A stretch of DNA of 64,000 nt from Cyclobacteriaceae bacterium. Lineage in GTDB: Bacteria; Bacteroidota; Bacteroidia; Cytophagales; Cyclobacteriaceae. A model generated the notes under the pieces. The model made no database searches, was not told the DNA's origin, and saw only the letters and a program-made list of their open reading frames with translations. Shown piece by piece: positions 1 through 64,000 of this stretch. The position numbers and the translations under genes are program-made. Position 1 is the first letter of the stretch. Every line of letters begins with the position of its first letter. The stretch is from contig JAIBBC010000001.1 in the NCBI GenBank assembly GCA_019694875.1, positions 1,681,501 through 1,745,500 on the forward strand. The letters are read 5' to 3'.

Positions 1-1311
1 TTCCACATTGCAACGGAACGATCCGACTATCATGAGAGAGAAGGCCATCCCGAACTAGCCGAGGAATATGTTTCTGTCATCGCTGGGATTGCCGGTGCCC
101 TCGGAAAATTTTGCTTCACAAGGGGTTATTTTGACTATGGCATTATGTTCTCCAAGGCTGGTGTTCGAGCTAATATTAGACTTAATGAAATAGACACCGC
201 CTCTACTCAGTACATGTATTTAGCGCAAATCCAGTGGAGTCAATACGATGAGACGAGTTTCTCGAATACTGTTGTGGAGCTGGAAGAGTTAGCAAAGAGT
301 ACCGGAAATCTGACCGCAACAATTTATTCAGCCTGGGCAAAAGGCAGGCTTGAACTGTACAGAAATAATTTTGCCAATGCACTAATCTTATATGAGCAGG
401 CTGCTAGTCTTATAAGTAAAAAAATTGAAGCTAATAAAGTTTCGGGGTCAATACAGAGGATAGATGACGACACTTTAAGAAAGCAGGCCGAAACTAGTGA
501 CATCGGAAATTGGGCTCTTGTTACAGGCGAGATCGGTAAAGTGCATGAATTTTCAGGTAACTATTCTGAAGCAACTAAATACCATAAAAAAGCGATCGAT
601 GTTCAGGAGCGATTTAATGATGAGACAAACTTAATGAGTAGTTATCATCATTACGCAAATTGCCTTATGCATTTAGGCCAATCCGACTTGGGGTTGGAAT
701 ATTATTTCAAGTCAATAGAAGGCTTTAACAGGAATAAGCAATTCGAATATTTATCTAACTCTATTTCTGACTTGGGACGGTATATTGAAGAAAGACCTGA
801 GTTGGCAAATCACGATCTCTTGGATGAGGAAACTCTTATGCTAGCACTCAATAGTATTAGCGATAACGTAAAGGATTTTATTGAAAGAGAATCAACGCGC
901 AAAAGTCTTGATGACGTTATTGATGCCATTCCCTTTGAATTATTGGGTAAATCAATCTTGATGATTAATGTATTGGGCTTTTCCCAGTATTCTCACAAGC
1001 TATGCGATTGGATATCAGATTTGACAGTGGGAATTGACATTCAAAGAATAAAACCTGGACTTTTTGGAGCAATTCTTAATGTTGGACATGCAGTTGGTGG
1101 TGTAAGTGAATGGCGATCCTTACCCGAAAATAAACCCTTGATGATCAAGTCTATTCTTCAAGGTTGTTTACTGATTAATGGCGGACCAGATCTAAAAAGT
1201 AAGAGCAGAATTTTCCCTTGGCTGGCAAAATGGATGCGACATGTTGGCCTTGATAAAGACGCCACCGCAGAAAAACTGTGGGAAGAAGCTTGGGGAAGTT
1301 TTGATCGTTAG
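1..1311 (+). CDS. TPR-repeat protein, 5' end outside window
   Basis: The reading frame is open from the first base of the window to a TAG stop, so the gene starts further left; the first internal ATG is at 145 but the codons before it read as normal protein. What is visible is an all-helical protein with TPR-like repeats, clearest in the section with GNYSEATKYHKKAID and the following LGQSDLGLEYYFKSIEGF segment. There is no signal peptide or membrane segment in the visible part. It converges with the minus-strand operon that ends at 1347. Helical repeat tails like this occur on STAND-type NTPases and on regulators; the N-terminal domain that would decide this lies outside the window. I cannot name a function. 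Confidence 0.8.
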   Translation, partial: FHIATERSDYHEREGHPELAEEYVSVIAGIAGALGKFCFTRGYFDYGIMFSKAGVRANIRLNEIDTASTQYMYLAQIQWSQYDETSFSNTVVELEELAKSTGNLTATIYSAWAKGRLELYRNNFANALILYEQAASLISKKIEANKVSGSIQRIDDDTLRKQAETSDIGNWALVTGEIGKVHEFSGNYSEATKYHKKAIDVQERFNDETNLMSSYHHYANCLMHLGQSDLGLEYYFKSIEGFNRNKQFEYLSNSISDLGRYIEERPELANHDLLDEETLMLALNSISDNVKDFIERESTRKSLDDVIDAIPFELLGKSILMINVLGFSQYSHKLCDWISDLTVGIDIQRIKPGLFGAILNVGHAVGGVSEWRSLPENKPLMIKSILQGCLLINGGPDLKSKSRIFPWLAKWMRHVGLDKDATAEKLWEEAWGSFDR

Positions 1312-1346
1312 CAGGGAAGTGCGACCGAGTAATATGCAATTACAAT

Positions 1347-1799
1347 CTATAGTCTCGAATATTCGCTAACAAATCTGGCAACAATAGATTTCGCTGTTGC
1401 TATAACTTCCGCGTTTCCAGTTCGTGGACTATTACGAACCCAGGAAATTACATCGAAAGTCGGTGATAGAGTGCCGCGAATAAGAAGAAGCTCCTTTTGT
1501 ACTAAATATTCAACACCTTCACGATATGACCTCTCCACTGTACAGTATTCTTTTTTACGAGGAAGGGCAAAAGTCAGAAGTTTAAAGTCATCGGTTGTAT
1601 CAATTGGATATCCTTTTGAGTTCAGAAACTGCTTCCTCAAGGTTCCATTTGGATTTAGGTGAGCGGAGGCTCTTCCTAAAGTACCAACCCTATCATTGGT
1701 CATGCCGACATACACAGCCTTATGAATTTTGGAAATCCAAATATAGATGTACGCTTGATCAACGCCAAGAAATATGTTAGAGACAAAAGTTTCAATCAT
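1347..1799 (-). CDS. GIY-YIG-like nuclease domain protein
   Basis: A small protein whose first third reads YIYIWISK followed by VYVGMTND and an R...H pattern, which is the look of a GIY-YIG nuclease core (two short beta strands ending in Y-V-G, then Arg and His on a helix). The GIY triplet itself is degenerate (IYIW), so this is a divergent member and the activity is uncertain. I chose the ATG at 1799, which overlaps the stop of the upstream ATPase gene by 8 bases (ATGATTGA) as in translational coupling; ATGs at 1814 and 1832 are possible and would add 5 or 11 residues. It is the last gene of the five-gene operon running from 8861 and is a candidate effector of that system. Confidence 0.65.
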   Translation of the reverse strand: MIETFVSNIFLGVDQAYIYIWISKIHKAVYVGMTNDRVGTLGRASAHLNPNGTLRKQFLNSKGYPIDTTDDFKLLTFALPRKKEYCTVERSYREGVEYLVQKELLLIRGTLSPTFDVISWVRNSPRTGNAEVIATAKSIVARFVSEYSRL

Positions 1800-3552
1800 A
1801 GTTGATTTTACCATACTTGGGAGGTAGCACATCTTCTAGCTTTCTCGTCATATTTGCGAGGAATTCTGAAGAAATCCTTCTGAATTCTGTTAGGATTTTT
1901 TTGAGCTCTTCATATTTGTACCCTCCAATCTTCTTATATGAGTATAGTTCCGATTCAGCCAGTTGGAGCAAAAGCAATTCAAAAACAATTTGGAGATCCT
2001 TGTTTGCAATATTGTCTTCATATATGTACCGACCAAAGCGATGGTACTTGTTTATTCGTACACAATCGCCTTTGTCGGTATCATAGTACGGCTCCCACAA
2101 TAAATTATCTGGGACAGACGACACTCTAAAAATTTTGGACGCAGTGGGATTTTTACTTCCTCTAATAGCTTCGTCTTTCTCATCTTCTGTCAAGGACTGC
2201 GTAGTAGGAGATTCCTCGCCCTTATCCTGCTTGAGCATTAGAGCCATTGTCTCTACTTTTTTCTCCATATCCTGCTTAATGCTCAACACTCTCTCTTTCA
2301 ACTCTCCTTCCTCCAACTCTTCATCGCCAGGAAGCAAATCTATTTGCTCAAAGTTTAGAATGATGCGGTTAGCAATTTCATTCGGTTCGACATTACTGGC
2401 TTCTGTGACTCTCCGACCGGCATTCAACCAAGCTTTCTTGCTTTTCGCTTTTGACTCTTGGGACAGATCACTAATTATATTGAAAGCTTCGTCTGATAAA
2501 GTAATGTTTGATTTTTTCACATCTATGTTAAAGTAGTCATCGGCAGAATCGTCTATGAGTATTCTACCGCGAAATGCAAAGTAATCTTGGTCATATGGTA
2601 TTATCCCTTGTAGCCCATGAGCCCAAGCAATCAATCGCTTATTTCTATAAACATAGAATCCGTAATTGCTCGAACCAATTAGATACTTCTCACGTATTTC
2701 GGCATCTTTTCCCTCCCCTGGATTTTCCATTCGGAATACAGGAGGATAAGGGAGTTGAGTTATTTCAAGCGTTGCCTTGATCTGGTTTTCATCATCCAAT
2801 ACAATCTCCTTCGGCTTTTCAATCCACTTTACTGTTTTACCATCCCATTCGTTTTCATTAAGAGTTCCATTTATATTGGCTTCCTCGACAAATAGTGGAT
2901 CAATAGGTTTAATTTTATTGTCTCCTATATATATTTCAATGTTGCTTTCCTTAATGAAATAATAGTATATGACGCCAATTCTTAGATTAAGTTCTTTGAT
3001 GGTTGCCTTTACGCTGGGGTGATTAACCTTCCTCACTTGTGACAGTCGTATAATAGTCCCTTTGCTTCCAGATAAATATTTTGATATTATTTGTTTGTCG
3101 GCATCATCAATATCCTTTTTTTCAGCGAAATATTTTTTTCTTGCGATTACTTCCGGTAATGAGATTTCATACTTTAAGAACGATGTGCCGTCCGTAGATG
3201 AAATCACATGAAGCACATCCGATTGTGAAAACGCGGCAGATTTTAGCCCCAAGCCAAATTTAGACAAGGAATGATCTTCATAATGCTCATCGGAACTACC
3301 TAATTTTAAAGCCTCTTTGAGACCTGCATCATCCATTCCGCATCCGTTGTCAATGATCACATAATCCCGTACATTATTTTTTCTCGAGTCCGCTAATTCC
3401 TCTCGCTCCTTTATTATGACCAGATTAATTTTTGTGGCGCCAGCACGAACCGAATTGTCAATAATGTCACAAAGCGCGGAGGCAGTTGTATAACCAATGC
3501 GACTCAGTCCATAAAGTAACCGACCCGCATCTATTTCGATATTGATTTCCAT
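1792..3552 (-). CDS. GHKL (HSP90/MORC-like) ATPase
   Basis: 586-residue soluble protein with a complete GHKL ATP-binding fold at the N terminus: the N-box in CDIIDNSVRAGA near residues 27-38, the G1 motif IIDNGCGMD near 67-75, and the G2 motif SKFGLGLKSAAF near 97-108. This resembles the ATPase of MORC, MutL and HSP90 proteins rather than histidine kinases, as no kinase H-box is present. The middle (250-350) looks like an S5-type transducer region and the C-terminal part is charged and helical. It follows the PAPS-reductase-like gene after 107 bases and overlaps the GIY-YIG-like gene. Proteins of this fold act as ATP-driven clamps on DNA; a role as sensor or clamp in this operon is inference. 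Confidence 0.85.
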   Translation of the reverse strand: MEINIEIDAGRLLYGLSRIGYTTASALCDIIDNSVRAGATKINLVIIKEREELADSRKNNVRDYVIIDNGCGMDDAGLKEALKLGSSDEHYEDHSLSKFGLGLKSAAFSQSDVLHVISSTDGTSFLKYEISLPEVIARKKYFAEKKDIDDADKQIISKYLSGSKGTIIRLSQVRKVNHPSVKATIKELNLRIGVIYYYFIKESNIEIYIGDNKIKPIDPLFVEEANINGTLNENEWDGKTVKWIEKPKEIVLDDENQIKATLEITQLPYPPVFRMENPGEGKDAEIREKYLIGSSNYGFYVYRNKRLIAWAHGLQGIIPYDQDYFAFRGRILIDDSADDYFNIDVKKSNITLSDEAFNIISDLSQESKAKSKKAWLNAGRRVTEASNVEPNEIANRIILNFEQIDLLPGDEELEEGELKERVLSIKQDMEKKVETMALMLKQDKGEESPTTQSLTEDEKDEAIRGSKNPTASKIFRVSSVPDNLLWEPYYDTDKGDCVRINKYHRFGRYIYEDNIANKDLQIVFELLLLQLAESELYSYKKIGGYKYEELKKILTEFRRISSEFLANMTRKLEDVLPPKYGKINYD

Positions 3553-3659
3553 AAAGCAAGAATTTAATCAAAAAATAACCCACCAATACCAAGTGAATGG
3601 TAGTTGATGGGCTCCATTAAATATAACGGGGTTAGTTGGTAATTGCAAAATGGTGCCCA

Positions 3660-4766
3660 CTAAATAAAACAAGAAGCGCAGCCCTCCCCTTCAACCTCAT
3701 CTAAAATATCAAGAAGATAATGAGATTTGTTGTTATTGGATTGGCGTTGTGTTCGTTTCAGATATTCTTCTTTTATCTTCCGCACTCGTTCTGGCTTAAT
3801 AAGCTCCTCTAACGATTCTTCTTGATTCCAGGTGTACCCTTGTTTTTCATACTGCATAGCTTTAGCGAATAGATGTGGGTGCTGCTCATAGAGCCAAATC
3901 CACTCAATTTTTTGCTGAAAGAAACAGAAATAACATCCCGAACGGCTCCGCGCATATTCTCCAGTTTTCCCATTTGAATCAAACTGTCGTTTTTCATAAT
4001 ATTCTGGAACTCCGACTCCACTCTCCCTTAACAGTCGAAAGATGTCATCACGAACCAAGACATCATTGTTTGATAATAGTTGGAATGATTCAGCTTGCGC
4101 TAAAGGGTATGCCGTAGTTTTCAGGAAAGCAAAGACCAGGTTGTTAAAGGTCTCGGTGTGGGCATCAAGCAATAAGTTGAGCTTTTGATTGAGTGTGAAA
4201 TTTTGAGTAAGTGGCTGCCTTAAAATCTCATCGATTTTTTTCGTGTACTGTGTGCGCGGTAAATTGGAAAAAATGGCGTTGAGATTTTCAATGTTGTTGT
4301 TAGGGAGCATTTTTGCAATTACATCCTCGCTCCAGATGTTCTTACGGAAGGGAAAAATGCTCTGCACATTGGACTTCTTTGAGATGTATCCCTCACGATC
4401 TTCATCACCCCTAATTCCAACGTATGATATTACCGGATCATCCCCAACATATTTTTCGAAGGGCACCAATTTGAGAACTTTCGTGCACCATCGTGAATTT
4501 GAAGATGGTAGAAAGCCACCATACATCTTGAGGAAATGGTCAAAAGGTGATTCGTTGCTTCCATCAGCGGCTTGCAAACGAACAATTTTCTTCCCTAAGT
4601 AAACTTCAAGATTATTAATTAGTTGATAAGTCTCATCAAGTTCCTTTCCTGTATCGCATGTGTAGTATTCAATATCCAATTCAGGATATTTATCCTTCAT
4701 ATATATAGCCAGTGCTGCACTATCCTTACCTCCCGAAATACCTAAAACGTGTCTAACTTTTTTCAT
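3660..4766 (-). CDS. PAPS-reductase-like (DndC-type) PP-loop protein
   Basis: 368-residue protein of the phosphoadenosine phosphosulfate reductase superfamily. The PP-loop SGGKDSAAL at residues 11-19 binds and adenylates with ATP. Cysteine sites follow: RWCTK near residue 93, a CYFC pair in the second half, and a GCASC pair at the very C terminus (363 and 366), compatible with an iron-sulfur cluster as known for DndC. True assimilatory reductases are shorter and lack the extra cysteine pairs, so a role in DNA or RNA sulfur chemistry is more likely than in cysteine synthesis. It overlaps the end of the 1074-residue ATPase gene by 4 bases. Relatives occur in Dnd/Ssp phosphorothioation and type 4 BREX; no DndA, DndD, DndE or PglZ is seen here. 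Confidence 0.85.
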   Translation of the reverse strand: MKKVRHVLGISGGKDSAALAIYMKDKYPELDIEYYTCDTGKELDETYQLINNLEVYLGKKIVRLQAADGSNESPFDHFLKMYGGFLPSSNSRWCTKVLKLVPFEKYVGDDPVISYVGIRGDEDREGYISKKSNVQSIFPFRKNIWSEDVIAKMLPNNNIENLNAIFSNLPRTQYTKKIDEILRQPLTQNFTLNQKLNLLLDAHTETFNNLVFAFLKTTAYPLAQAESFQLLSNNDVLVRDDIFRLLRESGVGVPEYYEKRQFDSNGKTGEYARSRSGCYFCFFQQKIEWIWLYEQHPHLFAKAMQYEKQGYTWNQEESLEELIKPERVRKIKEEYLKRTQRQSNNNKSHYLLDILDEVEGEGCASCFI

Positions 4767-7700
4767 TTTTGTAATAGCTCTTTTAAGATGTTGGCAAGTG
4801 CCGCGATGTTTAGCGTCTTGTCTTTTGTAAGCTTTCCTTTAATAGTATTTTCAATTTTATTTACCTCCGCTAGTTTATGCTTTGGCATTCGTATGAGGCT
4901 TCTGTTAATGCCATCTACAAAAGAACTCATTTCTATTCCGAGTACTTCCTCGTTATCGGTATCCAAATCTTCTTTTGACAAATTGGTCAGGCTATCCAGC
5001 TCACGCATCAAAATTCTGAACTTATCGTAGAGAATTATTTCTTCCTCGTCCTTAATGTTTTCGAGAGTCTTCCCAATCACCGCTTGCGCTAGTGAATTTA
5101 GCCAAGACTTCTTGTCGTCAAGCTGAGAATCTATCCTTTGAATAAAGGTTTTCTGGTGAGGGAGACAAAGGTGCTTTTTCAGACTCTTGAATCTGGCCTG
5201 TAGCCTTTCTTGATACTCCTCAAAACGCATATTGCTTTCGAAGTATTCGTCTAATATAAACTCCTCAAATCTATTTAGAAGTCCGTCAAGGCTGGTTCGA
5301 AGTTCTCGAATGGAATCATGAAGCTTTTCAATGTAAGCCTTTAGATTTGTTTTGGAGTTCTGAATCGCTTCGATATTGTAGCCCAATGCGGTTGGGAAGT
5401 CCTCAAAGAATGCTTTCTCCGGATCTTTTGCATTTGCAATAGCTGTTCTGATTAAGAGGGTTTCCTTTCTAAGCCGGGTGGTATTTTTCGAGTATTCGGA
5501 AAGACCCTTGTAAAAAGTTAAGAAAGGCTTAATGGTCTCAATAAAGGTCTGATTGCTAATTTTTTCCTTTGATTGTTGATTCAGGAAAATTCGATAGCTA
5601 TTAAATATGTCAAGCTTAACCCCTGCGATGTCGAAAGTTTTTATCTCGTAGTCCTCTGGGTACTTAATCAACAATTCAAGTACCTCATCAGTGATGTATG
5701 GAATGAACCCACTTGAGCCGAATAAAGCGAAATCATCTCGCTTGATAAATAAGAACGTGGCTACCCAAAAATCAATTAGTCCCTGTTTAAGTTTAAATGG
5801 TCGTTTTTTAAGCGGTTCGATAAATTCAAGAATAGATTTACGATTCAGTTTAGCACTGTTCAAAAAATCATTGGAATAATTCCAAAGGTGTACGAAGGTT
5901 GATTTTCTTGAAACATGCGTGACAAAGTTTAAATCGTCCGAGTATAGCTTTAACCCGTTTTCCTTGAGTAGTGTTAAGTAAATTGTTTTTTCCGGGGGGA
6001 ATTTTTCCTTTTCAAAACCGAGATCTGGTTGATTGTAATTGTCAACAAGTGCTCTAAGGAAGTTCTTCTTGGCAACATGAATGGAGTTTGAGATTTTATG
6101 CTTGTTTACAAGTTCATTCCTGAACTTTGGGGTATTCGGATAAACAACATTACATATCTCTGATAGCTTTTGATTAAACTCTCGCTTGCTACTAATTACA
6201 ACTTCCTCTCCTTGGTGAAACCACGTCAGTTCCTGGTTATGTGAATATAGGTTGTGTAAAATAAAGTGGTTTAGAAGATTCTTCTGATGCAGAAGAATAT
6301 GATGGAGTTCCTTGAGTGCAGCCTTATCATGTGAGTTCTCATCAATCACACGCTTAGTTTTCTCAATCTCAAAAAGAAGATTTTTGATTGTCTTTGAGTT
6401 TCGATAATAACCGTAGAGAATAGCTTCGTCTTGTTCAGCGGACGCTTGCTGAACCAAATTTATATCAAGTTTTTCATTGAAGATAAGGTTAATGAAACCA
6501 TCGACTTCATCTTTTGGAATCTCAGAGATAGGTCTATCTGATATTTTGAACTCGAAAAGCCGAGGTGTTCCATTCAGATATGAATAAGCCTTGGCAATTA
6601 CTGGAGGAAGCTGATAATATTTATTTAAAAGGTAAGGTACATTAACAATCTCGCTTACCTTATTGCCGGCTTCAATCAGTGCCGAAGGAATATCCAAATC
6701 TGTCCCCTCAGTTAATACAAAACGGTTGCTATATTTTCTGAACAGAATTATTCTTTTTCCTTCTAATGCTTCTATTATTTTGTTCGGTTGTTCAATGCCC
6801 AGCGCAACGCGCGCATATTTCTCTAGGAACTCTCGTCCCAAATCCGCGCCTTGAGAGGCTGTGATATTGAGCAGACCAATTGTCTTTATGATTTTTGAGT
6901 GATCGAGTGTATTTCCGTCAAACGCTCTCTCGACCGTTTCCAATGCGCCTTTGATAGAAGTCCATATAGTAAAGTCTGGGTTATACCTCGAATTGATAAA
7001 GCTGTAAAAGTTGAATATGAGATAGTCATGGACAGAGGCAACGTTATAAAAACCATTTTTCCTTGAATCGTGATTATTAATTCCTGTTTGATCCGTGGCT
7101 TCCAAAAATGAAAATAATGATCGCTCATTCTGACCATATCTTTGGAGGGAAATGGTTAGAATATTAGCAGCAACTAAGTCAAGTGGAAACAGCTTTGTAG
7201 CAACCTCACTTGCGTATCCAGTATTAATTGAATATGCCTTACTCTTTTTAAAGAGGGTTAATGCGGTCTTTATACTTTGCTCAGTGTTATGGTCAATTCG
7301 ATTTTGTTTTTTCAAATGCTCGGATGCGAGGTAGAGTAATTGTTCGACCGGTTCATTGAATGTTATTTCCTTGAAACGCCCCTTTACTTTAGACCATTCC
7401 TGCTTCTGACTGTTGTTGAGTTTGAAGGCATACGCATCAAAGTTCTGATGTACGGTAGTAACTAGAATAATGTTGTGGTCTGGATTGTTTGCAAATTCAG
7501 ATAGCTGTTGTATAAAGTATAGTTCTTTTTCAGGTGTATTGTCCGCTGCATATTCTAAGAACTTACCGAACTCATCAATGACCAATAACAACAATGGGTT
7601 TTTCTTGCCGAGCTTATGATAGTGGTTAAAGATTTCTGAAAAGATTGCTTCGTTAGGCTGCTTGTTTAAGTTAACGTCAAAGTGGTCAGCAAAAGCAGAG

Positions 7701-7987
7701 GTAATCGACTTATACTCTCCAATGAAATTGATCACTTCAACTCTGGGAGCCTGAAGTAAGTTGAGATCAAAAATCTTTTTCTTTCCGTTTAGGCTCTGTT
7801 GCAACGCCCATAGAAATGATGATTTACCCGTACCATACGAACCAATAATGTTGAACGAACGGAGTCCGCGCTTAAAGTCGTTCGAAATCTGATTGACAAC
7901 TTTGTTAGCGTTTGGAGTCGGTATGTAGTTTATATTTCGTGACGAGTCACGAATAATATTGGTTGACGTTGTAAATTTAGTTTGCAT
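4763..7987 (-). CDS. large P-loop ATPase of defence-like operon
   Basis: 1074-residue protein with a Walker A motif GSYGTGKSS at residues 49-57 and a Walker B VIDEFGK at 136-142, followed by a long largely helical body. The early position of the P-loop, the DEFGK Walker B and the length resemble the BrxC/PglY and related STAND-like ATPases of phage-defence operons, although I see no diagnostic signature for one family. No nuclease or methylase motif is evident in the rest. Its ATG lies 11 bases inside the end of the DUF4007 gene and its end overlaps the PAPS-reductase-like gene by 4 bases, so the three are translated as a unit. It probably powers assembly or target scanning for the system; this is inference. 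Confidence 0.8.
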   Translation of the reverse strand: MQTKFTTSTNIIRDSSRNINYIPTPNANKVVNQISNDFKRGLRSFNIIGSYGTGKSSFLWALQQSLNGKKKIFDLNLLQAPRVEVINFIGEYKSITSAFADHFDVNLNKQPNEAIFSEIFNHYHKLGKKNPLLLLVIDEFGKFLEYAADNTPEKELYFIQQLSEFANNPDHNIILVTTVHQNFDAYAFKLNNSQKQEWSKVKGRFKEITFNEPVEQLLYLASEHLKKQNRIDHNTEQSIKTALTLFKKSKAYSINTGYASEVATKLFPLDLVAANILTISLQRYGQNERSLFSFLEATDQTGINNHDSRKNGFYNVASVHDYLIFNFYSFINSRYNPDFTIWTSIKGALETVERAFDGNTLDHSKIIKTIGLLNITASQGADLGREFLEKYARVALGIEQPNKIIEALEGKRIILFRKYSNRFVLTEGTDLDIPSALIEAGNKVSEIVNVPYLLNKYYQLPPVIAKAYSYLNGTPRLFEFKISDRPISEIPKDEVDGFINLIFNEKLDINLVQQASAEQDEAILYGYYRNSKTIKNLLFEIEKTKRVIDENSHDKAALKELHHILLHQKNLLNHFILHNLYSHNQELTWFHQGEEVVISSKREFNQKLSEICNVVYPNTPKFRNELVNKHKISNSIHVAKKNFLRALVDNYNQPDLGFEKEKFPPEKTIYLTLLKENGLKLYSDDLNFVTHVSRKSTFVHLWNYSNDFLNSAKLNRKSILEFIEPLKKRPFKLKQGLIDFWVATFLFIKRDDFALFGSSGFIPYITDEVLELLIKYPEDYEIKTFDIAGVKLDIFNSYRIFLNQQSKEKISNQTFIETIKPFLTFYKGLSEYSKNTTRLRKETLLIRTAIANAKDPEKAFFEDFPTALGYNIEAIQNSKTNLKAYIEKLHDSIRELRTSLDGLLNRFEEFILDEYFESNMRFEEYQERLQARFKSLKKHLCLPHQKTFIQRIDSQLDDKKSWLNSLAQAVIGKTLENIKDEEEIILYDKFRILMRELDSLTNLSKEDLDTDNEEVLGIEMSSFVDGINRSLIRMPKHKLAEVNKIENTIKGKLTKDKTLNIAALANILKELLQK

Positions 7988-8861
7988 AGTAGTGGTTCAT
8001 TATTGCAACAGCGGTTCTATTTCTTTTGAATTGCAGTTCCTTTATTCCAGCATTGTCCTTATATACCAAATCATTGAATTTCGAGGTTAGGTTTTCGATT
8101 TTAGAAACTAAACCTGGACGATTTATTGCGAAGATTGATCCAGCACTGTTGTAGTCGTGTTCGATGTTGTTTAAGTTGATTGAGGAATCAAATTGACCGC
8201 CATCAAGGATGGCATAGAGAATTACTTCATCCGGTATTTCGTGCCGCTCACTGTTTTCGATTATAAGAAACTCATCTTTGCCCTTACTGAAGGACTTAAT
8301 TAAATTCAAGTCTGTTAACAAACCTGAAAAGCTTTCTTCTTTGTCTTTCAGTTGAAGGTCAGAGCGAAGATACATCTTCATCATAACCGAAAAGTCCTCG
8401 CTAATTGTCTTTTCATTTATTTGAGAAGTCCGTTCGCTTTCTGATTTCCTTTTTACAAATGAAATGAAGTTATCCTTTGTGAATTCAATCCGTTCGCGCC
8501 TTAATTCATTAAAGACAATAGAATAGGTTGAAGCAAAGTTGTTTTTGACCAATTGATAATGAAGTAGCCAGAGGCTTGCCTCGTCCTCCAGGTAAGGATC
8601 CCACCCATCATCACTCAGTAATTTATGCGCGAATGAAGTTAATTTATCATCAGTAGTAAGTAGGTTAAAAGCCTTCATCCAAAATCGAATCGAAGCAACC
8701 ATGTTTTTTCCTACTCCCAATTCAACAACTGCATCTTCCGAGTTGAATGAATTTTCTGCTGCTATGAAATCATAGCCCTTTTTCAACCACAATTGACGAC
8801 ACTGAAATGATTCGTGTCCTGAAAAAGTTAGTTTAGTTGTTGTTGTCTTACTTTTCATCAT
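7977..8861 (-). CDS. DUF4007 family protein
   Basis: 294-residue protein that opens with the typical DUF4007 sequence: TFSGHESFQCRQLWLKKG near residues 12-29, then ELGVGKNMVASIRFW near 47-61. The family has no established biochemical role but is found beside PAPS-reductase-like proteins and ATPases in putative DNA-modification clusters. Two ATGs are adjacent at the start (8861 and 8858). It is the first gene of the five-gene minus-strand operon, with 83 bases separating it from the S24 repressor gene upstream, so repressor and system may share a transcript or be controlled together. A winged-helix DNA-binding role has been a reasonable guess for such proteins, but I see no direct proof here. 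Confidence 0.85.
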   Translation of the reverse strand: MMKSKTTTTKLTFSGHESFQCRQLWLKKGYDFIAAENSFNSEDAVVELGVGKNMVASIRFWMKAFNLLTTDDKLTSFAHKLLSDDGWDPYLEDEASLWLLHYQLVKNNFASTYSIVFNELRRERIEFTKDNFISFVKRKSESERTSQINEKTISEDFSVMMKMYLRSDLQLKDKEESFSGLLTDLNLIKSFSKGKDEFLIIENSERHEIPDEVILYAILDGGQFDSSINLNNIEHDYNSAGSIFAINRPGLVSKIENLTSKFNDLVYKDNAGIKELQFKRNRTAVAIMNHYYAN

Positions 8862-8944
8862 TACTTCTTAAAATCGTTCGAGACACAAAGGACAAAGAAA
8901 GGCAAAATGGAATGCCTATAACGTCCTCGGATCTATTAAATTCT

Positions 8945-9757
8945 TTACTTCTCATTTTTAAGCTGCTCTACAAGTTTTGTGGCTAAAAAATCTAAAACCT
9001 TGCCTGATGGGGCGTCAATATTTTCCTCTGAAAAAGTGATCCTTGCTACAAAGCACCATAGTTCTCTCACCTCCGTAACATCGATTGTGTATGGATCGTA
9101 CAACCGGTTATCCGAGACGAGCAAAAGCCTGCCGATGTCGAGGAAATTATAGACGCGCTTGTAGACAATCCCCTGAAATTGCGTGAGGATCACATAAGTC
9201 CCACCGTTTTGTATTTCTTCGAAGTTCTCTACGTAACGGCCAATGATAATGTCACCTGGCTTGACAGGTATCATGGAGTCTCCCGAGATTTCAAACCCCC
9301 TGTAGGTGTGGTTTCTTGGTAAAGTGGGAATTTGAATTTTGGGAAGTTCTTTTATGAATTCAGGGTCACTGTATCCATTTGAGTATCCAGCCGCAGCTTT
9401 GTGATTGACCAGTTCGACATTCTCCTCGTTGTCGGAAGTAACCGTTATTGAAAGGACTTCCTTCCCCCGAGTAACACGCGATTTTAGAAATTTCTTAGTG
9501 TTGCTCGATATGTCTAATCTTAGTATCGCCTCCAAGTCGATTTTGAAAAGGTCAGCGATTTTCAAAACCATAAGAACTGGAGGAATCGAACGACCTTCTT
9601 CATAAGAGCCAATGACTGGCGTCTTTACCTGCAGCTTACCCGCAAGTTCCCTTTGCGTCCAACCTGCATTTTCACGCAAAAAACGGATGTTTTTATTTAC
9701 CGGCTCCAATGTGATAGGGGGTCTTGCTAAAACTACATTAAATAGTTTTGATTTCAA
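8945..9757 (-). CDS. XRE-S24 family repressor (LexA/CI-like)
   Basis: A 270-residue repressor with an N-terminal HTH (GWTQRELAGKLQVKTPVIGS, residues 32-51) and a C-terminal S24 autoprotease: cleavage site AAAGY at 121-125, catalytic Ser161 in GDSM and Lys200 in IVYKRV. Such proteins are cleaved after DNA damage, releasing phage or mobile-element genes. The frame has no ATG: TTG at 9757 and TTG at 9709 are the candidates. A 15-bp inverted repeat covers the first codons if 9757 is used, so the 9709 start (254 residues) is attractive because it would leave both operator arms upstream. It sits just upstream of the DUF4007 operon on the same strand and may control it. Confidence 0.85.
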   Translation of the reverse strand: MKSKLFNVVLARPPITLEPVNKNIRFLRENAGWTQRELAGKLQVKTPVIGSYEEGRSIPPVLMVLKIADLFKIDLEAILRLDISSNTKKFLKSRVTRGKEVLSITVTSDNEENVELVNHKAAAGYSNGYSDPEFIKELPKIQIPTLPRNHTYRGFEISGDSMIPVKPGDIIIGRYVENFEEIQNGGTYVILTQFQGIVYKRVYNFLDIGRLLLVSDNRLYDPYTIDVTEVRELWCFVARITFSEENIDAPSGKVLDFLATKLVEQLKNEK

Positions 9758-9778
9758 AATTACACTATTTAATGTAGT
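9732..9778. promoter_or_regulatory. paired operator, 15-bp perfect inverted repeat
   Basis: Two 15-bp arms, ACTACATTAAATAGT at 9732-9746 and ACTATTTAATGTAGT at 9764-9778, are exact reverse complements across a 17-bp spacer. Each arm is itself nearly symmetric (ACTA...TAGT), so these are best read as two binding sites for a dimeric repressor, most likely the S24 protein encoded here or the XRE protein upstream. They lie at the 5' end of the S24 repressor gene. Confidence 0.7.
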
Positions 9779-9790
9779 ATTTATTTTCTG

Positions 9791-10069
9791 TCAATTGAAT
9801 CCCTCACTAAAGAATTCCTTGGGAGTTACGCCAAGCGCGTGCATTACTTTGAGTAGACTGCTATACCTCAAATCCTCTCCTCGCTCATATCGGCCAAACT
9901 GTGCTCTATTAATTCCGTTTTCGAAGGCAAATATTTCATAACTGGTATAGCCTTTTTCGATGCGCAACTGTTTTATTCTATCCCCTAGCCTAACCAACTC
10001 TCCCTGTACTCCTTCATCCAATGGTTCACGTTTAGAGGGGGCTTTTGGGGCAAATTTTCGCTTTTTCAT
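9791..10069 (-). CDS. small XRE-family HTH regulator
   Basis: 92-residue protein with a lysine/arginine-rich start and one helix-turn-helix domain of the XRE type (GDRIKQLRIEKGYTSYEIF, then INRAQFGRYERGED). The last residues match the end of a Cro/CI-like domain, so it is a stand-alone DNA-binding unit. I use the ATG at 10069; a TTG at 10081 would add four residues. It ends 33 bases before the S24 repressor gene on the same strand and has its own palindrome upstream at 10114-10137, suggesting self-control and a two-regulator switch for the neighbouring operons. Confidence 0.8.
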   Translation of the reverse strand: MKKRKFAPKAPSKREPLDEGVQGELVRLGDRIKQLRIEKGYTSYEIFAFENGINRAQFGRYERGEDLRYSSLLKVMHALGVTPKEFFSEGFN

Positions 10070-10113
10070 GCGATAAATCAAATGAATCCCCCGCTTTTAA
10101 GTTACCGCTATAA

Positions 10114-10137
10114 AGCAGTATCTATTTAGATACTGCT
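10114..10137. promoter_or_regulatory. 24-bp palindromic operator
   Basis: AGCAGTATCTA and TAGATACTGCT are perfect 11-bp arms separated by TT. The palindrome lies 45 bases upstream of the XRE gene start on the minus strand and about 200 bases upstream of the divergent secreted-protein operon. There is no T run, so an operator is more likely than a terminator. Confidence 0.6.
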
Positions 10138-10261
10138 AGTTAGGAACATTTAGTGTTTTTTGCTTTCTTTGAAAAGCCAGATGAGAAATCTTTGCTGAGA
10201 AAAAATTATATTTGATAATCGATTTTTCACAATAGGAAAGAGCCCATCCGTTTGTTGAAAG

Positions 10262-10296
10262 TAATGCCTGGATATTCCGGGCATTATTGGTTTTTT
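10262..10296 (+). terminator. rho-independent terminator, possible attenuator
   Basis: An 11-bp stem, TAATGCCTGGA pairing with TCCGGGCATTA (one G-T pair) around a TAT loop, is followed by TTGGTTTTTT. It reads in the plus direction but there is no plus-strand gene upstream, only a candidate TAnnTTTG promoter element (TATATTTG) at 10207-10214. It therefore either ends a short RNA or attenuates the operon that starts at 10340. Confidence 0.6.
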
Positions 10297-10339
10297 AGAA
10301 GTTTAACTCAATAGCACAAAGTGTGTTATTAAGCTCGTT

Positions 10340-11758
10340 ATGTTTTTGAAAAGGATAGCTCTTTTGTTCATTTGCACACTCATCTGCTCCAGCATTTTTG
10401 CCCAGGTTCCCGTCATTCCTGAGCCCTCTGAGTTTAAGTTCGAAAACTATTCCTCAAATCAATTTTTCAATACAAAAACCCCAAGCACGCCTTCGATTCA
10501 ACTTCCAACCGTTCCCGCCTACACCCAGCAAGCAAATTCGCAAGTCTACAATCCATCAGCATGGATGATAAATAAATACTACGTCAAGCCAAATATGACA
10601 CCGGAGGAGCAAGTGCGTTATGCTGACGAGCAAATAAGACAGCATGAACTAGAGCAAAGACGGAATGACGTAGTTATGAATGAAGCAAATTCAATTTTCG
10701 ATGCCCTTCGCATTGACTACGAGCTTCCGTTTAAAGAATTGCCAGAAAAGCAGATTTACGCAGCAGCCTTTATTGAACTGGAACGAATGCTTAAAGGCGA
10801 ACTGCCAATAGATCTCGAAAAAGCAGTATACGTAGTGGAGCATGCGTTTGATCCGACATTAAACTTTGGCGAATTCGATCGACAGTTAAATAAGGCCGCG
10901 AATGTAATCGGCTTAAAAATGCAACAAGACAAAATATCGCTGTCTGATAATATTGGAAAGGTCATGACTACCTTCAAGTATTTCGCAGACACCATTTCAG
11001 TGGCATCAAAAGGTGAAACAACAATCACCTCCTACCCAAAGGAGTATGATTTTGAAGATTTTTGGGGAAAGCAGGATTATCGAAAAATGTTTGTCTCAAA
11101 ACTACTGAAGGAAGGTAGTGGTCAGTGTCATTCAATGCCTTTATTGTTCTTATTGCTTTGTGAGAAAATTGGAGCTAAGGCGAATTTGGCTTTTGCGCCA
11201 AACCACTCGTTTATAAAATTCCAAGACAAATACAATCAATGGCACAACATTGAGCTGACTAACGGCATGCTTGCGTCTGATCATTTTATGGTGGAGTCCG
11301 GATTTGTAAAAGCAGAAGCGATACAGAATAAGATATACATGGAGCCCCTTACAAAAAAAGAGGTTGTAGTTCAGTGTTTAAATGATCTTGCACTTGGGTA
11401 TCAAAAGAAATATGGATACGATCCATTTGTTAGGGAATGTGCAAATGTCGCATTGGCTCACGATTCCAATAGTTTGACCGCACGACAGGCTCTTGCAAAT
11501 TACTATATCACCCTAAGTAACTACATAGCGTATCAGTACAAGATGAAGGGATTAACAAGAAACCAATTTGATCAAGATCAGGAAGCGCAGGCGATTGTTG
11601 ATGCCACTAACAAGGCAATTCAAGAAATTGAAAATCTCGGATATGCTGATATGCCTGAAGATGCTTATTCAGCTTGGCTAAATTCCATGAAAGACGAGGT
11701 CAACAAGAGACAACATTCAAATGAAGTAAAGGTATTAGGAGGTATGATTGAGCGATGA
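10340..11758 (+). CDS. secreted transglutaminase-like protein A
   Basis: 472-residue protein with a clear signal peptide ending near Ala21 (hydrophobic LLFICTLICSSIFAQ). The centre carries a transglutaminase-like catalytic pattern: Cys in SGQCHSM near residue 262, His in PNHSFIKF near 288 and an acidic residue in HNIELTNG near 304. The region before it (EYDFEDFWGKQDYRKMFVSKLL) is repeated almost exactly in the next gene, so the two are paralogues. The N-terminal 100 residues are proline-rich and low in structure. It is the first of four tightly linked genes; its stop overlaps the next start (ATGA). The enzyme could cleave or crosslink proteins in the periplasm; the substrate is unknown. Confidence 0.75.
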   Translation: MFLKRIALLFICTLICSSIFAQVPVIPEPSEFKFENYSSNQFFNTKTPSTPSIQLPTVPAYTQQANSQVYNPSAWMINKYYVKPNMTPEEQVRYADEQIRQHELEQRRNDVVMNEANSIFDALRIDYELPFKELPEKQIYAAAFIELERMLKGELPIDLEKAVYVVEHAFDPTLNFGEFDRQLNKAANVIGLKMQQDKISLSDNIGKVMTTFKYFADTISVASKGETTITSYPKEYDFEDFWGKQDYRKMFVSKLLKEGSGQCHSMPLLFLLLCEKIGAKANLAFAPNHSFIKFQDKYNQWHNIELTNGMLASDHFMVESGFVKAEAIQNKIYMEPLTKKEVVVQCLNDLALGYQKKYGYDPFVRECANVALAHDSNSLTARQALANYYITLSNYIAYQYKMKGLTRNQFDQDQEAQAIVDATNKAIQEIENLGYADMPEDAYSAWLNSMKDEVNKRQHSNEVKVLGGMIER

Positions 11759-12870
11759 AGAAAGTTCTTTTTACAATATCGTTTTTATTCGTTTCGAAGT
11801 TTGCTATCGGCCAAACTGATAACTTGAAACTATCGGCTGAAAAGCAAAACTATGAGGTAGCATTCAAGGAGCTTAGAGGTATGCTGAAAGACAGCATTCC
11901 GATGAGCTTTAAGAAGGCCGTATTTCTGACAGAGAATGCTTATCTGGACAATGATCTTAGCTATGATGCCTTCAATAATCGAATTCAACACTTAGTCATG
12001 TTATGCAAAGACATGGCAAATGTTGCGACATTATATTATGATGAAAAGGATAAGAATGAAGTAGCTAAGTACTGGTCTGTGTATATGGTTATGAAGCACA
12101 GACAGACCTATGAGTTGGACAGCAACAACCAGCGAAAACCATTTACGCCATTCATTTATGATTTTGATGACTTTTGGGGTGAAAATGATTGGACAAAAAT
12201 GTTTGTCTCCAAATTGATGGCGACTGCAAAAGGGAACTGTCATTCGTTGCCATTCTTGTATAAAATTCTTTGCGAAGAATTGGAGGCAAAAGCATATTTA
12301 TCGATGGCACCAAACCACATTTATATTAAGCACTGGACAAAGAAAACAGGTTGGTTCAATACAGAACTTACAAGTGGCTACTTTCCAATTGACGCATGGA
12401 TTATGGCATCCGGATATGTTCATCTTAGCGCGGTTCAGAATAGAATCTACATGGATACCTTAGACTCCAAACAATCTATAGCGGTTTGTTTGGTGGACCT
12501 GGCCAAAGGGTATGAAAGAAAATTTGGGCTAAAGGCCGATTTAAACTTTATCGAGAAAAGCTCACAGCTAGCTCTTGAGTATTATCCAAACTATGTAAAT
12601 GCCTTAATTCTGAAGGCTGAAACTATGAAGAAACGCTTTGAGCTTTACATGACTCAGCACAAAGCAAGTTCGCCATCGGCTGTATTTAATATTCCTGAGG
12701 CAAAGTTGCTCTTTGAAGAAATGGAAAAGCTTTACTTCCACATTCATCAATTGGGGTACCGTATGATGCCTAAAGAAATGTACATTGCATGGCTGGATGA
12801 ATTAAAACAGGAGAAAGAAAAGTATCTCAATAAGCAAATCACAAACGGATTTAATTTGGATAAAAAATGA
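11755..12870 (+). CDS. secreted transglutaminase-like protein B
   Basis: 371-residue paralogue of the preceding protein, with a signal peptide (MKKVLFTISFLFVSKFAIGQ). It keeps the same catalytic pattern: Cys in KGNCHSL near residue 161, His in PNHIYIKHW near 187 and Glu in NTELTSG near 203, plus the preceding DFDDFWGENDW block. It lacks the proline-rich N-terminal extension of protein A. Start and stop overlap both neighbours by four bases (ATGA), so the operon is translated as a coupled unit. The two copies could act as a pair or on different substrates. Function in the operon is unknown; processing or anchoring of the RHS-type product is one possibility. Confidence 0.75.
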   Translation: MKKVLFTISFLFVSKFAIGQTDNLKLSAEKQNYEVAFKELRGMLKDSIPMSFKKAVFLTENAYLDNDLSYDAFNNRIQHLVMLCKDMANVATLYYDEKDKNEVAKYWSVYMVMKHRQTYELDSNNQRKPFTPFIYDFDDFWGENDWTKMFVSKLMATAKGNCHSLPFLYKILCEELEAKAYLSMAPNHIYIKHWTKKTGWFNTELTSGYFPIDAWIMASGYVHLSAVQNRIYMDTLDSKQSIAVCLVDLAKGYERKFGLKADLNFIEKSSQLALEYYPNYVNALILKAETMKKRFELYMTQHKASSPSAVFNIPEAKLLFEEMEKLYFHIHQLGYRMMPKEMYIAWLDELKQEKEKYLNKQITNGFNLDKK

Positions 12871-13871
12871 ACAAAAAACTAAATCTCTTAATTCTTTCCG
12901 CCTTTTTGATCTTCGGCAATGTTGCTGCACAGCAACCATTTGAAGATTACGGTTACAAAGTGAAGGTCGCTACTTTGAGTAAAGGGAAGTATCAGGAATT
13001 TTTTGATCAAGATACCCTGGTTCAAATTGGAACAGTAGTTATTAATCGGCTAAATGGTAAGATAACACACTTTGTTTCCTATGATACAACGTATTCAGAA
13101 GCGTCACTACAGCCTGACCTTATTAGCCGATGGCTGAGACCTGATCCTCTCTCAGAAAAATATTACAGCTATTCACCATACAACTTTGTTCTGAACAATC
13201 CTATCAAGCACATTGATCCGGATGGAAGAGAAGTTTGGATTGTTCACAAGAAACAAGAAATTAAGTACGACAATGGTAAACTCTATAATAAGGACGGTTC
13301 TGCATATACTGGAAAAGTCAAGGGCTTTTTAAAGCAGAGCGTTAATGCACTTAATTCAATTGGAGGCACAACAACTGGAGGTAAAATGCTATCGGGACTA
13401 CAAAGTTCATCCAACGTATTCAAGATAGCGAAAGGAACTAGTAGTGAATTCAAAGCCGATGATGCAATTAAGGCAAACGGAGTTGCAATTAAGAATAGTC
13501 CTGCTGGTGCTTCGTATTCCGCTGCAAGACTCACAGGAGGGTCAGGCGGAACGCTTACATGGAACCCTAACAAGGGAGAAGAGTTTGTCAGCACAACTAA
13601 GGGACCAGAGAGCAATCCTACAACTAACCTCGCACACGAAATGGCTCATGGTAGTGATGCGGATAATGGTTTGGCAAACAACACACTTCATAATGGTTTG
13701 AAACTAGATGAATGGCAGGCAAGCCATACCGAAAATGCAATTCGGGGTGAAATGGGATTAAACCTACGAGATACATACAATACGAAAGCTAATGGCCCAA
13801 TCCCATTGTTAGATGCGACTGGTCAGCCTTTGACATTCCCAACACTTCCTTTAATTACACCAATACGCTAA
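12867..13871 (+). CDS. RHS-core protein with C-terminal HExxH metallopeptidase domain
   Basis: 334-residue protein with a signal peptide (LLILSAFLIFGNVAAQ), then an RHS-associated core-like segment (RWLRPDPLSEKYYSYSPYNF, then NNPIKHIDPDG ending near residue 117), which in polymorphic toxins marks the junction to the toxic tip. The C-terminal 150 residues include NLAHEMAHGSDADNG near 253-267, an HExxH zinc site, and a later Glu-rich EWQASHTENAIRGEMG resembling M91 (NleD-type) peptidases. The large YD-repeat barrel of full RHS toxins is missing, so this is a mini-RHS or a displaced toxin tip. It overlaps the gene before it by 4 bases and is followed after one base by a small gene that may encode immunity. 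Confidence 0.75.
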   Translation: MNKKLNLLILSAFLIFGNVAAQQPFEDYGYKVKVATLSKGKYQEFFDQDTLVQIGTVVINRLNGKITHFVSYDTTYSEASLQPDLISRWLRPDPLSEKYYSYSPYNFVLNNPIKHIDPDGREVWIVHKKQEIKYDNGKLYNKDGSAYTGKVKGFLKQSVNALNSIGGTTTGGKMLSGLQSSSNVFKIAKGTSSEFKADDAIKANGVAIKNSPAGASYSAARLTGGSGGTLTWNPNKGEEFVSTTKGPESNPTTNLAHEMAHGSDADNGLANNTLHNGLKLDEWQASHTENAIRGEMGLNLRDTYNTKANGPIPLLDATGQPLTFPTLPLITPIR

Positions 13872-13872
13872 T

Positions 13873-14466
13873 ATGGTACTTCTTTTTTTGTTGCTGCTAT
13901 TGCCGTCAGAACAAGGTATCTTGGAGAGAATATCTGAGAATAATAAAGCGTTTTTTACAGATAGTAAAAGCTCTTACTATTTGGGAGAAGAAAGTGCAAG
14001 CAAAATAGTCACGATGCTCAATGACAATAGGCAGAATGTTGTGAAGGAGATTCTGAAAATCGACAAAAAATTTTCATTAGATAATGAAAATAGCTTCAAA
14101 ATACTTGAACGAATTGACTTGCCATATAATAACATTAAGGGTATAGTCTGGTCTGACAAGTTCGTTTATTGTTTTACAAAAACAATAGGTGCTGACAAAC
14201 TTGAAGTATGTAAATTATCGTTAAAGAAAATCGATAAATCAGGCATTGCACCACACATCTTTGATGAAGTTGAGAAATGGAATTTGACATTGTTGAAAAA
14301 AATGGTTTCTCGACCTGTAGATAAATGGGACGAGAGTTATACCAATTTTTTGGATAGCCTAAAGACTAATACAACCTACAACATAATTCAAACCGGCGAT
14401 GCATTTTACTTAGCTACGAAAGTGGATCACAATCAAGTTAGCTCCATTGCATTCGATGGATTTTAG
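13873..14466 (+). CDS. putative immunity protein of the RHS-peptidase
   Basis: 197-residue protein beginning MVLLFLLLLLPSEQG, a short but strongly hydrophobic leader suited to export or membrane anchoring. The rest is a soluble, lysine-rich domain I do not recognise. It starts one base after the stop of the RHS-metallopeptidase gene, the position where polymorphic toxin operons keep their immunity gene, and is the last of four plus-strand genes before a convergent macroglobulin gene. The immunity role rests only on position and export signal. No catalytic motif is visible. Confidence 0.6.
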   Translation: MVLLFLLLLLPSEQGILERISENNKAFFTDSKSSYYLGEESASKIVTMLNDNRQNVVKEILKIDKKFSLDNENSFKILERIDLPYNNIKGIVWSDKFVYCFTKTIGADKLEVCKLSLKKIDKSGIAPHIFDEVEKWNLTLLKKMVSRPVDKWDESYTNFLDSLKTNTTYNIIQTGDAFYLATKVDHNQVSSIAFDGF

Positions 14467-14492
14467 GAATTGTTTGGTCGCAGCTTCTAGGA

Positions 14493-17400
14493 TCATTTGA
14501 TTTCGATTTCCTTAATTCCTTCACGTCCATAAATAGTTGGAAAGTACATGCACTCTACAACTGCGGGGTTGATCGTATAGCTGCCAGAGTATCTAGGCAA
14601 CAGGGAAATGGAGTAGGTATATTTTCCTTTCTTCAAGTACTGGCAATAAATGTTTGTCTTTTGGTTGTAATACTCCCGATGTATCTCCCCGTTTGACCTG
14701 AATTGAGATTTTGATTCGTAGTAGCATCCGGCTGGAATGGGTACTTCGATCATTACGTACTCAGCATCGTTCTTTACTTCCACTTCAACGACAAGTTTTA
14801 TAGGCTTTCCAGTTTTCAACGTTTTCGGAGAATCTTCAAAGCTCGTCGAAACAATGAAATCCTTTTCTGATTTTTCAGGATAGTTATTCCAAGTCTCCTG
14901 GTAAGCGGTAAAGTAAACGGGTGGTGTCCCAGATTTAGAAACCGTAAGAGTTCCGCTGCCAGCGACAGCTAGCTCGAACGGGAACTGTTCAATTTTTTGA
15001 TTACTCAGGCCAGATAGCTGAAGCGCTGGCTTCGATGTTGAGTGCTTTTCCACCAGGAGTCTCGGCAGTATCGCCTCCAGTATCAAGGATGACTCGTATG
15101 TGTTTCGCCAATTTTTCTTCCGATGCTCCAGGAAGTAGTTCTGGAGTTTAGTTAACTCTTTGCTTGATGGATTTTCCTTTTCAATCATTTTATAAACTAG
15201 CAAACTATTATGAACTGAATTATCGGACAGATTCATTCGATCCTCGCCCCAATATGAATTACCTTTAATAGTTTGAGATCTCTGCGAATTGATCCAATTC
15301 CAGTCAGGAGTTTCTCCCGAAAGTTGTTTCAGACGTTGTATAGTTAATTTATCGTGTAACGATGCATTGACTGATCTTTGAATACTATCGACCAATTCCT
15401 TGACGTGCAATTTTTCTCCTTGCTCGAGAAGATAGGTTTGTACTTCGAGCCTGCTCTTTGAGAGCGTATTAGCAAGGTTAATTTCAAGATAGTTTATAAG
15501 TGACTCCTTGTTAACGGCAACTGGAAAGCCATCTTTTTGAGCCTGGTCAAGACTTTTTGCCACATGCAGTGTTATCCAAACATTCCCCTCACCGGTTCCC
15601 CACCAGCTCCAGCTACCATCCTTGTTCTGATTCCCTGTGAGCTTCCGTATCATTTTGGAAATTTCTCGTTCGTCTTTGAATCGTTCGTTTTTGTAAGTGC
15701 TGATTTTCTTTTCAAGCAATAATGCCAACAGCCTTGAAGCTTGTTGTTCGTTGCATTCGTAAGGGTAGTTTTTAAGGAAACGGATTTCATCGACCAGCAC
15801 ATCAAGTAGATCAGCCTGCGCATAAAGCTTGACCTTTCCTGAGTTATTGTCGAAGTTCAGCGTTACCGTTGTATCATTCGTCAATGAAACAAAATACCCG
15901 TTTGCTTCTTTCACCCCTTGTGGATACACAGGAACTTTCCTCAATTCACCATCAGAATAGTTTTTATAGGCAACCGAATAAAGGACTGATAGCGTGTCAG
16001 ACCTTTTTGCTGTAAGATGAATAGAGTCGATTCTTGAATCTTTGACCTTCAGTGATGACCTGTCAATTTCCTTTTGATCAATTTTAATCGTTCTCTCCAA
16101 ATCAATTTCCTCCTGCACATAGTTGGTTATTTTGCCGATGGCGTTTGCGGAGTCTCCTTCCACTAAAAAGAGAGGTTGAGCGATTTGGGCAGCCAGAGGT
16201 TTATACGATTTGACTACAGAACTGGTTTGACCAGTGAGCTTTTTACGCATCCCCAATACATGAGCGTTCCAACCGGTAATGTCATCTGGAAACGTAGCAT
16301 CAAATTCAGCTCGTCCGTTCTGATCAGTGCTTAATGACGGTTTCCAGAAAGCATAATCTCTAAAGTTCTTTCTTAGCGAGTTGCCCGGTACATTTTCCAG
16401 TGCAGCCACCGTTATTGCAGATTTACTGAGCTGTCTCAAATCTTCTTTTGTAACACCAGACTTTGTTGAGAGCAAAATTACACCGGCAGACGCCCGCGAA
16501 CCATAAAGAGCAATTGCTTCTGGCCCTCTGATTGCGACCATCTCGGTGACTTTACTTTTATCAATATCCTGAAGTCTCACAATTTGTCCATCGAGGATGA
16601 CTAATGGTTCGGTATCAGCTTGAGTGCTGGCATATCCCCGGATTACAACAGCAACTGAATCTTCAAGTTCATGCCTGTACCTTGGAGAGCGAGCACGAAC
16701 ACCTGTAACGCGACCGGATAGTTGGGTTGAGACGGAGGCAGCGAGATTTCTACGTTCAGTCTGAAAACCCATTGCCGTAACAACTACTTCGTCAAGTTGG
16801 GTGACATCATTCTGAAGCTTGATGTTTACGCTCGAATGGTTATTGATAGCCGCCTCCTGTGTCACAAGACCTATGAACGAAAAAACGAGTGTACCATTGG
16901 CTGGGGACCTCAATTCATAATACCCGTTCATATCGGTGACTGTTCCAATTGAAGTACCTTTTACAATCACATTGACTCCGGGAAGAGGAGAACCGTCTTC
17001 CTCGGAAACGATTCTGCCGGAGACAACATGGTCAAAAGAATAGTTTGCAGAGGATTCATGATAAAACAACTCTCTTACTTTTTGAAGTTCCCGCTGACGG
17101 TTTTTCAAAATGTAATTCCCATCAACAGACCATTTTTTTATCAGAGTCAAAACTTGAGCGCTGAATGTGTCTGGAGCGTGAAGCTTGAATGATTCGAGAT
17201 TGTAATAATTGGTTCCGTATGGTCTTATATCTATTGAATCCACCCTTAGATATTGCTCGTTGCTGAAGATGATGATAGCTTGGTAACTTCCGGGATCGAA
17301 TGGAAGGTTCTTTATGTCCTGGGTGATAATGGAATAATTATCAGGATTGTTCAGGTTAACAACGAATGCCGCCCTCACGAGCAATTTGCCCGCCTCTTTC

Positions 17401-20330
17401 GGAAGGCGATCTAACGTCAATTTTCCGATATGTTTTGAAAGTGGTTCAAAGTCAGGAAAACGCCTGAAAGGAATGGGCGTGTTTTCTTCCATGTTGTTCC
17501 AGTATTTTTTGATTGCGTCATGTGTAAGAACCTGATCCTTGAACGAAGGTATGTCTGACTTCCAGCTAAAACCTCGCTTCAGATAACTGTCTGTTTTTAC
17601 GTCTTTCAATTTTAGCTGACCGTCCTTGAAATCGTAAGAGAAAAATGGTTCATATTCAAATGTCTGCTGAAACCCATCCCTATGCGCATACGTCATCTTG
17701 CCGGGATAAAATGGACCGACAAATCGTTCATAGTATGAGTAGCCGTAGTAGTTATTGTTGGGAGCAATCAAGCGATATATATTTCCTTGCTGAAGGAAGG
17801 CATCAGACGTCCGCTGCTGAGTGTTAACCACCATGAAATAACGACTCAACTTTTTTAGTTCCTCGTCAGAAAATTTGAAGGGCATTTCTGTTTCAGTGCA
17901 GTTTGCAGGCAGATGATTGCGGTCAATAGAAAAAATCAGCTTTTGATTTGATTCGATTCTTACTTTAGAGATTGTGACTAAGCTATTGTTAAGTCGAATG
18001 GCAATGGTATGTTCTCCGGCTGAAATGTGAAAGGAGTATGGTTCCATCGTTGACACTCCCTGGTAATATACCGGTTGACCATCAACGTAAATCACTTGAA
18101 TAGGTTGATTATCTCCACGTCTTACAACGAAGGGCGCAAACTGTGAAGTTTCGGCTTTTGACCGATGCTCAAAATAACCTGCGTTTGGGAATAATAACTT
18201 GTAGAACGCAATGCTGTCGAGACCGAGAGTCTTTCTCCAATAGGCCCATTCAATGCTTTTCGACACGCTTAGATCAACTTCTTTGGTGTTGAACTCATTG
18301 AATATCTCCCTGGTCTTTTTCGTTTTTGAAAATGATGGAAGGGACGGTATCGAACTGGTTTCAAATTTCTTTGTGACAGCAAAGGCCGTTAAGTCAACAT
18401 TTTCAACCGGCTCTCCGAAGGCATTTTGGACACTAATCTTAAAGCTGGCTTTTTGCCCAGGGTAAATAGTGGCAGGATGGTCGAGTTTAATGTCGAGGTT
18501 CCGTTTGTCGAACCCTATCTCAAACTCTTTGCTTTCAGATTTCCCAGCCCATATATATTGAACCGATAGTGAATAGCTATCGGAAAGGTTAATTTTTCTT
18601 TTAATGTTCAAGGATTCTGTCTGTGAACTTTCGATGAGATTTCTATTCTTGAAAAGGAAGTAACGGAACTGTATTTGCCTTGGATTTTCTGAAATAATTA
18701 TCAATGAGTCGGTTGTTCTGTTGGACAGTATTTGAAGTTTGTCGGGGGATTCTTCAAGGTCGATTCCATCGGATTCAGTTTCTCCATTAGACAAATAACT
18801 TACGGAATACCAGTCCGCAAATGGATCAACTCTTTCTGAGTATGGTAGTTTGATTGTTTTATCAACGAAATCGTAGGATGGGTTTGAACGACTGAGAGTA
18901 ATTTCCTTCGTCACAGGATTTCGTAAATCAAGATTCATCACTTTTACGCTATCGTTCTCCAGTTCAATGGTAATTGGAAAGGGTTTTGCGTCATGGTCGA
19001 GTGACACGGTTTTCAATGTCCGTTCATTTTCTGCATTATAGAAGGCCACTATCGCTTCATAACTCAATGACAAGTTCGACATTACAGAATCCGGAATGTT
19101 TATCTTGGTTTCCCCCACAGGATCAAGCTTAGTCTTGTAAAACCAAAGTGTGTCTGGAACAAATGCTCTCGATTGATAATACTTCTTCACATCTTTTGGC
19201 TTCAAAAGAATCTCAACTCTAACATCAAAGAGAGGCATTTCGTTTGAGTCTTCTCCTTTTAAGTACAGCGTTGCAGGCTTGAGTTTTGTTTTGCGTTCGC
19301 TTCTCGCTGAGTAGGAATTGTTTTTCAACTGATACTCTTCGTACCTGAAACTCGTTGACAATAACTTGTTACCTTTCTTGTCTCTGAACTCAACTGAATA
19401 GCTTTGATCCAGTTTCAAGTTCAGACTGTCACTGAGTGGAAATTCAAATTGATAAGCTCCTTTTCGATAGGCTTCTACTGTTCCGATTTTCTTACTAAAT
19501 GGGTCAGGGTAATATTTATTCAGATAGACTTCCACGGCATTCCCTACAGGCTTTCCTTTCCGGGTTGTAACAATCCCTTTCAATCTAAGCGTGTCATAAG
19601 GTTTGAACTTGGGCTTATTCAGAACAAGATATCCGCTACGAGGTTTCGCCTTAAAAATTCTGGCAATTCGATGATAAATTCCCGGTGCGACCAAACGATC
19701 ACCGTTTACTATTCTTTGAACTGTTTCTTTGATGTAGAATATGGGAGAGATAATGTGATTGATCGGGAAGGTCTGCGAAATCTTCTTCCCGGTTCTTACA
19801 AAAAATGTATTATTGAACCTTCTCTCTATTTCAAAGTAAGAGACGTGGCCTTGATATTCAGCACTTACGATCCCCCTCTTATTGGATTTTCCTACCCGGT
19901 ACGCCTTAACGCTCTCTTGAAAAGGAACTGCCTTAGAACGGACTTCAACCTTTACGTCATGCAACTCTTTTCCCTGCAAATCATTAAAGACCATCACCAG
20001 GTCTCGATGATTGTTCAGCAAATTCATGTTTAGGTTATTGACAGATTTAAGCTCACAGTTCAAGTTTCCATTGACTGTCTTTACAAAAACAAAGTGCCCT
20101 ACCGGTAGATCCTTTCTATAAGTGGAATCAGTCGGGTAGAAATCAAAAAGATTATGTAAGAGGGTAGTATCAATATCCCAAATATCCTTGTAGAGTATTT
20201 TGGCTTGGTCATTGTTGATTTTGTAAATGAAAGTATAATAACTACTTCTACGGCTTTCAACGAGGTCTTGAGCTGAAGCAGAAATACTGATTAAAAAATG
20301 AATGGTTAACGTCAGGTAGAATCCTCGCAT
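14493..20330 (-). CDS. alpha-2-macroglobulin-like protein with inserted SusC-type plug
   Basis: 1945-residue exported protein (signal peptide MRGFYLTLTIHFLISISASA). Residues about 240-330 form an MG2 domain (GYLVLNKPKFKPYDTLRLKG). Near 1100-1180 comes a carboxypeptidase-regulatory-like domain (GRIVSEEDGSPLPGVNVIVK), then DEVVVTA and a TonB plug-like domain to about 1285 (IRGPEAIALYGSRASAGVIL). After it the A2M domain resumes (DDITGWNAHVLGMRKK) and the thioester domain carries CNEQ near residue 1525, matching the CxEQ thioester site. Bacterial macroglobulins trap peptidases; the inserted plug without a beta barrel is typical of a Bacteroidota subgroup of MG2 proteins and may dock to a TonB-linked partner. 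It converges with the RHS operon. Confidence 0.9.
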   Translation of the reverse strand: MRGFYLTLTIHFLISISASAQDLVESRRSSYYTFIYKINNDQAKILYKDIWDIDTTLLHNLFDFYPTDSTYRKDLPVGHFVFVKTVNGNLNCELKSVNNLNMNLLNNHRDLVMVFNDLQGKELHDVKVEVRSKAVPFQESVKAYRVGKSNKRGIVSAEYQGHVSYFEIERRFNNTFFVRTGKKISQTFPINHIISPIFYIKETVQRIVNGDRLVAPGIYHRIARIFKAKPRSGYLVLNKPKFKPYDTLRLKGIVTTRKGKPVGNAVEVYLNKYYPDPFSKKIGTVEAYRKGAYQFEFPLSDSLNLKLDQSYSVEFRDKKGNKLLSTSFRYEEYQLKNNSYSARSERKTKLKPATLYLKGEDSNEMPLFDVRVEILLKPKDVKKYYQSRAFVPDTLWFYKTKLDPVGETKINIPDSVMSNLSLSYEAIVAFYNAENERTLKTVSLDHDAKPFPITIELENDSVKVMNLDLRNPVTKEITLSRSNPSYDFVDKTIKLPYSERVDPFADWYSVSYLSNGETESDGIDLEESPDKLQILSNRTTDSLIIISENPRQIQFRYFLFKNRNLIESSQTESLNIKRKINLSDSYSLSVQYIWAGKSESKEFEIGFDKRNLDIKLDHPATIYPGQKASFKISVQNAFGEPVENVDLTAFAVTKKFETSSIPSLPSFSKTKKTREIFNEFNTKEVDLSVSKSIEWAYWRKTLGLDSIAFYKLLFPNAGYFEHRSKAETSQFAPFVVRRGDNQPIQVIYVDGQPVYYQGVSTMEPYSFHISAGEHTIAIRLNNSLVTISKVRIESNQKLIFSIDRNHLPANCTETEMPFKFSDEELKKLSRYFMVVNTQQRTSDAFLQQGNIYRLIAPNNNYYGYSYYERFVGPFYPGKMTYAHRDGFQQTFEYEPFFSYDFKDGQLKLKDVKTDSYLKRGFSWKSDIPSFKDQVLTHDAIKKYWNNMEENTPIPFRRFPDFEPLSKHIGKLTLDRLPKEAGKLLVRAAFVVNLNNPDNYSIITQDIKNLPFDPGSYQAIIIFSNEQYLRVDSIDIRPYGTNYYNLESFKLHAPDTFSAQVLTLIKKWSVDGNYILKNRQRELQKVRELFYHESSANYSFDHVVSGRIVSEEDGSPLPGVNVIVKGTSIGTVTDMNGYYELRSPANGTLVFSFIGLVTQEAAINNHSSVNIKLQNDVTQLDEVVVTAMGFQTERRNLAASVSTQLSGRVTGVRARSPRYRHELEDSVAVVIRGYASTQADTEPLVILDGQIVRLQDIDKSKVTEMVAIRGPEAIALYGSRASAGVILLSTKSGVTKEDLRQLSKSAITVAALENVPGNSLRKNFRDYAFWKPSLSTDQNGRAEFDATFPDDITGWNAHVLGMRKKLTGQTSSVVKSYKPLAAQIAQPLFLVEGDSANAIGKITNYVQEEIDLERTIKIDQKEIDRSSLKVKDSRIDSIHLTAKRSDTLSVLYSVAYKNYSDGELRKVPVYPQGVKEANGYFVSLTNDTTVTLNFDNNSGKVKLYAQADLLDVLVDEIRFLKNYPYECNEQQASRLLALLLEKKISTYKNERFKDEREISKMIRKLTGNQNKDGSWSWWGTGEGNVWITLHVAKSLDQAQKDGFPVAVNKESLINYLEINLANTLSKSRLEVQTYLLEQGEKLHVKELVDSIQRSVNASLHDKLTIQRLKQLSGETPDWNWINSQRSQTIKGNSYWGEDRMNLSDNSVHNSLLVYKMIEKENPSSKELTKLQNYFLEHRKKNWRNTYESSLILEAILPRLLVEKHSTSKPALQLSGLSNQKIEQFPFELAVAGSGTLTVSKSGTPPVYFTAYQETWNNYPEKSEKDFIVSTSFEDSPKTLKTGKPIKLVVEVEVKNDAEYVMIEVPIPAGCYYESKSQFRSNGEIHREYYNQKTNIYCQYLKKGKYTYSISLLPRYSGSYTINPAVVECMYFPTIYGREGIKEIEIK

Positions 20331-20526
20331 GTGTCGGTCAGGTTGTCTATCGTATTGATTCCAAAAGAATCAATTTTCCATAAAACAATATGCTGGTCAG
20401 CATCAAAAATTCCAAAAAATCCTCGAAATCCAACTGATTTTGACCATCGCGCATCTATATCTGACTCAATTCCAACTTTAATTCAACTCGATTTTTGGTC
20501 TCGCCTCAAACGCAGTGAACACACCT

Positions 20527-20549
20527 AATCATTCATTATCATTAAAAAT
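20527..20549. repeat. shared 23-bp AT-rich motif, copy 1
   Basis: AATCATTCATTATCATTAAA plus AAT matches the sequence at 23114-23136 in 20 of 23 bases. This copy lies upstream of the small HTH-like gene at 20617 in the 286-bp spacer after the macroglobulin gene. It is directly followed at 20548-20561 by ATATTTGATAATCG, which recurs exactly at 10208-10221. A shared regulator site or replication-type iteron are both possible. Confidence 0.4.
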
Positions 20550-20616
20550 ATTTGATAATCGTTCATAAGCATTAATCTCGCTTCTCCGAGGTCGTATCAT
20601 TGCCTTAACAAACAAG

Positions 20617-20886
20617 ATGGATATGGTGAAGGACAGCAATGTGACGAAGGTAAGTATTTTTGTTTTGCGACCGCTTACGCATAAGCAACTCGCGCAGATG
20701 TACGGAGTAAGCTGGTTGACTTTCCAGAATTGGATCAAGCGTGTTGAGAATGAAGTCGGTAAAAAGACGGGACACTTCTATCACGTACCACAGGTAAGAA
20801 AAATCTTTCAGCTCTTTGGAATGCCAAAGCAGATAAACATGACGCTTAGTGAATTTGAAAAGCTATTTGCTATGGAAAAGCAATAA
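20617..20886 (+). CDS. small HTH-like protein, copy 1
   Basis: 89-residue protein with a helix-turn-helix-like core: HKQLAQMYGVSWLTFQNWIK at residues 25-44, followed by GHFYHVPQVRKIFQLFGMPK. The same layout and many of the same residues occur in the 90-residue protein at 21770. The tryptophan-rich recognition helix and the short length suggest an excisionase- or MerR-type DNA-binding protein. The gene converges with the S24 repressor gene, whose stop is only five bases away. The two copies flank the repressor, one on each side, as if the repressor gene had been placed between duplicated regulators. Confidence 0.7.
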   Translation: MDMVKDSNVTKVSIFVLRPLTHKQLAQMYGVSWLTFQNWIKRVENEVGKKTGHFYHVPQVRKIFQLFGMPKQINMTLSEFEKLFAMEKQ

Positions 20887-20891
20887 GCTTA

Positions 20892-21680
20892 CTACATAGC
20901 TTTTTTGAGTTGCTCTTTCAGCAACACCAAATCTCCTTCAAGAGAGTTGATACGCTCATACAACCCTGAAGGCTCTGGTGCCTGACGAGTCAGTTTCATT
21001 TTGAATTTCCAGACCTCCTTGATGTTTTCGACTGGTAAAGGAAAGGTTGGGTACTGCGGATCTTTGTTATCCGATTTGCAGATGATGACTCCGCCCTTAT
21101 CTAAATAGTTGAGGCAACGTTTCAAGACTATGTTGTCTACTTCTTGAGCGTTGTTCACTAGAACATATACGAATCCATCTTTTATATCTTCAAGTCGCTC
21201 AACAAATTCAGCAATGACAACATCACCGGGATAGAAACCTTGCCGGTCAGCAAGCATACTATAACCGCTTACTTCAAACGCCCGGAAAGAACCATGACCA
21301 AGACCAGGGAGCCAAAATGCTGGAAGACTTTCAATGTATTCTTGTTGCTGTGCACCAACAAGGTATCCAGCTTGAGCTTTAATTGGCACCAGTACGATGT
21401 TGTCTTTCCCGGTATTGTCCACGGTGGTCAAAACAGTCCGAACCTCGCGCAAACCTCCTGTTTTTGCAGGCTTTGAGTTGCCGGTTAAATGATCCCAAGT
21501 TGTTGAGTAATGCTTTACAATCTTGTCAATCGTCTCCAAAGAAGGGTATATCTGACCACTTTCGATCTGGGAAATAGCCGACCTGCTTAATTCGACTGGA
21601 ATGCCAAATTCCTCCTGAGAGAGCCCTTTTTCGAGCCGTAAAGCCTTAATCTGGTTACCTACGACATCTTTTGTCAGCAT
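20892..21680 (-). CDS. XRE-S24 family repressor of the integrated element
   Basis: 262-residue repressor with an XRE HTH at the N terminus (GLSQEEFGIPVELSRSAISQ, residues 19-38) and an S24-type domain: cleavage site QAGY at 103-106, catalytic Ser141 in GYSM and Lys187 in IVLKRC. It ends in a predicted coiled-coil tail (LEGDLVLLKEQLKKAM). It is transcribed away from the small HTH-like gene at 21770, with an 89-bp shared promoter region that holds a palindrome. The arrangement is that of a phage-like lysogeny switch, and it should control the rightward genes at 21770-29972. Confidence 0.85.
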   Translation of the reverse strand: MLTKDVVGNQIKALRLEKGLSQEEFGIPVELSRSAISQIESGQIYPSLETIDKIVKHYSTTWDHLTGNSKPAKTGGLREVRTVLTTVDNTGKDNIVLVPIKAQAGYLVGAQQQEYIESLPAFWLPGLGHGSFRAFEVSGYSMLADRQGFYPGDVVIAEFVERLEDIKDGFVYVLVNNAQEVDNIVLKRCLNYLDKGGVIICKSDNKDPQYPTFPLPVENIKEVWKFKMKLTRQAPEPSGLYERINSLEGDLVLLKEQLKKAM

Positions 21681-21713
21681 AGATTTATTTGTTTAGTAAA
21701 ACTTGACAATATT

Positions 21714-21726
21714 AGTAAGTATTACT
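21714..21726. promoter_or_regulatory. small operator palindrome in divergent promoter
   Basis: AGTAA and TTACT flank GTA (AGTAAGTATTACT) midway between the S24 repressor gene and the divergent HTH-like gene. A second, weaker symmetric site AGTAAAACT lies at 21695-21703. Both are plausible binding sites for the repressor, but they are short and AT-rich. Confidence 0.4.
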
Positions 21727-21769
21727 TAACATTGCAAACTGACCACGTAAATAATAACGACATAAATAT

Positions 21770-22042
21770 ATGAAGCGCGAGATCACAAAAACCGAGGAAA
21801 CCGGACACAAACCAGAAATCTTTGTATTGAAACCCTACAATCACAAACAACTGGCCGACTTCTACGGGGTGTGCTGGTTGACGTTTCAGCGATGGGTGAA
21901 GAAGCACGATGAGGAAATCGGAAAGAAGCAGGGCCACTTCTACAGTATTAAGCAGGTACTTATTATCTTCAAGATATTCGGAATGCCTAAACGCTTTAAG
22001 GTGTCGTTGTCGGAAGTGGAGGAAATGTTTAAGGCAGCATGA
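21770..22042 (+). CDS. small HTH-like protein, copy 2
   Basis: 90-residue paralogue of the protein at 20617, with the matching core HKQLADFYGVCWLTFQRWVK at residues 25-44 and GHFYSIKQVLIIFKIFGMPK after it. It is divergent from the S24 repressor and the first gene of the rightward block of the element, in the place of a Cro-like or activator gene. A function as DNA-binding switch protein is likely from the fold and position; the exact family is not recognised. Confidence 0.7.
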   Translation: MKREITKTEETGHKPEIFVLKPYNHKQLADFYGVCWLTFQRWVKKHDEEIGKKQGHFYSIKQVLIIFKIFGMPKRFKVSLSEVEEMFKAA

Positions 22043-22072
22043 GTACAGAGTAAATCCAAAATTCCCTTTCGT

Positions 22073-23083
22073 ATGGCATATACCCGACATCAATTGGATG
22101 AAGCTTGGGGACATGAGGACAAAAGCGAGAATGGGCCTTCCAGGAAAATATTCCTTGAACTATTAGCAAGGGCGAAGAAAAACGAAAAGTTAACTTTTGC
22201 GGAAGCCGAATATCTGTGCAACGCACTTCGGTTTACAAAACTTGATGATGAAGGGCCAGGTGATTTCAAGATTTGTGATGACTACATTTTTAGGAACCTC
22301 TATTTAAGGTATGTTTTTGACTTAAATGGAGTGACACCAATAAAAAAGAACAAGACTGAATTCACACCTGTCGCAGAGAAACGGATAGAGGTTCAAAAGC
22401 TAGATGAGTTTTTTCAGGATTGGGAAAAAGTAGTCGAGCGATCAAACCATCCCAATCAAGCCTTAAATTATTTATCAAAGGAGACTCGATCCGAAATCAA
22501 AGAACTTGAGAAACTTCCAGAGTTTAATCAATACGGTTTCCTTCGGAGGTGCAATCATTTTGACTATCGCAAAAAGAAGATCGTACTTCACTCTAAATTT
22601 ATTTACATCAAATACCAGGAAGTAATGTCTGAACTGAGCGAAGCTGATCAAACCTATGAGCTAAATGGTGAGCAAATCGAATTCACTGAATACAGTTTTA
22701 TTCACATCCTCTTTAGACACTATGCTGAAATAGTCAAGCAAACACCTAATAACAAATCATATCATATTCCTGACTTTAGTCCAGATGAAATCGTTGGTCG
22801 CCTGAAAGAAATTTTTAAAAGAATAGACGAGTCTACGAAATTTGTTGGACAGCCTATTCATGAGGTGAATTTTAGATTCAAAGGAGTTATTTATCGGATC
22901 TGGATTAATGACAGGATCAAATCAGTAAAGGGGAAAGGTAACGTGGTGTTTAATAGGCTTGAAACATTTTTCCCCCTTGCAGAAAAGACGGAGTTAGAAG
23001 ACCTGAAAAACAATTTCATTGAACTAGAAATTGACCCGGAACTAAGCGTGTTCACAACAAAGCCAGCAGCAGGAAACGGCTGA
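22073..23083 (+). CDS. hypothetical protein of element backbone
   Basis: 336-residue soluble protein, rich in charged residues, without signal peptide, membrane segment or a catalytic motif I can name. It begins MAYTRHQLDEAWGHEDKSEN and contains several aromatic, basic stretches (residues 155-180). It starts 31 bases after the small HTH-like gene and is followed by 92 bases containing an inverted repeat before the large helicase gene. Position suggests an early element function, but I see no direct clue. Confidence 0.65.
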   Translation: MAYTRHQLDEAWGHEDKSENGPSRKIFLELLARAKKNEKLTFAEAEYLCNALRFTKLDDEGPGDFKICDDYIFRNLYLRYVFDLNGVTPIKKNKTEFTPVAEKRIEVQKLDEFFQDWEKVVERSNHPNQALNYLSKETRSEIKELEKLPEFNQYGFLRRCNHFDYRKKKIVLHSKFIYIKYQEVMSELSEADQTYELNGEQIEFTEYSFIHILFRHYAEIVKQTPNNKSYHIPDFSPDEIVGRLKEIFKRIDESTKFVGQPIHEVNFRFKGVIYRIWINDRIKSVKGKGNVVFNRLETFFPLAEKTELEDLKNNFIELEIDPELSVFTTKPAAGNG

Positions 23084-23104
23084 AAACTTCTATAATATTT
23101 CAAA

Positions 23105-23136
23105 ATTGTTAATAATCATTCATTTCCATTAACAAT
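23105..23136. promoter_or_regulatory. inverted repeat upstream of helicase gene
   Basis: ATTGTTAAT at 23105-23113 and ATTAACAAT at 23128-23136 are perfect 9-bp arms with 14 bases between. The right two thirds (23114-23136) match the motif at 20527-20549 in 20 of 23 bases. It lies 40 bases before the GTG start of the large methylase/helicase gene and looks like an operator. Confidence 0.45.
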
Positions 23137-23175
23137 CGTTAACCTTCATTTTGGCCACATTCTACATTTGGTAGA

Positions 23176-26100
23176 GTGAAGGACAAAACGATCATAAAAG
23201 CACAATTTCTTCAGCACGTTCGAAATGAACTTGATGCGCGAAGCAAACACAATAGAAAATCTATTGAGCGCATTGCTGCCTCATACGGAATCAAGGACAA
23301 GTCTGAAGTAAAGGAATTCACAGAATTAGCCATAGTTCTTAAAGCACGGAGTATCGCCCTCTCCAATTTGCCACTTGAGGCGAAATACGAAAACATCGTT
23401 GCTCTTTATCAAAGCCAGGTAAATATTTCGCATCGCACAAGCCAAAGTATTTTATTGCAGCAATACAGCACACCGGCACCTATTTCCTTTCTGGCGGGAG
23501 TTTTCGTCAATGCAGATCAGGATGTTTCCGTGTTTGAGCCTTCTGCTGGAAATGGACTTCTGACGATTATTGCGAATCCATCCAGAGTAGTTGTAAACGA
23601 GATTGATAATTTAAGACGCTCAAATCTTCAGGATCAGGGATACAAGCGGGTCTTGTCCCAAGACGCTACACAACCTTTCAAAGGGTTTGAAAAGCAGTTT
23701 GATGCCATATTGACCAACCCGCCATTTGGGCTTCTGCAACACGATGTAAAGTACGAGACCTTTAGGATTGAAGTACTTGACCATCTCATGGCCTTGCGTG
23801 CCCTGGACTGCATGAAGGACAATGGCAAAGCTGCAATCATAATTGGAGGTCATACGCGATATGACAAGAAGGGACGATTACAAAAAGGAAAAAACCGTTT
23901 CTTCTTCAACTATTTATTCAGCCGATACAATGTTGTTGACATCATCCCAATAGATGGTCACAAACTCTATTCCCGTCAAGGTACTTCGTTCGACACAAGG
24001 TTAATACTCATTAATGGCCGTAAGTCAAAGCCTCATGGCGCAGCTCCTCTGAAAAATGAAGAAAGAGATAAGGTTGTCAATTCATTTGATGAACTGTTTG
24101 AGCGAGTAATGCGTGTAACAACACCGCGAAAGGAAATTAATATGACTAAGATTGAATTGGAAGCTCAGGCACTTGCCCTGGAGCTTGAACTGATGAGCTT
24201 CGATGAACTTGGGATGCCATATACTCCAGCATCGAGCAGTTGTGTGGTTTTGAATACGGTAGTGCCGGATTCAATGGGCTTTGAGACCCATGCTGCACTT
24301 CAAAGAATTAAAGAAGCCGTTGGCGGGGACATTGATGAATACGTGAGGATCAAACTCAACTATCGAAGCAAGGTTGAACTTTGCAAAGCACTATCCGCTG
24401 AACAAATTGATGCGGTCGCAATGTCAATCTACAACATTGAAGAGCGAGGTGTTGGGATGATCATAGGGGACCAAACCGGAATTGGCAAGGGTCGCATCGC
24501 AGCGTCTATTATTCGTTATGGAGTTGAGCAGGGCGTTCAGCCAGTTTTCATTACTGAAAAGGCAAATCTGTTCTCCGATATTTACCGTGATCTGGTTGCT
24601 ATTGGTTCAGCTCACCTTGTTCCATTCATCGTCAACTCACGCGAGAGCAAAACTGACATCAAAGATGAAGATGGAGAAGTGGTTTATCAGGCATTGCCTG
24701 CCGCTGATCAAACGCGAATATTTGAAGGAAAGCAAGTGCCGAAGAATTTTAATTTTGTTGTTGCTACCTACTCACAGTTCAATTCGCCTGACAAGAAGCC
24801 GACCAAGCCTGCTTTCCTCAATGCTATTGCCGAAGACAACATCGTCATCATGGACGAAGCGCACAATTCTTCCGGCTCCGGCAATACCGGCAACTTTATG
24901 CAGTCAGCTTTGTCTAAGACTCGTGGAGTAGTCTTTCTTTCAGCCACGTTTGCCAAACGTCCGGACAACATGCCTATCTACGCGATGAAGACCTCGATTC
25001 GTGATGCAAGCATGTCAAGAGATGCACTTATCGAGGCGATCACGAAAGGAGGCGTAGCATTGCAGGAGATACTTGCAAGTCAGTTAGTATCAGAGGGGCA
25101 AATGATCCGGAGGGAGCGATCATTTGAAGGAGTTGAGGTCAACTATATTGCGCTTGAGGAAAAGGAGCAAGAGCACAAGGCGGTTGCCGATAACATTACT
25201 TCCATTATCCGGGACATCATCAAATTCCAGACAACCTATGTAGATGAGATTGTCGATGAACTAGACGACATAGCTGTTGCAGAGGGAAAGCAAGTAGAGA
25301 TACGGGAAGGAACCTCACAAGCAGGCGTGGACAATCTGCCATATTTCTCTAAAGTTTTCAATGTGATCAATCAAATGCTATTCAGCATTAAAGCCGAAGC
25401 TGTTGCTGAACGTGCAATAGCTAGGCTCAAGGAAGGAAAGAAGCCTGTGATTGCATTTGCTAGCACAATGGGAAGTTTCATTGAGCAGATGGAAACAGAT
25501 TCAGGTTTGGCAGTAACAGACGGTGATACGATCAATGCAGACTTTTCGGTAGTTCTTCAGAAAGGATTGGACGGGATCTTGCGCTATACAGAAACGGATA
25601 CCGATGGTCAGAAGATTTTCAAAAAGTTTGAAATTTCAGATTTTCCAATCGAGGCACAATATGAATACAACCGAATCAGTGACAGGATAAAGGAAGCTGC
25701 CACGGGAATCACTATTTCACCGATTGATGTCATCATCAGAAAGATCGCTGAAGCCGGTTACAAGTTGGCTGAAGTTACAGGACGTAAGTATGAACTTCAG
25801 ATTAATCCGAAGACAAACAAGGCACTTGTCGTCACTCGTAAGCGCTTAAATACAAATGATGCTTTCCGGCAATTCAATAACAACGAAGTAGATGTACTCC
25901 TGATTAACCAGTCTGGCAGCACAGGTGCATCAGCCCATGCCATCATAACTCCTAAAGTCCCAAAAGAACAAGTAAGCCAAAGAGTGATGATCGTGTTACA
26001 GGCTGAGTTGGATATAAACACCGAAGTTCAGAAACGAGGGCGGATAAACCGTACAGGCCAGATCATGAAGCCCATCTACGATTATGTGAACTCTGCTATT

Positions 26101-27846
26101 CCAGCTGAGAAGCGTTTGATGATGATGCTTCAAAAGAAATTGAAATCGTTAGATGCCAACACAACCTCCAACCAAAAGTCATCTACGAAAATCCTAGATG
26201 TGCCGGACTTTCTAAATAAGTATGGTGACCGGATCGTTGCCGAATACCTGAAAGAGAATCAGGAAGTGAACATGCTCCTAGATGATCCTTTGGGTCTGGC
26301 TACCCGCGAAGTCGATGGAGCAGAGTTGGAGGATGCAGCTCATAAAGTGTCAGGTCGCGTTGCTGTTCTCTCAACAGCTATGCAACAGGACTTCTATAAT
26401 GAAATATCCATCCGGTACAATGAGTTTGTTGAATACCTCAAGCAAACAGGTGAGTATGATTTGGAGGTAGAGGCAATGGATCTTCAGGCCGAGGTCAAAT
26501 CGACCAAGACAGTGATTGTGGGCAAAGGAGGTTCGAGCGAATTTGGCGATGACAGCATTCTGGAGACTGTAATGGCTAATGTTTTAAAGAAGCCATTTAC
26601 ACGCCAGGAGATTAACAACCTTCTTACTGAATCACTTCAAGGAAAAGACGGACGTGAGTTGCAAAAGGAAATCAAGTTGGAATATGAAGGTTATATCGAA
26701 GAACAGCTCAAAACCGAAATAGCCAGCAACGTTGCATACTATGAAGAACTAATGCAACGCATTCCACAAGAGAAGAAAATTCAAAAGCTGATTGAGAAGG
26801 GTAACGCAAGCGAAGCACAGGAAGCGATCAAGGCCAGAACAAATGAACTGCACAAAGCAATGGCGGATGCGGAAGAAAAACTCAAACGTTCCTTCAACAA
26901 CCGCAAGCAATATCTTGAGTCGATCTTCGATTCATTTTATGTAGGACGAAATCTTAACTATCCGGTAAATAGCTATGAAGGTGGTCAGGAGCTAGTTCCA
27001 GCAATTTTCCTGGGATTTCTCATCGACAAGAAGAAGAAAAACCCCTATGCGCCAAGTGCAATGCGGTTGAGATTTGCTCTGGCCAGTGGCAACAAGTATA
27101 TCGCTATTCCTGCCAGCTATTCACAGGACGTCAGAGCCATTATCGGTGCCAGCGTTGGATTGCCTTACCTGGATAAGGAAGCTCTTTTGGCTAAATGGGA
27201 ATCTGCAATTAAGGAGAATACCGTTGACAGAAAGTTGCGTCACATTATTACCGGAAACGTTCTTCAGGCTTTCGGAGCCTACAAGGGAAAACTTGTTAGC
27301 TACACAACCATTGATGGAGGGATCAAGAAAGGCATTCTCATGCCAGAGTATTGGGAGCCAGGGAATTCAGCCCAGCAAAAAACGGTCGTACCAATCTCAA
27401 GAGCGATGAAGGTGATTCGTTCGATGACCTCTGGGTCAAGCATCACTACGAATAATCTGATTTCAATTTTTAAGCAATCAGGTATCACGTACAAGATATT
27501 GGTTTCATCGGCAAGATCACGTGGAGGGGATGTTTACCTCGATCCTGACATCCTAGAAGTAGTGGATCGAAAGAATTTTGAAAAGGTATCAGATAAGATG
27601 ACTGCTATTGTCCATGAAGACAACATTGATCGCTTTGTGGAAATCTTACAGGAGAAATTCAACGACACCATTTCACTCAATCCATCACAGTATGAGTTGA
27701 TTAAAAGGGAGATACCCAAGAAAGAAGTCAAAGCTAAACCTACGATGGTTGCTTTGCCGAAACAATCGCAGTCAGAAGTAGCGCAGTTGGAGCTTGAGGC
27801 TCTTGCTCTCGAACTGGAATTAGAACTATTAAACTTTGCAGCGTAA
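23176..27846 (+). CDS. N6-type DNA methyltransferase fused to Strawberry-notch-like helicase
   Basis: 1556-residue protein with a GTG start. The N-terminal part is a class I methyltransferase: SAM-binding FEPSAGNG near residues 118-125 and catalytic NPPFG near 180-184. Next comes a superfamily 2 helicase of the Strawberry-notch type: GDQTGIGKGR near 430-439, MDEAHNSSGSGNTGN near 557-571, NQSGSTGASAHA near 911 and QKRGRINRTGQ near 952. Such fusions are carried by phages, plasmids and integrative elements and are thought to act on element DNA, protecting it or remodelling it. The stop overlaps the next start by one base (TAATG). It is the largest backbone gene of this element; there is no matching restriction nuclease next to it. 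Confidence 0.85.
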   Translation: MKDKTIIKAQFLQHVRNELDARSKHNRKSIERIAASYGIKDKSEVKEFTELAIVLKARSIALSNLPLEAKYENIVALYQSQVNISHRTSQSILLQQYSTPAPISFLAGVFVNADQDVSVFEPSAGNGLLTIIANPSRVVVNEIDNLRRSNLQDQGYKRVLSQDATQPFKGFEKQFDAILTNPPFGLLQHDVKYETFRIEVLDHLMALRALDCMKDNGKAAIIIGGHTRYDKKGRLQKGKNRFFFNYLFSRYNVVDIIPIDGHKLYSRQGTSFDTRLILINGRKSKPHGAAPLKNEERDKVVNSFDELFERVMRVTTPRKEINMTKIELEAQALALELELMSFDELGMPYTPASSSCVVLNTVVPDSMGFETHAALQRIKEAVGGDIDEYVRIKLNYRSKVELCKALSAEQIDAVAMSIYNIEERGVGMIIGDQTGIGKGRIAASIIRYGVEQGVQPVFITEKANLFSDIYRDLVAIGSAHLVPFIVNSRESKTDIKDEDGEVVYQALPAADQTRIFEGKQVPKNFNFVVATYSQFNSPDKKPTKPAFLNAIAEDNIVIMDEAHNSSGSGNTGNFMQSALSKTRGVVFLSATFAKRPDNMPIYAMKTSIRDASMSRDALIEAITKGGVALQEILASQLVSEGQMIRRERSFEGVEVNYIALEEKEQEHKAVADNITSIIRDIIKFQTTYVDEIVDELDDIAVAEGKQVEIREGTSQAGVDNLPYFSKVFNVINQMLFSIKAEAVAERAIARLKEGKKPVIAFASTMGSFIEQMETDSGLAVTDGDTINADFSVVLQKGLDGILRYTETDTDGQKIFKKFEISDFPIEAQYEYNRISDRIKEAATGITISPIDVIIRKIAEAGYKLAEVTGRKYELQINPKTNKALVVTRKRLNTNDAFRQFNNNEVDVLLINQSGSTGASAHAIITPKVPKEQVSQRVMIVLQAELDINTEVQKRGRINRTGQIMKPIYDYVNSAIPAEKRLMMMLQKKLKSLDANTTSNQKSSTKILDVPDFLNKYGDRIVAEYLKENQEVNMLLDDPLGLATREVDGAELEDAAHKVSGRVAVLSTAMQQDFYNEISIRYNEFVEYLKQTGEYDLEVEAMDLQAEVKSTKTVIVGKGGSSEFGDDSILETVMANVLKKPFTRQEINNLLTESLQGKDGRELQKEIKLEYEGYIEEQLKTEIASNVAYYEELMQRIPQEKKIQKLIEKGNASEAQEAIKARTNELHKAMADAEEKLKRSFNNRKQYLESIFDSFYVGRNLNYPVNSYEGGQELVPAIFLGFLIDKKKKNPYAPSAMRLRFALASGNKYIAIPASYSQDVRAIIGASVGLPYLDKEALLAKWESAIKENTVDRKLRHIITGNVLQAFGAYKGKLVSYTTIDGGIKKGILMPEYWEPGNSAQQKTVVPISRAMKVIRSMTSGSSITTNNLISIFKQSGITYKILVSSARSRGGDVYLDPDILEVVDRKNFEKVSDKMTAIVHEDNIDRFVEILQEKFNDTISLNPSQYELIKREIPKKEVKAKPTMVALPKQSQSEVAQLELEALALELELELLNFAA

Positions 27847-29459
27847 TGATAACAGCAAGTAATTATTTTGAAGAAGTGGAGCGTATCGGCGTCAGTACTT
27901 TGCCGGAGACACTGAAGAAGGGGCACGACCTAGTAGTAAAAAGTACATCCAATGGAACAAACTGGGGGAACTATCGCAATAGTGAAGGGATCAAGAAAGT
28001 AGTTGACCTGTATTTTCAGAAACTGAATGAGTATGCCAGCACAAGAAATCCTAAGCAGTCAAGTATCGAGACCGCAAAGCCAACCACTCGTCCTGTGGCC
28101 AAGAAAAAGGAATCAACGTCCAAGGAGGAAAAGGTAAGGCAATCAAAAGAACCAAATAACGTAAAGCATGTTGAGCATATCCGTGAGGAAGTGAAGTTCA
28201 TCAAAAGATATGTCGGTCTTCACAACAAGGTGAAGACACCCAACGCCATCCTGACTTTCATCAAAGCATTGCAGCGGTCAATTGTTCAAAAGTTGATCCG
28301 TAAGACATCGCCTTTATCAGGCGAGATTGAAATGATCCAGAATAAACTTGTTCAGGCGTACAACAAGATGAAAGGTGATGAGTCTTTCGCCATCAACGAG
28401 AAAGACTTGAATCACCTGGTGGCGATTGCAGGTGGAGAGGCTGTCTATCCGTCCATCGCTGTCATTAAGCGATACATTGGCTTACAGGGACAATCCGATG
28501 AGAAGAAAATTCACAGTTTCATGAAGTACCTCGAAAACCTCGTCGAGAAAAAGAAGATCACCAAAGATGATCCGTATGCAGATAAGGTAAATGCGATCTA
28601 CAAAAGCATTAAACAGAGAAGCAGTGCCAAGATTTCCATATCCAGAGCTGAACTAAATGGCCTGGAAGGAATCGTAAAAGCTTGTGGATGCAAACACGAG
28701 GTCGGTAAGATATATGACACTGGTGGCCGAAGGTTGAGACCTTGTAAAAGTAAGACGTACTCCGATGCAAGCCGTGGCGCGTGTTCGCACAATAAAGGTT
28801 TGAATGGGGTGCTAACAGCCGAAGAAATGGCTAACCGGAAGCTCGACCTTTTGAATTTCTTTTCATTCTGGCATTCCTTGTTTGGCAATCCTGCCAGGAA
28901 TTTCACAATGATGTTTCATGGAGAGCCTCACAATGGAAAGACGATCTTCCTGTTGAAGCTCGCGCAATACCTTGCCGAAACCTTTGGGGAAGTTCTCTAT
29001 GTATCATCCGAGGAGTTTGCATCACCCACGATGACGAAAAAGGTCAGTGAGTTCCTAAACCCGCTACCATCGAGGTTGCATTTCGCGGAGAATCTTCAAG
29101 ATCCCGACCTTTCGCAGTATCAATTTATAATTCTTGACTCTGTGAACGACCTTGGATTAAAGATCAATGAGTACAAGGAACTCCGGAAGGATCATCCCGA
29201 CAAGGCCTTCATTTTTATTCTCCAACACACTAAGGCTGGTGATTTTAAAGGAGGAAAGGATTGGGAGCACATTGCCGAGATTGCCGGAGAGGTTCAAAAA
29301 GGTGTTGTCAATATCACTAAGAACAGATATGCGCCTAAAAACACTTTGGACTTCTTCCAGCAGTTCGGTTTGCAATGGCAGGAGCCGGTCAGTAAGCAAA
29401 AAATAAAATCAATACCTATCAGCGGTGATTTGATCACGAGTGATAGCCAACACTACTAA
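27846..29459 (+). CDS. P-loop ATPase with DNA-binding-like N-terminal region
   Basis: 537-residue protein. The N-terminal 280 residues are lysine-rich and repetitive, with two similar blocks (FIKRYVGLHNKVKTPNAILT and VIKRYIGLQGQSDEKKIHSF). A conserved-looking C-x-C stretch follows (VKACGCKHEVGK). The C-terminal part has a RecA/DnaB-like ATPase: Walker A GEPHNGKT near residue 358 and Walker B FIILDSVND near 423. It overlaps the helicase gene by one base and is likely its partner in element replication, packaging or transfer. I cannot choose between these. Confidence 0.75.
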   Translation: MITASNYFEEVERIGVSTLPETLKKGHDLVVKSTSNGTNWGNYRNSEGIKKVVDLYFQKLNEYASTRNPKQSSIETAKPTTRPVAKKKESTSKEEKVRQSKEPNNVKHVEHIREEVKFIKRYVGLHNKVKTPNAILTFIKALQRSIVQKLIRKTSPLSGEIEMIQNKLVQAYNKMKGDESFAINEKDLNHLVAIAGGEAVYPSIAVIKRYIGLQGQSDEKKIHSFMKYLENLVEKKKITKDDPYADKVNAIYKSIKQRSSAKISISRAELNGLEGIVKACGCKHEVGKIYDTGGRRLRPCKSKTYSDASRGACSHNKGLNGVLTAEEMANRKLDLLNFFSFWHSLFGNPARNFTMMFHGEPHNGKTIFLLKLAQYLAETFGEVLYVSSEEFASPTMTKKVSEFLNPLPSRLHFAENLQDPDLSQYQFIILDSVNDLGLKINEYKELRKDHPDKAFIFILQHTKAGDFKGGKDWEHIAEIAGEVQKGVVNITKNRYAPKNTLDFFQQFGLQWQEPVSKQKIKSIPISGDLITSDSQHY

Positions 29460-29489
29460 CAGAGTCACTTAACAATTAACTATACTAAA

Positions 29490-29972
29490 ATGGAGGCAGG
29501 TGAAGTTGCAAAAAAACCTGGCATTGGAGGATTTTTGTCTAAAATTCTTGGTGCTGGTGTAAAGGAAACAGTTGATTCAATCGGGAATGCGATTGATAAG
29601 ATCGACAAGTCGGATGAGAAGCTTGAGCTTCAACTCAAGTACAAGGAGCTTCTCATGAACATCGAGGGAGCTTGCATTGATTACGAAAGCAAGCTGTTGG
29701 AAACAAAATCGAGGATCGTTGAATCAGAGGCGAAAGGTGAGAGCTGGCTTCAGCGCAATTGGAGACCCATACTCATGTGCATTTGCATGTTCATCGTATT
29801 CAACAACTACGTGCTGGTACCCTATTTCAACCTTCCAGTAACAACGCTCGATGATCACATTTGGACGTTGATGGACTTAGGCGTGGGTGGCTATGTAGCG
29901 GGAAGATCCTTGGAGAAGATCACTGAGAACCTTGGGCCGGTACTGTACAATGTGCGCAAACAAAAACGCTGA
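29490..29972 (+). CDS. 3TM holin-like protein (GTA_holin_3TM type)
   Basis: 160-residue protein with a helical soluble N-terminal half and then the pattern GESWLQRNWRPILMCICMFI, a second hydrophobic stretch and WTLMDLGVGGYVAGRSLEK. This is the profile of the three-transmembrane holin family known from gene-transfer agents and phages, which permeabilises the inner membrane. No endolysin gene lies next to it. Its presence beside repressor, helicase and integrase supports a phage-derived element. It ends about 30 bases before the remnant of the IS-split gene on the opposite strand. Confidence 0.8.
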   Translation: MEAGEVAKKPGIGGFLSKILGAGVKETVDSIGNAIDKIDKSDEKLELQLKYKELLMNIEGACIDYESKLLETKSRIVESEAKGESWLQRNWRPILMCICMFIVFNNYVLVPYFNLPVTTLDDHIWTLMDLGVGGYVAGRSLEKITENLGPVLYNVRKQKR

Positions 29973-30162
29973 GGTTTATGCCTCAGCGTTCCAATTCAGT
30001 CTTTAAAGGCTGATGCCATTCAAATGGGTTTTGGAATTCTTATCGTTTTCCAAAATCCTTTTGTAGTATTTGTGAGCTTTGGAAATGTGACCTTCCATTG
30101 ACCTTTGTAATACTCCCCATTTCTAAACCAGGAGGCACGTTTTCTTAGTTAGCTTTTTTTAT

Positions 30163-30975
30163 TCATGCTGCTAGAAGTTGGACGTTATACCGTACGTCCG
30201 GCTTCTCCCCGGTACCATGGTGGACCTTGGAGTGGTAATACTCGATGTGGTTTTGAACTCCTTCAAAAAGTTCAAAACCATCATCGCTGGGGTTGAGATA
30301 GACGTAGTCATACTTCAGGCTCTTCCAGAATCTCTCGATCCACGTGTTGTCTGTTGCGCGGCCTTTTCCATCCATCGAAATCTTGATGTCACAACCTTCT
30401 AGGTACTGTATCCATGTTGCACTGGTGTATTGGGAGCCCTGATCAGAGTTGACTATCTCGGGTTTACCGTAGCGTGCTATGGCTTGCTTGAGTACCTCCA
30501 GGCACCAGCTTGCGTCCATGGAATTGCTGATACCCCAAGCCAGGATCTTCCTGCTATAGACGTCCATGACGGCCGTGAGGTACATGAAACCTTTGCGCAT
30601 CGGAATATAGGTGATGTCAGTGCACCATAACTGGTTGGGTCTGACGATATCCAGTCCTCGGAGCAAATACGGTCGAATGTACTCGCGAAGGCCAGCCTTG
30701 GTGAGGTTCTTGCGCCGATAGATGGTATTGTGCCCCATCACGCGGAATAAACGCCGTATGCGCTTGGGACCGATCGGAAAGCCATGATCCCGCAACCAAT
30801 AAACCATTGATTCGACTCCCTCAGTTGGGTGATTCATCAAATGCTCATCCATTAAGCGCATCATCACAATGTTCTCAGGTTTCTCCTCAACGGGTTTGTA
30901 GTAGATACAGCCCCGGTTCACCGTTAGCAACTCGCATTGCTTACGTACCGATAGATGGGGATGATTCATGACCAC
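30163..30975 (-). CDS. IS3-family transposase OrfB
   Basis: 270-residue catalytic half with the rve integrase fold. The DDE residues are seen in WCTDITYIPM, NSDQGSQYTS and NTWIERFWKS. An HTH_21-like N-terminal part (HLMNHPTEGVESMVYWLRDH) precedes it. As an independent gene it would begin at a GTG (30975), but the frame is open upstream to the slippery run at 31015, so the working transposase is probably the OrfAB fusion made by a -1 frameshift. Confidence 0.92.
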   Translation of the reverse strand: MVMNHPHLSVRKQCELLTVNRGCIYYKPVEEKPENIVMMRLMDEHLMNHPTEGVESMVYWLRDHGFPIGPKRIRRLFRVMGHNTIYRRKNLTKAGLREYIRPYLLRGLDIVRPNQLWCTDITYIPMRKGFMYLTAVMDVYSRKILAWGISNSMDASWCLEVLKQAIARYGKPEIVNSDQGSQYTSATWIQYLEGCDIKISMDGKGRATDNTWIERFWKSLKYDYVYLNPSDDGFELFEGVQNHIEYYHSKVHHGTGEKPDVRYNVQLLAA

Positions 30976-31286
30976 GAACTTTTGTCGGGTACTGTGATCC
31001 CCAATTTCCGCGCACTTTTTTTTAAAAAGTCGTTCTCGACCTTAAGCTGGCCGATCTGAGCGTATAGTTTCTCTGTCTCTAAATCTTCTCCCTCCACACT
31101 GTCATGTTTGCTCTCGAAGACCATCGCCATACGGTCGACCAACTCGGCCTTCCACCGGGAAATCATAATCGGGCTTACTTCAAACTTCTGCGACAGCTGC
31201 GCCAAAGTCATCTCATTTTTTACGGCTTCCAATGCCACCCGGGCTTTGAACTCCGCCGTGAACTTTCTCCTGCTTTGCTTTTTCAT
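30966..31286 (-). CDS. IS3-family transposase OrfA
   Basis: 106-residue DNA-binding half with a helix-turn-helix of the HTH_Tnp_1 type (KFTAEFKARVALEAVKNEMT, then SQKFEVSPIMISRWKAELVD) and a leucine-zipper-like end. It overlaps OrfB by 10 bases. Alone it would act as a regulator of transposition; fused to OrfB it provides end recognition. Confidence 0.92.
   Translation of the reverse strand: MKKQSRRKFTAEFKARVALEAVKNEMTLAQLSQKFEVSPIMISRWKAELVDRMAMVFESKHDSVEGEDLETEKLYAQIGQLKVENDFLKKSARKLGITVPDKSSWS
31015..31023 (-). other. programmed -1 frameshift site of the IS
   Basis: On the minus strand eight A residues are followed by G. In the orfA frame the site reads TTA AAA AAA AGT and a -1 slip gives AAA AAA AAG in the open orfB frame, the usual A6G-type arrangement of IS3 elements. 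Coordinates cover the A run and its flanking base. Confidence 0.75.
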
Positions 31287-31839
31287 TGGTTAGTCAATTT
31301 AGTGTACTTTTTTTAACTAACCTCCTGGTTCGATTTTAGGGGAGTGATACACTTTTATTTGGGAACGGACCAGCCTCACATTCTGGGCACCAATACTCAA
31401 CAACCTTCTCTTTGTCTGCTTTCACTCTTTTGTAGAATAGTTCACTTAATTGCCAAACTGCCAGGGAATGACAGAAGCAGATTAAAAAGCTGATCGTTGC
31501 TAATTTGATATTCAACATGGTTGGCTCCTGAAGTGCAAGGAACCAATGGTCGTAATAGAAGGCGTTGATAAAGAAACTCACTACCGCATAGAATTTGCCT
31601 GTTGTTCGATAGCCGTTGATAATGAAGACCAGGATGATGAATTCGATCACCCCTGCCAACGCGATTCCGTAAATCCAATTCAGGATTGAGAAACCAAAGA
31701 AGGTCATATCAAGATGTTCCAGTTGCTTGAAAAGATGGCCTGCATGTGGAATGTAAAGCAGGATCAATATAAGTGCTACGTGAAAAACAACCTCTTTGCT
31801 TTCAAGGTATGTGACTATTTTATTCATGATGAGTTGTGG

Positions 31840-33102
31840 TTAAGAATTAGAAATGATTTTTATTTGTGCAGGTTCAGCGCTTTCGCGACTTGCGCTGAGT
31901 TTACTGCGAAGCTTGCTCATATCTTCGCTCACTTTTAAGTCAAGAATTTTAGCGTAGTGTTGAGTGGTCTTAAGATTACTATGACCCAGCATTTTGGACA
32001 CACTTTCAATGGGAACTCCATTCGTGAGAGTCACAGTTGTTGCGAAGGTGTGGCGAGCGCAATGGAACGTGAAGTTCTTTTTGATGCCGACCAAATCTGC
32101 TATTTCTTTCAGGTAAGCATTCATGTTCTGATTGCTAAGGATAGGAAGTAGTACGTCCTGATTGACACACTTGGGATGTTCCTTATATTTTTCGAGAATT
32201 TCCAATGCAATTGGAAGCAATGGAATCTTCGAAACTGTATCTGTCTTTTGTCTAGTGGTTGAAATCCACCTATCACCATCGATGCCTATGATAACCTCGG
32301 ATCGCTTGAGCTTTTGAATATCTGCGTATGAAAGACCCGTGAAGCAACTGAAAATGAAAATGTCTCTGACCAGTGTAAGTCTATCTGTAAGAAATTCTTT
32401 TTGGTAAACAGCATTGATTTCATCAGATGAAAGGTATTCTCGGATAACCTGCTTCTTGTTCATCTTATACCCGAAGAAGGGATCTTTTTGTATCCAGCCA
32501 TTCTTGATACAGATGTTCACTATCTTTTTTACGTTGCTGATGTACTTCACTGAAGTGTTATGGCAGCATTTCCGAACCGATTTGAAATAGAACTCCATTT
32601 CGGTCACGAACTCATAATTGATCTTGTCAATCTCAATGTCGTCAAGATTATATTTCCATTTAATGAAATCCTTGGTATGGGATAAAGCGGTTGTATATCG
32701 CTCCATTGTGCCTGGAGCGAAATCAACATCCACCAGTGCTTTCATCTGAGTATTATGGTACTCAAAAACTTCGAGAAGCGTTTTTGATTTTTCTTTCTTA
32801 CCGACAATGATCTCGCGGATAGTGTTGACGTTGACGTTTTCATCCGCCTCTACAAGCTTTCGTTGCGCTTCATAAACCTTCGCTTGCAGCGTGTCAAGAA
32901 ATGCATTGATTGCCCTGACTTCTTCTTTCGTGCCATTGACACGACCGGCTTGAGCTTTCCATTTTGTGGGATCGGCTTCGCGTTGGGTCGCGAACTCTGT
33001 TCTTCTGCCGCCAATGCTTATGCGCATGTAAATTGGAACTGGGCCACCTGAATAATTTCTTGGCTTCTTCAGATAGAACAGCAAACTGAATCTTCTACTC
33101 AT
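31840..33102 (-). CDS. tyrosine recombinase (IntDOT-like integrase)
   Basis: 420-residue Bacteroidota phage/element integrase. The N-terminal arm-binding domain begins RRFSLLFYLKKPRNYSGGPV, a SAM-like core-binding domain follows, and the catalytic domain has HCARHTFAT (box II H-x2-R), LGHSNLKTTQHYAKI with the nucleophilic tyrosine. In box I the usual arginine is replaced by serine (CFTGLSYADI), as described for IntDOT of CTnDOT. I chose the ATG at 33102; an upstream TTG at 33201 would add 33 residues with no family match. The gene points away from tRNA-Ser 255 bases to the right, the normal layout of a tRNA-targeting integrase at the end of an island. Confidence 0.92.
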   Translation of the reverse strand: MSRRFSLLFYLKKPRNYSGGPVPIYMRISIGGRRTEFATQREADPTKWKAQAGRVNGTKEEVRAINAFLDTLQAKVYEAQRKLVEADENVNVNTIREIIVGKKEKSKTLLEVFEYHNTQMKALVDVDFAPGTMERYTTALSHTKDFIKWKYNLDDIEIDKINYEFVTEMEFYFKSVRKCCHNTSVKYISNVKKIVNICIKNGWIQKDPFFGYKMNKKQVIREYLSSDEINAVYQKEFLTDRLTLVRDIFIFSCFTGLSYADIQKLKRSEVIIGIDGDRWISTTRQKTDTVSKIPLLPIALEILEKYKEHPKCVNQDVLLPILSNQNMNAYLKEIADLVGIKKNFTFHCARHTFATTVTLTNGVPIESVSKMLGHSNLKTTQHYAKILDLKVSEDMSKLRSKLSASRESAEPAQIKIISNS

Positions 33103-33298
33103 AACTACACCTGTTTTAGTTTGACATTTAAAATAGGAAGTGCAGTCGGGGTAGATCAAGATGTCCATCAGTTGGACTTGTTGACTATCAGATAGTTGCA
33201 ACGAAACTGGTGAGTCGATTTTTGAGAAGTTTTTGACTCACCGAATTACTCACCATTTTCCTGAGATTGGATGAATAATTTGAGATGCGCAAAAACGA

Positions 33299-33333
33299 AA
33301 AAAGCCTGAAATCATTCGATTTGCAGGCTTTTT
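33299..33333. terminator. bidirectional terminator by the island end
   Basis: AAAAAGCCTG and CAGGCTTTTT form a 10-bp stem around a 15-base loop, with T runs in both directions. It lies between the integrase and tRNA-Ser genes and would insulate the element from the chromosome. Confidence 0.75.
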
Positions 33334-33356
33334 ACTGTCTTTGATAATGTTATCAG

Positions 33357-33441
33357 CAGAGGAGGAGGGATTCGAACCCCCGGAACCTTGCGGTTCAACG
33401 GTTTTCAAGACCGCCGCATTCGACCGCTCTGCCACTCCTCT
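33357..33441 (-). tRNA. tRNA-Ser (UGA)
   Basis: An 85-base class II tRNA on the minus strand. The acceptor stem pairs AGAGGAG (33435-33441) with CTCCTCT (33358-33364 on this strand), the discriminator base is G, the anticodon loop CTTGAAA gives anticodon TGA, there is a variable arm (CGCAAGG region) and a T arm GGGGG/TTCGAAT/CCCTC. CCA is not encoded. Its 3' end faces the element to the left and is the probable attachment site of the neighbouring integrase. Confidence 0.95.
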
Positions 33442-33525
33442 GTACGTTTCGTTTCCGATCGCTCGGAACGGGATGCAAATGTAGATTTTTAAACCAATCC
33501 TGCAAAATTACCGCCCGTTTGCCGC

Positions 33526-35076
33526 TTAATTTTCCTGCGCAAAATCCGGGAAGGTTTTTTTCAGGTCTTTGTCTTCAATCTTTGGCGGATTTTTCCGGTA
33601 TGCATCCATCTCCAGCAGCACAATGCGCTGATCGGTAATAGCTGTTCTCAGTTTTTCAATTTCCTTTTCAAATTCAGGCTGCCTGCGGGCCGACTTCAAA
33701 CCATACTTACGCGCAAACTCGTCACCGGCTGTCTGCACCTTGTTCCGGATGTCGATACTGATTTTGATTTTCTCCATGATGTCGTCTTTCGAACGACCAA
33801 TCACTTCCGTGGCCTCCAGTGTACCCAGCGTTAACACCGCAGTACCGCCTACACCCGGAACGATCTTCGCGGCATCCGGATTTTCGGTAGCATCAATCAT
33901 CACCGGGCTCAAACCGGTGACGGCTCCCAGTGAAGCGTTAACAATTGAGCGTTTCTTTTTGCCCTTCTTGGCCCGCTTGTACTCTTCGTTCAGTTTCTTT
34001 TGATTCTCGTCAAGGTCTCTGATCAACATGTAGGCGCTCACCAGGTTGGCCCGATACTTTTGATACTGATGCGCATCTTTCTCGACTACGTTTTCTGCAT
34101 CCGTAACCGTAATTGAAATCTTGCGTTGCGCGCGATTGTTGGATTTATCCAGCGCAAAAAATACAATCTCGATTGGCAATTGCTTTTGTGTCTCTTCCAC
34201 GAACGTGTATGGAGGCTTCCATGTGAATTCATATTGAAGCGGAGTATTTTCTTTTAACGCTCCGGCCACGATGCGAAGATCAGACGGGATGAATCCCGCA
34301 CTACGAACGTTCTCGTCACCGTTCGGATCGGAGATATAAATTTTCAGGTTTAGTGTTTCGTCTTCCTTTAAGGTGAAAACGGAGTCTCCGGGAACAATTA
34401 ACAATTCGGGTGGAAGATCAAGCTGCGTCTGTGCGATGCGGATTCTGCCTTTGGTTTCAGCTTTGTCGGGCTGATCCTGAACGATAAACTCAACGGTTAA
34501 CGGATTATTCTTTAATGCATTGAACTGACTTCTTGAAGGCGACCAGGTGAACTGTCCCTGCGAAGAAAGATTTGCGCCTTCCGGCATCTGTGTTTGAATG
34601 ATCTTGAATACGAAGGGGTCACCATCGGGATCCGAAACATATTCGTACGGAATCTGGTAGCTGTTGCGCGTTGATTGCTTTACGTAAAACATCGGAATCT
34701 CTTCCACCACGGGCGCGCGGTTCACGTGATTGACTGTAAACGTTACTGTTTCACGCGCACGTTTGCCATCTTTCCACAATGCCTGAAAAATAACCGTGAA
34801 GTCTTTTTTCTGTTCAACGCGATTCACCAGGTCGTACGAGATTTTCCATGAAAAATTACCTACGGAATCAAAATGAACCGGCAACTTATCTCCGCTTTCA
34901 AAAGAGAAATAGCGAATGTCTTCTGGAGAAGTCGCCCGGAGTTTAAAGGCCAGCGTTTTGCCTTCATACAGGTTGTTCCAGCCGGCTGAATCAGGCAATA
35001 TCAGCTCATGACCATTCTGCGCAGAACTGGCTTCCGCTAAAAGGGCAAACGCAATAAAAAAAAGCAGTTTTTTCAA
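33526..35076 (-). CDS. secreted protein with cadherin/Ig-like repeats
   Basis: 516-residue protein with a signal peptide (LLFFIAFALLAEASSAQ). The first 330 residues show several Ig/cadherin-like repeats with repeated DPDGDPF / DPNGDEN calcium-type turns and aligned NRAPVVEEIP strands. A basic linker (KRAKKGKKKRS) near 370 leads to a glycine-rich hydrophobic stretch and a helical C-terminal part. The promoter region is divergent from the alkyltransferase-like gene. Likely periplasmic or surface attached; no enzyme motif seen. Confidence 0.8.
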   Translation of the reverse strand: MKKLLFFIAFALLAEASSAQNGHELILPDSAGWNNLYEGKTLAFKLRATSPEDIRYFSFESGDKLPVHFDSVGNFSWKISYDLVNRVEQKKDFTVIFQALWKDGKRARETVTFTVNHVNRAPVVEEIPMFYVKQSTRNSYQIPYEYVSDPDGDPFVFKIIQTQMPEGANLSSQGQFTWSPSRSQFNALKNNPLTVEFIVQDQPDKAETKGRIRIAQTQLDLPPELLIVPGDSVFTLKEDETLNLKIYISDPNGDENVRSAGFIPSDLRIVAGALKENTPLQYEFTWKPPYTFVEETQKQLPIEIVFFALDKSNNRAQRKISITVTDAENVVEKDAHQYQKYRANLVSAYMLIRDLDENQKKLNEEYKRAKKGKKKRSIVNASLGAVTGLSPVMIDATENPDAAKIVPGVGGTAVLTLGTLEATEVIGRSKDDIMEKIKISIDIRNKVQTAGDEFARKYGLKSARRQPEFEKEIEKLRTAITDQRIVLLEMDAYRKNPPKIEDKDLKKTFPDFAQEN

Positions 35077-35127
35077 AACCGGGCTGAAAATAAGGCCGTA
35101 AATTTAGCAAGATCAATGGTTTCATTC

Positions 35128-35469
35128 ATGGCAAGTACCAAAAAAGCAGATAAGCCGAATTTTTTCAACGATGTATACGAAGTAGCACGCCTGATCCCGA
35201 AAGGACGCGTTACCAGCTACGGTGCTATCGCTAACTATCTCGGTACTAAAATGAGTTCCCGTATGGTGGGCTGGGCAATGAATGGCTGCCCGAAAGATGT
35301 GCCTGCGCACCGCGTGGTGAACCGCAATGGTTTGTTAACCGGCAAACATCACTTTAATCCACCTTCGCGGATGCAGCAACTTCTCGAGAAGGAAAAAATC
35401 AAGGTCGTTGATGACAAAATCGTGGACTTTAAAGAAAAGTACTGGGATCCGTCAGTTGAGCTGATGTAA
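35128..35469 (+). CDS. alkyltransferase-like (ATL) DNA-binding protein
   Basis: 113-residue protein of the MGMT/ATL family. The DNA-binding helix-turn-helix (IPKGRVTSYGAIANYL) and arginine finger region are present (SSRMVGWAMNGCP), but the active-site PCHR is PAHR at residues 59-62, so the alkyl-acceptor cysteine is replaced by alanine. ATL proteins bind O6-alkylguanine without removing it and hand it to nucleotide excision repair. I use the ATG at 35128; an ATG at 35116 would add four residues. It is divergently placed to the cadherin-like gene. Confidence 0.92.
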   Translation: MASTKKADKPNFFNDVYEVARLIPKGRVTSYGAIANYLGTKMSSRMVGWAMNGCPKDVPAHRVVNRNGLLTGKHHFNPPSRMQQLLEKEKIKVVDDKIVDFKEKYWDPSVELM

Positions 35470-35600
35470 GAAAGTTTTTCATTTCAAGAATGGGGCTTCC
35501 CAAATCTGGAAATTTCTGATTCCCCACCCTCGAAATTTTACAAATTAGGCTGTTTCCTTCCACGGCATGGCATTGGCATAAGGCGTGGAAACAGTTAACA

Positions 35601-35957
35601 ATGAAAAGTTTCGTAAAAATATTCCTGCTGGTAGTGGTGTTAGGGTTGTTGGCAACAGCAGCGTTCGCAGCCCCGGCTGCAACTATAAAAAAAGATAAGG
35701 ATTCGGTAAGTGTTAATACTACCCATTACAGAGATCTGCTTCTTCTCAAGGCTGGCAAATTATTTCTGGGTGCAACAGTAGAAGTACGTGATTCTACCGG
35801 TGCCGTGATCGCCACAAGCTGCATCCACAAGAAAAAAATGATCATTGATTTCTACGACATCCCTTATGGATCTTATACGATCCAAGTGATCAAAAACAAA
35901 AAAATTGTGCTGGAGTTTAACCACACCAAGAAACAAGATTCGGAAATTTTTAACTGA
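35601..35957 (+). CDS. small secreted protein, unknown
   Basis: 118-residue protein with a strong signal peptide (FLLVVVLGLLATAAFA). The mature part (about 95 residues) looks like a single beta-sandwich: GATVEVRDSTGAVIATS and YGSYTIQVIKNKKIV resemble the end of a carboxypeptidase-regulatory-like or T9SS-type domain, but it is too short and lacks a sorting tail. A terminator hairpin follows at 35998. Probably periplasmic; no function assigned. Confidence 0.75.
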   Translation: MKSFVKIFLLVVVLGLLATAAFAAPAATIKKDKDSVSVNTTHYRDLLLLKAGKLFLGATVEVRDSTGAVIATSCIHKKKMIIDFYDIPYGSYTIQVIKNKKIVLEFNHTKKQDSEIFN

Positions 35958-35997
35958 GTCTAACGTCAACCAACGTGGGGTTGGTTTTAATCGGGTT

Positions 35998-36025
35998 AAG
36001 GGCCGCTTCGAAAGAGGTGGCCCTT
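35998..36025 (+). terminator. terminator hairpin
   Basis: AAGGGCC pairs with GGCCCTT, with an inner CTTC/GAGG stem around GAAA, followed by TCCTTT. It lies after the small secreted protein and before the convergent symporter. Confidence 0.6.
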
Positions 36026-36066
36026 TCCTTTGGATAAGGATTTATGATTAACTGATCGCCAGGATT

Positions 36067-37530
36067 TCAGGCTGATCTTTTCGCGGCTACTTTCTCAGTC
36101 GAAATCAGGAACAATCCGAAGAATGTCAGAATTCCATTGATGAGAAGGATCTCGATTCCGATTTTATAGCCGTTGAACCACGCTTCGGAATTGGCTGAGA
36201 GCACATACGAAATAACCGGGCTCACCACACAGATAACCGGCACGAGTTTGTCTTTAACCTGACGGGTTGTAAAAAGTCCGAATGAAAATAATCCCAGCAA
36301 TGGTCCATACGTATATCCGGCTACGTTTAACACCGCATCAATTACCGAGCGCTCATTGATTTGCTTGAATATGAGAATGATCACCAGGAACAACAATGAA
36401 AAACCAACATGGACGATAAACTTTTGCTTTCGTTTAACGGACTCGGGTTTGTCTTTGAAGTTCAGGAAGTCGATGCAAAAAGAAGTTGTTAATCCCGTAA
36501 GGGCCGAATCGGCACTCGCATAAGATGATGCTGTGATGCCTAGTAAAAAGAACACACCCACCAGCAATCCGAATTCGTTTAGCGCAAGTGACGGGAACAG
36601 TTGATCGGATGCTTCAGGCAGGGCAATGCCTTTCTGACTGCTGTATATATAGAGTAACGCGCCCAGGATGAGGAACAACAGGTTTACGATCACCAGTGTG
36701 ATGCTGAACCAGAACATGTTTTTTTGAGCTTCACCCAGATTTTTACAGGTAAGATTTTTCTGCATAATCTCCTGATCCATGCCCGTCATCGTGATGGTGA
36801 TAAACATTCCTCCTAAAAAGTATTTTGGGAAGAAAAGGGTGGAGTTGGGATCATCGACGTAGAAGATTTTTGAATACCCGTTGTCTTTGATCGCGGTAAT
36901 CATGTTGCCCCATGAAAAGCCGAGCGCGTCAGAAATCTGCCACACGGCAATGCATACAGCGGAAACCAGGAACAATGTCTGGAAAGTGTCGGTCCACACA
37001 ACAGTCTTCACACCGCCTTTAAACGTATAAACCCAGATGAGGACAATGGTTGTGGCCACCGTTACGAAAAAAGGTACATGCCACGCATCGAACAGGAAAA
37101 GCTGAAGCACAGTTGCAGCAAGGTAAAGTCGCAAGGCTGAGCCGATTGAGCGTGAGATCAAAAAGAAGAATGCACCAGTCTTGTATGAGTATTTATCGAA
37201 GCGCTGTTCGAGGTAGGTATAAATTGAAACGAGATTAAGCCTGTAATACAACGGTAATAAAATGCCAATAATTACCCAGTAGCCTACGAGGTAGCCCAAA
37301 ACCACCTGGAAATAGCCGAAGCCAATTTTACCCACGTTTCCGGGAACGGAAATAAACGTTACACCAGAAAGTGACGAGCCGATCATTCCGAATGCCACAA
37401 GGTACCAGGGTGATTGTCGGTTGGCCGTAAAAAAGGTGTTGGTGTCTGCGCCTTTTGAGGTGAAATAAGAGATGGTGATAAGCGCTAAAAAATAGACCAA
37501 TAAGATGATTCCGACCAGCAATGGTGTCAT
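36067..37530 (-). CDS. sodium/solute symporter (SSS family)
   Basis: 487-residue membrane protein with about 13 hydrophobic helices and an outside N terminus. The opening (ITISYFTSKGADTNTFFTAN) and the glycine-rich WYLVAFGMIGSSLSGVTFIS motif in the first helices are typical of SSS transporters. The sequence keeps the QEIMQKNLTCKN loop and the LGITASSYASADSALTG helix 8 serine-rich stretch thought to line the sodium site. Substrate cannot be told from sequence. It converges with the small secreted gene and is divergent from clpS. Confidence 0.9.
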   Translation of the reverse strand: MTPLLVGIILLVYFLALITISYFTSKGADTNTFFTANRQSPWYLVAFGMIGSSLSGVTFISVPGNVGKIGFGYFQVVLGYLVGYWVIIGILLPLYYRLNLVSIYTYLEQRFDKYSYKTGAFFFLISRSIGSALRLYLAATVLQLFLFDAWHVPFFVTVATTIVLIWVYTFKGGVKTVVWTDTFQTLFLVSAVCIAVWQISDALGFSWGNMITAIKDNGYSKIFYVDDPNSTLFFPKYFLGGMFITITMTGMDQEIMQKNLTCKNLGEAQKNMFWFSITLVIVNLLFLILGALLYIYSSQKGIALPEASDQLFPSLALNEFGLLVGVFFLLGITASSYASADSALTGLTTSFCIDFLNFKDKPESVKRKQKFIVHVGFSLLFLVIILIFKQINERSVIDAVLNVAGYTYGPLLGLFSFGLFTTRQVKDKLVPVICVVSPVISYVLSANSEAWFNGYKIGIEILLINGILTFFGLFLISTEKVAAKRSA

Positions 37531-37588
37531 ACACGGAAAATGAAAACCCTTTAGGCTTCAAGTATAGTTTAAATGCACCGATTTTCGT

Positions 37589-37596
37589 TAATTTTG
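37589..37596 (+). promoter_or_regulatory. candidate Bacteroidota -7 element for clpS
   Basis: TAATTTTG matches the TAnnTTTG element used by the Bacteroidota primary sigma factor and lies 14 bases before the ATG of clpS. No convincing -33 box was seen. Confidence 0.45.
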
Positions 37597-37609
37597 CATC
37601 CGAAACAAT

Positions 37610-37900
37610 ATGTCAATGAAGCACGATTTTCAGGCTGACGAGATGGTGGATGTGCTGGAGGTTATTGAAACAACCGACCTGATGGATCTTGTGGTGTTCA
37701 ACGATGATGTGAACACTTTCGATCACGTGATCAATACACTTATCAAAGTTTGCAGGCACACCCAGGAGCAGGCCGAACAGTGCACCATGCTCATCCATTT
37801 TAAGGGTAAGTGTACGGTGAAAAACGGCAGCTTTGAATTTCTTAAGCCTATGCGTGACTCGATCTGCGAAGCAGGTATTGACGCACGCATCATATCGTAA
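37610..37900 (+). CDS. clpS: ClpS, ATP-dependent Clp protease adaptor
   Basis: 96-residue protein with the ClpS core LVVFNDDVNTFDHVINTLIK and AEQCTMLIHFKGKCTVKNG. ClpS binds the N-terminal part of ClpA/ClpC-type unfoldases and delivers N-degron substrates: the hydrophobic pocket (NDDVNTF, M..H) is kept here. ATG at 37610, with a second at 37616. It is followed after 19 bases by recR on the same strand, then by the aminotransferase, a common Bacteroidota gene order. Confidence 0.93.
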   Translation: MSMKHDFQADEMVDVLEVIETTDLMDLVVFNDDVNTFDHVINTLIKVCRHTQEQAEQCTMLIHFKGKCTVKNGSFEFLKPMRDSICEAGIDARIIS

Positions 37901-37919
37901 GATTTTAAATTTTTAAGCG

Positions 37920-38528
37920 TTGGAGTATCCTTCCAAACTTATTGAAGAGGCCGTAAACCAGGTTTCCAAACTTCCGGGCATTGGAAAAAAAACCGCTTTG
38001 CGCCTGGTGCTGAGCCTGATTAAAGACAAGGAAGAGAAAACGTTTGCATTAACTGATGCACTGAACAAATTACGCGAGGGCATTCGCTTCTGTTCGTGCT
38101 GTCATAATATTTCCGATGCTGAAATTTGTACTATCTGCGCCAGTCACAGACGCGACAAAAGTATTTTGTGTGTAGTAGAGGACGCCAATGATGTGATGGC
38201 GATTGAGAATACCTCGCAGTTTAACGGAGTATACCACGTGCTGGGGGGAGTGATCTCGCCTGTAAATGGAATCGGTCCGTCTGAATTAAAAATAGAGTCG
38301 CTCGTAAGCCGCCTCAATCATGCCCAAACAGAGATTAAAGAGCTCATTCTTGCGCTCAGTCCTACGCTGGAAGGCGACACAACAGCCTTCTATATTCACA
38401 AGCGCATCAAAGATTTATCCGTAAAGGTGAGCGTAATCGCACGCGGAGTGCCGGTGGGGGGCGACCTGGAGTATGCCGATGAAATTACGCTTGGCCGAAG
38501 CATTACCGGCCGAACGCTTTTTAATTAA
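37920..38528 (+). CDS. recR: RecR recombination mediator
   Basis: 202-residue protein with the RecR layout: helix-hairpin-helix VSKLPGIGKKTALRLVL at residues 14-30, the four-cysteine zinc finger CSCCHNISDAEICTIC near 58-73, and a Toprim domain starting at CVVEDANDVMAIE. RecR with RecO loads RecA at single-strand gaps. The start is a TTG (37920); no ATG fits. The end overlaps in a different frame an upstream extension of the aminotransferase, but that frame should start at 38587. Confidence 0.95.
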   Translation: MEYPSKLIEEAVNQVSKLPGIGKKTALRLVLSLIKDKEEKTFALTDALNKLREGIRFCSCCHNISDAEICTICASHRRDKSILCVVEDANDVMAIENTSQFNGVYHVLGGVISPVNGIGPSELKIESLVSRLNHAQTEIKELILALSPTLEGDTTAFYIHKRIKDLSVKVSVIARGVPVGGDLEYADEITLGRSITGRTLFN

Positions 38529-38557
38529 TCCTTTTAGCGATTTCCCCCGGGGGCTTT

Positions 38558-38565
38558 TATCTTTG
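38558..38565 (+). promoter_or_regulatory. candidate -7 element for the aminotransferase gene
   Basis: TATCTTTG fits TAnnTTTG and lies 21 bases before the ATG at 38587. It is in the 58-bp spacer after recR. Confidence 0.45.
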
Positions 38566-38586
38566 CTCGCCTTCAGGCAATTAACT

Positions 38587-39786
38587 ATGAATCAAAATCT
38601 TTCTGCTCGCATTGACGCCATCCAGGAGTCTGCTACGCTGGCCATGGCTGCCAAAGCCCGTGAATTTAAAAATCGCGGCATCGATGTAATTAACCTGAGT
38701 TTGGGTGAACCCGATTTCAAAACTCCACAGCACATTTGCGATGCGGCCAAGAAAGCGATTGATGATGGTAAATATTTCGCGTATCCCCCCGTAGCCGGAT
38801 ACCAGGATTTGCGTGAAGCGCTTGCCGCAAAATATCAGAACGAGAATAAGGTTCCATACAAGCCTGAAAACATTGTTGTATCAAACGGAGCTAAGCAGTC
38901 GATCGCCAACACCATGCTTGCCTTGCTGAACAAAGGTGACGAGGTAATTGTGTTTTCACCTTTTTGGGTTAGCTACGATGCACTGGTGCGACTGGCTGAA
39001 GCCACACCGGTAATTGTGAAAGGTTCGCTGGAAAACGATTTTAAAGTAACCGCACAACAGGTTGAAGCGGCTATCACCCCTAAAACCCGGGCGATTATTT
39101 TTTCATCGCCATGTAACCCGACCGGGTCGGTGTTTTCAAGAGCCGAGCTTGAAGCGATTTCAAAAGTTGTGCTGAAACATGAAAACCTGCTGGTGATTGC
39201 GGATGAAATTTATGAGCACATCAACTTCACAGGCGATCGGGTAAGCATGGCTGCTCTGCCGGGAATGTTCGATCGTACCATTACCGTTAACGGATTTGCG
39301 AAAGGCTTTGCGATGACCGGCTGGCGTGTAGGATACATCGCTGCACCGAAGTGGATTGCCGATGGCTGCAACAAAGTGCAGGGTCAGATCACTTCTGCGA
39401 ATTGTTCCATTTCGCAACGCGGAGCGTTAGCCGCGATTACCGGTGACATGAAGCCTACGGAAGAAATGGTGAAACAATATCACAAACGCAGAGATATTGT
39501 TTATAACTTATTGAAGGAAATTGCTGGCGTAAAGGCAAACTATCCGCAGGGAGCATTCTACTTCTTCCCGGACATCAGTTCGTACTTCGGTAAGTCTGAC
39601 GGAACCCGCACCGTTAAAAACAGCGATGACTTTTGTATGTACATGCTTGAGAAAGCACACGTGTCGCTGGTACCGGGTGAAGCATTTGGCGATGAAAAAT
39701 GTGTTCGCTTGTCGTATGCTGCTGCCGAAAAAGATTTGGTAGAGGCTTTAAAGCGAATGAAAGAAGCACTCGCCCAGCTGAAGTAA
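38587..39786 (+). CDS. aspartate-type aminotransferase, class I/II
   Basis: 399-residue PLP enzyme. It begins with the SARIDAIQESATLAMAAKAR helix and has the ASNGAK-type cofactor region (VVSNGAKQSI), SPCNPTGSVFS, an ADEIYEHI, and the PLP lysine in NGFAKGFAMTGWRVGY. The closing KCVRLSYAAAEKDL is usual for aspartate aminotransferase of the AspC subgroup. It transfers amino groups between aspartate and 2-oxoglutarate. I chose the ATG at 38587 over an upstream ATG at 38473, which lies inside recR and has no family match. Downstream a converging gene ends one base later. Confidence 0.92.
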   Translation: MNQNLSARIDAIQESATLAMAAKAREFKNRGIDVINLSLGEPDFKTPQHICDAAKKAIDDGKYFAYPPVAGYQDLREALAAKYQNENKVPYKPENIVVSNGAKQSIANTMLALLNKGDEVIVFSPFWVSYDALVRLAEATPVIVKGSLENDFKVTAQQVEAAITPKTRAIIFSSPCNPTGSVFSRAELEAISKVVLKHENLLVIADEIYEHINFTGDRVSMAALPGMFDRTITVNGFAKGFAMTGWRVGYIAAPKWIADGCNKVQGQITSANCSISQRGALAAITGDMKPTEEMVKQYHKRRDIVYNLLKEIAGVKANYPQGAFYFFPDISSYFGKSDGTRTVKNSDDFCMYMLEKAHVSLVPGEAFGDEKCVRLSYAAAEKDLVEALKRMKEALAQLK

Positions 39787-40764
39787 TTATCCAACCCTCT
39801 TTTTTACCGCGTCAATTTTTTCATCCATCCGGTTGAAAAATTTGTTGCGCTCTTTTTCACCGGTGGTACTGATCAATACCGAGCGGGCCTGTAAGTTATT
39901 GATGAAACTTTCGGTTTGAAGCGTAAACGATTCGTGGGTAGTGAGTAATAGCTCGGTAATGTTATGACTGATATAAACCGTTTTCCGGTCATCCATCCGA
40001 TAGAGAACGGTATTGTCTGCAATCAGAATTTCATTTTTATACAGTGTGAACGATGCGCCTTCCTGTTTATAACCGCGCGCGGCAAAATCTTTAATGTCGC
40101 TCACCATCTGTTTGTACTCGTCAAAAACAGGACTGCTGTCGGCTGCGCTATTGAAGAAACCTGATTCGTGGTAGAACTCGAGTTGTTTCAGTGTAACGTT
40201 CGTGGTCTCCTCACTCCATAATTCAACGCTGGGTACCTCGTGATAGGTTTTGGAAATCTTCCGCGCAAGCGAAAGTAAATCTGACCTGACTGAATTGGAT
40301 GAAAATTTCCTGGTCTGAAATTCCGGGTAGCTGAGCACTGACTTCATCCAGAAGAACATTTTAAATGCACACAATTCCGGGTAACGGAAATAGTGAAACA
40401 CAGGAACATCCTTCGCAGTGAAAACAATTTCCTTGCTTCCGGAATAACGATTTATCAACTCCAGGTTTTCCAGCATCAGTTTAAGCCACTGCTCAAATGT
40501 TTCGGGTTTGTTATTGACCACCAGATGCCGGAATGGAATGATTCCGGATTCCAGTCCTGTCAGTGCGTCAAGCGATACTTCAAACTTGTTACAGAGTGTT
40601 TTAGCTTCATCAAGTGACAGCACGGTTTCACCCCGGATTCTGCGATACGCACTGTCGCGGCTGATGTTCAGCGTTTCGGCAATTTCATCGGCCAGTGAAG
40701 TATTTATCGGGAGCTTCTTTTTGATCTGCTCCAGAAATGATGATTGGACATTTTCAGGGGGCAT
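39787..40764 (-). CDS. HTH (BetR-like) transcriptional regulator
   Basis: 325-residue protein starting at ATG 40764. Residues 10-60 are a helix-turn-helix of the BetR type (LADEIAETLNISRDSAYRRI, then LSLDEAKTLCNKF); the remaining 260 residues form a helical sensor-like domain without known motif, ending in a basic coiled coil. Many Cytophagales carry such regulators with unknown signals. A TTG at 40821 would add 19 residues that look untranslated. It shares its stop region with the convergent aminotransferase. Confidence 0.8.
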   Translation of the reverse strand: MPPENVQSSFLEQIKKKLPINTSLADEIAETLNISRDSAYRRIRGETVLSLDEAKTLCNKFEVSLDALTGLESGIIPFRHLVVNNKPETFEQWLKLMLENLELINRYSGSKEIVFTAKDVPVFHYFRYPELCAFKMFFWMKSVLSYPEFQTRKFSSNSVRSDLLSLARKISKTYHEVPSVELWSEETTNVTLKQLEFYHESGFFNSAADSSPVFDEYKQMVSDIKDFAARGYKQEGASFTLYKNEILIADNTVLYRMDDRKTVYISHNITELLLTTHESFTLQTESFINNLQARSVLISTTGEKERNKFFNRMDEKIDAVKKRVG

Positions 40765-40945
40765 AACAGGGGTTAAAGCTGTGAATACTACGCATTTTAC
40801 CACGATTTGCAAAAATCGCAACTAGCCCGTCAGAACCTCCTGGATTTATGATTCTCCGCAAAACAAAGGTTGTACGCTGGCATTGTTCGGCATCAGCGTG
40901 GTATTTTCCCTCGGTACGTTTGAGCCATAATAAGCCAAACAAATT

Positions 40946-41065
40946 ATGACTGCACAGCAATACTTTGATTTCAGAATGTTAATGCGAAGAAAGGGTTGGC
41001 ACTCGCTGATTACGGCCGCGATGTTGATAATACTCGTAACGATAGTTGTTACTCAAACCCACTAA
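40946..41065 (+). CDS. small single-span membrane peptide
   Basis: A 39-residue ORF (ATG 40946, TAA 41063-41065) that begins MTAQQYFDFRMLMRRKGWHS and continues with one hydrophobic helix (LITAAMLIILVTIVV) before a short tail. It is followed after five bases by the ATG of the next ORF. A basic N-side and hydrophobic C-side fit a type II membrane peptide. The evidence is size, hydrophobicity and tight spacing; there is no homology to rely on. Confidence 0.35.
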   Translation: MTAQQYFDFRMLMRRKGWHSLITAAMLIILVTIVVTQTH

Positions 41066-41070
41066 TCGCG

Positions 41071-41619
41071 ATGGAGTTTTCGTGGGTACTAGACGTGATG
41101 CAATTTCCGGGGTCATCAAATTATGTCAACCGTAAAGTCACATCGAAACACCAAGATCTGGAAATTTTGACGAACCATAACCACATGACGGGTCGCTATC
41201 AGGATTCACCGGATGAGTATGCGGGACACGCAAGGTGTTCCATCAATGGTGCGGATATCAAACCCAGAAAATTGTGGCGACTGCTCACGGGTAGACATGA
41301 GGTAGCTGATCAGGAATGCTCCGTAGTGATCGAACTTCTTTCATCCGGAAAGGTAATTGTAAAATTGTATTGTTGCGATTCACTGATCGGCTCGGTGAAA
41401 CTGCATGGACGTTTAAGAGACAACGCTTTCTTTTGTTCACGATGGAGTATTGTTCCCTTTTTTCCGTTGGCATTTGGCTATCGGAAAGATCTGGTAAGAA
41501 TTGCGCTGCACAACAAAGAGCTGATAATCGACTGCCGATGGAGTTATTGCCTGTCTTCGCTTCTGGGAGTAGCGGAAGGACACGGAGAAGGTCGCGGAAT
41601 TTTTAAGAGACTGGTATAA
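41071..41619 (+). CDS. hypothetical protein
   Basis: 182-residue ORF from an ATG placed just after the small peptide gene. The protein is mixed, with several cysteines and histidines (RHEVADQECS, VKLYCCDS) and no clear domain or signal peptide. An upstream ATG in the same frame (40996) would overlap the small peptide. It ends 14 bases before the convergent carboxypeptidase-regulatory gene. It may be a real but poorly conserved gene; the low similarity to known families keeps confidence low. Confidence 0.4.
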   Translation: MEFSWVLDVMQFPGSSNYVNRKVTSKHQDLEILTNHNHMTGRYQDSPDEYAGHARCSINGADIKPRKLWRLLTGRHEVADQECSVVIELLSSGKVIVKLYCCDSLIGSVKLHGRLRDNAFFCSRWSIVPFFPLAFGYRKDLVRIALHNKELIIDCRWSYCLSSLLGVAEGHGEGRGIFKRLV

Positions 41620-41633
41620 CGTTTCGTTTAGGA

Positions 41634-42845
41634 TCAGTACTTTTCAAACTGCTTGTCAAGCGGACCTTCGCGTTCAAGGTCCTGAACAATTTTTTGATCC
41701 AGCGGAGTATCCTTAATAACGTTGTATTTGCTCCAGAATTTTTTGTTATACGAACCCTGCTGGTACTGCAATCCGTAATTGTTCATCTTTTCGACAGAAC
41801 TAATTTCTTCGTCCGTATGCGGAGTTACATGGTTAATGAGCAGTTGCTGAAATAGCTCGGTATTAAATTTCACTTCGTTGGTTTTCGGGTCGTACCAGTC
41901 TACTTTCGAAGTAACACTGATGTAATTCAGGAACATTTTGCCCTCAATGCGCTTAAAGTCGATGGTCTTTTTTATCCCCGTAAAACGACTGGCCATATTT
42001 TTCTTCCTGCCAGGAATATCATCCGAGCCATTGATCTCGAACTCCAGATGAATGATCGAGTAGTCTGACTTCTCAACAAAAATTTTCAGAACGTATTCTC
42101 CGGAATAGGAGATCACAAAGATTTCGTTGCCATTGTAGTATGAATCACGATCGCGTTTCATCACGGCATACATCTCATCACGGTCTTCAATCTGCCGGTA
42201 CCGGATGGTGTTATGTAGTAACAAATCTTCCAGTAAATTATCCTGATCGAAAAAAGAGGTGAACTTGTTTTCATAGCCGAGACTTTTTCGCACTTCCAGC
42301 AGGCGTACGCCTTCGCGCAGTTTATGTTGATTACGCGGACGCTTGTAGTTCTCGTCATAAATTTCCACAGCTGCTTCAAGCAGTGAAATGTACGTTCCGC
42401 CAACTTTTTTAATATCGCGGTAGAATCCTTCCATCAGAAAAGGTTCCATCGGATAATTCTGCTCAATCCGCGCAAGCGCACGTTGCAAAATATCTCCGCC
42501 TGTCAACGAATCGCGAATAACTACTTCATTCAGTAACTGGGTTGAACTCTCCAGCGCCACCAACAGCGGCTCGTTCACGTGAAGCGCACTAACTGTTGAT
42601 TCAAAGCTTCGATAACCAAGCATGCTGATCACGAGAGTTTTCTGACTCAGTTCAGCGGGAATATGAAAATCAAAATCGCCCTGTGCGTTGGTTATCGTTC
42701 CGATGGTTTCGCCTTTTATCCAGACGGAAGCAAACGGCAGCGGCTCCTTTGTTTCTGCATCGGTGACCTTTCCGGATAGGGTGATTTCCTGGGCGATGGC
42801 CGCGCCTGAGCACACTAACAGAAGCAGGAAACCGAGGTAACGCAT
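41634..42845 (-). CDS. secreted carboxypeptidase-regulatory-like protein
   Basis: 403-residue protein with signal peptide (FLLLLVCSGAAIAQ). Residues 20-110 form a carboxypeptidase D regulatory-like domain (GKVTDAETKEPLPFASVWIK ... NEVVI). The remainder (120-403) is a mixed alpha/beta domain seen in a family of Bacteroidota secreted proteins, related in layout to the DUF5686-type protein at 59165 but shorter. It has no catalytic motif and probably sits in the outer membrane or periplasm. It is divergent from the LytS-type kinase gene. Confidence 0.8.
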   Translation of the reverse strand: MRYLGFLLLLVCSGAAIAQEITLSGKVTDAETKEPLPFASVWIKGETIGTITNAQGDFDFHIPAELSQKTLVISMLGYRSFESTVSALHVNEPLLVALESSTQLLNEVVIRDSLTGGDILQRALARIEQNYPMEPFLMEGFYRDIKKVGGTYISLLEAAVEIYDENYKRPRNQHKLREGVRLLEVRKSLGYENKFTSFFDQDNLLEDLLLHNTIRYRQIEDRDEMYAVMKRDRDSYYNGNEIFVISYSGEYVLKIFVEKSDYSIIHLEFEINGSDDIPGRKKNMASRFTGIKKTIDFKRIEGKMFLNYISVTSKVDWYDPKTNEVKFNTELFQQLLINHVTPHTDEEISSVEKMNNYGLQYQQGSYNKKFWSKYNVIKDTPLDQKIVQDLEREGPLDKQFEKY

Positions 42846-42970
42846 ATCAATTCTAAAGATGTGGAATCGACCAGTTCTTTCAAACCCGGGACAAGATTAA
42901 TCCGCATTTTTGGTTTTTTGGCGTACGAAACCCTGAATTAACGCGTTTGTATTCTTCTGCGTAACTTTAG

Positions 42971-44110
42971 TTGCCATATTGCATTGTGAATGTTTTCGAC
43001 CAAATACCGCGCATCTGGAAACGGGCATACCTGCTGCTTTGCCTGTGGTTTTTGATCAATTATACCATGGGTGCCGTATTGAAATGGAAACTTGACATGC
43101 CGTCAAGTTACGACTACATATTCTGGAACGGGTTGTATTTGTACGAGGCGCTTTGCGTGCTGATGATTCTGATTCTCTTTTATTCACACTTTCTTTTTCA
43201 GTTCAGGTTCTACATCCAGTTGGTCGGCCATGTTATTGGGGTGGTTATATTCTTCCTGATCATGGGATCGTTCTCGTACTACCTGGAAGATTATGTGGAG
43301 GGGTGGGTTCATTTTTACAATTGGAAGGAACACATTTTGAATTTGCTGAAATGGGAAGGATTACACTTTCACGATCAATACATTATTACGATAGCGGTGT
43401 ATTACATCATCCGGTATTTCGAGCACACGCAGAAACGCGAGCAGGAGAAAGGGGAGCTAGCATTGAAAAACCGTGAGATGCAATTATCGCTGCTGAAATC
43501 GCAGATCAACCCGCACTTTTTGTTTAATACGCTTAACTCTATTAACACACTGGTTGGTTCAAGCAAAGAGCAGGCGCGTAAAGTAATCACGCAGCTCTCG
43601 GATATTTTTCGGTATGCGCTTGATTCGCATGGCGACAAGCCTGTTAAGCTGGTGCAGGAACTTGACTTTATCGACAACTACATTCGCATTCAGCAGGTAC
43701 GGTTTGGCAATCGGTTGAAATTTGTGAAGCATATTGATTATACTTGCCTCGGGATCGTTATTCCTCCGATGATCCTGCAGCCGCTGGTTGAGAACTCTGT
43801 GAAGTACGGCATAGCCCCGAAAGACGAGGGCGGCACAATTGTTGTGACCGTTAAGCGGATTAATCAAATGATCTTTTTCGAAGTAAAGGATGACGGGTTA
43901 GGAATCAACTCCAAAAAGATTATGGATGGAAATTCCAGCGGAGTGGGGATCAGAAACACAGATGAACGTCTTCGCAGCACCTTCGGTCCGGGCTCCGGGT
44001 TGAGGATACACTCCAGCACATGGGGATATTCTGTCAGCTTTTTTATCCCGGTAATTGAAGAGAACAAGCTGGTAAATCAACCTGAAGAAGTTAAACGCGA
44101 AGCGGTATAG
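42971..44110 (+). CDS. LytS-type sensor histidine kinase
   Basis: Four to five hydrophobic helices in residues 15-155 are followed by a His_kinase domain of the LytS/YehU type: LLKSQINPHFLFNTLNSINT with the phospho-accepting histidine, then an HATPase (MILQPLVENSVKYGI, DDGLGI, GVGIRNTDERL). It begins at a TTG (42971); a GTG five codons in is also possible. It is followed after 38 bases by the LytTR regulator, its partner. The signal is unknown, but the five-helix N-terminal sensor is of the 5TM/7TM type. Confidence 0.92.
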   Translation: MPYCIVNVFDQIPRIWKRAYLLLCLWFLINYTMGAVLKWKLDMPSSYDYIFWNGLYLYEALCVLMILILFYSHFLFQFRFYIQLVGHVIGVVIFFLIMGSFSYYLEDYVEGWVHFYNWKEHILNLLKWEGLHFHDQYIITIAVYYIIRYFEHTQKREQEKGELALKNREMQLSLLKSQINPHFLFNTLNSINTLVGSSKEQARKVITQLSDIFRYALDSHGDKPVKLVQELDFIDNYIRIQQVRFGNRLKFVKHIDYTCLGIVIPPMILQPLVENSVKYGIAPKDEGGTIVVTVKRINQMIFFEVKDDGLGINSKKIMDGNSSGVGIRNTDERLRSTFGPGSGLRIHSSTWGYSVSFFIPVIEENKLVNQPEEVKREAV

Positions 44111-44148
44111 AATTTTACAATAACTTTAGTATTTAAAACAACCAACGA

Positions 44149-44892
44149 ATGAACATTACCTGTTTAATTATTGACGATGAACAATTGGCGCGTGATCTGT
44201 TAAAAGAATATATTGAGAATACTCCTGAAATTACCATCGTAGGAGAAGCGGACAAAGGCAAAGATGCGGTTGAGTTAATCGACAAGCTGAAACCGGATCT
44301 GGTTTTCCTTGATGTTCAAATGCCCGGCATGACCGGCTTCGATGTGCTGGACGATATTGAGCACGATCCCTTCGTGATTTTCACAACAGCGTATGATCAA
44401 TATGCCATCAAGGCGTTTGAAAAAAATGCGATCGATTATTTGCTCAAGCCGCTCGACCAGGAACGCTTCAAGACAGCGGTCGACAAAGCGATCAGCCGGA
44501 TGAAACTGGAGCAAAATAACGTGGGCGAATTGCTGCGAAGCATGAAAACCGACAGCAAGACTTCGTACGACTCTCACATTTTTGTACAGAAGTCGGAGAA
44601 GTTGTTAAACCTGCCCGTGGAAGAAATCATGTTTCTGGAAGCCTCAGGAGATTACACGATTCTTACTACAAAGAATGATCAGTTTGTGAGCTCATCGGGT
44701 ATCGGTAAACTGGAAGAAATTTTAAATCCCGATACGTTTATCCGCGTTCACCGCAGCACAATCATTAACATCAACTATTTGAAGGAAATTGAAAAACACT
44801 TCAATGGTGGTATGATTGTTAAAATGCAAACCGGAAAAAGCTTCCCGGTAAGCCGCACGTATGCGAAAGTGATTCGAAAAAAGGTGGTTTAA
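44149..44892 (+). CDS. LytTR-family response regulator
   Basis: 247-residue regulator: receiver domain with Asp10/Asp11, phospho-acceptor Asp55 in VFLDVQMPG, Thr and Lys at the usual positions (FTTAYDQYAIK, DYLLKPL), and a C-terminal LytTR DNA-binding domain from about residue 140 (IMFLEASGDYTILTT, VHRSTIININYLKEIE). LytTR proteins usually bind 9-bp direct repeats near target promoters. It is the second gene of the operon and a terminator follows at 44917. Confidence 0.95.
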   Translation: MNITCLIIDDEQLARDLLKEYIENTPEITIVGEADKGKDAVELIDKLKPDLVFLDVQMPGMTGFDVLDDIEHDPFVIFTTAYDQYAIKAFEKNAIDYLLKPLDQERFKTAVDKAISRMKLEQNNVGELLRSMKTDSKTSYDSHIFVQKSEKLLNLPVEEIMFLEASGDYTILTTKNDQFVSSSGIGKLEEILNPDTFIRVHRSTIININYLKEIEKHFNGGMIVKMQTGKSFPVSRTYAKVIRKKVV

Positions 44893-44916
44893 AAAAAACA
44901 GAAATCGGAATCAATA

Positions 44917-44944
44917 AAAACCCTGACGAAACAGTCAGGGTTTT
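44917..44944 (+). terminator. rho-independent terminator
   Basis: AAAACCCTGAC and GTCAGGGTTTT form an 11-bp stem with a six-base loop, with T runs after it and an A run before it. It ends the LytS/LytTR operon. Confidence 0.8.
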
Positions 44945-45024
44945 CGTTTTAATAAGGGTGACTTGCTCTGTGCGTCAAGCCTGACTTTTGGTACCATGTA
45001 GAATAAACCGATTGCGTGAACGTT

Positions 45025-45092
45025 CGACCCCTTTGGGGTCGGCTTGTCAGTTTATGGTCTGTTTTTATTAACATTCAATCCCTTCGGGATTG
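45025..45092. repeat. two stand-alone REP-like hairpins
   Basis: CGACCCCTTTGGGGTCG (45025-45041) and CAATCCCTTCGGGATTG (45076-45092) are perfect short palindromes of the same style as those in the neighbouring tandem array. They lie between the two-component operon and the array. Confidence 0.6.
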
Positions 45093-45110
45093 GTTAACAT
45101 AATTCATTGT

Positions 45111-45877
45111 GACGATTGAAGGAGCAGTTTTTTGATATTGCCGTCATGGGATTACCATGTGATTGAATACGGAGGATTCAAATTTGTAGAATTACGCATG
45201 TGTTTTGTTGCACAACCCTGAAGGGATTGAATATTTCTGTTATCAAAATATCCACTCAAACTTTGATAAAAAAACGTAGTCGCCTATTCGCTATTCACTC
45301 TAACGATTGAAGGATCAGTTTTTTTGATATTACCGTCATGTGTTTACCATGTGATTGAATACGGAGGATTCAAATTTGTAGAATTACGCATGTGTTTTGT
45401 TGCACAACCCCGTAGGGGTTGAATATTTCTGTTATCAAAATATTTACTCAAACACTGTAAAAAACGTAGTCGCCTATTCGCTATTCACTCTAACGATTGA
45501 AGGAGCAGTTTTTGATATTGCCGTCATGCGCTGACTTTGTGATTGAATACGGAGGATTCAAATTTGTAGAATAGCGCATATGTTTTGTTACACAACCCTG
45601 AAGGGGTTGAATATTTCTGTTATCAAAGTATCGAGTCAAACCCTGGTAAAAAACGTAGTCACCAATTCGCTATTCACTCTAACGATTGAAGGAACAGTTT
45701 TTGATATTGCCGTCTTACGTTGACTTTGTGATTGAATCCGAAGGATTCAAATATTTGTAGCACTACGGATGTGTTTTTGTAAACAACCCCGAAGGGGTTG
45801 AATATCTTGGTCATCAAATATTGACTCAGCCTCTGGTAAAAAACGTAGTCGCTTATTCACTGCGTAACGATTTAACC
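45111..45877. repeat. fourfold tandem repeat, period about 190 bp
   Basis: Four copies begin near 45112, 45302, 45492 and 45681 with ACGATTGAAGGA. Each carries two hairpins: TTGAATnCGnAGGATTCAA and CAACCCCGAAGGGGTTGAAT-like (the loop varies), plus shared stretches such as AAAACGTAGTCGCC and GATATTGCCGTC. Copies 2 and 3 are closest; copy 4 is the most diverged. The end of each copy resembles the last codons of the ABC permease gene that follows (ATTCACT...AACGATT), as if the unit were duplicated from the 3' end of that gene. No long ORF is in the array. A REP/BIME-like function in transcript ends or gyrase binding is one view. Confidence 0.85.
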
Positions 45878-48528
45878 GGGTTCACTGATGCAGCCCTTAT
45901 CGTGCGCAATCCTATGGTGATTGCAGCGATCAGGCCGATGATCAATCCCGCGAGAACAAACACACCTATTCCCGGACTAATCCGGTACGCAAAATCCCGC
46001 AACCATTGCTGCATGAATAAATATGCTACCGGAACGGCAAGTAAACACGCAATCATGATCAGCATAAGAAATTCTTTTGAGATCATTCCTACGATGTTGT
46101 GGACCGATGCACCTAATACTTTACGAATACCGATTTCCTTAACCCGCGTTTCAACCGCAAACGATACGAGGGCGAACAGACCCATGCACGCAATCAAAAC
46201 AACTACCAGTGAGAAAACGAGAAATATCTGGCCACGCTGTGCATCGGCTTTATAAAATCCTTCGAAGCGGGTGTCAAGGAACGTGTACTCCAGCGGATTT
46301 TCCGGGTCAATCGTATTATTAATCGCCTGAAGCTTTTCGATCACGCCCGGCCAGTTATTGGTTTTTACTTTGAGGGTGTAATAATCAATCCGTTGAACCG
46401 GGGTATTCGGAGCTACAAATATAATCGGCTTCATATCGGTGCGTAATGACTCAAAGTGGAAATCTTCGACCACGCCAACAACTTCTGCGCGGAAAACATT
46501 TTCCAGAGCCTCTATGCTTCCGCCCCATCGTACGGTGGGAATTTCAACAATTTGTCCGACAGGATTGGTCAAACCCAATTGCTTCACGGCAAGTTCAGTA
46601 AGAATAACTTTTGTTGAGTCGGCCGGACCGGTATTAAAATTCCGCCCTTCTTTTAGTTTGATGTCGTACGTTGTCAGGAAGTCATTGTCCACTCCCACAT
46701 AGATCATCTCTTTGCCGATCGGTTCACCTTGAGGCCTTACGGTGGCAACCGGAAAACTCTTCCATTCACCCGGCACGCGCGTAGAAGTGGAGACACTAAT
46801 CACTTCCGAAGGGCTGCCAAATTCAGCTTTTATACTTTCAAAATTCCTGCGCAAGCGGCCGCTGTTAATGTCAATCACCACCAGATTCTCCGTTTCAATA
46901 CCGATGTCTTTGTTACGCAGATAATCCAGTTGCTCGTAGATCACCAGTGTGGAAGAGATCATGATAATGGAGATGGTGAACTGCGCCACTACCAGCATTT
47001 TGCGCAGCGGCAAACGCGAGTTACCCACCCGGATTTCTTTTTTCAATGCATCTGCGGGTGTCATGCGTGCCGTAATAAAGGCCGGATAAAGTGCCGCCAG
47101 TATCGCAGCGATAAATAATACACCCAGAATGCCGGCAGCCCATGCGAGCGGCAGCGATGTGAGAGCGAGTTCCTTGTCGGTGAACTGGTTGACCGCGGGT
47201 AAAATAATTTGAATAATGATCAACGCAAGCACTAATGCAATAGCGGAAAGCACCACCGAATCGGTAATAAACTGCGTGATGAGTTGCATGCGTTGCGCAC
47301 CGAGTGTTTTGCGGGTTCCGATTTCACGGGTCCGCTTAAGCGCTGCTGCAGTAGAAAGGTTCATGTAATTCAGGCAGGCAATCAGCAGTAACAGGAAACC
47401 AATGCCCGCAAACATGTACAGGTAAAACGGGTTCATGCCGTTGGGTGCTGCATCGCTGTCTTGAATATTGGCAGAGTTTAAATGGATGTCGGACAACGGT
47501 TGTAATGTAAATTCACTTTTGAATGCGCGTGTTGCAGGGTAATGATCTTTCACCAGTTGCGTTATTCCGGGCTCAACCGAATGTTGAGTTGCCGGATCGC
47601 GAAGTTTTAAAAACGTTAGATATGTGTTACTTACCCAGTCGGATGAAATCAGGTCCTGGTACCAGGGAAACATGGATGGCCAGCTTGAATCCGAAAAAAT
47701 CACATCAAACTGAATAAATGAATTCTTTGGAAAATCTTTCATCACACCGCTAATAGTGAATTCAACGGGTTTGTCGTTTCGCACAATACTTGTCCACATT
47801 CGCTTGCCTAAAACATCGGCGGTCCCGAAGTATTTTCGCGCAAGGGATTCCGATACGACAATAACGTCTGGCGGAACTAAAGCTGTTTTCGGATCACCAG
47901 CCAGCAAGGGAAAATCAAAAAACGAAAAGATGTTCGGGTCGGTGATTGTAATCACTTCATATCCGCGGTTAGCGGGGTCGTTTCCCATGGTGAGCCGACC
48001 GATAGACGAAATGCGCAAGCTTGATTCGATTTCCGGAAACTGCGCTGCTGCTTCGGGGCCCACCAGTGCCGCAGTGGTGGCCACATGCCGCATCACCCCG
48101 TCATCCATTTTTTCGTGCTGCAGCACCCGGTATATGCGCGATGAATCTTTATGGAAAAGATCGAAACTTAATTCATCATGGACGTACAGCGTTAGTAGTA
48201 TGAAGCACAGAAAACCCAGTGTAAGACCGGAGATGTTGATGAAGGAGAATGTTTTATTCTTCATCAACTGCCGGAATGATATTTTGAAATGGTTAGATAA
48301 CATAGGCGATACGAGGTTTGATTTTTTTCGATTAGCAAAGGGTTTGATAAAGCCCAAAACACTACGTGAATAATCCCACCGGGCTTTCGAAACGGATGCT
48401 TTATTACATTGGTAAAGAAATTCTTCTTCCAGGTCGCCTTCTACTTCTTCCAGAAAGCGCGGATCGCAATACAACCTGAGCAGTTTCTTAGCCCAGGCTG
48501 GCGGTTGGGGGATTTGTTTTTGTTCCAT
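45853..48528 (-). CDS. FtsX/MacB-type ABC transporter permease
   Basis: 891-residue permease. A cytoplasmic N-terminal domain (PPAWAKKLLRLYCDPRFLEE) typical of Bacteroidota PadR-linked permeases precedes the first membrane helix (FSFINISGLTLGFLCFILLT). Two FtsX-like units follow, each with a large periplasmic MacB-PCD domain and three helices (EIGTRKTLGAQRMQL near 415 and KEIGIRKVLGASVHNIVGMI near 800 are the usual pre-helix segments). No ATPase gene lies next to it. The N-terminal prefix domain links it to the PadR gene upstream. Confidence 0.92.
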   Translation of the reverse strand: MEQKQIPQPPAWAKKLLRLYCDPRFLEEVEGDLEEEFLYQCNKASVSKARWDYSRSVLGFIKPFANRKKSNLVSPMLSNHFKISFRQLMKNKTFSFINISGLTLGFLCFILLTLYVHDELSFDLFHKDSSRIYRVLQHEKMDDGVMRHVATTAALVGPEAAAQFPEIESSLRISSIGRLTMGNDPANRGYEVITITDPNIFSFFDFPLLAGDPKTALVPPDVIVVSESLARKYFGTADVLGKRMWTSIVRNDKPVEFTISGVMKDFPKNSFIQFDVIFSDSSWPSMFPWYQDLISSDWVSNTYLTFLKLRDPATQHSVEPGITQLVKDHYPATRAFKSEFTLQPLSDIHLNSANIQDSDAAPNGMNPFYLYMFAGIGFLLLLIACLNYMNLSTAAALKRTREIGTRKTLGAQRMQLITQFITDSVVLSAIALVLALIIIQIILPAVNQFTDKELALTSLPLAWAAGILGVLFIAAILAALYPAFITARMTPADALKKEIRVGNSRLPLRKMLVVAQFTISIIMISSTLVIYEQLDYLRNKDIGIETENLVVIDINSGRLRRNFESIKAEFGSPSEVISVSTSTRVPGEWKSFPVATVRPQGEPIGKEMIYVGVDNDFLTTYDIKLKEGRNFNTGPADSTKVILTELAVKQLGLTNPVGQIVEIPTVRWGGSIEALENVFRAEVVGVVEDFHFESLRTDMKPIIFVAPNTPVQRIDYYTLKVKTNNWPGVIEKLQAINNTIDPENPLEYTFLDTRFEGFYKADAQRGQIFLVFSLVVVLIACMGLFALVSFAVETRVKEIGIRKVLGASVHNIVGMISKEFLMLIMIACLLAVPVAYLFMQQWLRDFAYRISPGIGVFVLAGLIIGLIAAITIGLRTIRAASVNPVKSLRSE

Positions 48529-48531
48529 GGC

Positions 48532-48858
48532 TCAGGAATTTTTCAAGCCCGAAATCATGCCCCATAAATTAGCGCGCACCGCCTGGATTTCTTCCAGTGT
48601 TTTTTGTCCGTAGAATGTAATCGTAAACAGGCGTTTCCTCCGGCCACCGCGCTCATTCGTGGGTGCACTCATTTTTGATTTGATCATGCCTTTGTCTTCA
48701 AGCCGTTGCAGCGAAGCGTGGACCTGATTCAACCTTACGGAACGTCCGGTTTGTTCAATAATCTGGTGCATGATCGTTACACCATAGGCATTGCCTTCCA
48801 GCAGCATGACTGTCAGCAATACGATTTCTTCAAATTCTCCGAGTGATACGCGTTTCAC
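48532..48858 (-). CDS. PadR-family transcriptional regulator
   Basis: 108-residue winged-helix protein: SLGEFEEIVLLTVMLLEGNA, YGVTIMHQIIEQTG, then the wing with SLQRLEDKGMIKSKM and GGRRKRLFTITFYGQK. PadR proteins are repressors that respond to small molecules or cell-envelope stress. Start is a GTG (48858). It ends 3 bases before the FtsX permease gene and is in the same transcript, a standard pairing in this group of bacteria. Confidence 0.92.
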   Translation of the reverse strand: MKRVSLGEFEEIVLLTVMLLEGNAYGVTIMHQIIEQTGRSVRLNQVHASLQRLEDKGMIKSKMSAPTNERGGRRKRLFTITFYGQKTLEEIQAVRANLWGMISGLKNS

Positions 48859-48954
48859 AAGTGGTGGGTATTTATTCCACTTTTGCTGATCTAATAGTGT
48901 ACCAAACTTTTTTTGGCCTTTTTAGATGTTTTTCAGCGTTTCTTAAAATGCCAT

Positions 48955-48970
48955 CGTACGAAAGCGTACG
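48955..48970. promoter_or_regulatory. palindrome between PadR and DUF885 genes
   Basis: CGTACG, AAAG, CGTACG, two identical self-complementary hexamers in the divergent promoter region (48859-49104). A candidate operator for the PadR protein or another regulator; no binding data. Confidence 0.35.
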
Positions 48971-49104
48971 TTCGCGGTCGTTTTTAAACCAGTAGTCAGA
49001 CTGTATAACTTGGAAAAGCCGGAATGATGCCGGCTCTGGATTTTTTCATCAAAAGCCATCCGGATTTTAGTAAACTTACCGCATCATCAACCTCGCCTGA
49101 ACCT

Positions 49105-50826
49105 ATGAAACTGTACAAGTACCTCTTCGGTGCAATAATCGTTTTCTTTTTCGCCAGTTATGCATTCGGTCAAGCCGATGCGTCCGTTACGGAAGTCTAT
49201 CCGTTAATGATACAGCTTCGCGCTGATCGTGGCAGTCTGGAGCGATTTTACTTTATTCAAAACTCTCCGGAGCGAAGAGAACGTTTTAAAACGCTTTATA
49301 CCGATTACCTGAATAAACTCGAACAGCTTCCGTTCGAAAAAATGGGCGTGGGTGGCCGTGCCGATTATTTGTTAGTCAAACGCGATCTTGAAAATGAGCT
49401 TGCCCTGCTTGGCGCGGAAGAAAAGGAGATGAAACTGATCGACAAGTACGTAACGATCGGATCACCGATTTATGAACTTGAAAAAAAGCGGAGGCGCGGC
49501 TTGCACCTCGAAAGCAATCTGGTGGCGAAACAACTTGACGAGGTTAACAAGTCGATTCGCGAAACCATGAAAAAGCTGAAGCAGGATCCGAACCTGACGC
49601 GTGAAGTTGCTTCGCGTGCCGAAGGTGCAATTAAAGGTCAGCAACAGGCATTAAAAAGCGTGTTTGAATTTTATGACGGGTACGACCCGCAGTTCAGCTG
49701 GTGGGTGACAAAACCCTATCAGCGACTCGACACAACGCTCACCAAATTTGCCTCTGCATTAAAAGTTAAAGTTGATGAAGCTTCTTTGCCCAAAGATGAT
49801 GGCAGTGGAATTATTGGCAACCCGATCGGCCGCGAAGAGTTACTGCGTCTGCTTCAATATGAAATGATTCCATATTCACCGGAAGAATTGGTGGAAATTG
49901 CCAATAAAGAATTCGCCTGGTGCGATGCGGAATTGCTGAAAGCTTCGCGCGAATTGGGTTTTGGCGATAATTGGAAACAGGCCCAGGAAAAGGTCAAGCA
50001 AACATACGTGCCCGAAGGTTATCAGCCGGAGGCCATGCTGAAACTGTACAATGAATCGGTTGAATTCCTGAAGAAGAATGATCTGATCACAATTCCCCCT
50101 ATCGCAGAAGAAACATGGCGCATGAGTATGATGTCGCCCCGGCAGCAACTGGTAAGTCCTTTCTTTTTAGGAGGTGAAGTTTTGCAGATCGCGTATCCTA
50201 CCGATGACATGTCGCATGACGACAAGCTGATGAGCATGCGCGGAAACAATCCGCACTTCTCGCGCGCCACGGTTCACCACGAGCTGATTGCGGGCCATCA
50301 CTTGCAAGGCTTTATGAACAATCGTTATAAGTCTTATCGCAATTTTCGGACACCGTTCTGGACGGAAGGCTGGGCCCTGTATTGGGAGTTGATTCTGTGG
50401 GATAAAAACTTTCCACAATCTCCCGAAGACAAAATCGGGATGTTGTTCTGGCGTATGCATCGCTGTGCGCGGATCATATTTTCATTAAACTATCATCTCA
50501 ATAAATGGACTCCGCAGCAATGCATCGATTTTTTGGTGGATCGGGTGGGGCATGAACGCGCGAATGCCGAAGCAGAGGTAAGGCGGTCGTTTACGGGTGG
50601 TTATGGTCCGTTGTATCAACTGGCTTACATGACCGGGGCGTTTCAATTCTATGCGTTGAAAAGAGAATTAGTCGACAGTGGAAAGATGACGTACAAGCAA
50701 TATCATGATGCCGTGTTACAGGAGAACAGCATGCCGATAGAAATGCTGCGAGCAATCCTGACCAACCAAAAACTCACAAAAGACTTTAAGACCTCGTGGA
50801 AATTTTATAGACCCTCGCCCAAATAA
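49105..50826 (+). CDS. DUF885 family exported protein, probable metallopeptidase
   Basis: 573-residue protein with signal peptide (FGAIIVFFFASYAFGQ) when started at ATG 49105; an ATG at 49024 adds 27 non-matching residues. DUF885 proteins share the pattern VHHELIAGHHLQ (near residue 391), a rearranged HExxxHH metal site, with later WTEGWALYWEL. They are thought to be periplasmic peptidases. The region before the site (residues 30-370) is helical. Gene neighbours are the PadR pair and a transporter; there is no evident operon. Confidence 0.88.
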   Translation: MKLYKYLFGAIIVFFFASYAFGQADASVTEVYPLMIQLRADRGSLERFYFIQNSPERRERFKTLYTDYLNKLEQLPFEKMGVGGRADYLLVKRDLENELALLGAEEKEMKLIDKYVTIGSPIYELEKKRRRGLHLESNLVAKQLDEVNKSIRETMKKLKQDPNLTREVASRAEGAIKGQQQALKSVFEFYDGYDPQFSWWVTKPYQRLDTTLTKFASALKVKVDEASLPKDDGSGIIGNPIGREELLRLLQYEMIPYSPEELVEIANKEFAWCDAELLKASRELGFGDNWKQAQEKVKQTYVPEGYQPEAMLKLYNESVEFLKKNDLITIPPIAEETWRMSMMSPRQQLVSPFFLGGEVLQIAYPTDDMSHDDKLMSMRGNNPHFSRATVHHELIAGHHLQGFMNNRYKSYRNFRTPFWTEGWALYWELILWDKNFPQSPEDKIGMLFWRMHRCARIIFSLNYHLNKWTPQQCIDFLVDRVGHERANAEAEVRRSFTGGYGPLYQLAYMTGAFQFYALKRELVDSGKMTYKQYHDAVLQENSMPIEMLRAILTNQKLTKDFKTSWKFYRPSPK

Positions 50827-50853
50827 AGCATTCTCCCGATACCACAAACGAGA

Positions 50854-50874
50854 TACCCTCTCCCAGGGAGGGTA
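50854..50874. terminator. weak terminator hairpin between convergent genes
   Basis: TACCCTC and GAGGGTA pair across a 7-base loop. The T run is poor on both strands, so it is only a candidate. Confidence 0.35.
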
Positions 50875-50923
50875 CAAAAATTCGAGTCGATATCTTTTCT
50901 GGATTCGGGTGAGAGCCCACGGG

Positions 50924-52183
50924 TCAATGTTTCACTGCATCAACGGCATGCCGGTCGTGTTTATACCGGAATACGAACGGGAAGATGAGCCCGAGAATTA
51001 ATGCATAGCCTGCAAACGTGAACCAGATACCCGGCCAGTTTTTGATACCTTCCGCATTTGTGAAGTAGTCAACAATTTTGCCGGCAATAATTCCGCCTAC
51101 CAGCGCTCCGATACCGTTGGTCATCAGCATGAACAGCCCTTGTGCGCTGGCGCGAATGCTAACGGGTGATTCTTTTTCGACAAACAAGGATCCCGAGATG
51201 TTGAAGAAGTCGAATGCCATTCCATACACAATCATCGACATCACCAAAAAGATCAGTCCTTCCGCAGGGTTGCCGATTCCGAACAATCCAAACCGCAGCA
51301 CCCACGCAAAAATGCTCATGAGCATGACGGTTTTAATACCAAAGCGTTTCAGGAAGAACGGAATTGTTAAAATGAAAAGTGTTTCCGAAATCTGGGATAG
51401 TGAGATGAGCAGACTTGGATGTTCAACCGCAAAGGTGCCGGTATAACGCGATTCAAAGTCGTGGAGGAAAGGTTCTCCAAAAGCATTGGTAATCTGCAAT
51501 GCCGCACCGAGCATCATCGCAAATACAAAGAAGATGAGCATTTTCGGCTGGCGGAAGAGTACAAAGGCGTCAAGCCCGAAAGTTTCCACCCACGAACTGC
51601 CTTTTGTGGCTTTGGCAGGTTTACAGGCTGGCATGCTGAGTGAATAAATACCCATTAACAATCCGGCTGCGGCTGCAAACAAAAACTGATTTGGACTTTT
51701 TGTCCAGCCCAGCAAGTCAACGCCCCACATGGCAACGATAAAACCAACCGTTCCCCAAACCCGGATAGGCGGAAATACTTTTTGAATTTCGATGTTGTTA
51801 CTCGCGAGGATGCTGTAGGATACCGTGTTGTTCAGTGCAATGGTTGGCATGAAGAACAGGCTGGTGAGTAAAATAGCATAATACAGAAGAGAAGCATCAG
51901 TAATGGTGCTGGCCCAGAAAAGTGTGGCTGCCCCGATGATGTGACAGATTCCCAGCACACGTTCGGCATTGATAAACCGGTCGGCCAGGATACCCATAAG
52001 CGTGGGCATAAACAGGGAGGCAATACCCATGGTGCCGTATGTTGCGCCCACCAGTGCACCCCGGTTCGACATATCGCCCGGAAGGGTGAACATGTATCCG
52101 CCCAGCGAAATAAGCCATGATCCCCAAACGAAGAACTCGAGAAAATTCATGACGGTGAGGCGGAGCTTGATACTCATGAGCAT
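50924..52183 (-). CDS. NupG-type MFS transporter
   Basis: 419-residue membrane protein with 12 predicted helices. The first helix LEFFVWGSWLISLGGYMF and the GATYGTMGIASLFMPTLMGI segment, with the Asp in GILADRF, are those of the nucleoside:proton symporters (Nuc_H_symport, NupG/XapB). It probably imports nucleosides with protons. ATGs at 52183 and 52177 are both in frame. Confidence 0.88.
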   Translation of the reverse strand: MLMSIKLRLTVMNFLEFFVWGSWLISLGGYMFTLPGDMSNRGALVGATYGTMGIASLFMPTLMGILADRFINAERVLGICHIIGAATLFWASTITDASLLYYAILLTSLFFMPTIALNNTVSYSILASNNIEIQKVFPPIRVWGTVGFIVAMWGVDLLGWTKSPNQFLFAAAAGLLMGIYSLSMPACKPAKATKGSSWVETFGLDAFVLFRQPKMLIFFVFAMMLGAALQITNAFGEPFLHDFESRYTGTFAVEHPSLLISLSQISETLFILTIPFFLKRFGIKTVMLMSIFAWVLRFGLFGIGNPAEGLIFLVMSMIVYGMAFDFFNISGSLFVEKESPVSIRASAQGLFMLMTNGIGALVGGIIAGKIVDYFTNAEGIKNWPGIWFTFAGYALILGLIFPFVFRYKHDRHAVDAVKH

Positions 52184-52232
52184 CGGGTTAGGTTAACTCA
52201 TAAATATAGGGAGGAGAACTGAATTTTACTGC

Positions 52233-52643
52233 CTATTCCAAACCGGCATGTTTTCGTAGACTTTTCTCAAAAGAAAACCCGGGGCAAAAAAACTTGTACA
52301 GGAATCCGGAAGTAAAAAGACTGACAATCGATGCTATCAAAAAGGCATTGAGAGATATTTCCAACGTATAAAGCGCGAGAAGTAGCGTTGGAATATGAAG
52401 GAGTGTTCCAAGAAGAAATGGCTTGGAGAATTCTCTTGTCTTAGGAATAAGCAGATAAACAATCGTAAAAATTAAAATGTTAGTGATAAAAAAGCTTGTT
52501 TCTACATACACGCTTATTCCGAGAATCTCTTTCGCTGACCGCCAGCTGTAAGGATAACGATTGTTGACCATCTTTTCAGAAAAGAAAAGTGCCGTCAGGA
52601 AAACAAAATCTTTAATTAAAATATGAATGGGAAAGTATCTCAT
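52233..52643 (-). CDS. small four-helix membrane protein
   Basis: 136-residue protein with four hydrophobic segments (ILIKDFVFLTALFF, FFITNILIFTIVYLL, LLGTLLHIPTLLLALYTL, LIASIVSLFTSGFLY). The tail is basic (FEKSLRKHAGLE). No known domain recognised. It lies between the transporter and the TonB-type anti-sigma gene with 29 bases upstream to it. Confidence 0.6.
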   Translation of the reverse strand: MRYFPIHILIKDFVFLTALFFSEKMVNNRYPYSWRSAKEILGISVYVETSFFITNILIFTIVYLLIPKTREFSKPFLLGTLLHIPTLLLALYTLEISLNAFLIASIVSLFTSGFLYKFFCPGFSFEKSLRKHAGLE

Positions 52644-52671
52644 TTATAACACTCAAAATAGGGAATACTTC

Positions 52672-53979
52672 CTACTCCTCCAGTTCAAACTTGAACTTCA
52701 CGCGCGCTTTGTCATTAACCGGTGTGCCATCTTTGGTAGTGGGAACCCACCTGGCGCCTTGCAGAATTAACCGGATAACTTCTTCATCGCAGCCGTTGCC
52801 GATACCGCGAACAATTCTGAATTCACTCAGCGATCCTGTAGCATCAACTTTAAACTCGATAACAACAGTGCCTTCTATCTTTTGGTCGCGCGCCTCCCGT
52901 GGATACTTGTGAGTCTTTTCAAGATATTGTTTGAACGCCCGGTTTCCGGTTTCAGGATGCGCAGGAATTGTGTAAACGTTTGTCGGGCCGAAGTCGCGCA
53001 TGCCGCTCGTTTCAACTGCAGCTTCTTCCTGGGCAGCATCAGTCATCTCAATTTTAACCGGCAGGTATGTGCTGTCGATGCCTTCAATTTTTACTTCGGT
53101 GCTTTCAAGTCCTTCTGATGAATAGATCAACGTTTTCTCGCGGCTGTTTGCCGTGATGGAATACCTGCCGTGCGCATCAGTTTTAGTCATGATGCCGGTG
53201 CCTTTTAATGCTACGCTTACATCGGGAAGCGGTGTGCCGTCTTCCGCGGAAAGAACCCGTCCGGTAACAATGGTCGGACGCGCATCAACTGCTGCGATAA
53301 ATCCTTCAGCAATTTTTATTTCGTTCGCTGATGGAAGCTGAACTTCATTTCTTTTTTCCGAAGTGATTGTGGTGATTTTGTTTTTATCCTCAAGCGGAGC
53401 CTCTGCAACAGGTTCGCTCACCTTGTCTTTTGCATTTCCGTTGTCTGCAAGCGTTTCAGATAACGCGGGAACTTCTTCTGTTTTTTTGTTTTCGGCCAAC
53501 TGGGGAGTAACCGATGGCTTGTTGCGTTTAGGCCGTGGCGTGGAACGAATTTCTTTTTTAGGCGGGGTAGGGCGGGAAGCTGTGTCGGGAGATGTTTGTT
53601 TTTCGGATGCGGGGGGAGTTTGAATTTCGGGTGCCGGTTTTGTGATCGGATCTTCTTTTGAAATACCCGGTTCAAGGGCCAGCGTTTCGTCTGTATCTTT
53701 TTTCAGCGCCACCCAAATTACAAACATCGAAACCGTAAGTAACAATAACGTGGCAGCAATTCGAAGGGGCCACGTCCACATACCCGATTTTCGTTTCGTC
53801 AATTTTTCATTAAGTGCTGCGATGTCGTTGGCGAAATCGGCAGCGTCAATCTGTTCAGCACCTTCAAGCGCTTCAGCCAGGAAAGGATCGCTCAGGGCTT
53901 TTTTCTCAAGCGCATGCATTTCCGCGGAAGTAAGTTTTCCCGCCAGGTACTTTTCAATATCGTCTCTCTGCTTATCCAT
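52672..53979 (-). CDS. membrane anti-sigma-like protein with TonB C-terminal domain
   Basis: 435-residue protein. The cytoplasmic N-terminal 65 residues look like an anti-sigma binding region (YLAGKLTSAEMHALEKKALS, FLAEALEGAEQIDA). A single helix (WPLRIAATLLLLTVSMFVIW) leads to a proline-rich linker, a carboxypeptidase-regulatory-like domain (GRVLSAEDGTPLPDVSVALK, about 230-310), and a TonB C-terminal domain (YPREARDQKIEGTVVIEFKV ... GARWVPTTKDG). The gene overlaps the upstream ECF sigma gene by 8 bases, so the pair is coexpressed. It may both hold the sigma factor and connect to TonB-dependent transport. Confidence 0.88.
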   Translation of the reverse strand: MDKQRDDIEKYLAGKLTSAEMHALEKKALSDPFLAEALEGAEQIDAADFANDIAALNEKLTKRKSGMWTWPLRIAATLLLLTVSMFVIWVALKKDTDETLALEPGISKEDPITKPAPEIQTPPASEKQTSPDTASRPTPPKKEIRSTPRPKRNKPSVTPQLAENKKTEEVPALSETLADNGNAKDKVSEPVAEAPLEDKNKITTITSEKRNEVQLPSANEIKIAEGFIAAVDARPTIVTGRVLSAEDGTPLPDVSVALKGTGIMTKTDAHGRYSITANSREKTLIYSSEGLESTEVKIEGIDSTYLPVKIEMTDAAQEEAAVETSGMRDFGPTNVYTIPAHPETGNRAFKQYLEKTHKYPREARDQKIEGTVVIEFKVDATGSLSEFRIVRGIGNGCDEEVIRLILQGARWVPTTKDGTPVNDKARVKFKFELEE

Positions 53980-54535
53980 TTTGTTCCATACAGATTTTAA
54001 GATTTCTTTTTCCGTTTTGGATAAAGCTCTTTACCTGGTTTAAATCGTATCCCGTAATCTGCGCGATGTCTTTGTAGCACTTCTCTTCCAAAAAGAACAG
54101 CCGGACGCAGATTTTTTGCTCCGGGTTCAGTTTCTCGATACACTGCTCCAATTTACCAAGATTCGACTCCAGTTCTGTACCGTCTTCCAGATGCATTTCG
54201 GGGGCGGTTTCCACAACAAAAGGAGAAATTTCTTCTGTGAATTTTCCCTTTTTTGAGCGGAGCTGCATCAGGCACTGATTTCGGGCCGTTACGTACAGCC
54301 AGCTCTTAAAATGCTGTACTTCGTGGGTTTTTAGCGTTTCCGAGAGCTTTTCGTAGAGCTGCATCACGCCATCCTTGGCGTCATCGCGGTCTTTCAGGTA
54401 CTTCAGGCATACCCCGTACACAAGCGAAGTGTATCGCGTGTACAGCATACCCAGCCAGGTGCTCTCGCCCGTGAGCTTGTACTGAGCGATTAGCTCAGCA
54501 TCCGTCATGTCATTATGGGCCTTTTTCGAGAGCAT
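53972..54535 (-). CDS. ECF-type RNA polymerase sigma factor
   Basis: 187-residue sigma-70 family protein with region 2 (YTSLVYGVCLKYLKDRDDAK, HFKSWLYVTARNQCLMQLRS) and region 4 (LNPEQKICVRLFFLEEKCYK, ITGYDLNQVKSFIQNGKRNL). Region 3 is missing, as in ECF factors. It overlaps the membrane anti-sigma-like gene. An ATG ten codons in (54508) is another possible start. Confidence 0.9.
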   Translation of the reverse strand: MLSKKAHNDMTDAELIAQYKLTGESTWLGMLYTRYTSLVYGVCLKYLKDRDDAKDGVMQLYEKLSETLKTHEVQHFKSWLYVTARNQCLMQLRSKKGKFTEEISPFVVETAPEMHLEDGTELESNLGKLEQCIEKLNPEQKICVRLFFLEEKCYKDIAQITGYDLNQVKSFIQNGKRNLKICMEQNG

Positions 54536-54610
54536 TCAATGATTTCGAGAAAAGTACAAAATGATTTATGGAAATCGTCATTCCCCCGCATCTCAGGAGC
54601 AGGTTTTAGA

Positions 54611-55029
54611 ATAAAGTACAAGCTGGTAAGTGTCCGGGTTGCAAGGCAAGAGTATCCTGGCAGACTTACCGGCTTCTTTTGGATTCCTGAGTGATCAGGT
54701 TTCCGATCTGACCCGAACAGCTGCCCCTGATTGAAGAGCAGTGTTCAAATGCTGGTGAATAAGCTGCGTGGTTTTGTGTCCATAGAAGTACGCAGGGGTA
54801 GCCGGGTCGGAAAAATTTAATACGTCATTGTGGCGATGACAATCTTGAGGCCGGGCTTGTGGCAAGTGGAGATGAAAGGCCCGGCTTGCAGGGTTGCTCT
54901 GAAGCTTAAATAAAAATTTTTTGTTGCGACAGACAAGGTTAATCATTCGACTCAATCGCAAGTCGACACTAACCTAACCTGAACTGCGATTGGGGGTTCC
55001 CGGAAGCAATTCCGGGAACTTTACTTTTG
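54611..55029 (+). ncRNA. candidate structured non-coding RNA with pseudoknot
   Basis: This 500-bp interval between an ECF sigma gene and an S41 peptidase gene has no convincing ORF but many strong helices. AAGCTGGTAAGT (54620-54631) pairs with ACTTACCGGCTT (54664-54675). GACCCG plus GCTGCCCCTG (54710-54729) pair with CAGGGGTAGC plus CGGGTC (54793-54808), with TTTCC/GGAAA outside. GCCGGGC and GCCCGGC form a further hairpin near 54850-54885. TCGACT-CAATCGCA-AGTCGA (54947-54966) is a hairpin whose 8-base loop is exactly complementary to TGCGATTG at 54985-54992, an H-type pseudoknot. A terminator closes it. Most helices contain G-T pairs, so orientation is best plus. I could not match it to a named family. 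Confidence 0.5.
54996..55029 (+). terminator. terminator with GCAA tetraloop
   Basis: GTTCCCGGAA and TTCCGGGAAC are perfect 10-bp arms around a GCAA loop, followed by TTTACTTTT on the plus strand. The minus strand has no T run after the stem, so it reads plus and has no plus-strand gene before it other than the candidate RNA. Confidence 0.75.
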
Positions 55030-55036
55030 TGTGCTT

Positions 55037-56971
55037 CTACTTTTTCTTCTGCAACACTTCCAAAGCTTTATTCAAAACGCGGTCGTTTCCATTTATCAGA
55101 TCGTCCACCGTATTTTCAACGGCAATATCTGGCGTAATGCCATAGCCCACGAACTGTCGCCCGTCAGGATATTCATCGCGTTTGGTACAAACCCGGGCCG
55201 AACCTCCATCAGGCAACTCGATTGTTATCGGCTGCCCCGTGCTGCCAAAGGTTTTAGATCCAATAGTTTGTGTCATATGAAGATTATCGAGCGCAATTAA
55301 AAAATCTTCAGCTGCCGAAGCGGTGTTATGGCCTGTGAGCACAACAAACGGAACGGTAACTTTTTTCGTAGCCACAGGGGTCATGGTGTCACCCGGTTCG
55401 CGATACCAAACTTCGCCCTTATAATATTGAATAGCCTTTTTGTCCCAGTCCGTAAATGCCTCATCCCTTCGTGCATTGCTTCGATAATTATTTATCCGGT
55501 ACGATCCCCACGCGCGGTAAGCTGAGCGAAGCTCGCGTGTTCTCCAGGCTGAACCTACAAAAGGCCGGTATGTTAAATGTTCAATAATTCCATAACCGTT
55601 GGATGAGCTACCGCCACCGTTATTTCGGATGTCGATAATCAAAGCTTTACAAGTATTGATAGAATCGATCTTGCTTTCAAACTCCTTTACGATCTCCTCA
55701 TATCCGAACGAATTCAGTGCTACGTAGGCAATGTTGCCCGGCAACTTCTTGAACGAAAGCAATTTCCAGGGCTTTTGTTTTTTTACCCATTCAATTTGCT
55801 GTGTTCCGGAATTACGAACGAGTTTCATCTTTTGCTCTTTGCCCTTCGGAATTTTATATGCGATCTCAACTTCTGTTCCCTGCTTTCCGTCAAGCATATC
55901 ACGGATAGCCCAGTCGGCACGAATGTGCTGTGTTGATGAACTGATGTATGGATAAAGATTTTCTTCCAGGTAACGTTGTGCAGGAACGCCATCAACGGCA
56001 ACAACTTCGGTACCGATCGGCAGCGCAGCCGCCAGCGTGGTCGAAACATTTTCAACAATTGCCTTACCTCCAATGTTTGTGAGCCAAACCGGAGGTGAAT
56101 CCGAACCTTCGCGTGCACCAAACGATGGATAGATGTTCGTGTGGCCGTCTTTCAGCAGTGCGCACATGCGCGTCATGGTCTTATAATATTCAGCATCGGT
56201 CTGATCTTTTTCAATCAGCGGCAGGCATTCGATAAACACGTGATCCCAGTTTAAATCAGGGACCTGATCAAAAAAAGCAAAATTGTATTTTACCTCTGTC
56301 CAGAATTGTGTGAAGCCATAAATACGTTGTTCACGAGAGAGTGTTTTGCCCGGAGCCTTGTAATAAATGAATTCGGTAGGAACAACATATGTTTCCGCGA
56401 TGGTCATCAGCATGCTGTAGATTTTTGGATACTGCTGCAGTACATACTCCTGTTTTTCCGGATCTAATTCCTTGTACGTGTCAGGAACTGGAAAGGGAAG
56501 AGCGATGCCAACAGAAATGAGGTTCCGGCCGGTAAAAAACCACGCGCCTGCCGCACTGTTTGTGGTACCTGTTTTTGTGCGGAGGTACACACTTCCACCT
56601 CCATCGTTGCGGGTGTCGGTCTTGTAGCCCATTTCTTTAAGCCCTTTCTTCCAGCGGTCATAAAATTCGTTTCCGTTTTTTCCCCATTCAATTTCAACCC
56701 ACGTTGTCTGATCGGACGAACGGAAAGAAGCAACTGTTATCTCGTTTTTATCGGCCTGAAGGGTTATTCCGGCTTTCTGCAATGCCGGGAGCAGGCGTTC
56801 GTGGGCTTTGCTATGATCTGGCACGAACTCCGACCGTGAGATAAATTCCATCAGCACATAACTTTGACCGATCTGTTCGAACAGTTTACTGTTTTGTGCG
56901 CGGAGGGGCGTTGAAAAAAGAAAAGATGCAACGAACACAAGCGCTGCAGCCTGGGCGAAAAATTTTTTCAT
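55037..56971 (-). CDS. S41 family C-terminal processing-type peptidase
   Basis: 644-residue exported protein (signal peptide AQAAALVFVASFLFSTPLRA). A helical N-terminal part is followed by a PDZ-like domain (IGTEVVAVDGVPAQRYLEEN) and an S41 peptidase domain: KALIIDIRNNGGG, catalytic Ser in TGHNTASAAEDFL near residue 550 and Lys in GSKTFGSTGQPI near 573. S41 enzymes cleave C-terminal tails; tail protein unknown. I chose the ATG at 56971 over a TTG two codons upstream. It is alone between the candidate RNA and a divergent ECF operon. Confidence 0.9.
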   Translation of the reverse strand: MKKFFAQAAALVFVASFLFSTPLRAQNSKLFEQIGQSYVLMEFISRSEFVPDHSKAHERLLPALQKAGITLQADKNEITVASFRSSDQTTWVEIEWGKNGNEFYDRWKKGLKEMGYKTDTRNDGGGSVYLRTKTGTTNSAAGAWFFTGRNLISVGIALPFPVPDTYKELDPEKQEYVLQQYPKIYSMLMTIAETYVVPTEFIYYKAPGKTLSREQRIYGFTQFWTEVKYNFAFFDQVPDLNWDHVFIECLPLIEKDQTDAEYYKTMTRMCALLKDGHTNIYPSFGAREGSDSPPVWLTNIGGKAIVENVSTTLAAALPIGTEVVAVDGVPAQRYLEENLYPYISSSTQHIRADWAIRDMLDGKQGTEVEIAYKIPKGKEQKMKLVRNSGTQQIEWVKKQKPWKLLSFKKLPGNIAYVALNSFGYEEIVKEFESKIDSINTCKALIIDIRNNGGGSSSNGYGIIEHLTYRPFVGSAWRTRELRSAYRAWGSYRINNYRSNARRDEAFTDWDKKAIQYYKGEVWYREPGDTMTPVATKKVTVPFVVLTGHNTASAAEDFLIALDNLHMTQTIGSKTFGSTGQPITIELPDGGSARVCTKRDEYPDGRQFVGYGITPDIAVENTVDDLINGNDRVLNKALEVLQKKK

Positions 56972-57107
56972 ATACAAAGAAATAATATTTTCTTACCGGG
57001 GAATCAAAAAAAGGTTACGGCTCAAAATTGCGTTGCATCAATATCGTCCAAAAACAGCCGTTTGAAGGCGGATTTAGATATGGCCTGTCGCAATGACCGT
57101 TTTTTGT

Positions 57108-57115
57108 TATTTTTG
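57108..57115 (+). promoter_or_regulatory. candidate -7 element of the sigma/anti-sigma/gmk operon
   Basis: TATTTTTG fits TAnnTTTG and is 8 bases from the ATG at 57123, so the leader would be very short. The -33 box is not clear. Confidence 0.4.
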
Positions 57116-57122
57116 TCGGTTC

Positions 57123-57710
57123 ATGGAAGAAGAGGTACCGAAACAAAGCTATACCGAAGCTCAGAAGACGCAGATTTTTAACAACGAATTCATGCCACAC
57201 GTGAACTCGATGTACAATTTTGCCTATCGCCTCACTTTTGATGAAGATGATGCTAAAGACCTTGTTCAGGACACCTATTTAAAGGCCTATCGCTTTATAG
57301 AATCATTCCAGCAAGGAACTAATGCCAAAGCATGGCTGTTTCGGATTTTAAAGAACAGCTTCATTAACGACTACCGGAAAAAACGTAAGGAGCCGGCAAA
57401 AGTCGATTACCAGGAAGTTGAAACGTACTATAACTCAGAAGATGTAGACCGCCAGATTACACCCGACCTCCGGGTAGAGTCGTTGCAGGATATGATCGGG
57501 GATGAGATATCCAATGCATTGAATGCACTGGATGTAGACTTTCGCACAGTAATTATTTTGTGCGACCTGGAAGGGTTTAAATATGATGAGATGGCAAAAA
57601 TTCTCGATATACCAATTGGTACGGTGCGCAGCCGGCTTCATCGCGCGCGCAACCTGCTAAAAGAAAAACTGAGTGAATATGCCAAAAGCATGGGTTATAA
57701 AAATACGTAA
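57123..57710 (+). CDS. ECF-type RNA polymerase sigma factor
   Basis: 195-residue ECF sigma factor of the SigR/RpoE-like group: region 2 (MYNFAYRLTFDEDDAKDLVQ, TNAKAWLFRILKNSFINDYR) and region 4 (VDFRTVIILCDLEGFKYDEM, GTVRSRLHRARNLLKEKL). The ATG at 57123 is preferred to 57093, which would start inside the promoter element. It is followed 4 bases later by a zinc anti-sigma gene; this sigma/ZAS pair is known for redox and envelope stress control. Confidence 0.92.
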   Translation: MEEEVPKQSYTEAQKTQIFNNEFMPHVNSMYNFAYRLTFDEDDAKDLVQDTYLKAYRFIESFQQGTNAKAWLFRILKNSFINDYRKKRKEPAKVDYQEVETYYNSEDVDRQITPDLRVESLQDMIGDEISNALNALDVDFRTVIILCDLEGFKYDEMAKILDIPIGTVRSRLHRARNLLKEKLSEYAKSMGYKNT

Positions 57711-57713
57711 GCT

Positions 57714-57965
57714 ATGAACCACCAACCTTCATCCGGTAAACGTTCCTGCATGCAGATGCTTCAGGATATGCTCGATGGCGAAGCCACACCCGACCAGCAG
57801 GAAGAGTTTAAGGATCACATGTACGGCTGCATGCCCTGCTACCAAAAGTATAACCTGGAGATGGTGATCAAAGACTTGTTGAAGTCGAAGTGCTGTGGCA
57901 ATGGCGCACCTCCCGAGCTTATCGCTCAGATAAAAGCTAAAATCGAACAAAAGAACGTATTGTAA
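57714..57965 (+). CDS. zinc-binding anti-sigma factor (ZAS type)
   Basis: 83-residue soluble protein with the ZAS motif: a conserved first Cys ([20 protein letters not shown]) and DHMYGCMPC (H-x3-C-x2-C), the zinc-binding triad that reacts to thiol stress. Two more cysteines (KCC) lie near residue 60. No membrane helix, so it is a soluble anti-sigma of the RsrA type. It lies between its sigma and gmk, whose start overlaps its stop by one base. Confidence 0.85.
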
Positions 57966-58534
57966 TGCCGGGAAAAGCGATCATTTTCTGTGCTCCTTCA
58001 GGTTCCGGAAAAACTACGATTGTAAAACACCTGCTTCAGAATAATCCCGACCTGGGATTTTCAATTTCGGCTGTTACCCGCGACAAACGCGGCCGTTCTG
58101 AAATTGACGGAAAGGACTATCACTTTTTAACTCCCGATCAGTTCAAGGAAAAAATTCTCAACGATGAATTCATCGAATGGGAAGAAGTGTATGCCGGTAA
58201 TTATTACGGTACGCTTAAATCGGAAATCGAACGCATCTGGAATGAAGGCAAGAATGTAATTTTCGATGTTGACGTGAAGGGCGGCTTGAGCCTGAAAAAA
58301 TATTTTGGCGACAAGGCACTGGCAATATTCGTGAAAGTTCCTTCAATGGAGGTTCTTGAAAAACGCCTGCGCGGAAGAGGTACCGAATCGGAAGATGGCT
58401 TGTCGAGAAGATTGTTTAAAGCCAATTTCGAGATGTCGTTTCAGGACCAGTTCGATCAGGTGCTGGTAAACGAACACCTGGATACTTCGCTCGCGGAAGC
58501 GCAACGCCTCTACAACGAGTTTAAAGTAAAATGA
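57965..58534 (+). CDS. gmk: guanylate kinase
   Basis: 189-residue nucleotide kinase: P-loop APSGSGKTT at residues 10-18, the GMP-binding [19 protein letters not shown] segment, [13 protein letters not shown], and the [15 protein letters not shown] core. It makes GDP from GMP. Normal length. It starts in an ATG overlapping the TAA of the anti-sigma gene and itself overlaps nadD by four bases (ATGA), so all five genes from 57123 may form one transcript. Confidence 0.95.
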
Positions 58535-59118
58535 AAGTCGGGTTATTCTTCGGCTCATTTAATCCCATCCACATCGGACATTTGATTGTCGCCAACATCA
58601 TGGCGGAAACAACCGACCTGGATAAAGTGTGGTTTGTGGTAACGCCTCATAATCCGCTTAAACCTTCGAAGAGCTTGCTGCACGATTTCGACCGGTACGA
58701 TATGGTTCGCGCGGCCGTGTATGAACATTACAAGCTCCAGGTATCGGATGTTGAGTTTCATCTGCCGAAGCCCAATTACACAATTCATACCCTCATTCAT
58801 CTGTCGGAAAAACATCCGGATAAACAGTTCAAAGTAATCATCGGAGAAGATAATCTTCACAGCTTCACCAGGTGGAAAAACTACGAGCGGATCCTTGAAG
58901 ACTACGGTCTTTATGTATATCCGCGTCTGCAGGCCCCTGAAGCTGCTGTAACAATTCCAGACCTCAGGCGTCATCCGAACGTTCGCATGGTGGAGGCCCC
59001 GCTGATGGATATTTCCGCCACTTTTATCCGCAACTGCATTAAAAAGGGACAATCCGTTCGCTACCTTGTTCCAGATTCTGTGGAAGCGATTATCCGCGAC
59101 AAAAAATTTTATCAGTAA
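58531..59118 (+). CDS. nadD: nicotinate-nucleotide adenylyltransferase
   Basis: 195-residue enzyme of the NadD type: [20 protein letters not shown] with the HxGH motif, [15 protein letters not shown], then [20 protein letters not shown] with the ISxTxxR site. It adenylates nicotinic acid mononucleotide in NAD synthesis. Length is normal. It shares a four-base overlap with gmk and a 50-base overlap with an unlikely upstream extension of the next gene. Confidence 0.94.
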
Positions 59119-59164
59119 GCAACATTTTTTAAAAACCGGGCATCTGCTAAGAGTATTTGTCCGT

Positions 59165-61813
59165 ATGGATACACATCAGGAAAAAACTCCCACTATGGTT
59201 CGCGCTCTTGTTCCTTTGTTGCTTTTCGTTTTTCTTATAAACAGCTCTTTTGTTTTTGCATCCGGGGTTCGCGGAACCATTAAAGGCGATGATGGCGAAG
59301 AACTCTCATTTACCACTATCTTCATTAAAGAGCTTGGCACCGGAACAACCTCTAACGCGCAAGGATATTATGAGATAGCCCTGCCGGCAGGTACCTACAC
59401 GCTTACGTTTCAATACCTCGGTCATGAAACGCAGGAGAAGCAAGTTACCGTGGGTAATGAATTCATCGAGCTTGACATTATTTTGAAAACGCAGGCTACA
59501 GAATTACGCACAGCCATTGTAACGTCCGGTAACGAAGATCCTGCCTATACCATCATGCGGAAGGCCATCGCAAAAGCGAGTTACCACATGCAACAACTCG
59601 ACAGCTATTCGGCACAGGTGTACATGAAGGGTACGGGCAAACTGGTGGATTATCCCTGGCTCGCGAAAAAGATGATTGAAAAGGAGGGTATTAAAAAGAA
59701 TCAGGCCTTTGTTGTTGAATCCGTTAGTGAAATTAAATACACCCGTCCGAATAAATTTGAAGAGCGCGTTATCTCCATTCGTACCGATGGTATCGACAAG
59801 AATGCTTCACCGGCACCGTTTCTTCAGGGAAGTTTTTACAGCCCCATCATCAATGAAGTTGTATCCCCGTTATCGCCTTCGGCATTTGCGTACTACAAGT
59901 TTGAATACCTCGGCACATTCGAAGATCGTGCTTACCAGGTTAGTGAAATTAAAGTTACGCCCCGCTTGCGCGGAGATAACGTAGTAGAAGGAACGATTTT
60001 TATCGTTGACGACTGGTGGAGCATCTATAGCCTGGATGTTGAGACAACCAAGCTGGGCATTACGTTCGGCATTAAACAGGTATATGCACCTATTGAAGAC
60101 AAAGCCTGGTTGCCCGTTTCGAATCAGTTCAAAGTTCATGGCAAGATTATGGGCTTTGAATTCGCGGGCGATTACCTGGCTACCTCCAGCAAGTATAAGA
60201 TCACGCTCAATCCCAAACTGATCGTTCCGAAAATGGAAGTAATCGATGAGAAGATCGAAAAGAAAGAAGCCAAAAAAATTGAGAAGAAGAATAAGAACAA
60301 AGACCAGGATCTGCAGGAACGCCTTGCTTCCGGGAAGGAGATCACACGCAAGGAACTTCGCCAGATCATGAAGGAGGCAGAGAAGGAAGAATTCAAGCAA
60401 ATGAAAGAGCCGGAAGTTGTTTCTGAAACCAGCTATAAAATTGACAGTGCTGCCTACAAAGGCGACTCTGTTTATTGGGCGGAGATCAGGCCGGTACCAT
60501 TGTCGAAAGATGAGGTGATGGGTTACAAGGCCATGGACAGTTCGGCCGTAGTTGAACGTAAGAAGGAAGCAGGCGATACGATCAAGCGTAATGATAAAAA
60601 CAGACGCGGCTTTCAACCCTGGGATATTTTGATTGGCGATTCGTATCGCATCTCAAAAAGTTCAAATCTTCAAATTGAGTTTCCGCAGGTGTGGTTTAAC
60701 ACGGTGGAAGGTTTTTACCTGTTGTACCGTTTGAACTATGGTATCCAGCTGCGCGACACAAGTCGCACGCGCATTAACATCCGGCCGACATTCCGTTATT
60801 CGTTTGCCCGTGAAAAGGCCAGCGGTAACATTAACTTCCAAATGCGTAACCGAAACTACCGCTTGCGCGTGGAGGGCGGACGATACATGCAGCAGTTCAA
60901 TGCCGATCAGCCGATTCTTCCGGTGGTGAATACATTCATGACGCTGCTGCTCGAAGAAAACCTGATGAAAATTTACGAGCGCGACTATGTAGATGTGCAA
61001 TACAGGCGCAGGCTCGATGACAAGTACACCATCGAAACCAACTGGACGCTCGCCAGGCGAAGGGCTATGATTAACAATACCAATTACAAATGGGTTAATC
61101 GTGATAAAATTGATGGCTACACGCGTAACGCTCCTGCAAACCTGGAAGCCGACACAACCGGCTTTGCCACGCACGAAGCTTTTACCGGTTCCGTAACGCT
61201 AACGGCAAGGCCGTGGCTGAAGTATCGCATTCGCAACGGGAGAAAATCACAGATCAACAACTCAACGCCAACGTTCACGCTGATGTACAAGAAGGGCTTT
61301 AATAGCATTTTTGGTAGCGATATAAATTTCGATCAGGTTGAAGTTGGTGCAAACCATTCGTTTAAAAACGGAGTTCGTGGGCGCGTTGACTTCAACATTC
61401 GTGCGGGGATGTTCCTCAATTCGGATAGTACCGCGTTCATGGATTACAAGCACTTTCTGGGTAACCGCACTCCGTTCAGTACAAGCGATCCGGCCGGAAG
61501 TTTCCGTCTGATGGATTATTACTTGTATAGCACATCTGATAAATACCTCGCGGTTATCGCGCACTACAACTTCCGCAGATTTTTGGTTACGTCAATTTAT
61601 GAGTTGCGCATGCTGGGTATCCGGGAGAATATGTTTGTGAACTACCTCGCCACACCTACCTCTAAAAACTATACAGAAGTAGGCTATGCGATCGATGGTA
61701 TCTTGCGAATTTTCCGTCTGGAAGGAGCGGTAGCGTTCCGCGATGGCAAGTATCTCGATTACGGCTTCAGGATCGGCATTGCCACCAACCTCACCGTTAA
61801 CTTCTCAGATTGA
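59165..61813 (+). CDS. DUF5686/carboxypeptidase-regulatory-like outer membrane protein
   Basis: 882 residues from the ATG at 59165; another ATG at 59195 gives a neat signal peptide (VRALVPLLLFVFLINSSFVF). Residues 60-140 are a carboxypeptidase-regulatory-like domain (GTIKGDDGEELSFTTIFIKE). A central charged lysine-rich linker (EKKEAKKIEKKNKNKDQDL, about 370-400) divides the N-terminal domain from a C-terminal beta-barrel-like half (alternating strands, ending LTVNFSD). The DUF5686 family is abundant in Bacteroidota and likely forms an outer membrane barrel. Function unknown. The upstream extension to 59066 overlaps nadD and is rejected. Confidence 0.85.
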   Translation: MDTHQEKTPTMVRALVPLLLFVFLINSSFVFASGVRGTIKGDDGEELSFTTIFIKELGTGTTSNAQGYYEIALPAGTYTLTFQYLGHETQEKQVTVGNEFIELDIILKTQATELRTAIVTSGNEDPAYTIMRKAIAKASYHMQQLDSYSAQVYMKGTGKLVDYPWLAKKMIEKEGIKKNQAFVVESVSEIKYTRPNKFEERVISIRTDGIDKNASPAPFLQGSFYSPIINEVVSPLSPSAFAYYKFEYLGTFEDRAYQVSEIKVTPRLRGDNVVEGTIFIVDDWWSIYSLDVETTKLGITFGIKQVYAPIEDKAWLPVSNQFKVHGKIMGFEFAGDYLATSSKYKITLNPKLIVPKMEVIDEKIEKKEAKKIEKKNKNKDQDLQERLASGKEITRKELRQIMKEAEKEEFKQMKEPEVVSETSYKIDSAAYKGDSVYWAEIRPVPLSKDEVMGYKAMDSSAVVERKKEAGDTIKRNDKNRRGFQPWDILIGDSYRISKSSNLQIEFPQVWFNTVEGFYLLYRLNYGIQLRDTSRTRINIRPTFRYSFAREKASGNINFQMRNRNYRLRVEGGRYMQQFNADQPILPVVNTFMTLLLEENLMKIYERDYVDVQYRRRLDDKYTIETNWTLARRRAMINNTNYKWVNRDKIDGYTRNAPANLEADTTGFATHEAFTGSVTLTARPWLKYRIRNGRKSQINNSTPTFTLMYKKGFNSIFGSDINFDQVEVGANHSFKNGVRGRVDFNIRAGMFLNSDSTAFMDYKHFLGNRTPFSTSDPAGSFRLMDYYLYSTSDKYLAVIAHYNFRRFLVTSIYELRMLGIRENMFVNYLATPTSKNYTEVGYAIDGILRIFRLEGAVAFRDGKYLDYGFRIGIATNLTVNFSD

Positions 61814-61843
61814 TCTTTGGAAGGGGCGTGCTAACTTCACGCC

Positions 61844-62848
61844 ATGATTCTTCCGGTCGATGAATTTTTAAAACTTCGTAAAACGCTTCCGGTGGTGGAT
61901 GTGCGTTCGGAAGGAGAATTTGCGGAAGGTCATATTCAATCAGCTCTCAATATTCCCATTCTTAATAATGCCGAACGTATTGCGGTTGGCACCGATTACA
62001 AACAAAAAGGACAGGCCGAGGCTATCCGGACAGGATTTCGGTTGGTGGGTCCGCGTTTACTCGATATTGTTGATCAGGCGAAAGCGGTGAATAACGAATT
62101 GATTGTTCATTGCTGGCGTGGCGGAATGCGCTCGGGTAACTTTTGCCAGTTTGTGGGAATGGCGGGAGTGAAAACGCATCAGCTCAAAGGCGGATATAAA
62201 GCTTATCGCAACGTTGCGCTTCAGTCCTTCAAAACTCCGTTCAAATTTGTAGTGCTCGCAGGCAGTACCGGAAGCGGTAAAACAGAAGTACTGCAGGCGT
62301 TGGCCAAAGCCGGGGAACAGGTTATCGATTTGGAGGACCTGGCCAGCCATAAAGGGTCAGTGTTCGGTGGATTGATGCAAAATCCTCAGCCCACAACAGA
62401 ACAATTTCAGAATGATCTCTTCGAAAAGATTCTGACACTTGATCCCGAAAAGCGGGTATGGATTGAAGATGAATCCGTAGCCGTTGGGAAAATTTTCCTG
62501 CCGCTGGATTTCTGGCAAACGATGGGCCGGAGTCCGGTGGTTGAATTGAAAGTCGATAAAGATGTACGCATTCAGCGATTGGTAAATGAATATGGCCCTG
62601 CAGATAAAGATCAATTTTTAGAAGCGATGACCGGCATCACCAAAAAACTGGGTGGTCAGCATTTCAAAGCGGCCAGGGAGAAGCTTTTGGAAAACGACAT
62701 GCCGGCTGTAATGGATATCTTGCTTACCTACTATGACAAAGCATATCGCAACGGCCTGGAAAAAAAGAAAAATAGAATTGCCGGGGGGTTTGTGTGGGAC
62801 GGTGGTGATAAAAACAAACTGATTAACGGACTCATGTCCTTTCAATAA
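61844..62848 (+). CDS. mnmH: tRNA 2-selenouridine synthase
   Basis: 334-residue enzyme (MnmH/SelU/YbbB): rhodanese domain with active Cys90 in [12 protein letters not shown], then a P-loop GSTGSGKT at 140-147 in the second domain. It replaces sulfur with selenium in 2-thiouridine at the wobble position of tRNA-Lys, Glu and Gln via a geranylated intermediate. The final TAA overlaps the selD ATG by one base, so both are translated together. Confidence 0.95.
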
Positions 62849-63873
62849 TGGAAGAGATTAAACTTACGCAATATTCACACGGTGCGGGATGCGGCTGTAA
62901 AATTTCGCCAGCCGTGCTGGATGCCATTTTACATTCAGCGTCTCCGGTTGAGAATTTTCCCGCGCTGCTGGTGGGTAACGAAACAAAAGATGATGCTGCC
63001 GTATATGATCCGGGCGATGGCAACTGCATCATCAGCACCACCGATTTCTTCATGCCGATTGTGGATGATGCATTTACGTTCGGACAGATCGCTTCGGTTA
63101 ACGCGATCAGCGATGTGTACGCAATGGGAGGAACGCCCTTGATGGCTTTGGCGATTTTAGGGTGGCCGGTCGGGAAGCTTTCAAACGAACTGGCGCAACA
63201 GGTGCTGGAAGGCGCGAGAAAAATTTGCCGGGAAGCCAACATTCCGTTAGCAGGTGGTCATAGCATTGACAGTCCTGAACCGATTTTTGGTCTGGCGGTA
63301 ACGGGTAGTGTGCGGATGGAAAATCTAAAAAAGAACAACACCGCTACGGAAAACTGTTTACTGTACCTCACCAAGCCGTTGGGTGTGGGTATTATCACTA
63401 CTGCGCAAAAGCGCGGACTCGCAGAAGAAAAAGATATTGCGGAAGCGGTGCGCTGGATGACCGGGTTGAATACACTGGGAGCAGAACTTGGTAAGTTGCC
63501 GTATGTAACAGCACTCACCGATGTTACCGGTTTTGGATTGCTGGGGCATTTAATTGAAGTATGCGAAGGCAGCGGAGTATCAGCCGAAATCCAGTACGAT
63601 AAGATCCCCTTGCTGGATAATCTCGGTGCATACACTTCAAAGTTTATTTACCCGGATAACACGATGCGCAACTGGCAGAGCTATGAAAAGAAAGTCTCAG
63701 GCATCGGTGCGGAATCGTTGCTTACGTTGTGCGATCCGCAAACCAGCGGGGGGTTGTTGATTTGTGTAGAGGAAGTATTCAGGAATGAATTTGAAGAGCG
63801 TTTTGGTTTAAAGCCCTTCGGCAAACTGACAGTGACAAAAGCGGTGGCGGTGGAAGTTCAGAATGCGCGATAA
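62848..63873 (+). CDS. selD: selenide, water dikinase
   Basis: 341-residue enzyme making selenophosphate from selenide and ATP. The N terminus [20 protein letters not shown] holds the active Cys15 and Lys18 (a Cys form, not selenocysteine); the ATP site includes [13 protein letters not shown] and [14 protein letters not shown]. It is coexpressed with mnmH. Nothing else of selenium use (selA, selB, selC) is in this window. Confidence 0.95.
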
Positions 63874-63943
63874 TGTTACAATTCCGCTCCAGCTTGTTAA
63901 ACCCTTCTCACAATATTTGGTCTAACCGGCTCAACAAAACTAC

Positions 63944-64000
63944 ATGAGATACTTTCCGTTACTTCTGATTTTTTTCTCGCTTCTCACCGGTTGCAATTCC
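63944..64000 (+). CDS. lipoprotein, 3' end outside window
   Basis: Nineteen codons of a gene that runs off the right edge. MRYFPLLLIFFSLLTGCNS is a lipoprotein signal with the lipobox LTGC, so the product is a lipid-anchored envelope protein. Family cannot be seen. Confidence 0.7.
   Translation, partial: MRYFPLLLIFFSLLTGCNS

Follow-up and report, generated by a model that had tools for sequence, protein, structure and literature searches.

An Ssp-type operon that joins a predicted phosphorothioation machinery to a MORC-type ATPase and a GIY-YIG-like protein in a Cyclobacteriaceae bacterium

What kind of system is formed when three genes resembling those for sulfur modification of DNA are followed, on the same strand, by a GHKL ATPase and a small nuclease-like protein? 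This question is raised by a five-gene set in a Cyclobacteriaceae bacterium, located in a stretch of 64,000 nucleotides (the window, G000:C1:1681501-1745500, of a 4.68 Mb genome). A previous sequence-only reading of the window had listed five minus-strand genes here, and all of them are present at their coordinates as intact open reading frames (positions 1347..8861, a span of 7.5 kb), none of them broken. The locus and its surroundings comprise the following features, numbered within the window unless a contig is named.

G000:C1:1673591-1674751, convergent to the ssp operon: sspA (PADLOC SspA 4.9e-150 and DndA 9.7e-149, almost tied)
1..1311, plus strand: C-terminal TPR part (Pfam TPR) of an NB-ARC/STAND-type gene whose start lies outside the window on its left side, at G000:C1:1679893
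1347..1832, minus strand: GIY-YIG endonuclease-like protein, a 161-aa frame
1792..3552, minus strand: MORC-type GHKL+S5 ATPase, 586 aa
3660..4766, minus strand: sspD, 368 aa, DndC-like PP-loop sulfurtransferase with conserved cysteines
4763..7987, minus strand: sspC, 1074 aa, BrxC/Orc-Cdc6-like AAA+ ATPase
7977..8861, minus strand: sspB (DUF4007), 294 aa, predicted DNA-binding subunit of the Ssp phosphorothioation machinery
8945..9757, minus strand: HTH-S24 (LexA/CI-like) regulator by domain content (HTH_3 2e-11, Peptidase_S24 4.6e-7)
9791..10081, minus strand: small HTH protein resembling restriction-modification control proteins (PADLOC Control_protein 2.9e-9)

By homology, genes 1-3 encode SspB, SspC and SspD and thus make up the modification half of an established system, single-strand phosphorothioation (PT). 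PADLOC recognizes all three in one operon (E-values of 4.5e-114 for SspB, 0 with 1465 bits for SspC, and 1.1e-94 for SspD). The sspB product carries a Pfam DUF4007 domain (E 1.5e-79) and matches the solved SspB structures 6juf and 6lb9 (E 1.3e-21), so the gene that had been read as DUF4007 in a locus lacking SspB is SspB itself. An N-terminal P-loop can be seen by eye in the translation of SspC. SspD has no match in the PDB by sequence, and its SGGxDS motif is kept in 20 of 20 aligned SspDs (an alignment without L066, L070, L075, L076, L077, L013, L015-L021, L024 and L027). Five of its six cysteines are likewise kept in all 20, and the "extra cysteines" that had been singled out as special are thus a common property of these proteins.

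The hallmark PT partners had also been reported as missing; SspB, SspC and SspD are in fact encoded, and SspA lies 8.1 kb past the end of the GIY-YIG gene, just outside the window. A cysteine desulfurase query gave five matches in this genome, the best at C1:1673600-1674703, and this sspA would provide the desulfurase that the SspABCD module requires. According to PMC8092258, SspABCD installs single-strand PT marks, sspBCD typically forms a three-gene operon, and IscS can take over from SspA, which may also be encoded elsewhere. With SspB, SspC and SspD encoded in the operon and SspA at a distance of 8.1 kb, the modification half belongs to a known system, and marking of the cell's own DNA with sulfur by SspABCD is very probable and well supported by homology. 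The locus also illustrates how easily a known system is missed where one hallmark gene, here sspA, falls beyond the window. Of the proposed undescribed modification operon, what stands is a conserved modification/defence operon whose effector half looks new; the modification half is Ssp.

The effector half begins with a protein that has a GHKL module followed by an S5 module with the signature GhXhhpXXRhl, the criterion for MORC proteins in PMC2292703. Over approximately the first 384 residues, its best structural matches by fold are eukaryotic MORCs, some of them in complex with DNA; the model of the GHKL part is moderately confident (pLDDT 64). Two alignments underlie this part: A4, which contains 14 MORCs but not L015, L017 or the broken L026, and the structure-model alignment A5, the same set minus also L013, which contains unread bases, and L027. 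In GHKL ATPases, the N-box acid is usually Glu. Residue D29 occupies this position here, Asp being the residue in this MORC type, and ATP turnover may be weak because the N-box acid is Asp and not Glu.

The second protein of this half has the GIY-YIG fold with a conserved Arg and Glu, and its candidate catalytic residues are invariant in alignment A3 (13 of the 15 GIY-YIG proteins from the scan and the window, the near-copies L015 and L017 left out). It scores below the Pfam cut-off, has no PDB match by sequence, and its structure model gave no Foldseek match at E<=0.001; comparison with relatives indicates that it probably starts at M7 or M12 of the 161-aa frame. The MORC class and the GIY-YIG fold, like the identity of SspA-D and the co-occurrence of the genes, are read from sequence or model, and the partnership of MORC and GIY-YIG with sspBCD is supported by genomic context.

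The resemblance to eukaryotic MORCs, together with the trapping and condensation of DNA by C. elegans MORC-1 (PMC8277788), would suit a protein that mainly traps or compacts foreign DNA, as in silencing, with the GIY-YIG protein only trimming or resolving the product. This is improbable, since the partner is a nuclease-like protein with invariant candidate catalytic residues, and since the GHKL ATPase of six other Ssp loci, discussed below, is accompanied by a helicase and a PLD-like gene. A rather probable reading is instead that the locus is an Ssp-type PT defence with a MORC-GIY restriction arm that cuts unmarked DNA. SspA would supply sulfur, SspB would bind DNA, SspC would act as the AAA+ motor and SspD would place sulfur into the backbone of self-DNA. 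Using ATP, MORC would probably dimerize into a clamp on DNA and carry or position the small GIY-YIG nuclease, which would be blocked where PT marks lie near the clamp and licensed to nick or cut where the mark is missing, as in phage DNA. The modification genes stand ahead of the nuclease genes, an order that would fit protection before restriction. It is likely that the MORC-GIY module attacks phage DNA; beyond this, we infer that the host DNA carries PT, that MORC and the GIY-YIG protein interact physically, that cleavage takes place and that PT blocks it and does not trigger it.

That sign is where a different account enters. SspE depends on PT (PMC9646914; PMC8092258), and MORC-GIY could similarly be triggered by it, host PT being sensed, the ATPase licensed, and the nuclease then damaging incoming DNA. 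A MORC relative and a GIY-YIG gene also stand beside dndCDE in another genome of the phylum (L008, below), which suggests that the tail may read sulfur and not a motif. Such an SspE-like trigger is nevertheless unlikely: neither MORC nor the GIY-YIG protein has a Pfam match to DUF262, and no PT-binding domain was recognized in either, MORC having been fold-tested over approximately its first 384 residues.

Comparison with known systems, as far as the available parts of the cited papers describe them, separates the restriction arm from those already characterized, which are few: DndFGH, Pbe, SspE, SspFGH and DndI. The SspABCD-SspE system shares the SspA-D modification arm, whereas here MORC plus GIY-YIG replaces SspE (DUF262-DUF1524); the operon as a whole has no DUF262 match, and the sole one in this genome is a 403-aa frame approximately 157 kb away. 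SspABCD-SspFGH likewise has sspBCD beside a multi-gene restriction arm, one that damages non-PT DNA, but there a Walker A motif is found in SspF and an FtsK-like end in SspH (PMC8092258), whereas this arm consists of two genes only, one for a GHKL ATPase and one for a GIY-YIG protein, neither with a P-loop or FtsK family match; this separation relies on the published SspFGH descriptions. BREX type 4 (PMC12839542) has homologous DUF4007, BrxC/SspC and PAPS-reductase parts, but no PglZ or BrxL match was found among eight operon-side and six left-hand proteins, and SspD and SspB are unfused here. A Dnd system was set aside because SspC and SspB stand where DndD and DndE would be expected, and PbeC is the best-scoring match of the ABC ATPase in the neighbouring operon. 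An MZA system was set aside on an MzaB equivalog score of 102 bits against a cut-off of 850.

Other likenesses, which are also precedents for a MORC-GIY restriction arm, concern the two effector proteins. MORC/paraMORC ATPases occur in methylation restriction-modification operons (PMC2292703), which share a MORC-type GHKL+S5 ATPase beside modification and nuclease genes but instead use base methylases, helicases and RE/HNH/HKD nucleases; the available text of that paper makes no mention of phosphorothio-, PAPS, URI or GIY-YIG. VcSduA (GHKL-Shedu; PMC12137116) is similar in that its GHKL ATPase has been suggested to regulate a nuclease during phage defence, but it is a single fused protein with a PD-(D/E)xK nuclease, and no DNA modification genes are named in the available part of the paper. 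No description of a MORC and GIY-YIG pair was seen among the papers listed by searches of open full text (the search did not extend to subscription papers, bioRxiv or supplements), nor is the pair described in the available parts of PMC10853773, PMC12839542, PMC8092258, PMC10952713, PMC12707154, PMC8011034, PMC12137116 and PMC2292703, and the papers listed for "SspN" were unrelated. The earlier impression that the GHKL-nuclease tail belongs to no known system therefore holds, in that neither PADLOC nor the literature yielded a named one, and the MORC-GIY half appears to be undescribed where the tagging half is known.

Is the five-gene set more than a chance assembly? A scan of species genomes that asked only for MORC, using a two-sequence MORC alignment (the window and L007) and two short peptide patterns, and which can miss loci because it was built on those two patterns, gave 16 loci, and 14 of these keep the order sspB-sspC-sspD-MORC-GIY; the genes are thus conserved together. 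The sspB-C, C-D and MORC-GIY junctions overlap or are separated by at most 2 bp in all 14, and L022 has two extra open reading frames between sspD and MORC. The 14 come from Pedobacter, a Sphingobacteriales MAG, the cyanobacterium Phormidium tenue and eleven bacteria that we take to be flavobacteria. These eleven are relatives of one another, so that by our reading there are about six independent lineages (the window, L007, L012, L022, L023 and the flavobacterial group). In 12 of the 14, sspA is convergent and abuts the GIY-YIG gene; L023 has an sspA candidate approximately 9 kb off on the strand of the operon, and none was seen near the operon in L012. The remaining two loci, L025 and L026, have MORC relatives (44-48%) with no Ssp or GIY-YIG gene nearby; in L026, which starts at the end of a contig, the MORC relative adjoins an HNH gene.

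Within the phylum, taken to be Bacteroidota from protein similarity, the MORC protein has one full-length relative (55%) among 394 other genomes. That genome (G030, locus L007) has all five genes, with distant SspB and SspC (29% and 24%) and a GIY-YIG protein at 44-47%, and a transposase and an 817-aa HATPase gene lie between its sspD and MORC. The next relatives are one in G355 (approximately 29-33%) and three at 29-30% (L009, L010 and L011), the first two of these three adjoining a SNF2 helicase gene. The G355 locus, L008, has the layout of the window with dnd replacing ssp: after dndC-dndD-dndE comes the MORC relative, whose gene overlaps one for a GIY-YIG protein (Pfam 1.5e-4). Blastp at 1e-5 finds no similarity between this GIY-YIG protein and that of the window, and the dnd-linked pair may therefore be an independent pairing. 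The GIY-YIG profile A2 and the profile A6 contain their own best-scoring sequences, which makes their counts partly circular, and they gave no further strong relative; the reach of A2 is short, as it missed the G355 protein at E<=1e-5. Outside chromosomes, a MORC search of viral contigs gave no confirmed match, one of phages gave three weak records, and plasmid searches gave 50 records with this MORC and 33 with that of L008, none at 80% coverage, and no match with the GIY-YIG protein.

Co-divergence of the two halves is borderline in the non-redundant set of six loci, where an exact Mantel test gave p 0.046-0.063 for four Ssp-to-tail pairs and 0.015 for MORC versus GIY-YIG. With nine loci, four of which are close relatives, all ten pairs gave p 0.0002-0.0008.

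The convergent operon that carries sspA offers another possible restriction arm. Starting at G000:C1:1673591, it heads toward the ssp operon and ends at window base 1311, with sspA, a pbeA-like gene (SF2 helicase), a 70-aa open reading frame, a pbeC/DndD-like ABC ATPase, a 164-aa open reading frame and the STAND gene; PADLOC assigns PbeA (E 0) and PbeC (1.3e-28). The N-terminal part of the STAND gene matches NB-ARC (2.7e-6), and its membership of the PT locus, as an accessory, is uncertain. This Pbe-like module beside sspA could be the real restriction arm, in which case MORC-GIY would accompany PT loci as an independent effector (back-up or suicide) without reading PT. PbeA-like genes accompany SspBCD in 7 of 21 loci of the phylum, the window's included, and in L008 a convergent run of 164-aa-like, PbeC-like and PbeA-like genes (PbeA 42%) comes right after the GIY-YIG gene, so that both arms are present there and in the window genome. 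Stand-alone URI (GIY-YIG) nucleases near dnd loci, a similar combination of PT modification with a nearby nuclease, have moreover been proposed as suicide back-ups (PMC10853773). Those nucleases stand alone at locus boundaries, sometimes on the opposite strand, whereas MORC-GIY lies inside the sspBCD operon with overlapping genes, and the available text does not mention GHKL or MORC. In addition, the stretches examined of L007 and of the 14 scan loci, which together make up the 15 other five-gene loci, contain no match at 1e-5 to PbeA, PbeC or the 164-aa protein; MORC-GIY therefore seems not to need Pbe and to be able to serve alone, which makes a mere back-up role quite unlikely. What chiefly separates the competing accounts is whether PT blocks or triggers cutting, and which arm does the restricting in the window host.

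The genomic setting suggests transfer as a unit. Up to 10.6 kb of backbone to the left of the PT island is common to three other copies of an element (in this genome, G396 and G049), and all three matches end at C1:1673394, approximately 200 bases before sspA, so the island seems to start at the cargo junction of a repeated integrative element; genus-level searches gave no simple empty site. Among the flavobacterial loci, a block was compared that runs from the left edge of the stretches examined and ends near base 13350, shortly after sspA. Its identity is 92-95% in the pairs L014-L016, L014-L019, L016-L019 and L016-L020, against 79-85% in the flanks. L014-L020 lacks this drop, identity being 90% all along; L019-L020 are similar over the whole length (98%, 96%), and the drop is small or absent in pairs that include L018 or L024. 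On the other side of the operon, the HTH-S24 gene directly upstream of sspB on the same strand is a possible operon regulator, and the small HTH protein at 9791..10081 another possible regulator, both by position.

A wider view is obtained from all Ssp loci of the phylum. SspD at E<=1e-30 occurs in only 21 of 395 sampled genomes, and when the proteins within 15-20 kb of each were clustered, SspB, SspC and SspD clusters were found in all 21 and SspA in 8. A GHKL ATPase is present in 8 of the 21: two are MORCs with GIY-YIG, and six are of a Glu type accompanied by two further genes. Among these, Pfam identified an SF2 helicase in both cases tested (2 of 2) and, close to its cut-off (E 2.5e-5 to 2.9e-6), a PLD domain in 3 of the 4 that were tested. 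An 820-aa HATPase protein, with no match in the window's own genome, occurs in four of the loci. Because 11 of the 21 carry at least one GHKL-type ATPase, such ATPases are suggested to be recurrent partners of sspBCD.

MORC-GIY thus represents a further candidate PT restriction arm, in which a nuclease encoded by its own gene would be licensed by an ATP-driven DNA clamp. It also connects the MORC ATPases of prokaryotes with modification of the DNA backbone, a connection found in none of the open full-text papers searched. Whether MORC/paraMORC GHKL ATPases form a general, unrecognized effector class of DNA-backbone sulfur modification is a more doubtful, tentative proposal. If it is true, sspBCD would be served by interchangeable arms, namely MORC plus GIY-YIG, the 820-aa HATPase protein, and an SF2 helicase and PLD-like nuclease combined with a paraMORC-like ATPase. 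MORC would then read a mark on the backbone and not on a base, and the ancestry of eukaryotic MORC silencing would be tied to sulfur-marked DNA.

Genes for phosphorothioation (PT) are accompanied by several gene sets in addition to sspBCD-MORC-GIY, in which MORC encodes a GHKL-type ATPase and GIY a GIY-YIG endonuclease-like protein:

L008:4967-16015, dndC-D-E with MORC and GIY-YIG genes, facing a run of 164-aa-like, PbeC-like and PbeA-like genes
L063, L065, L071, L079, L080 and L081, SF2 helicase-like, GHKL ATPase (606-661 aa) and PLD-like genes, adjoining sspBCD
L007:9637-12090, L013:1779-4328 and L072:4675-7098, protein of approximately 807-854 aa with a weak N-terminal HATPase domain
L072:7104-8888, protein-kinase gene and weak DUF262-like gene, adjoining an Ssp locus

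The first of these loci shares the layout of the window, except that dnd genes stand in place of ssp genes. The helicase-like/GHKL/PLD-like set, which is found at 6 of the 21 Ssp loci of the phylum, is a possible second undescribed restriction arm. The HATPase protein is present at 12 of the 16 sspBCD-MORC-GIY loci (the window and L007 included), as well as at three more Ssp loci that lack MORC, and it has no match in G000, the genome from which the window derives.

The surroundings of the PT island and of the ssp operon contain the following features:

G000:C1:1661310-1673394 (L028), backbone of a repeated element, at most 10.6 kb long, left of the PT island
window 10340-13871, two related genes and then a third, adjoining the ssp operon with its regulators on the right-hand side
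window 20659-22042 and about 22073-29972, stretch like part of another element copy, with its counterpart near G000:C1:1587370

The first two genes at window 10340-13871 are 37% alike, and the third, by reading, includes an RHS-like stretch.

Further copies of the backbone, which includes one integrase-like and one muramidase-like gene (both named by reading only), lie at about 1556000-1572400 of G000 and in two other genomes (G396 and G049). The 632-aa gene of the backbone occurs four times in a region of about 150 kb in G000. Beyond the right end of the backbone the DNA differs between copies, and in one copy it is the PT island that is located there. A second stretch with likeness to the same element part as window 20659-22042 and about 22073-29972 lies at G000:C1:1650653, some 50 kb further left, and both stretches are followed by large ORFs of 1556/1583 aa, 537/519 aa and 160 aa. 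These two stretches are probably right-hand ends of elements that belong to one family with the repeated backbone.
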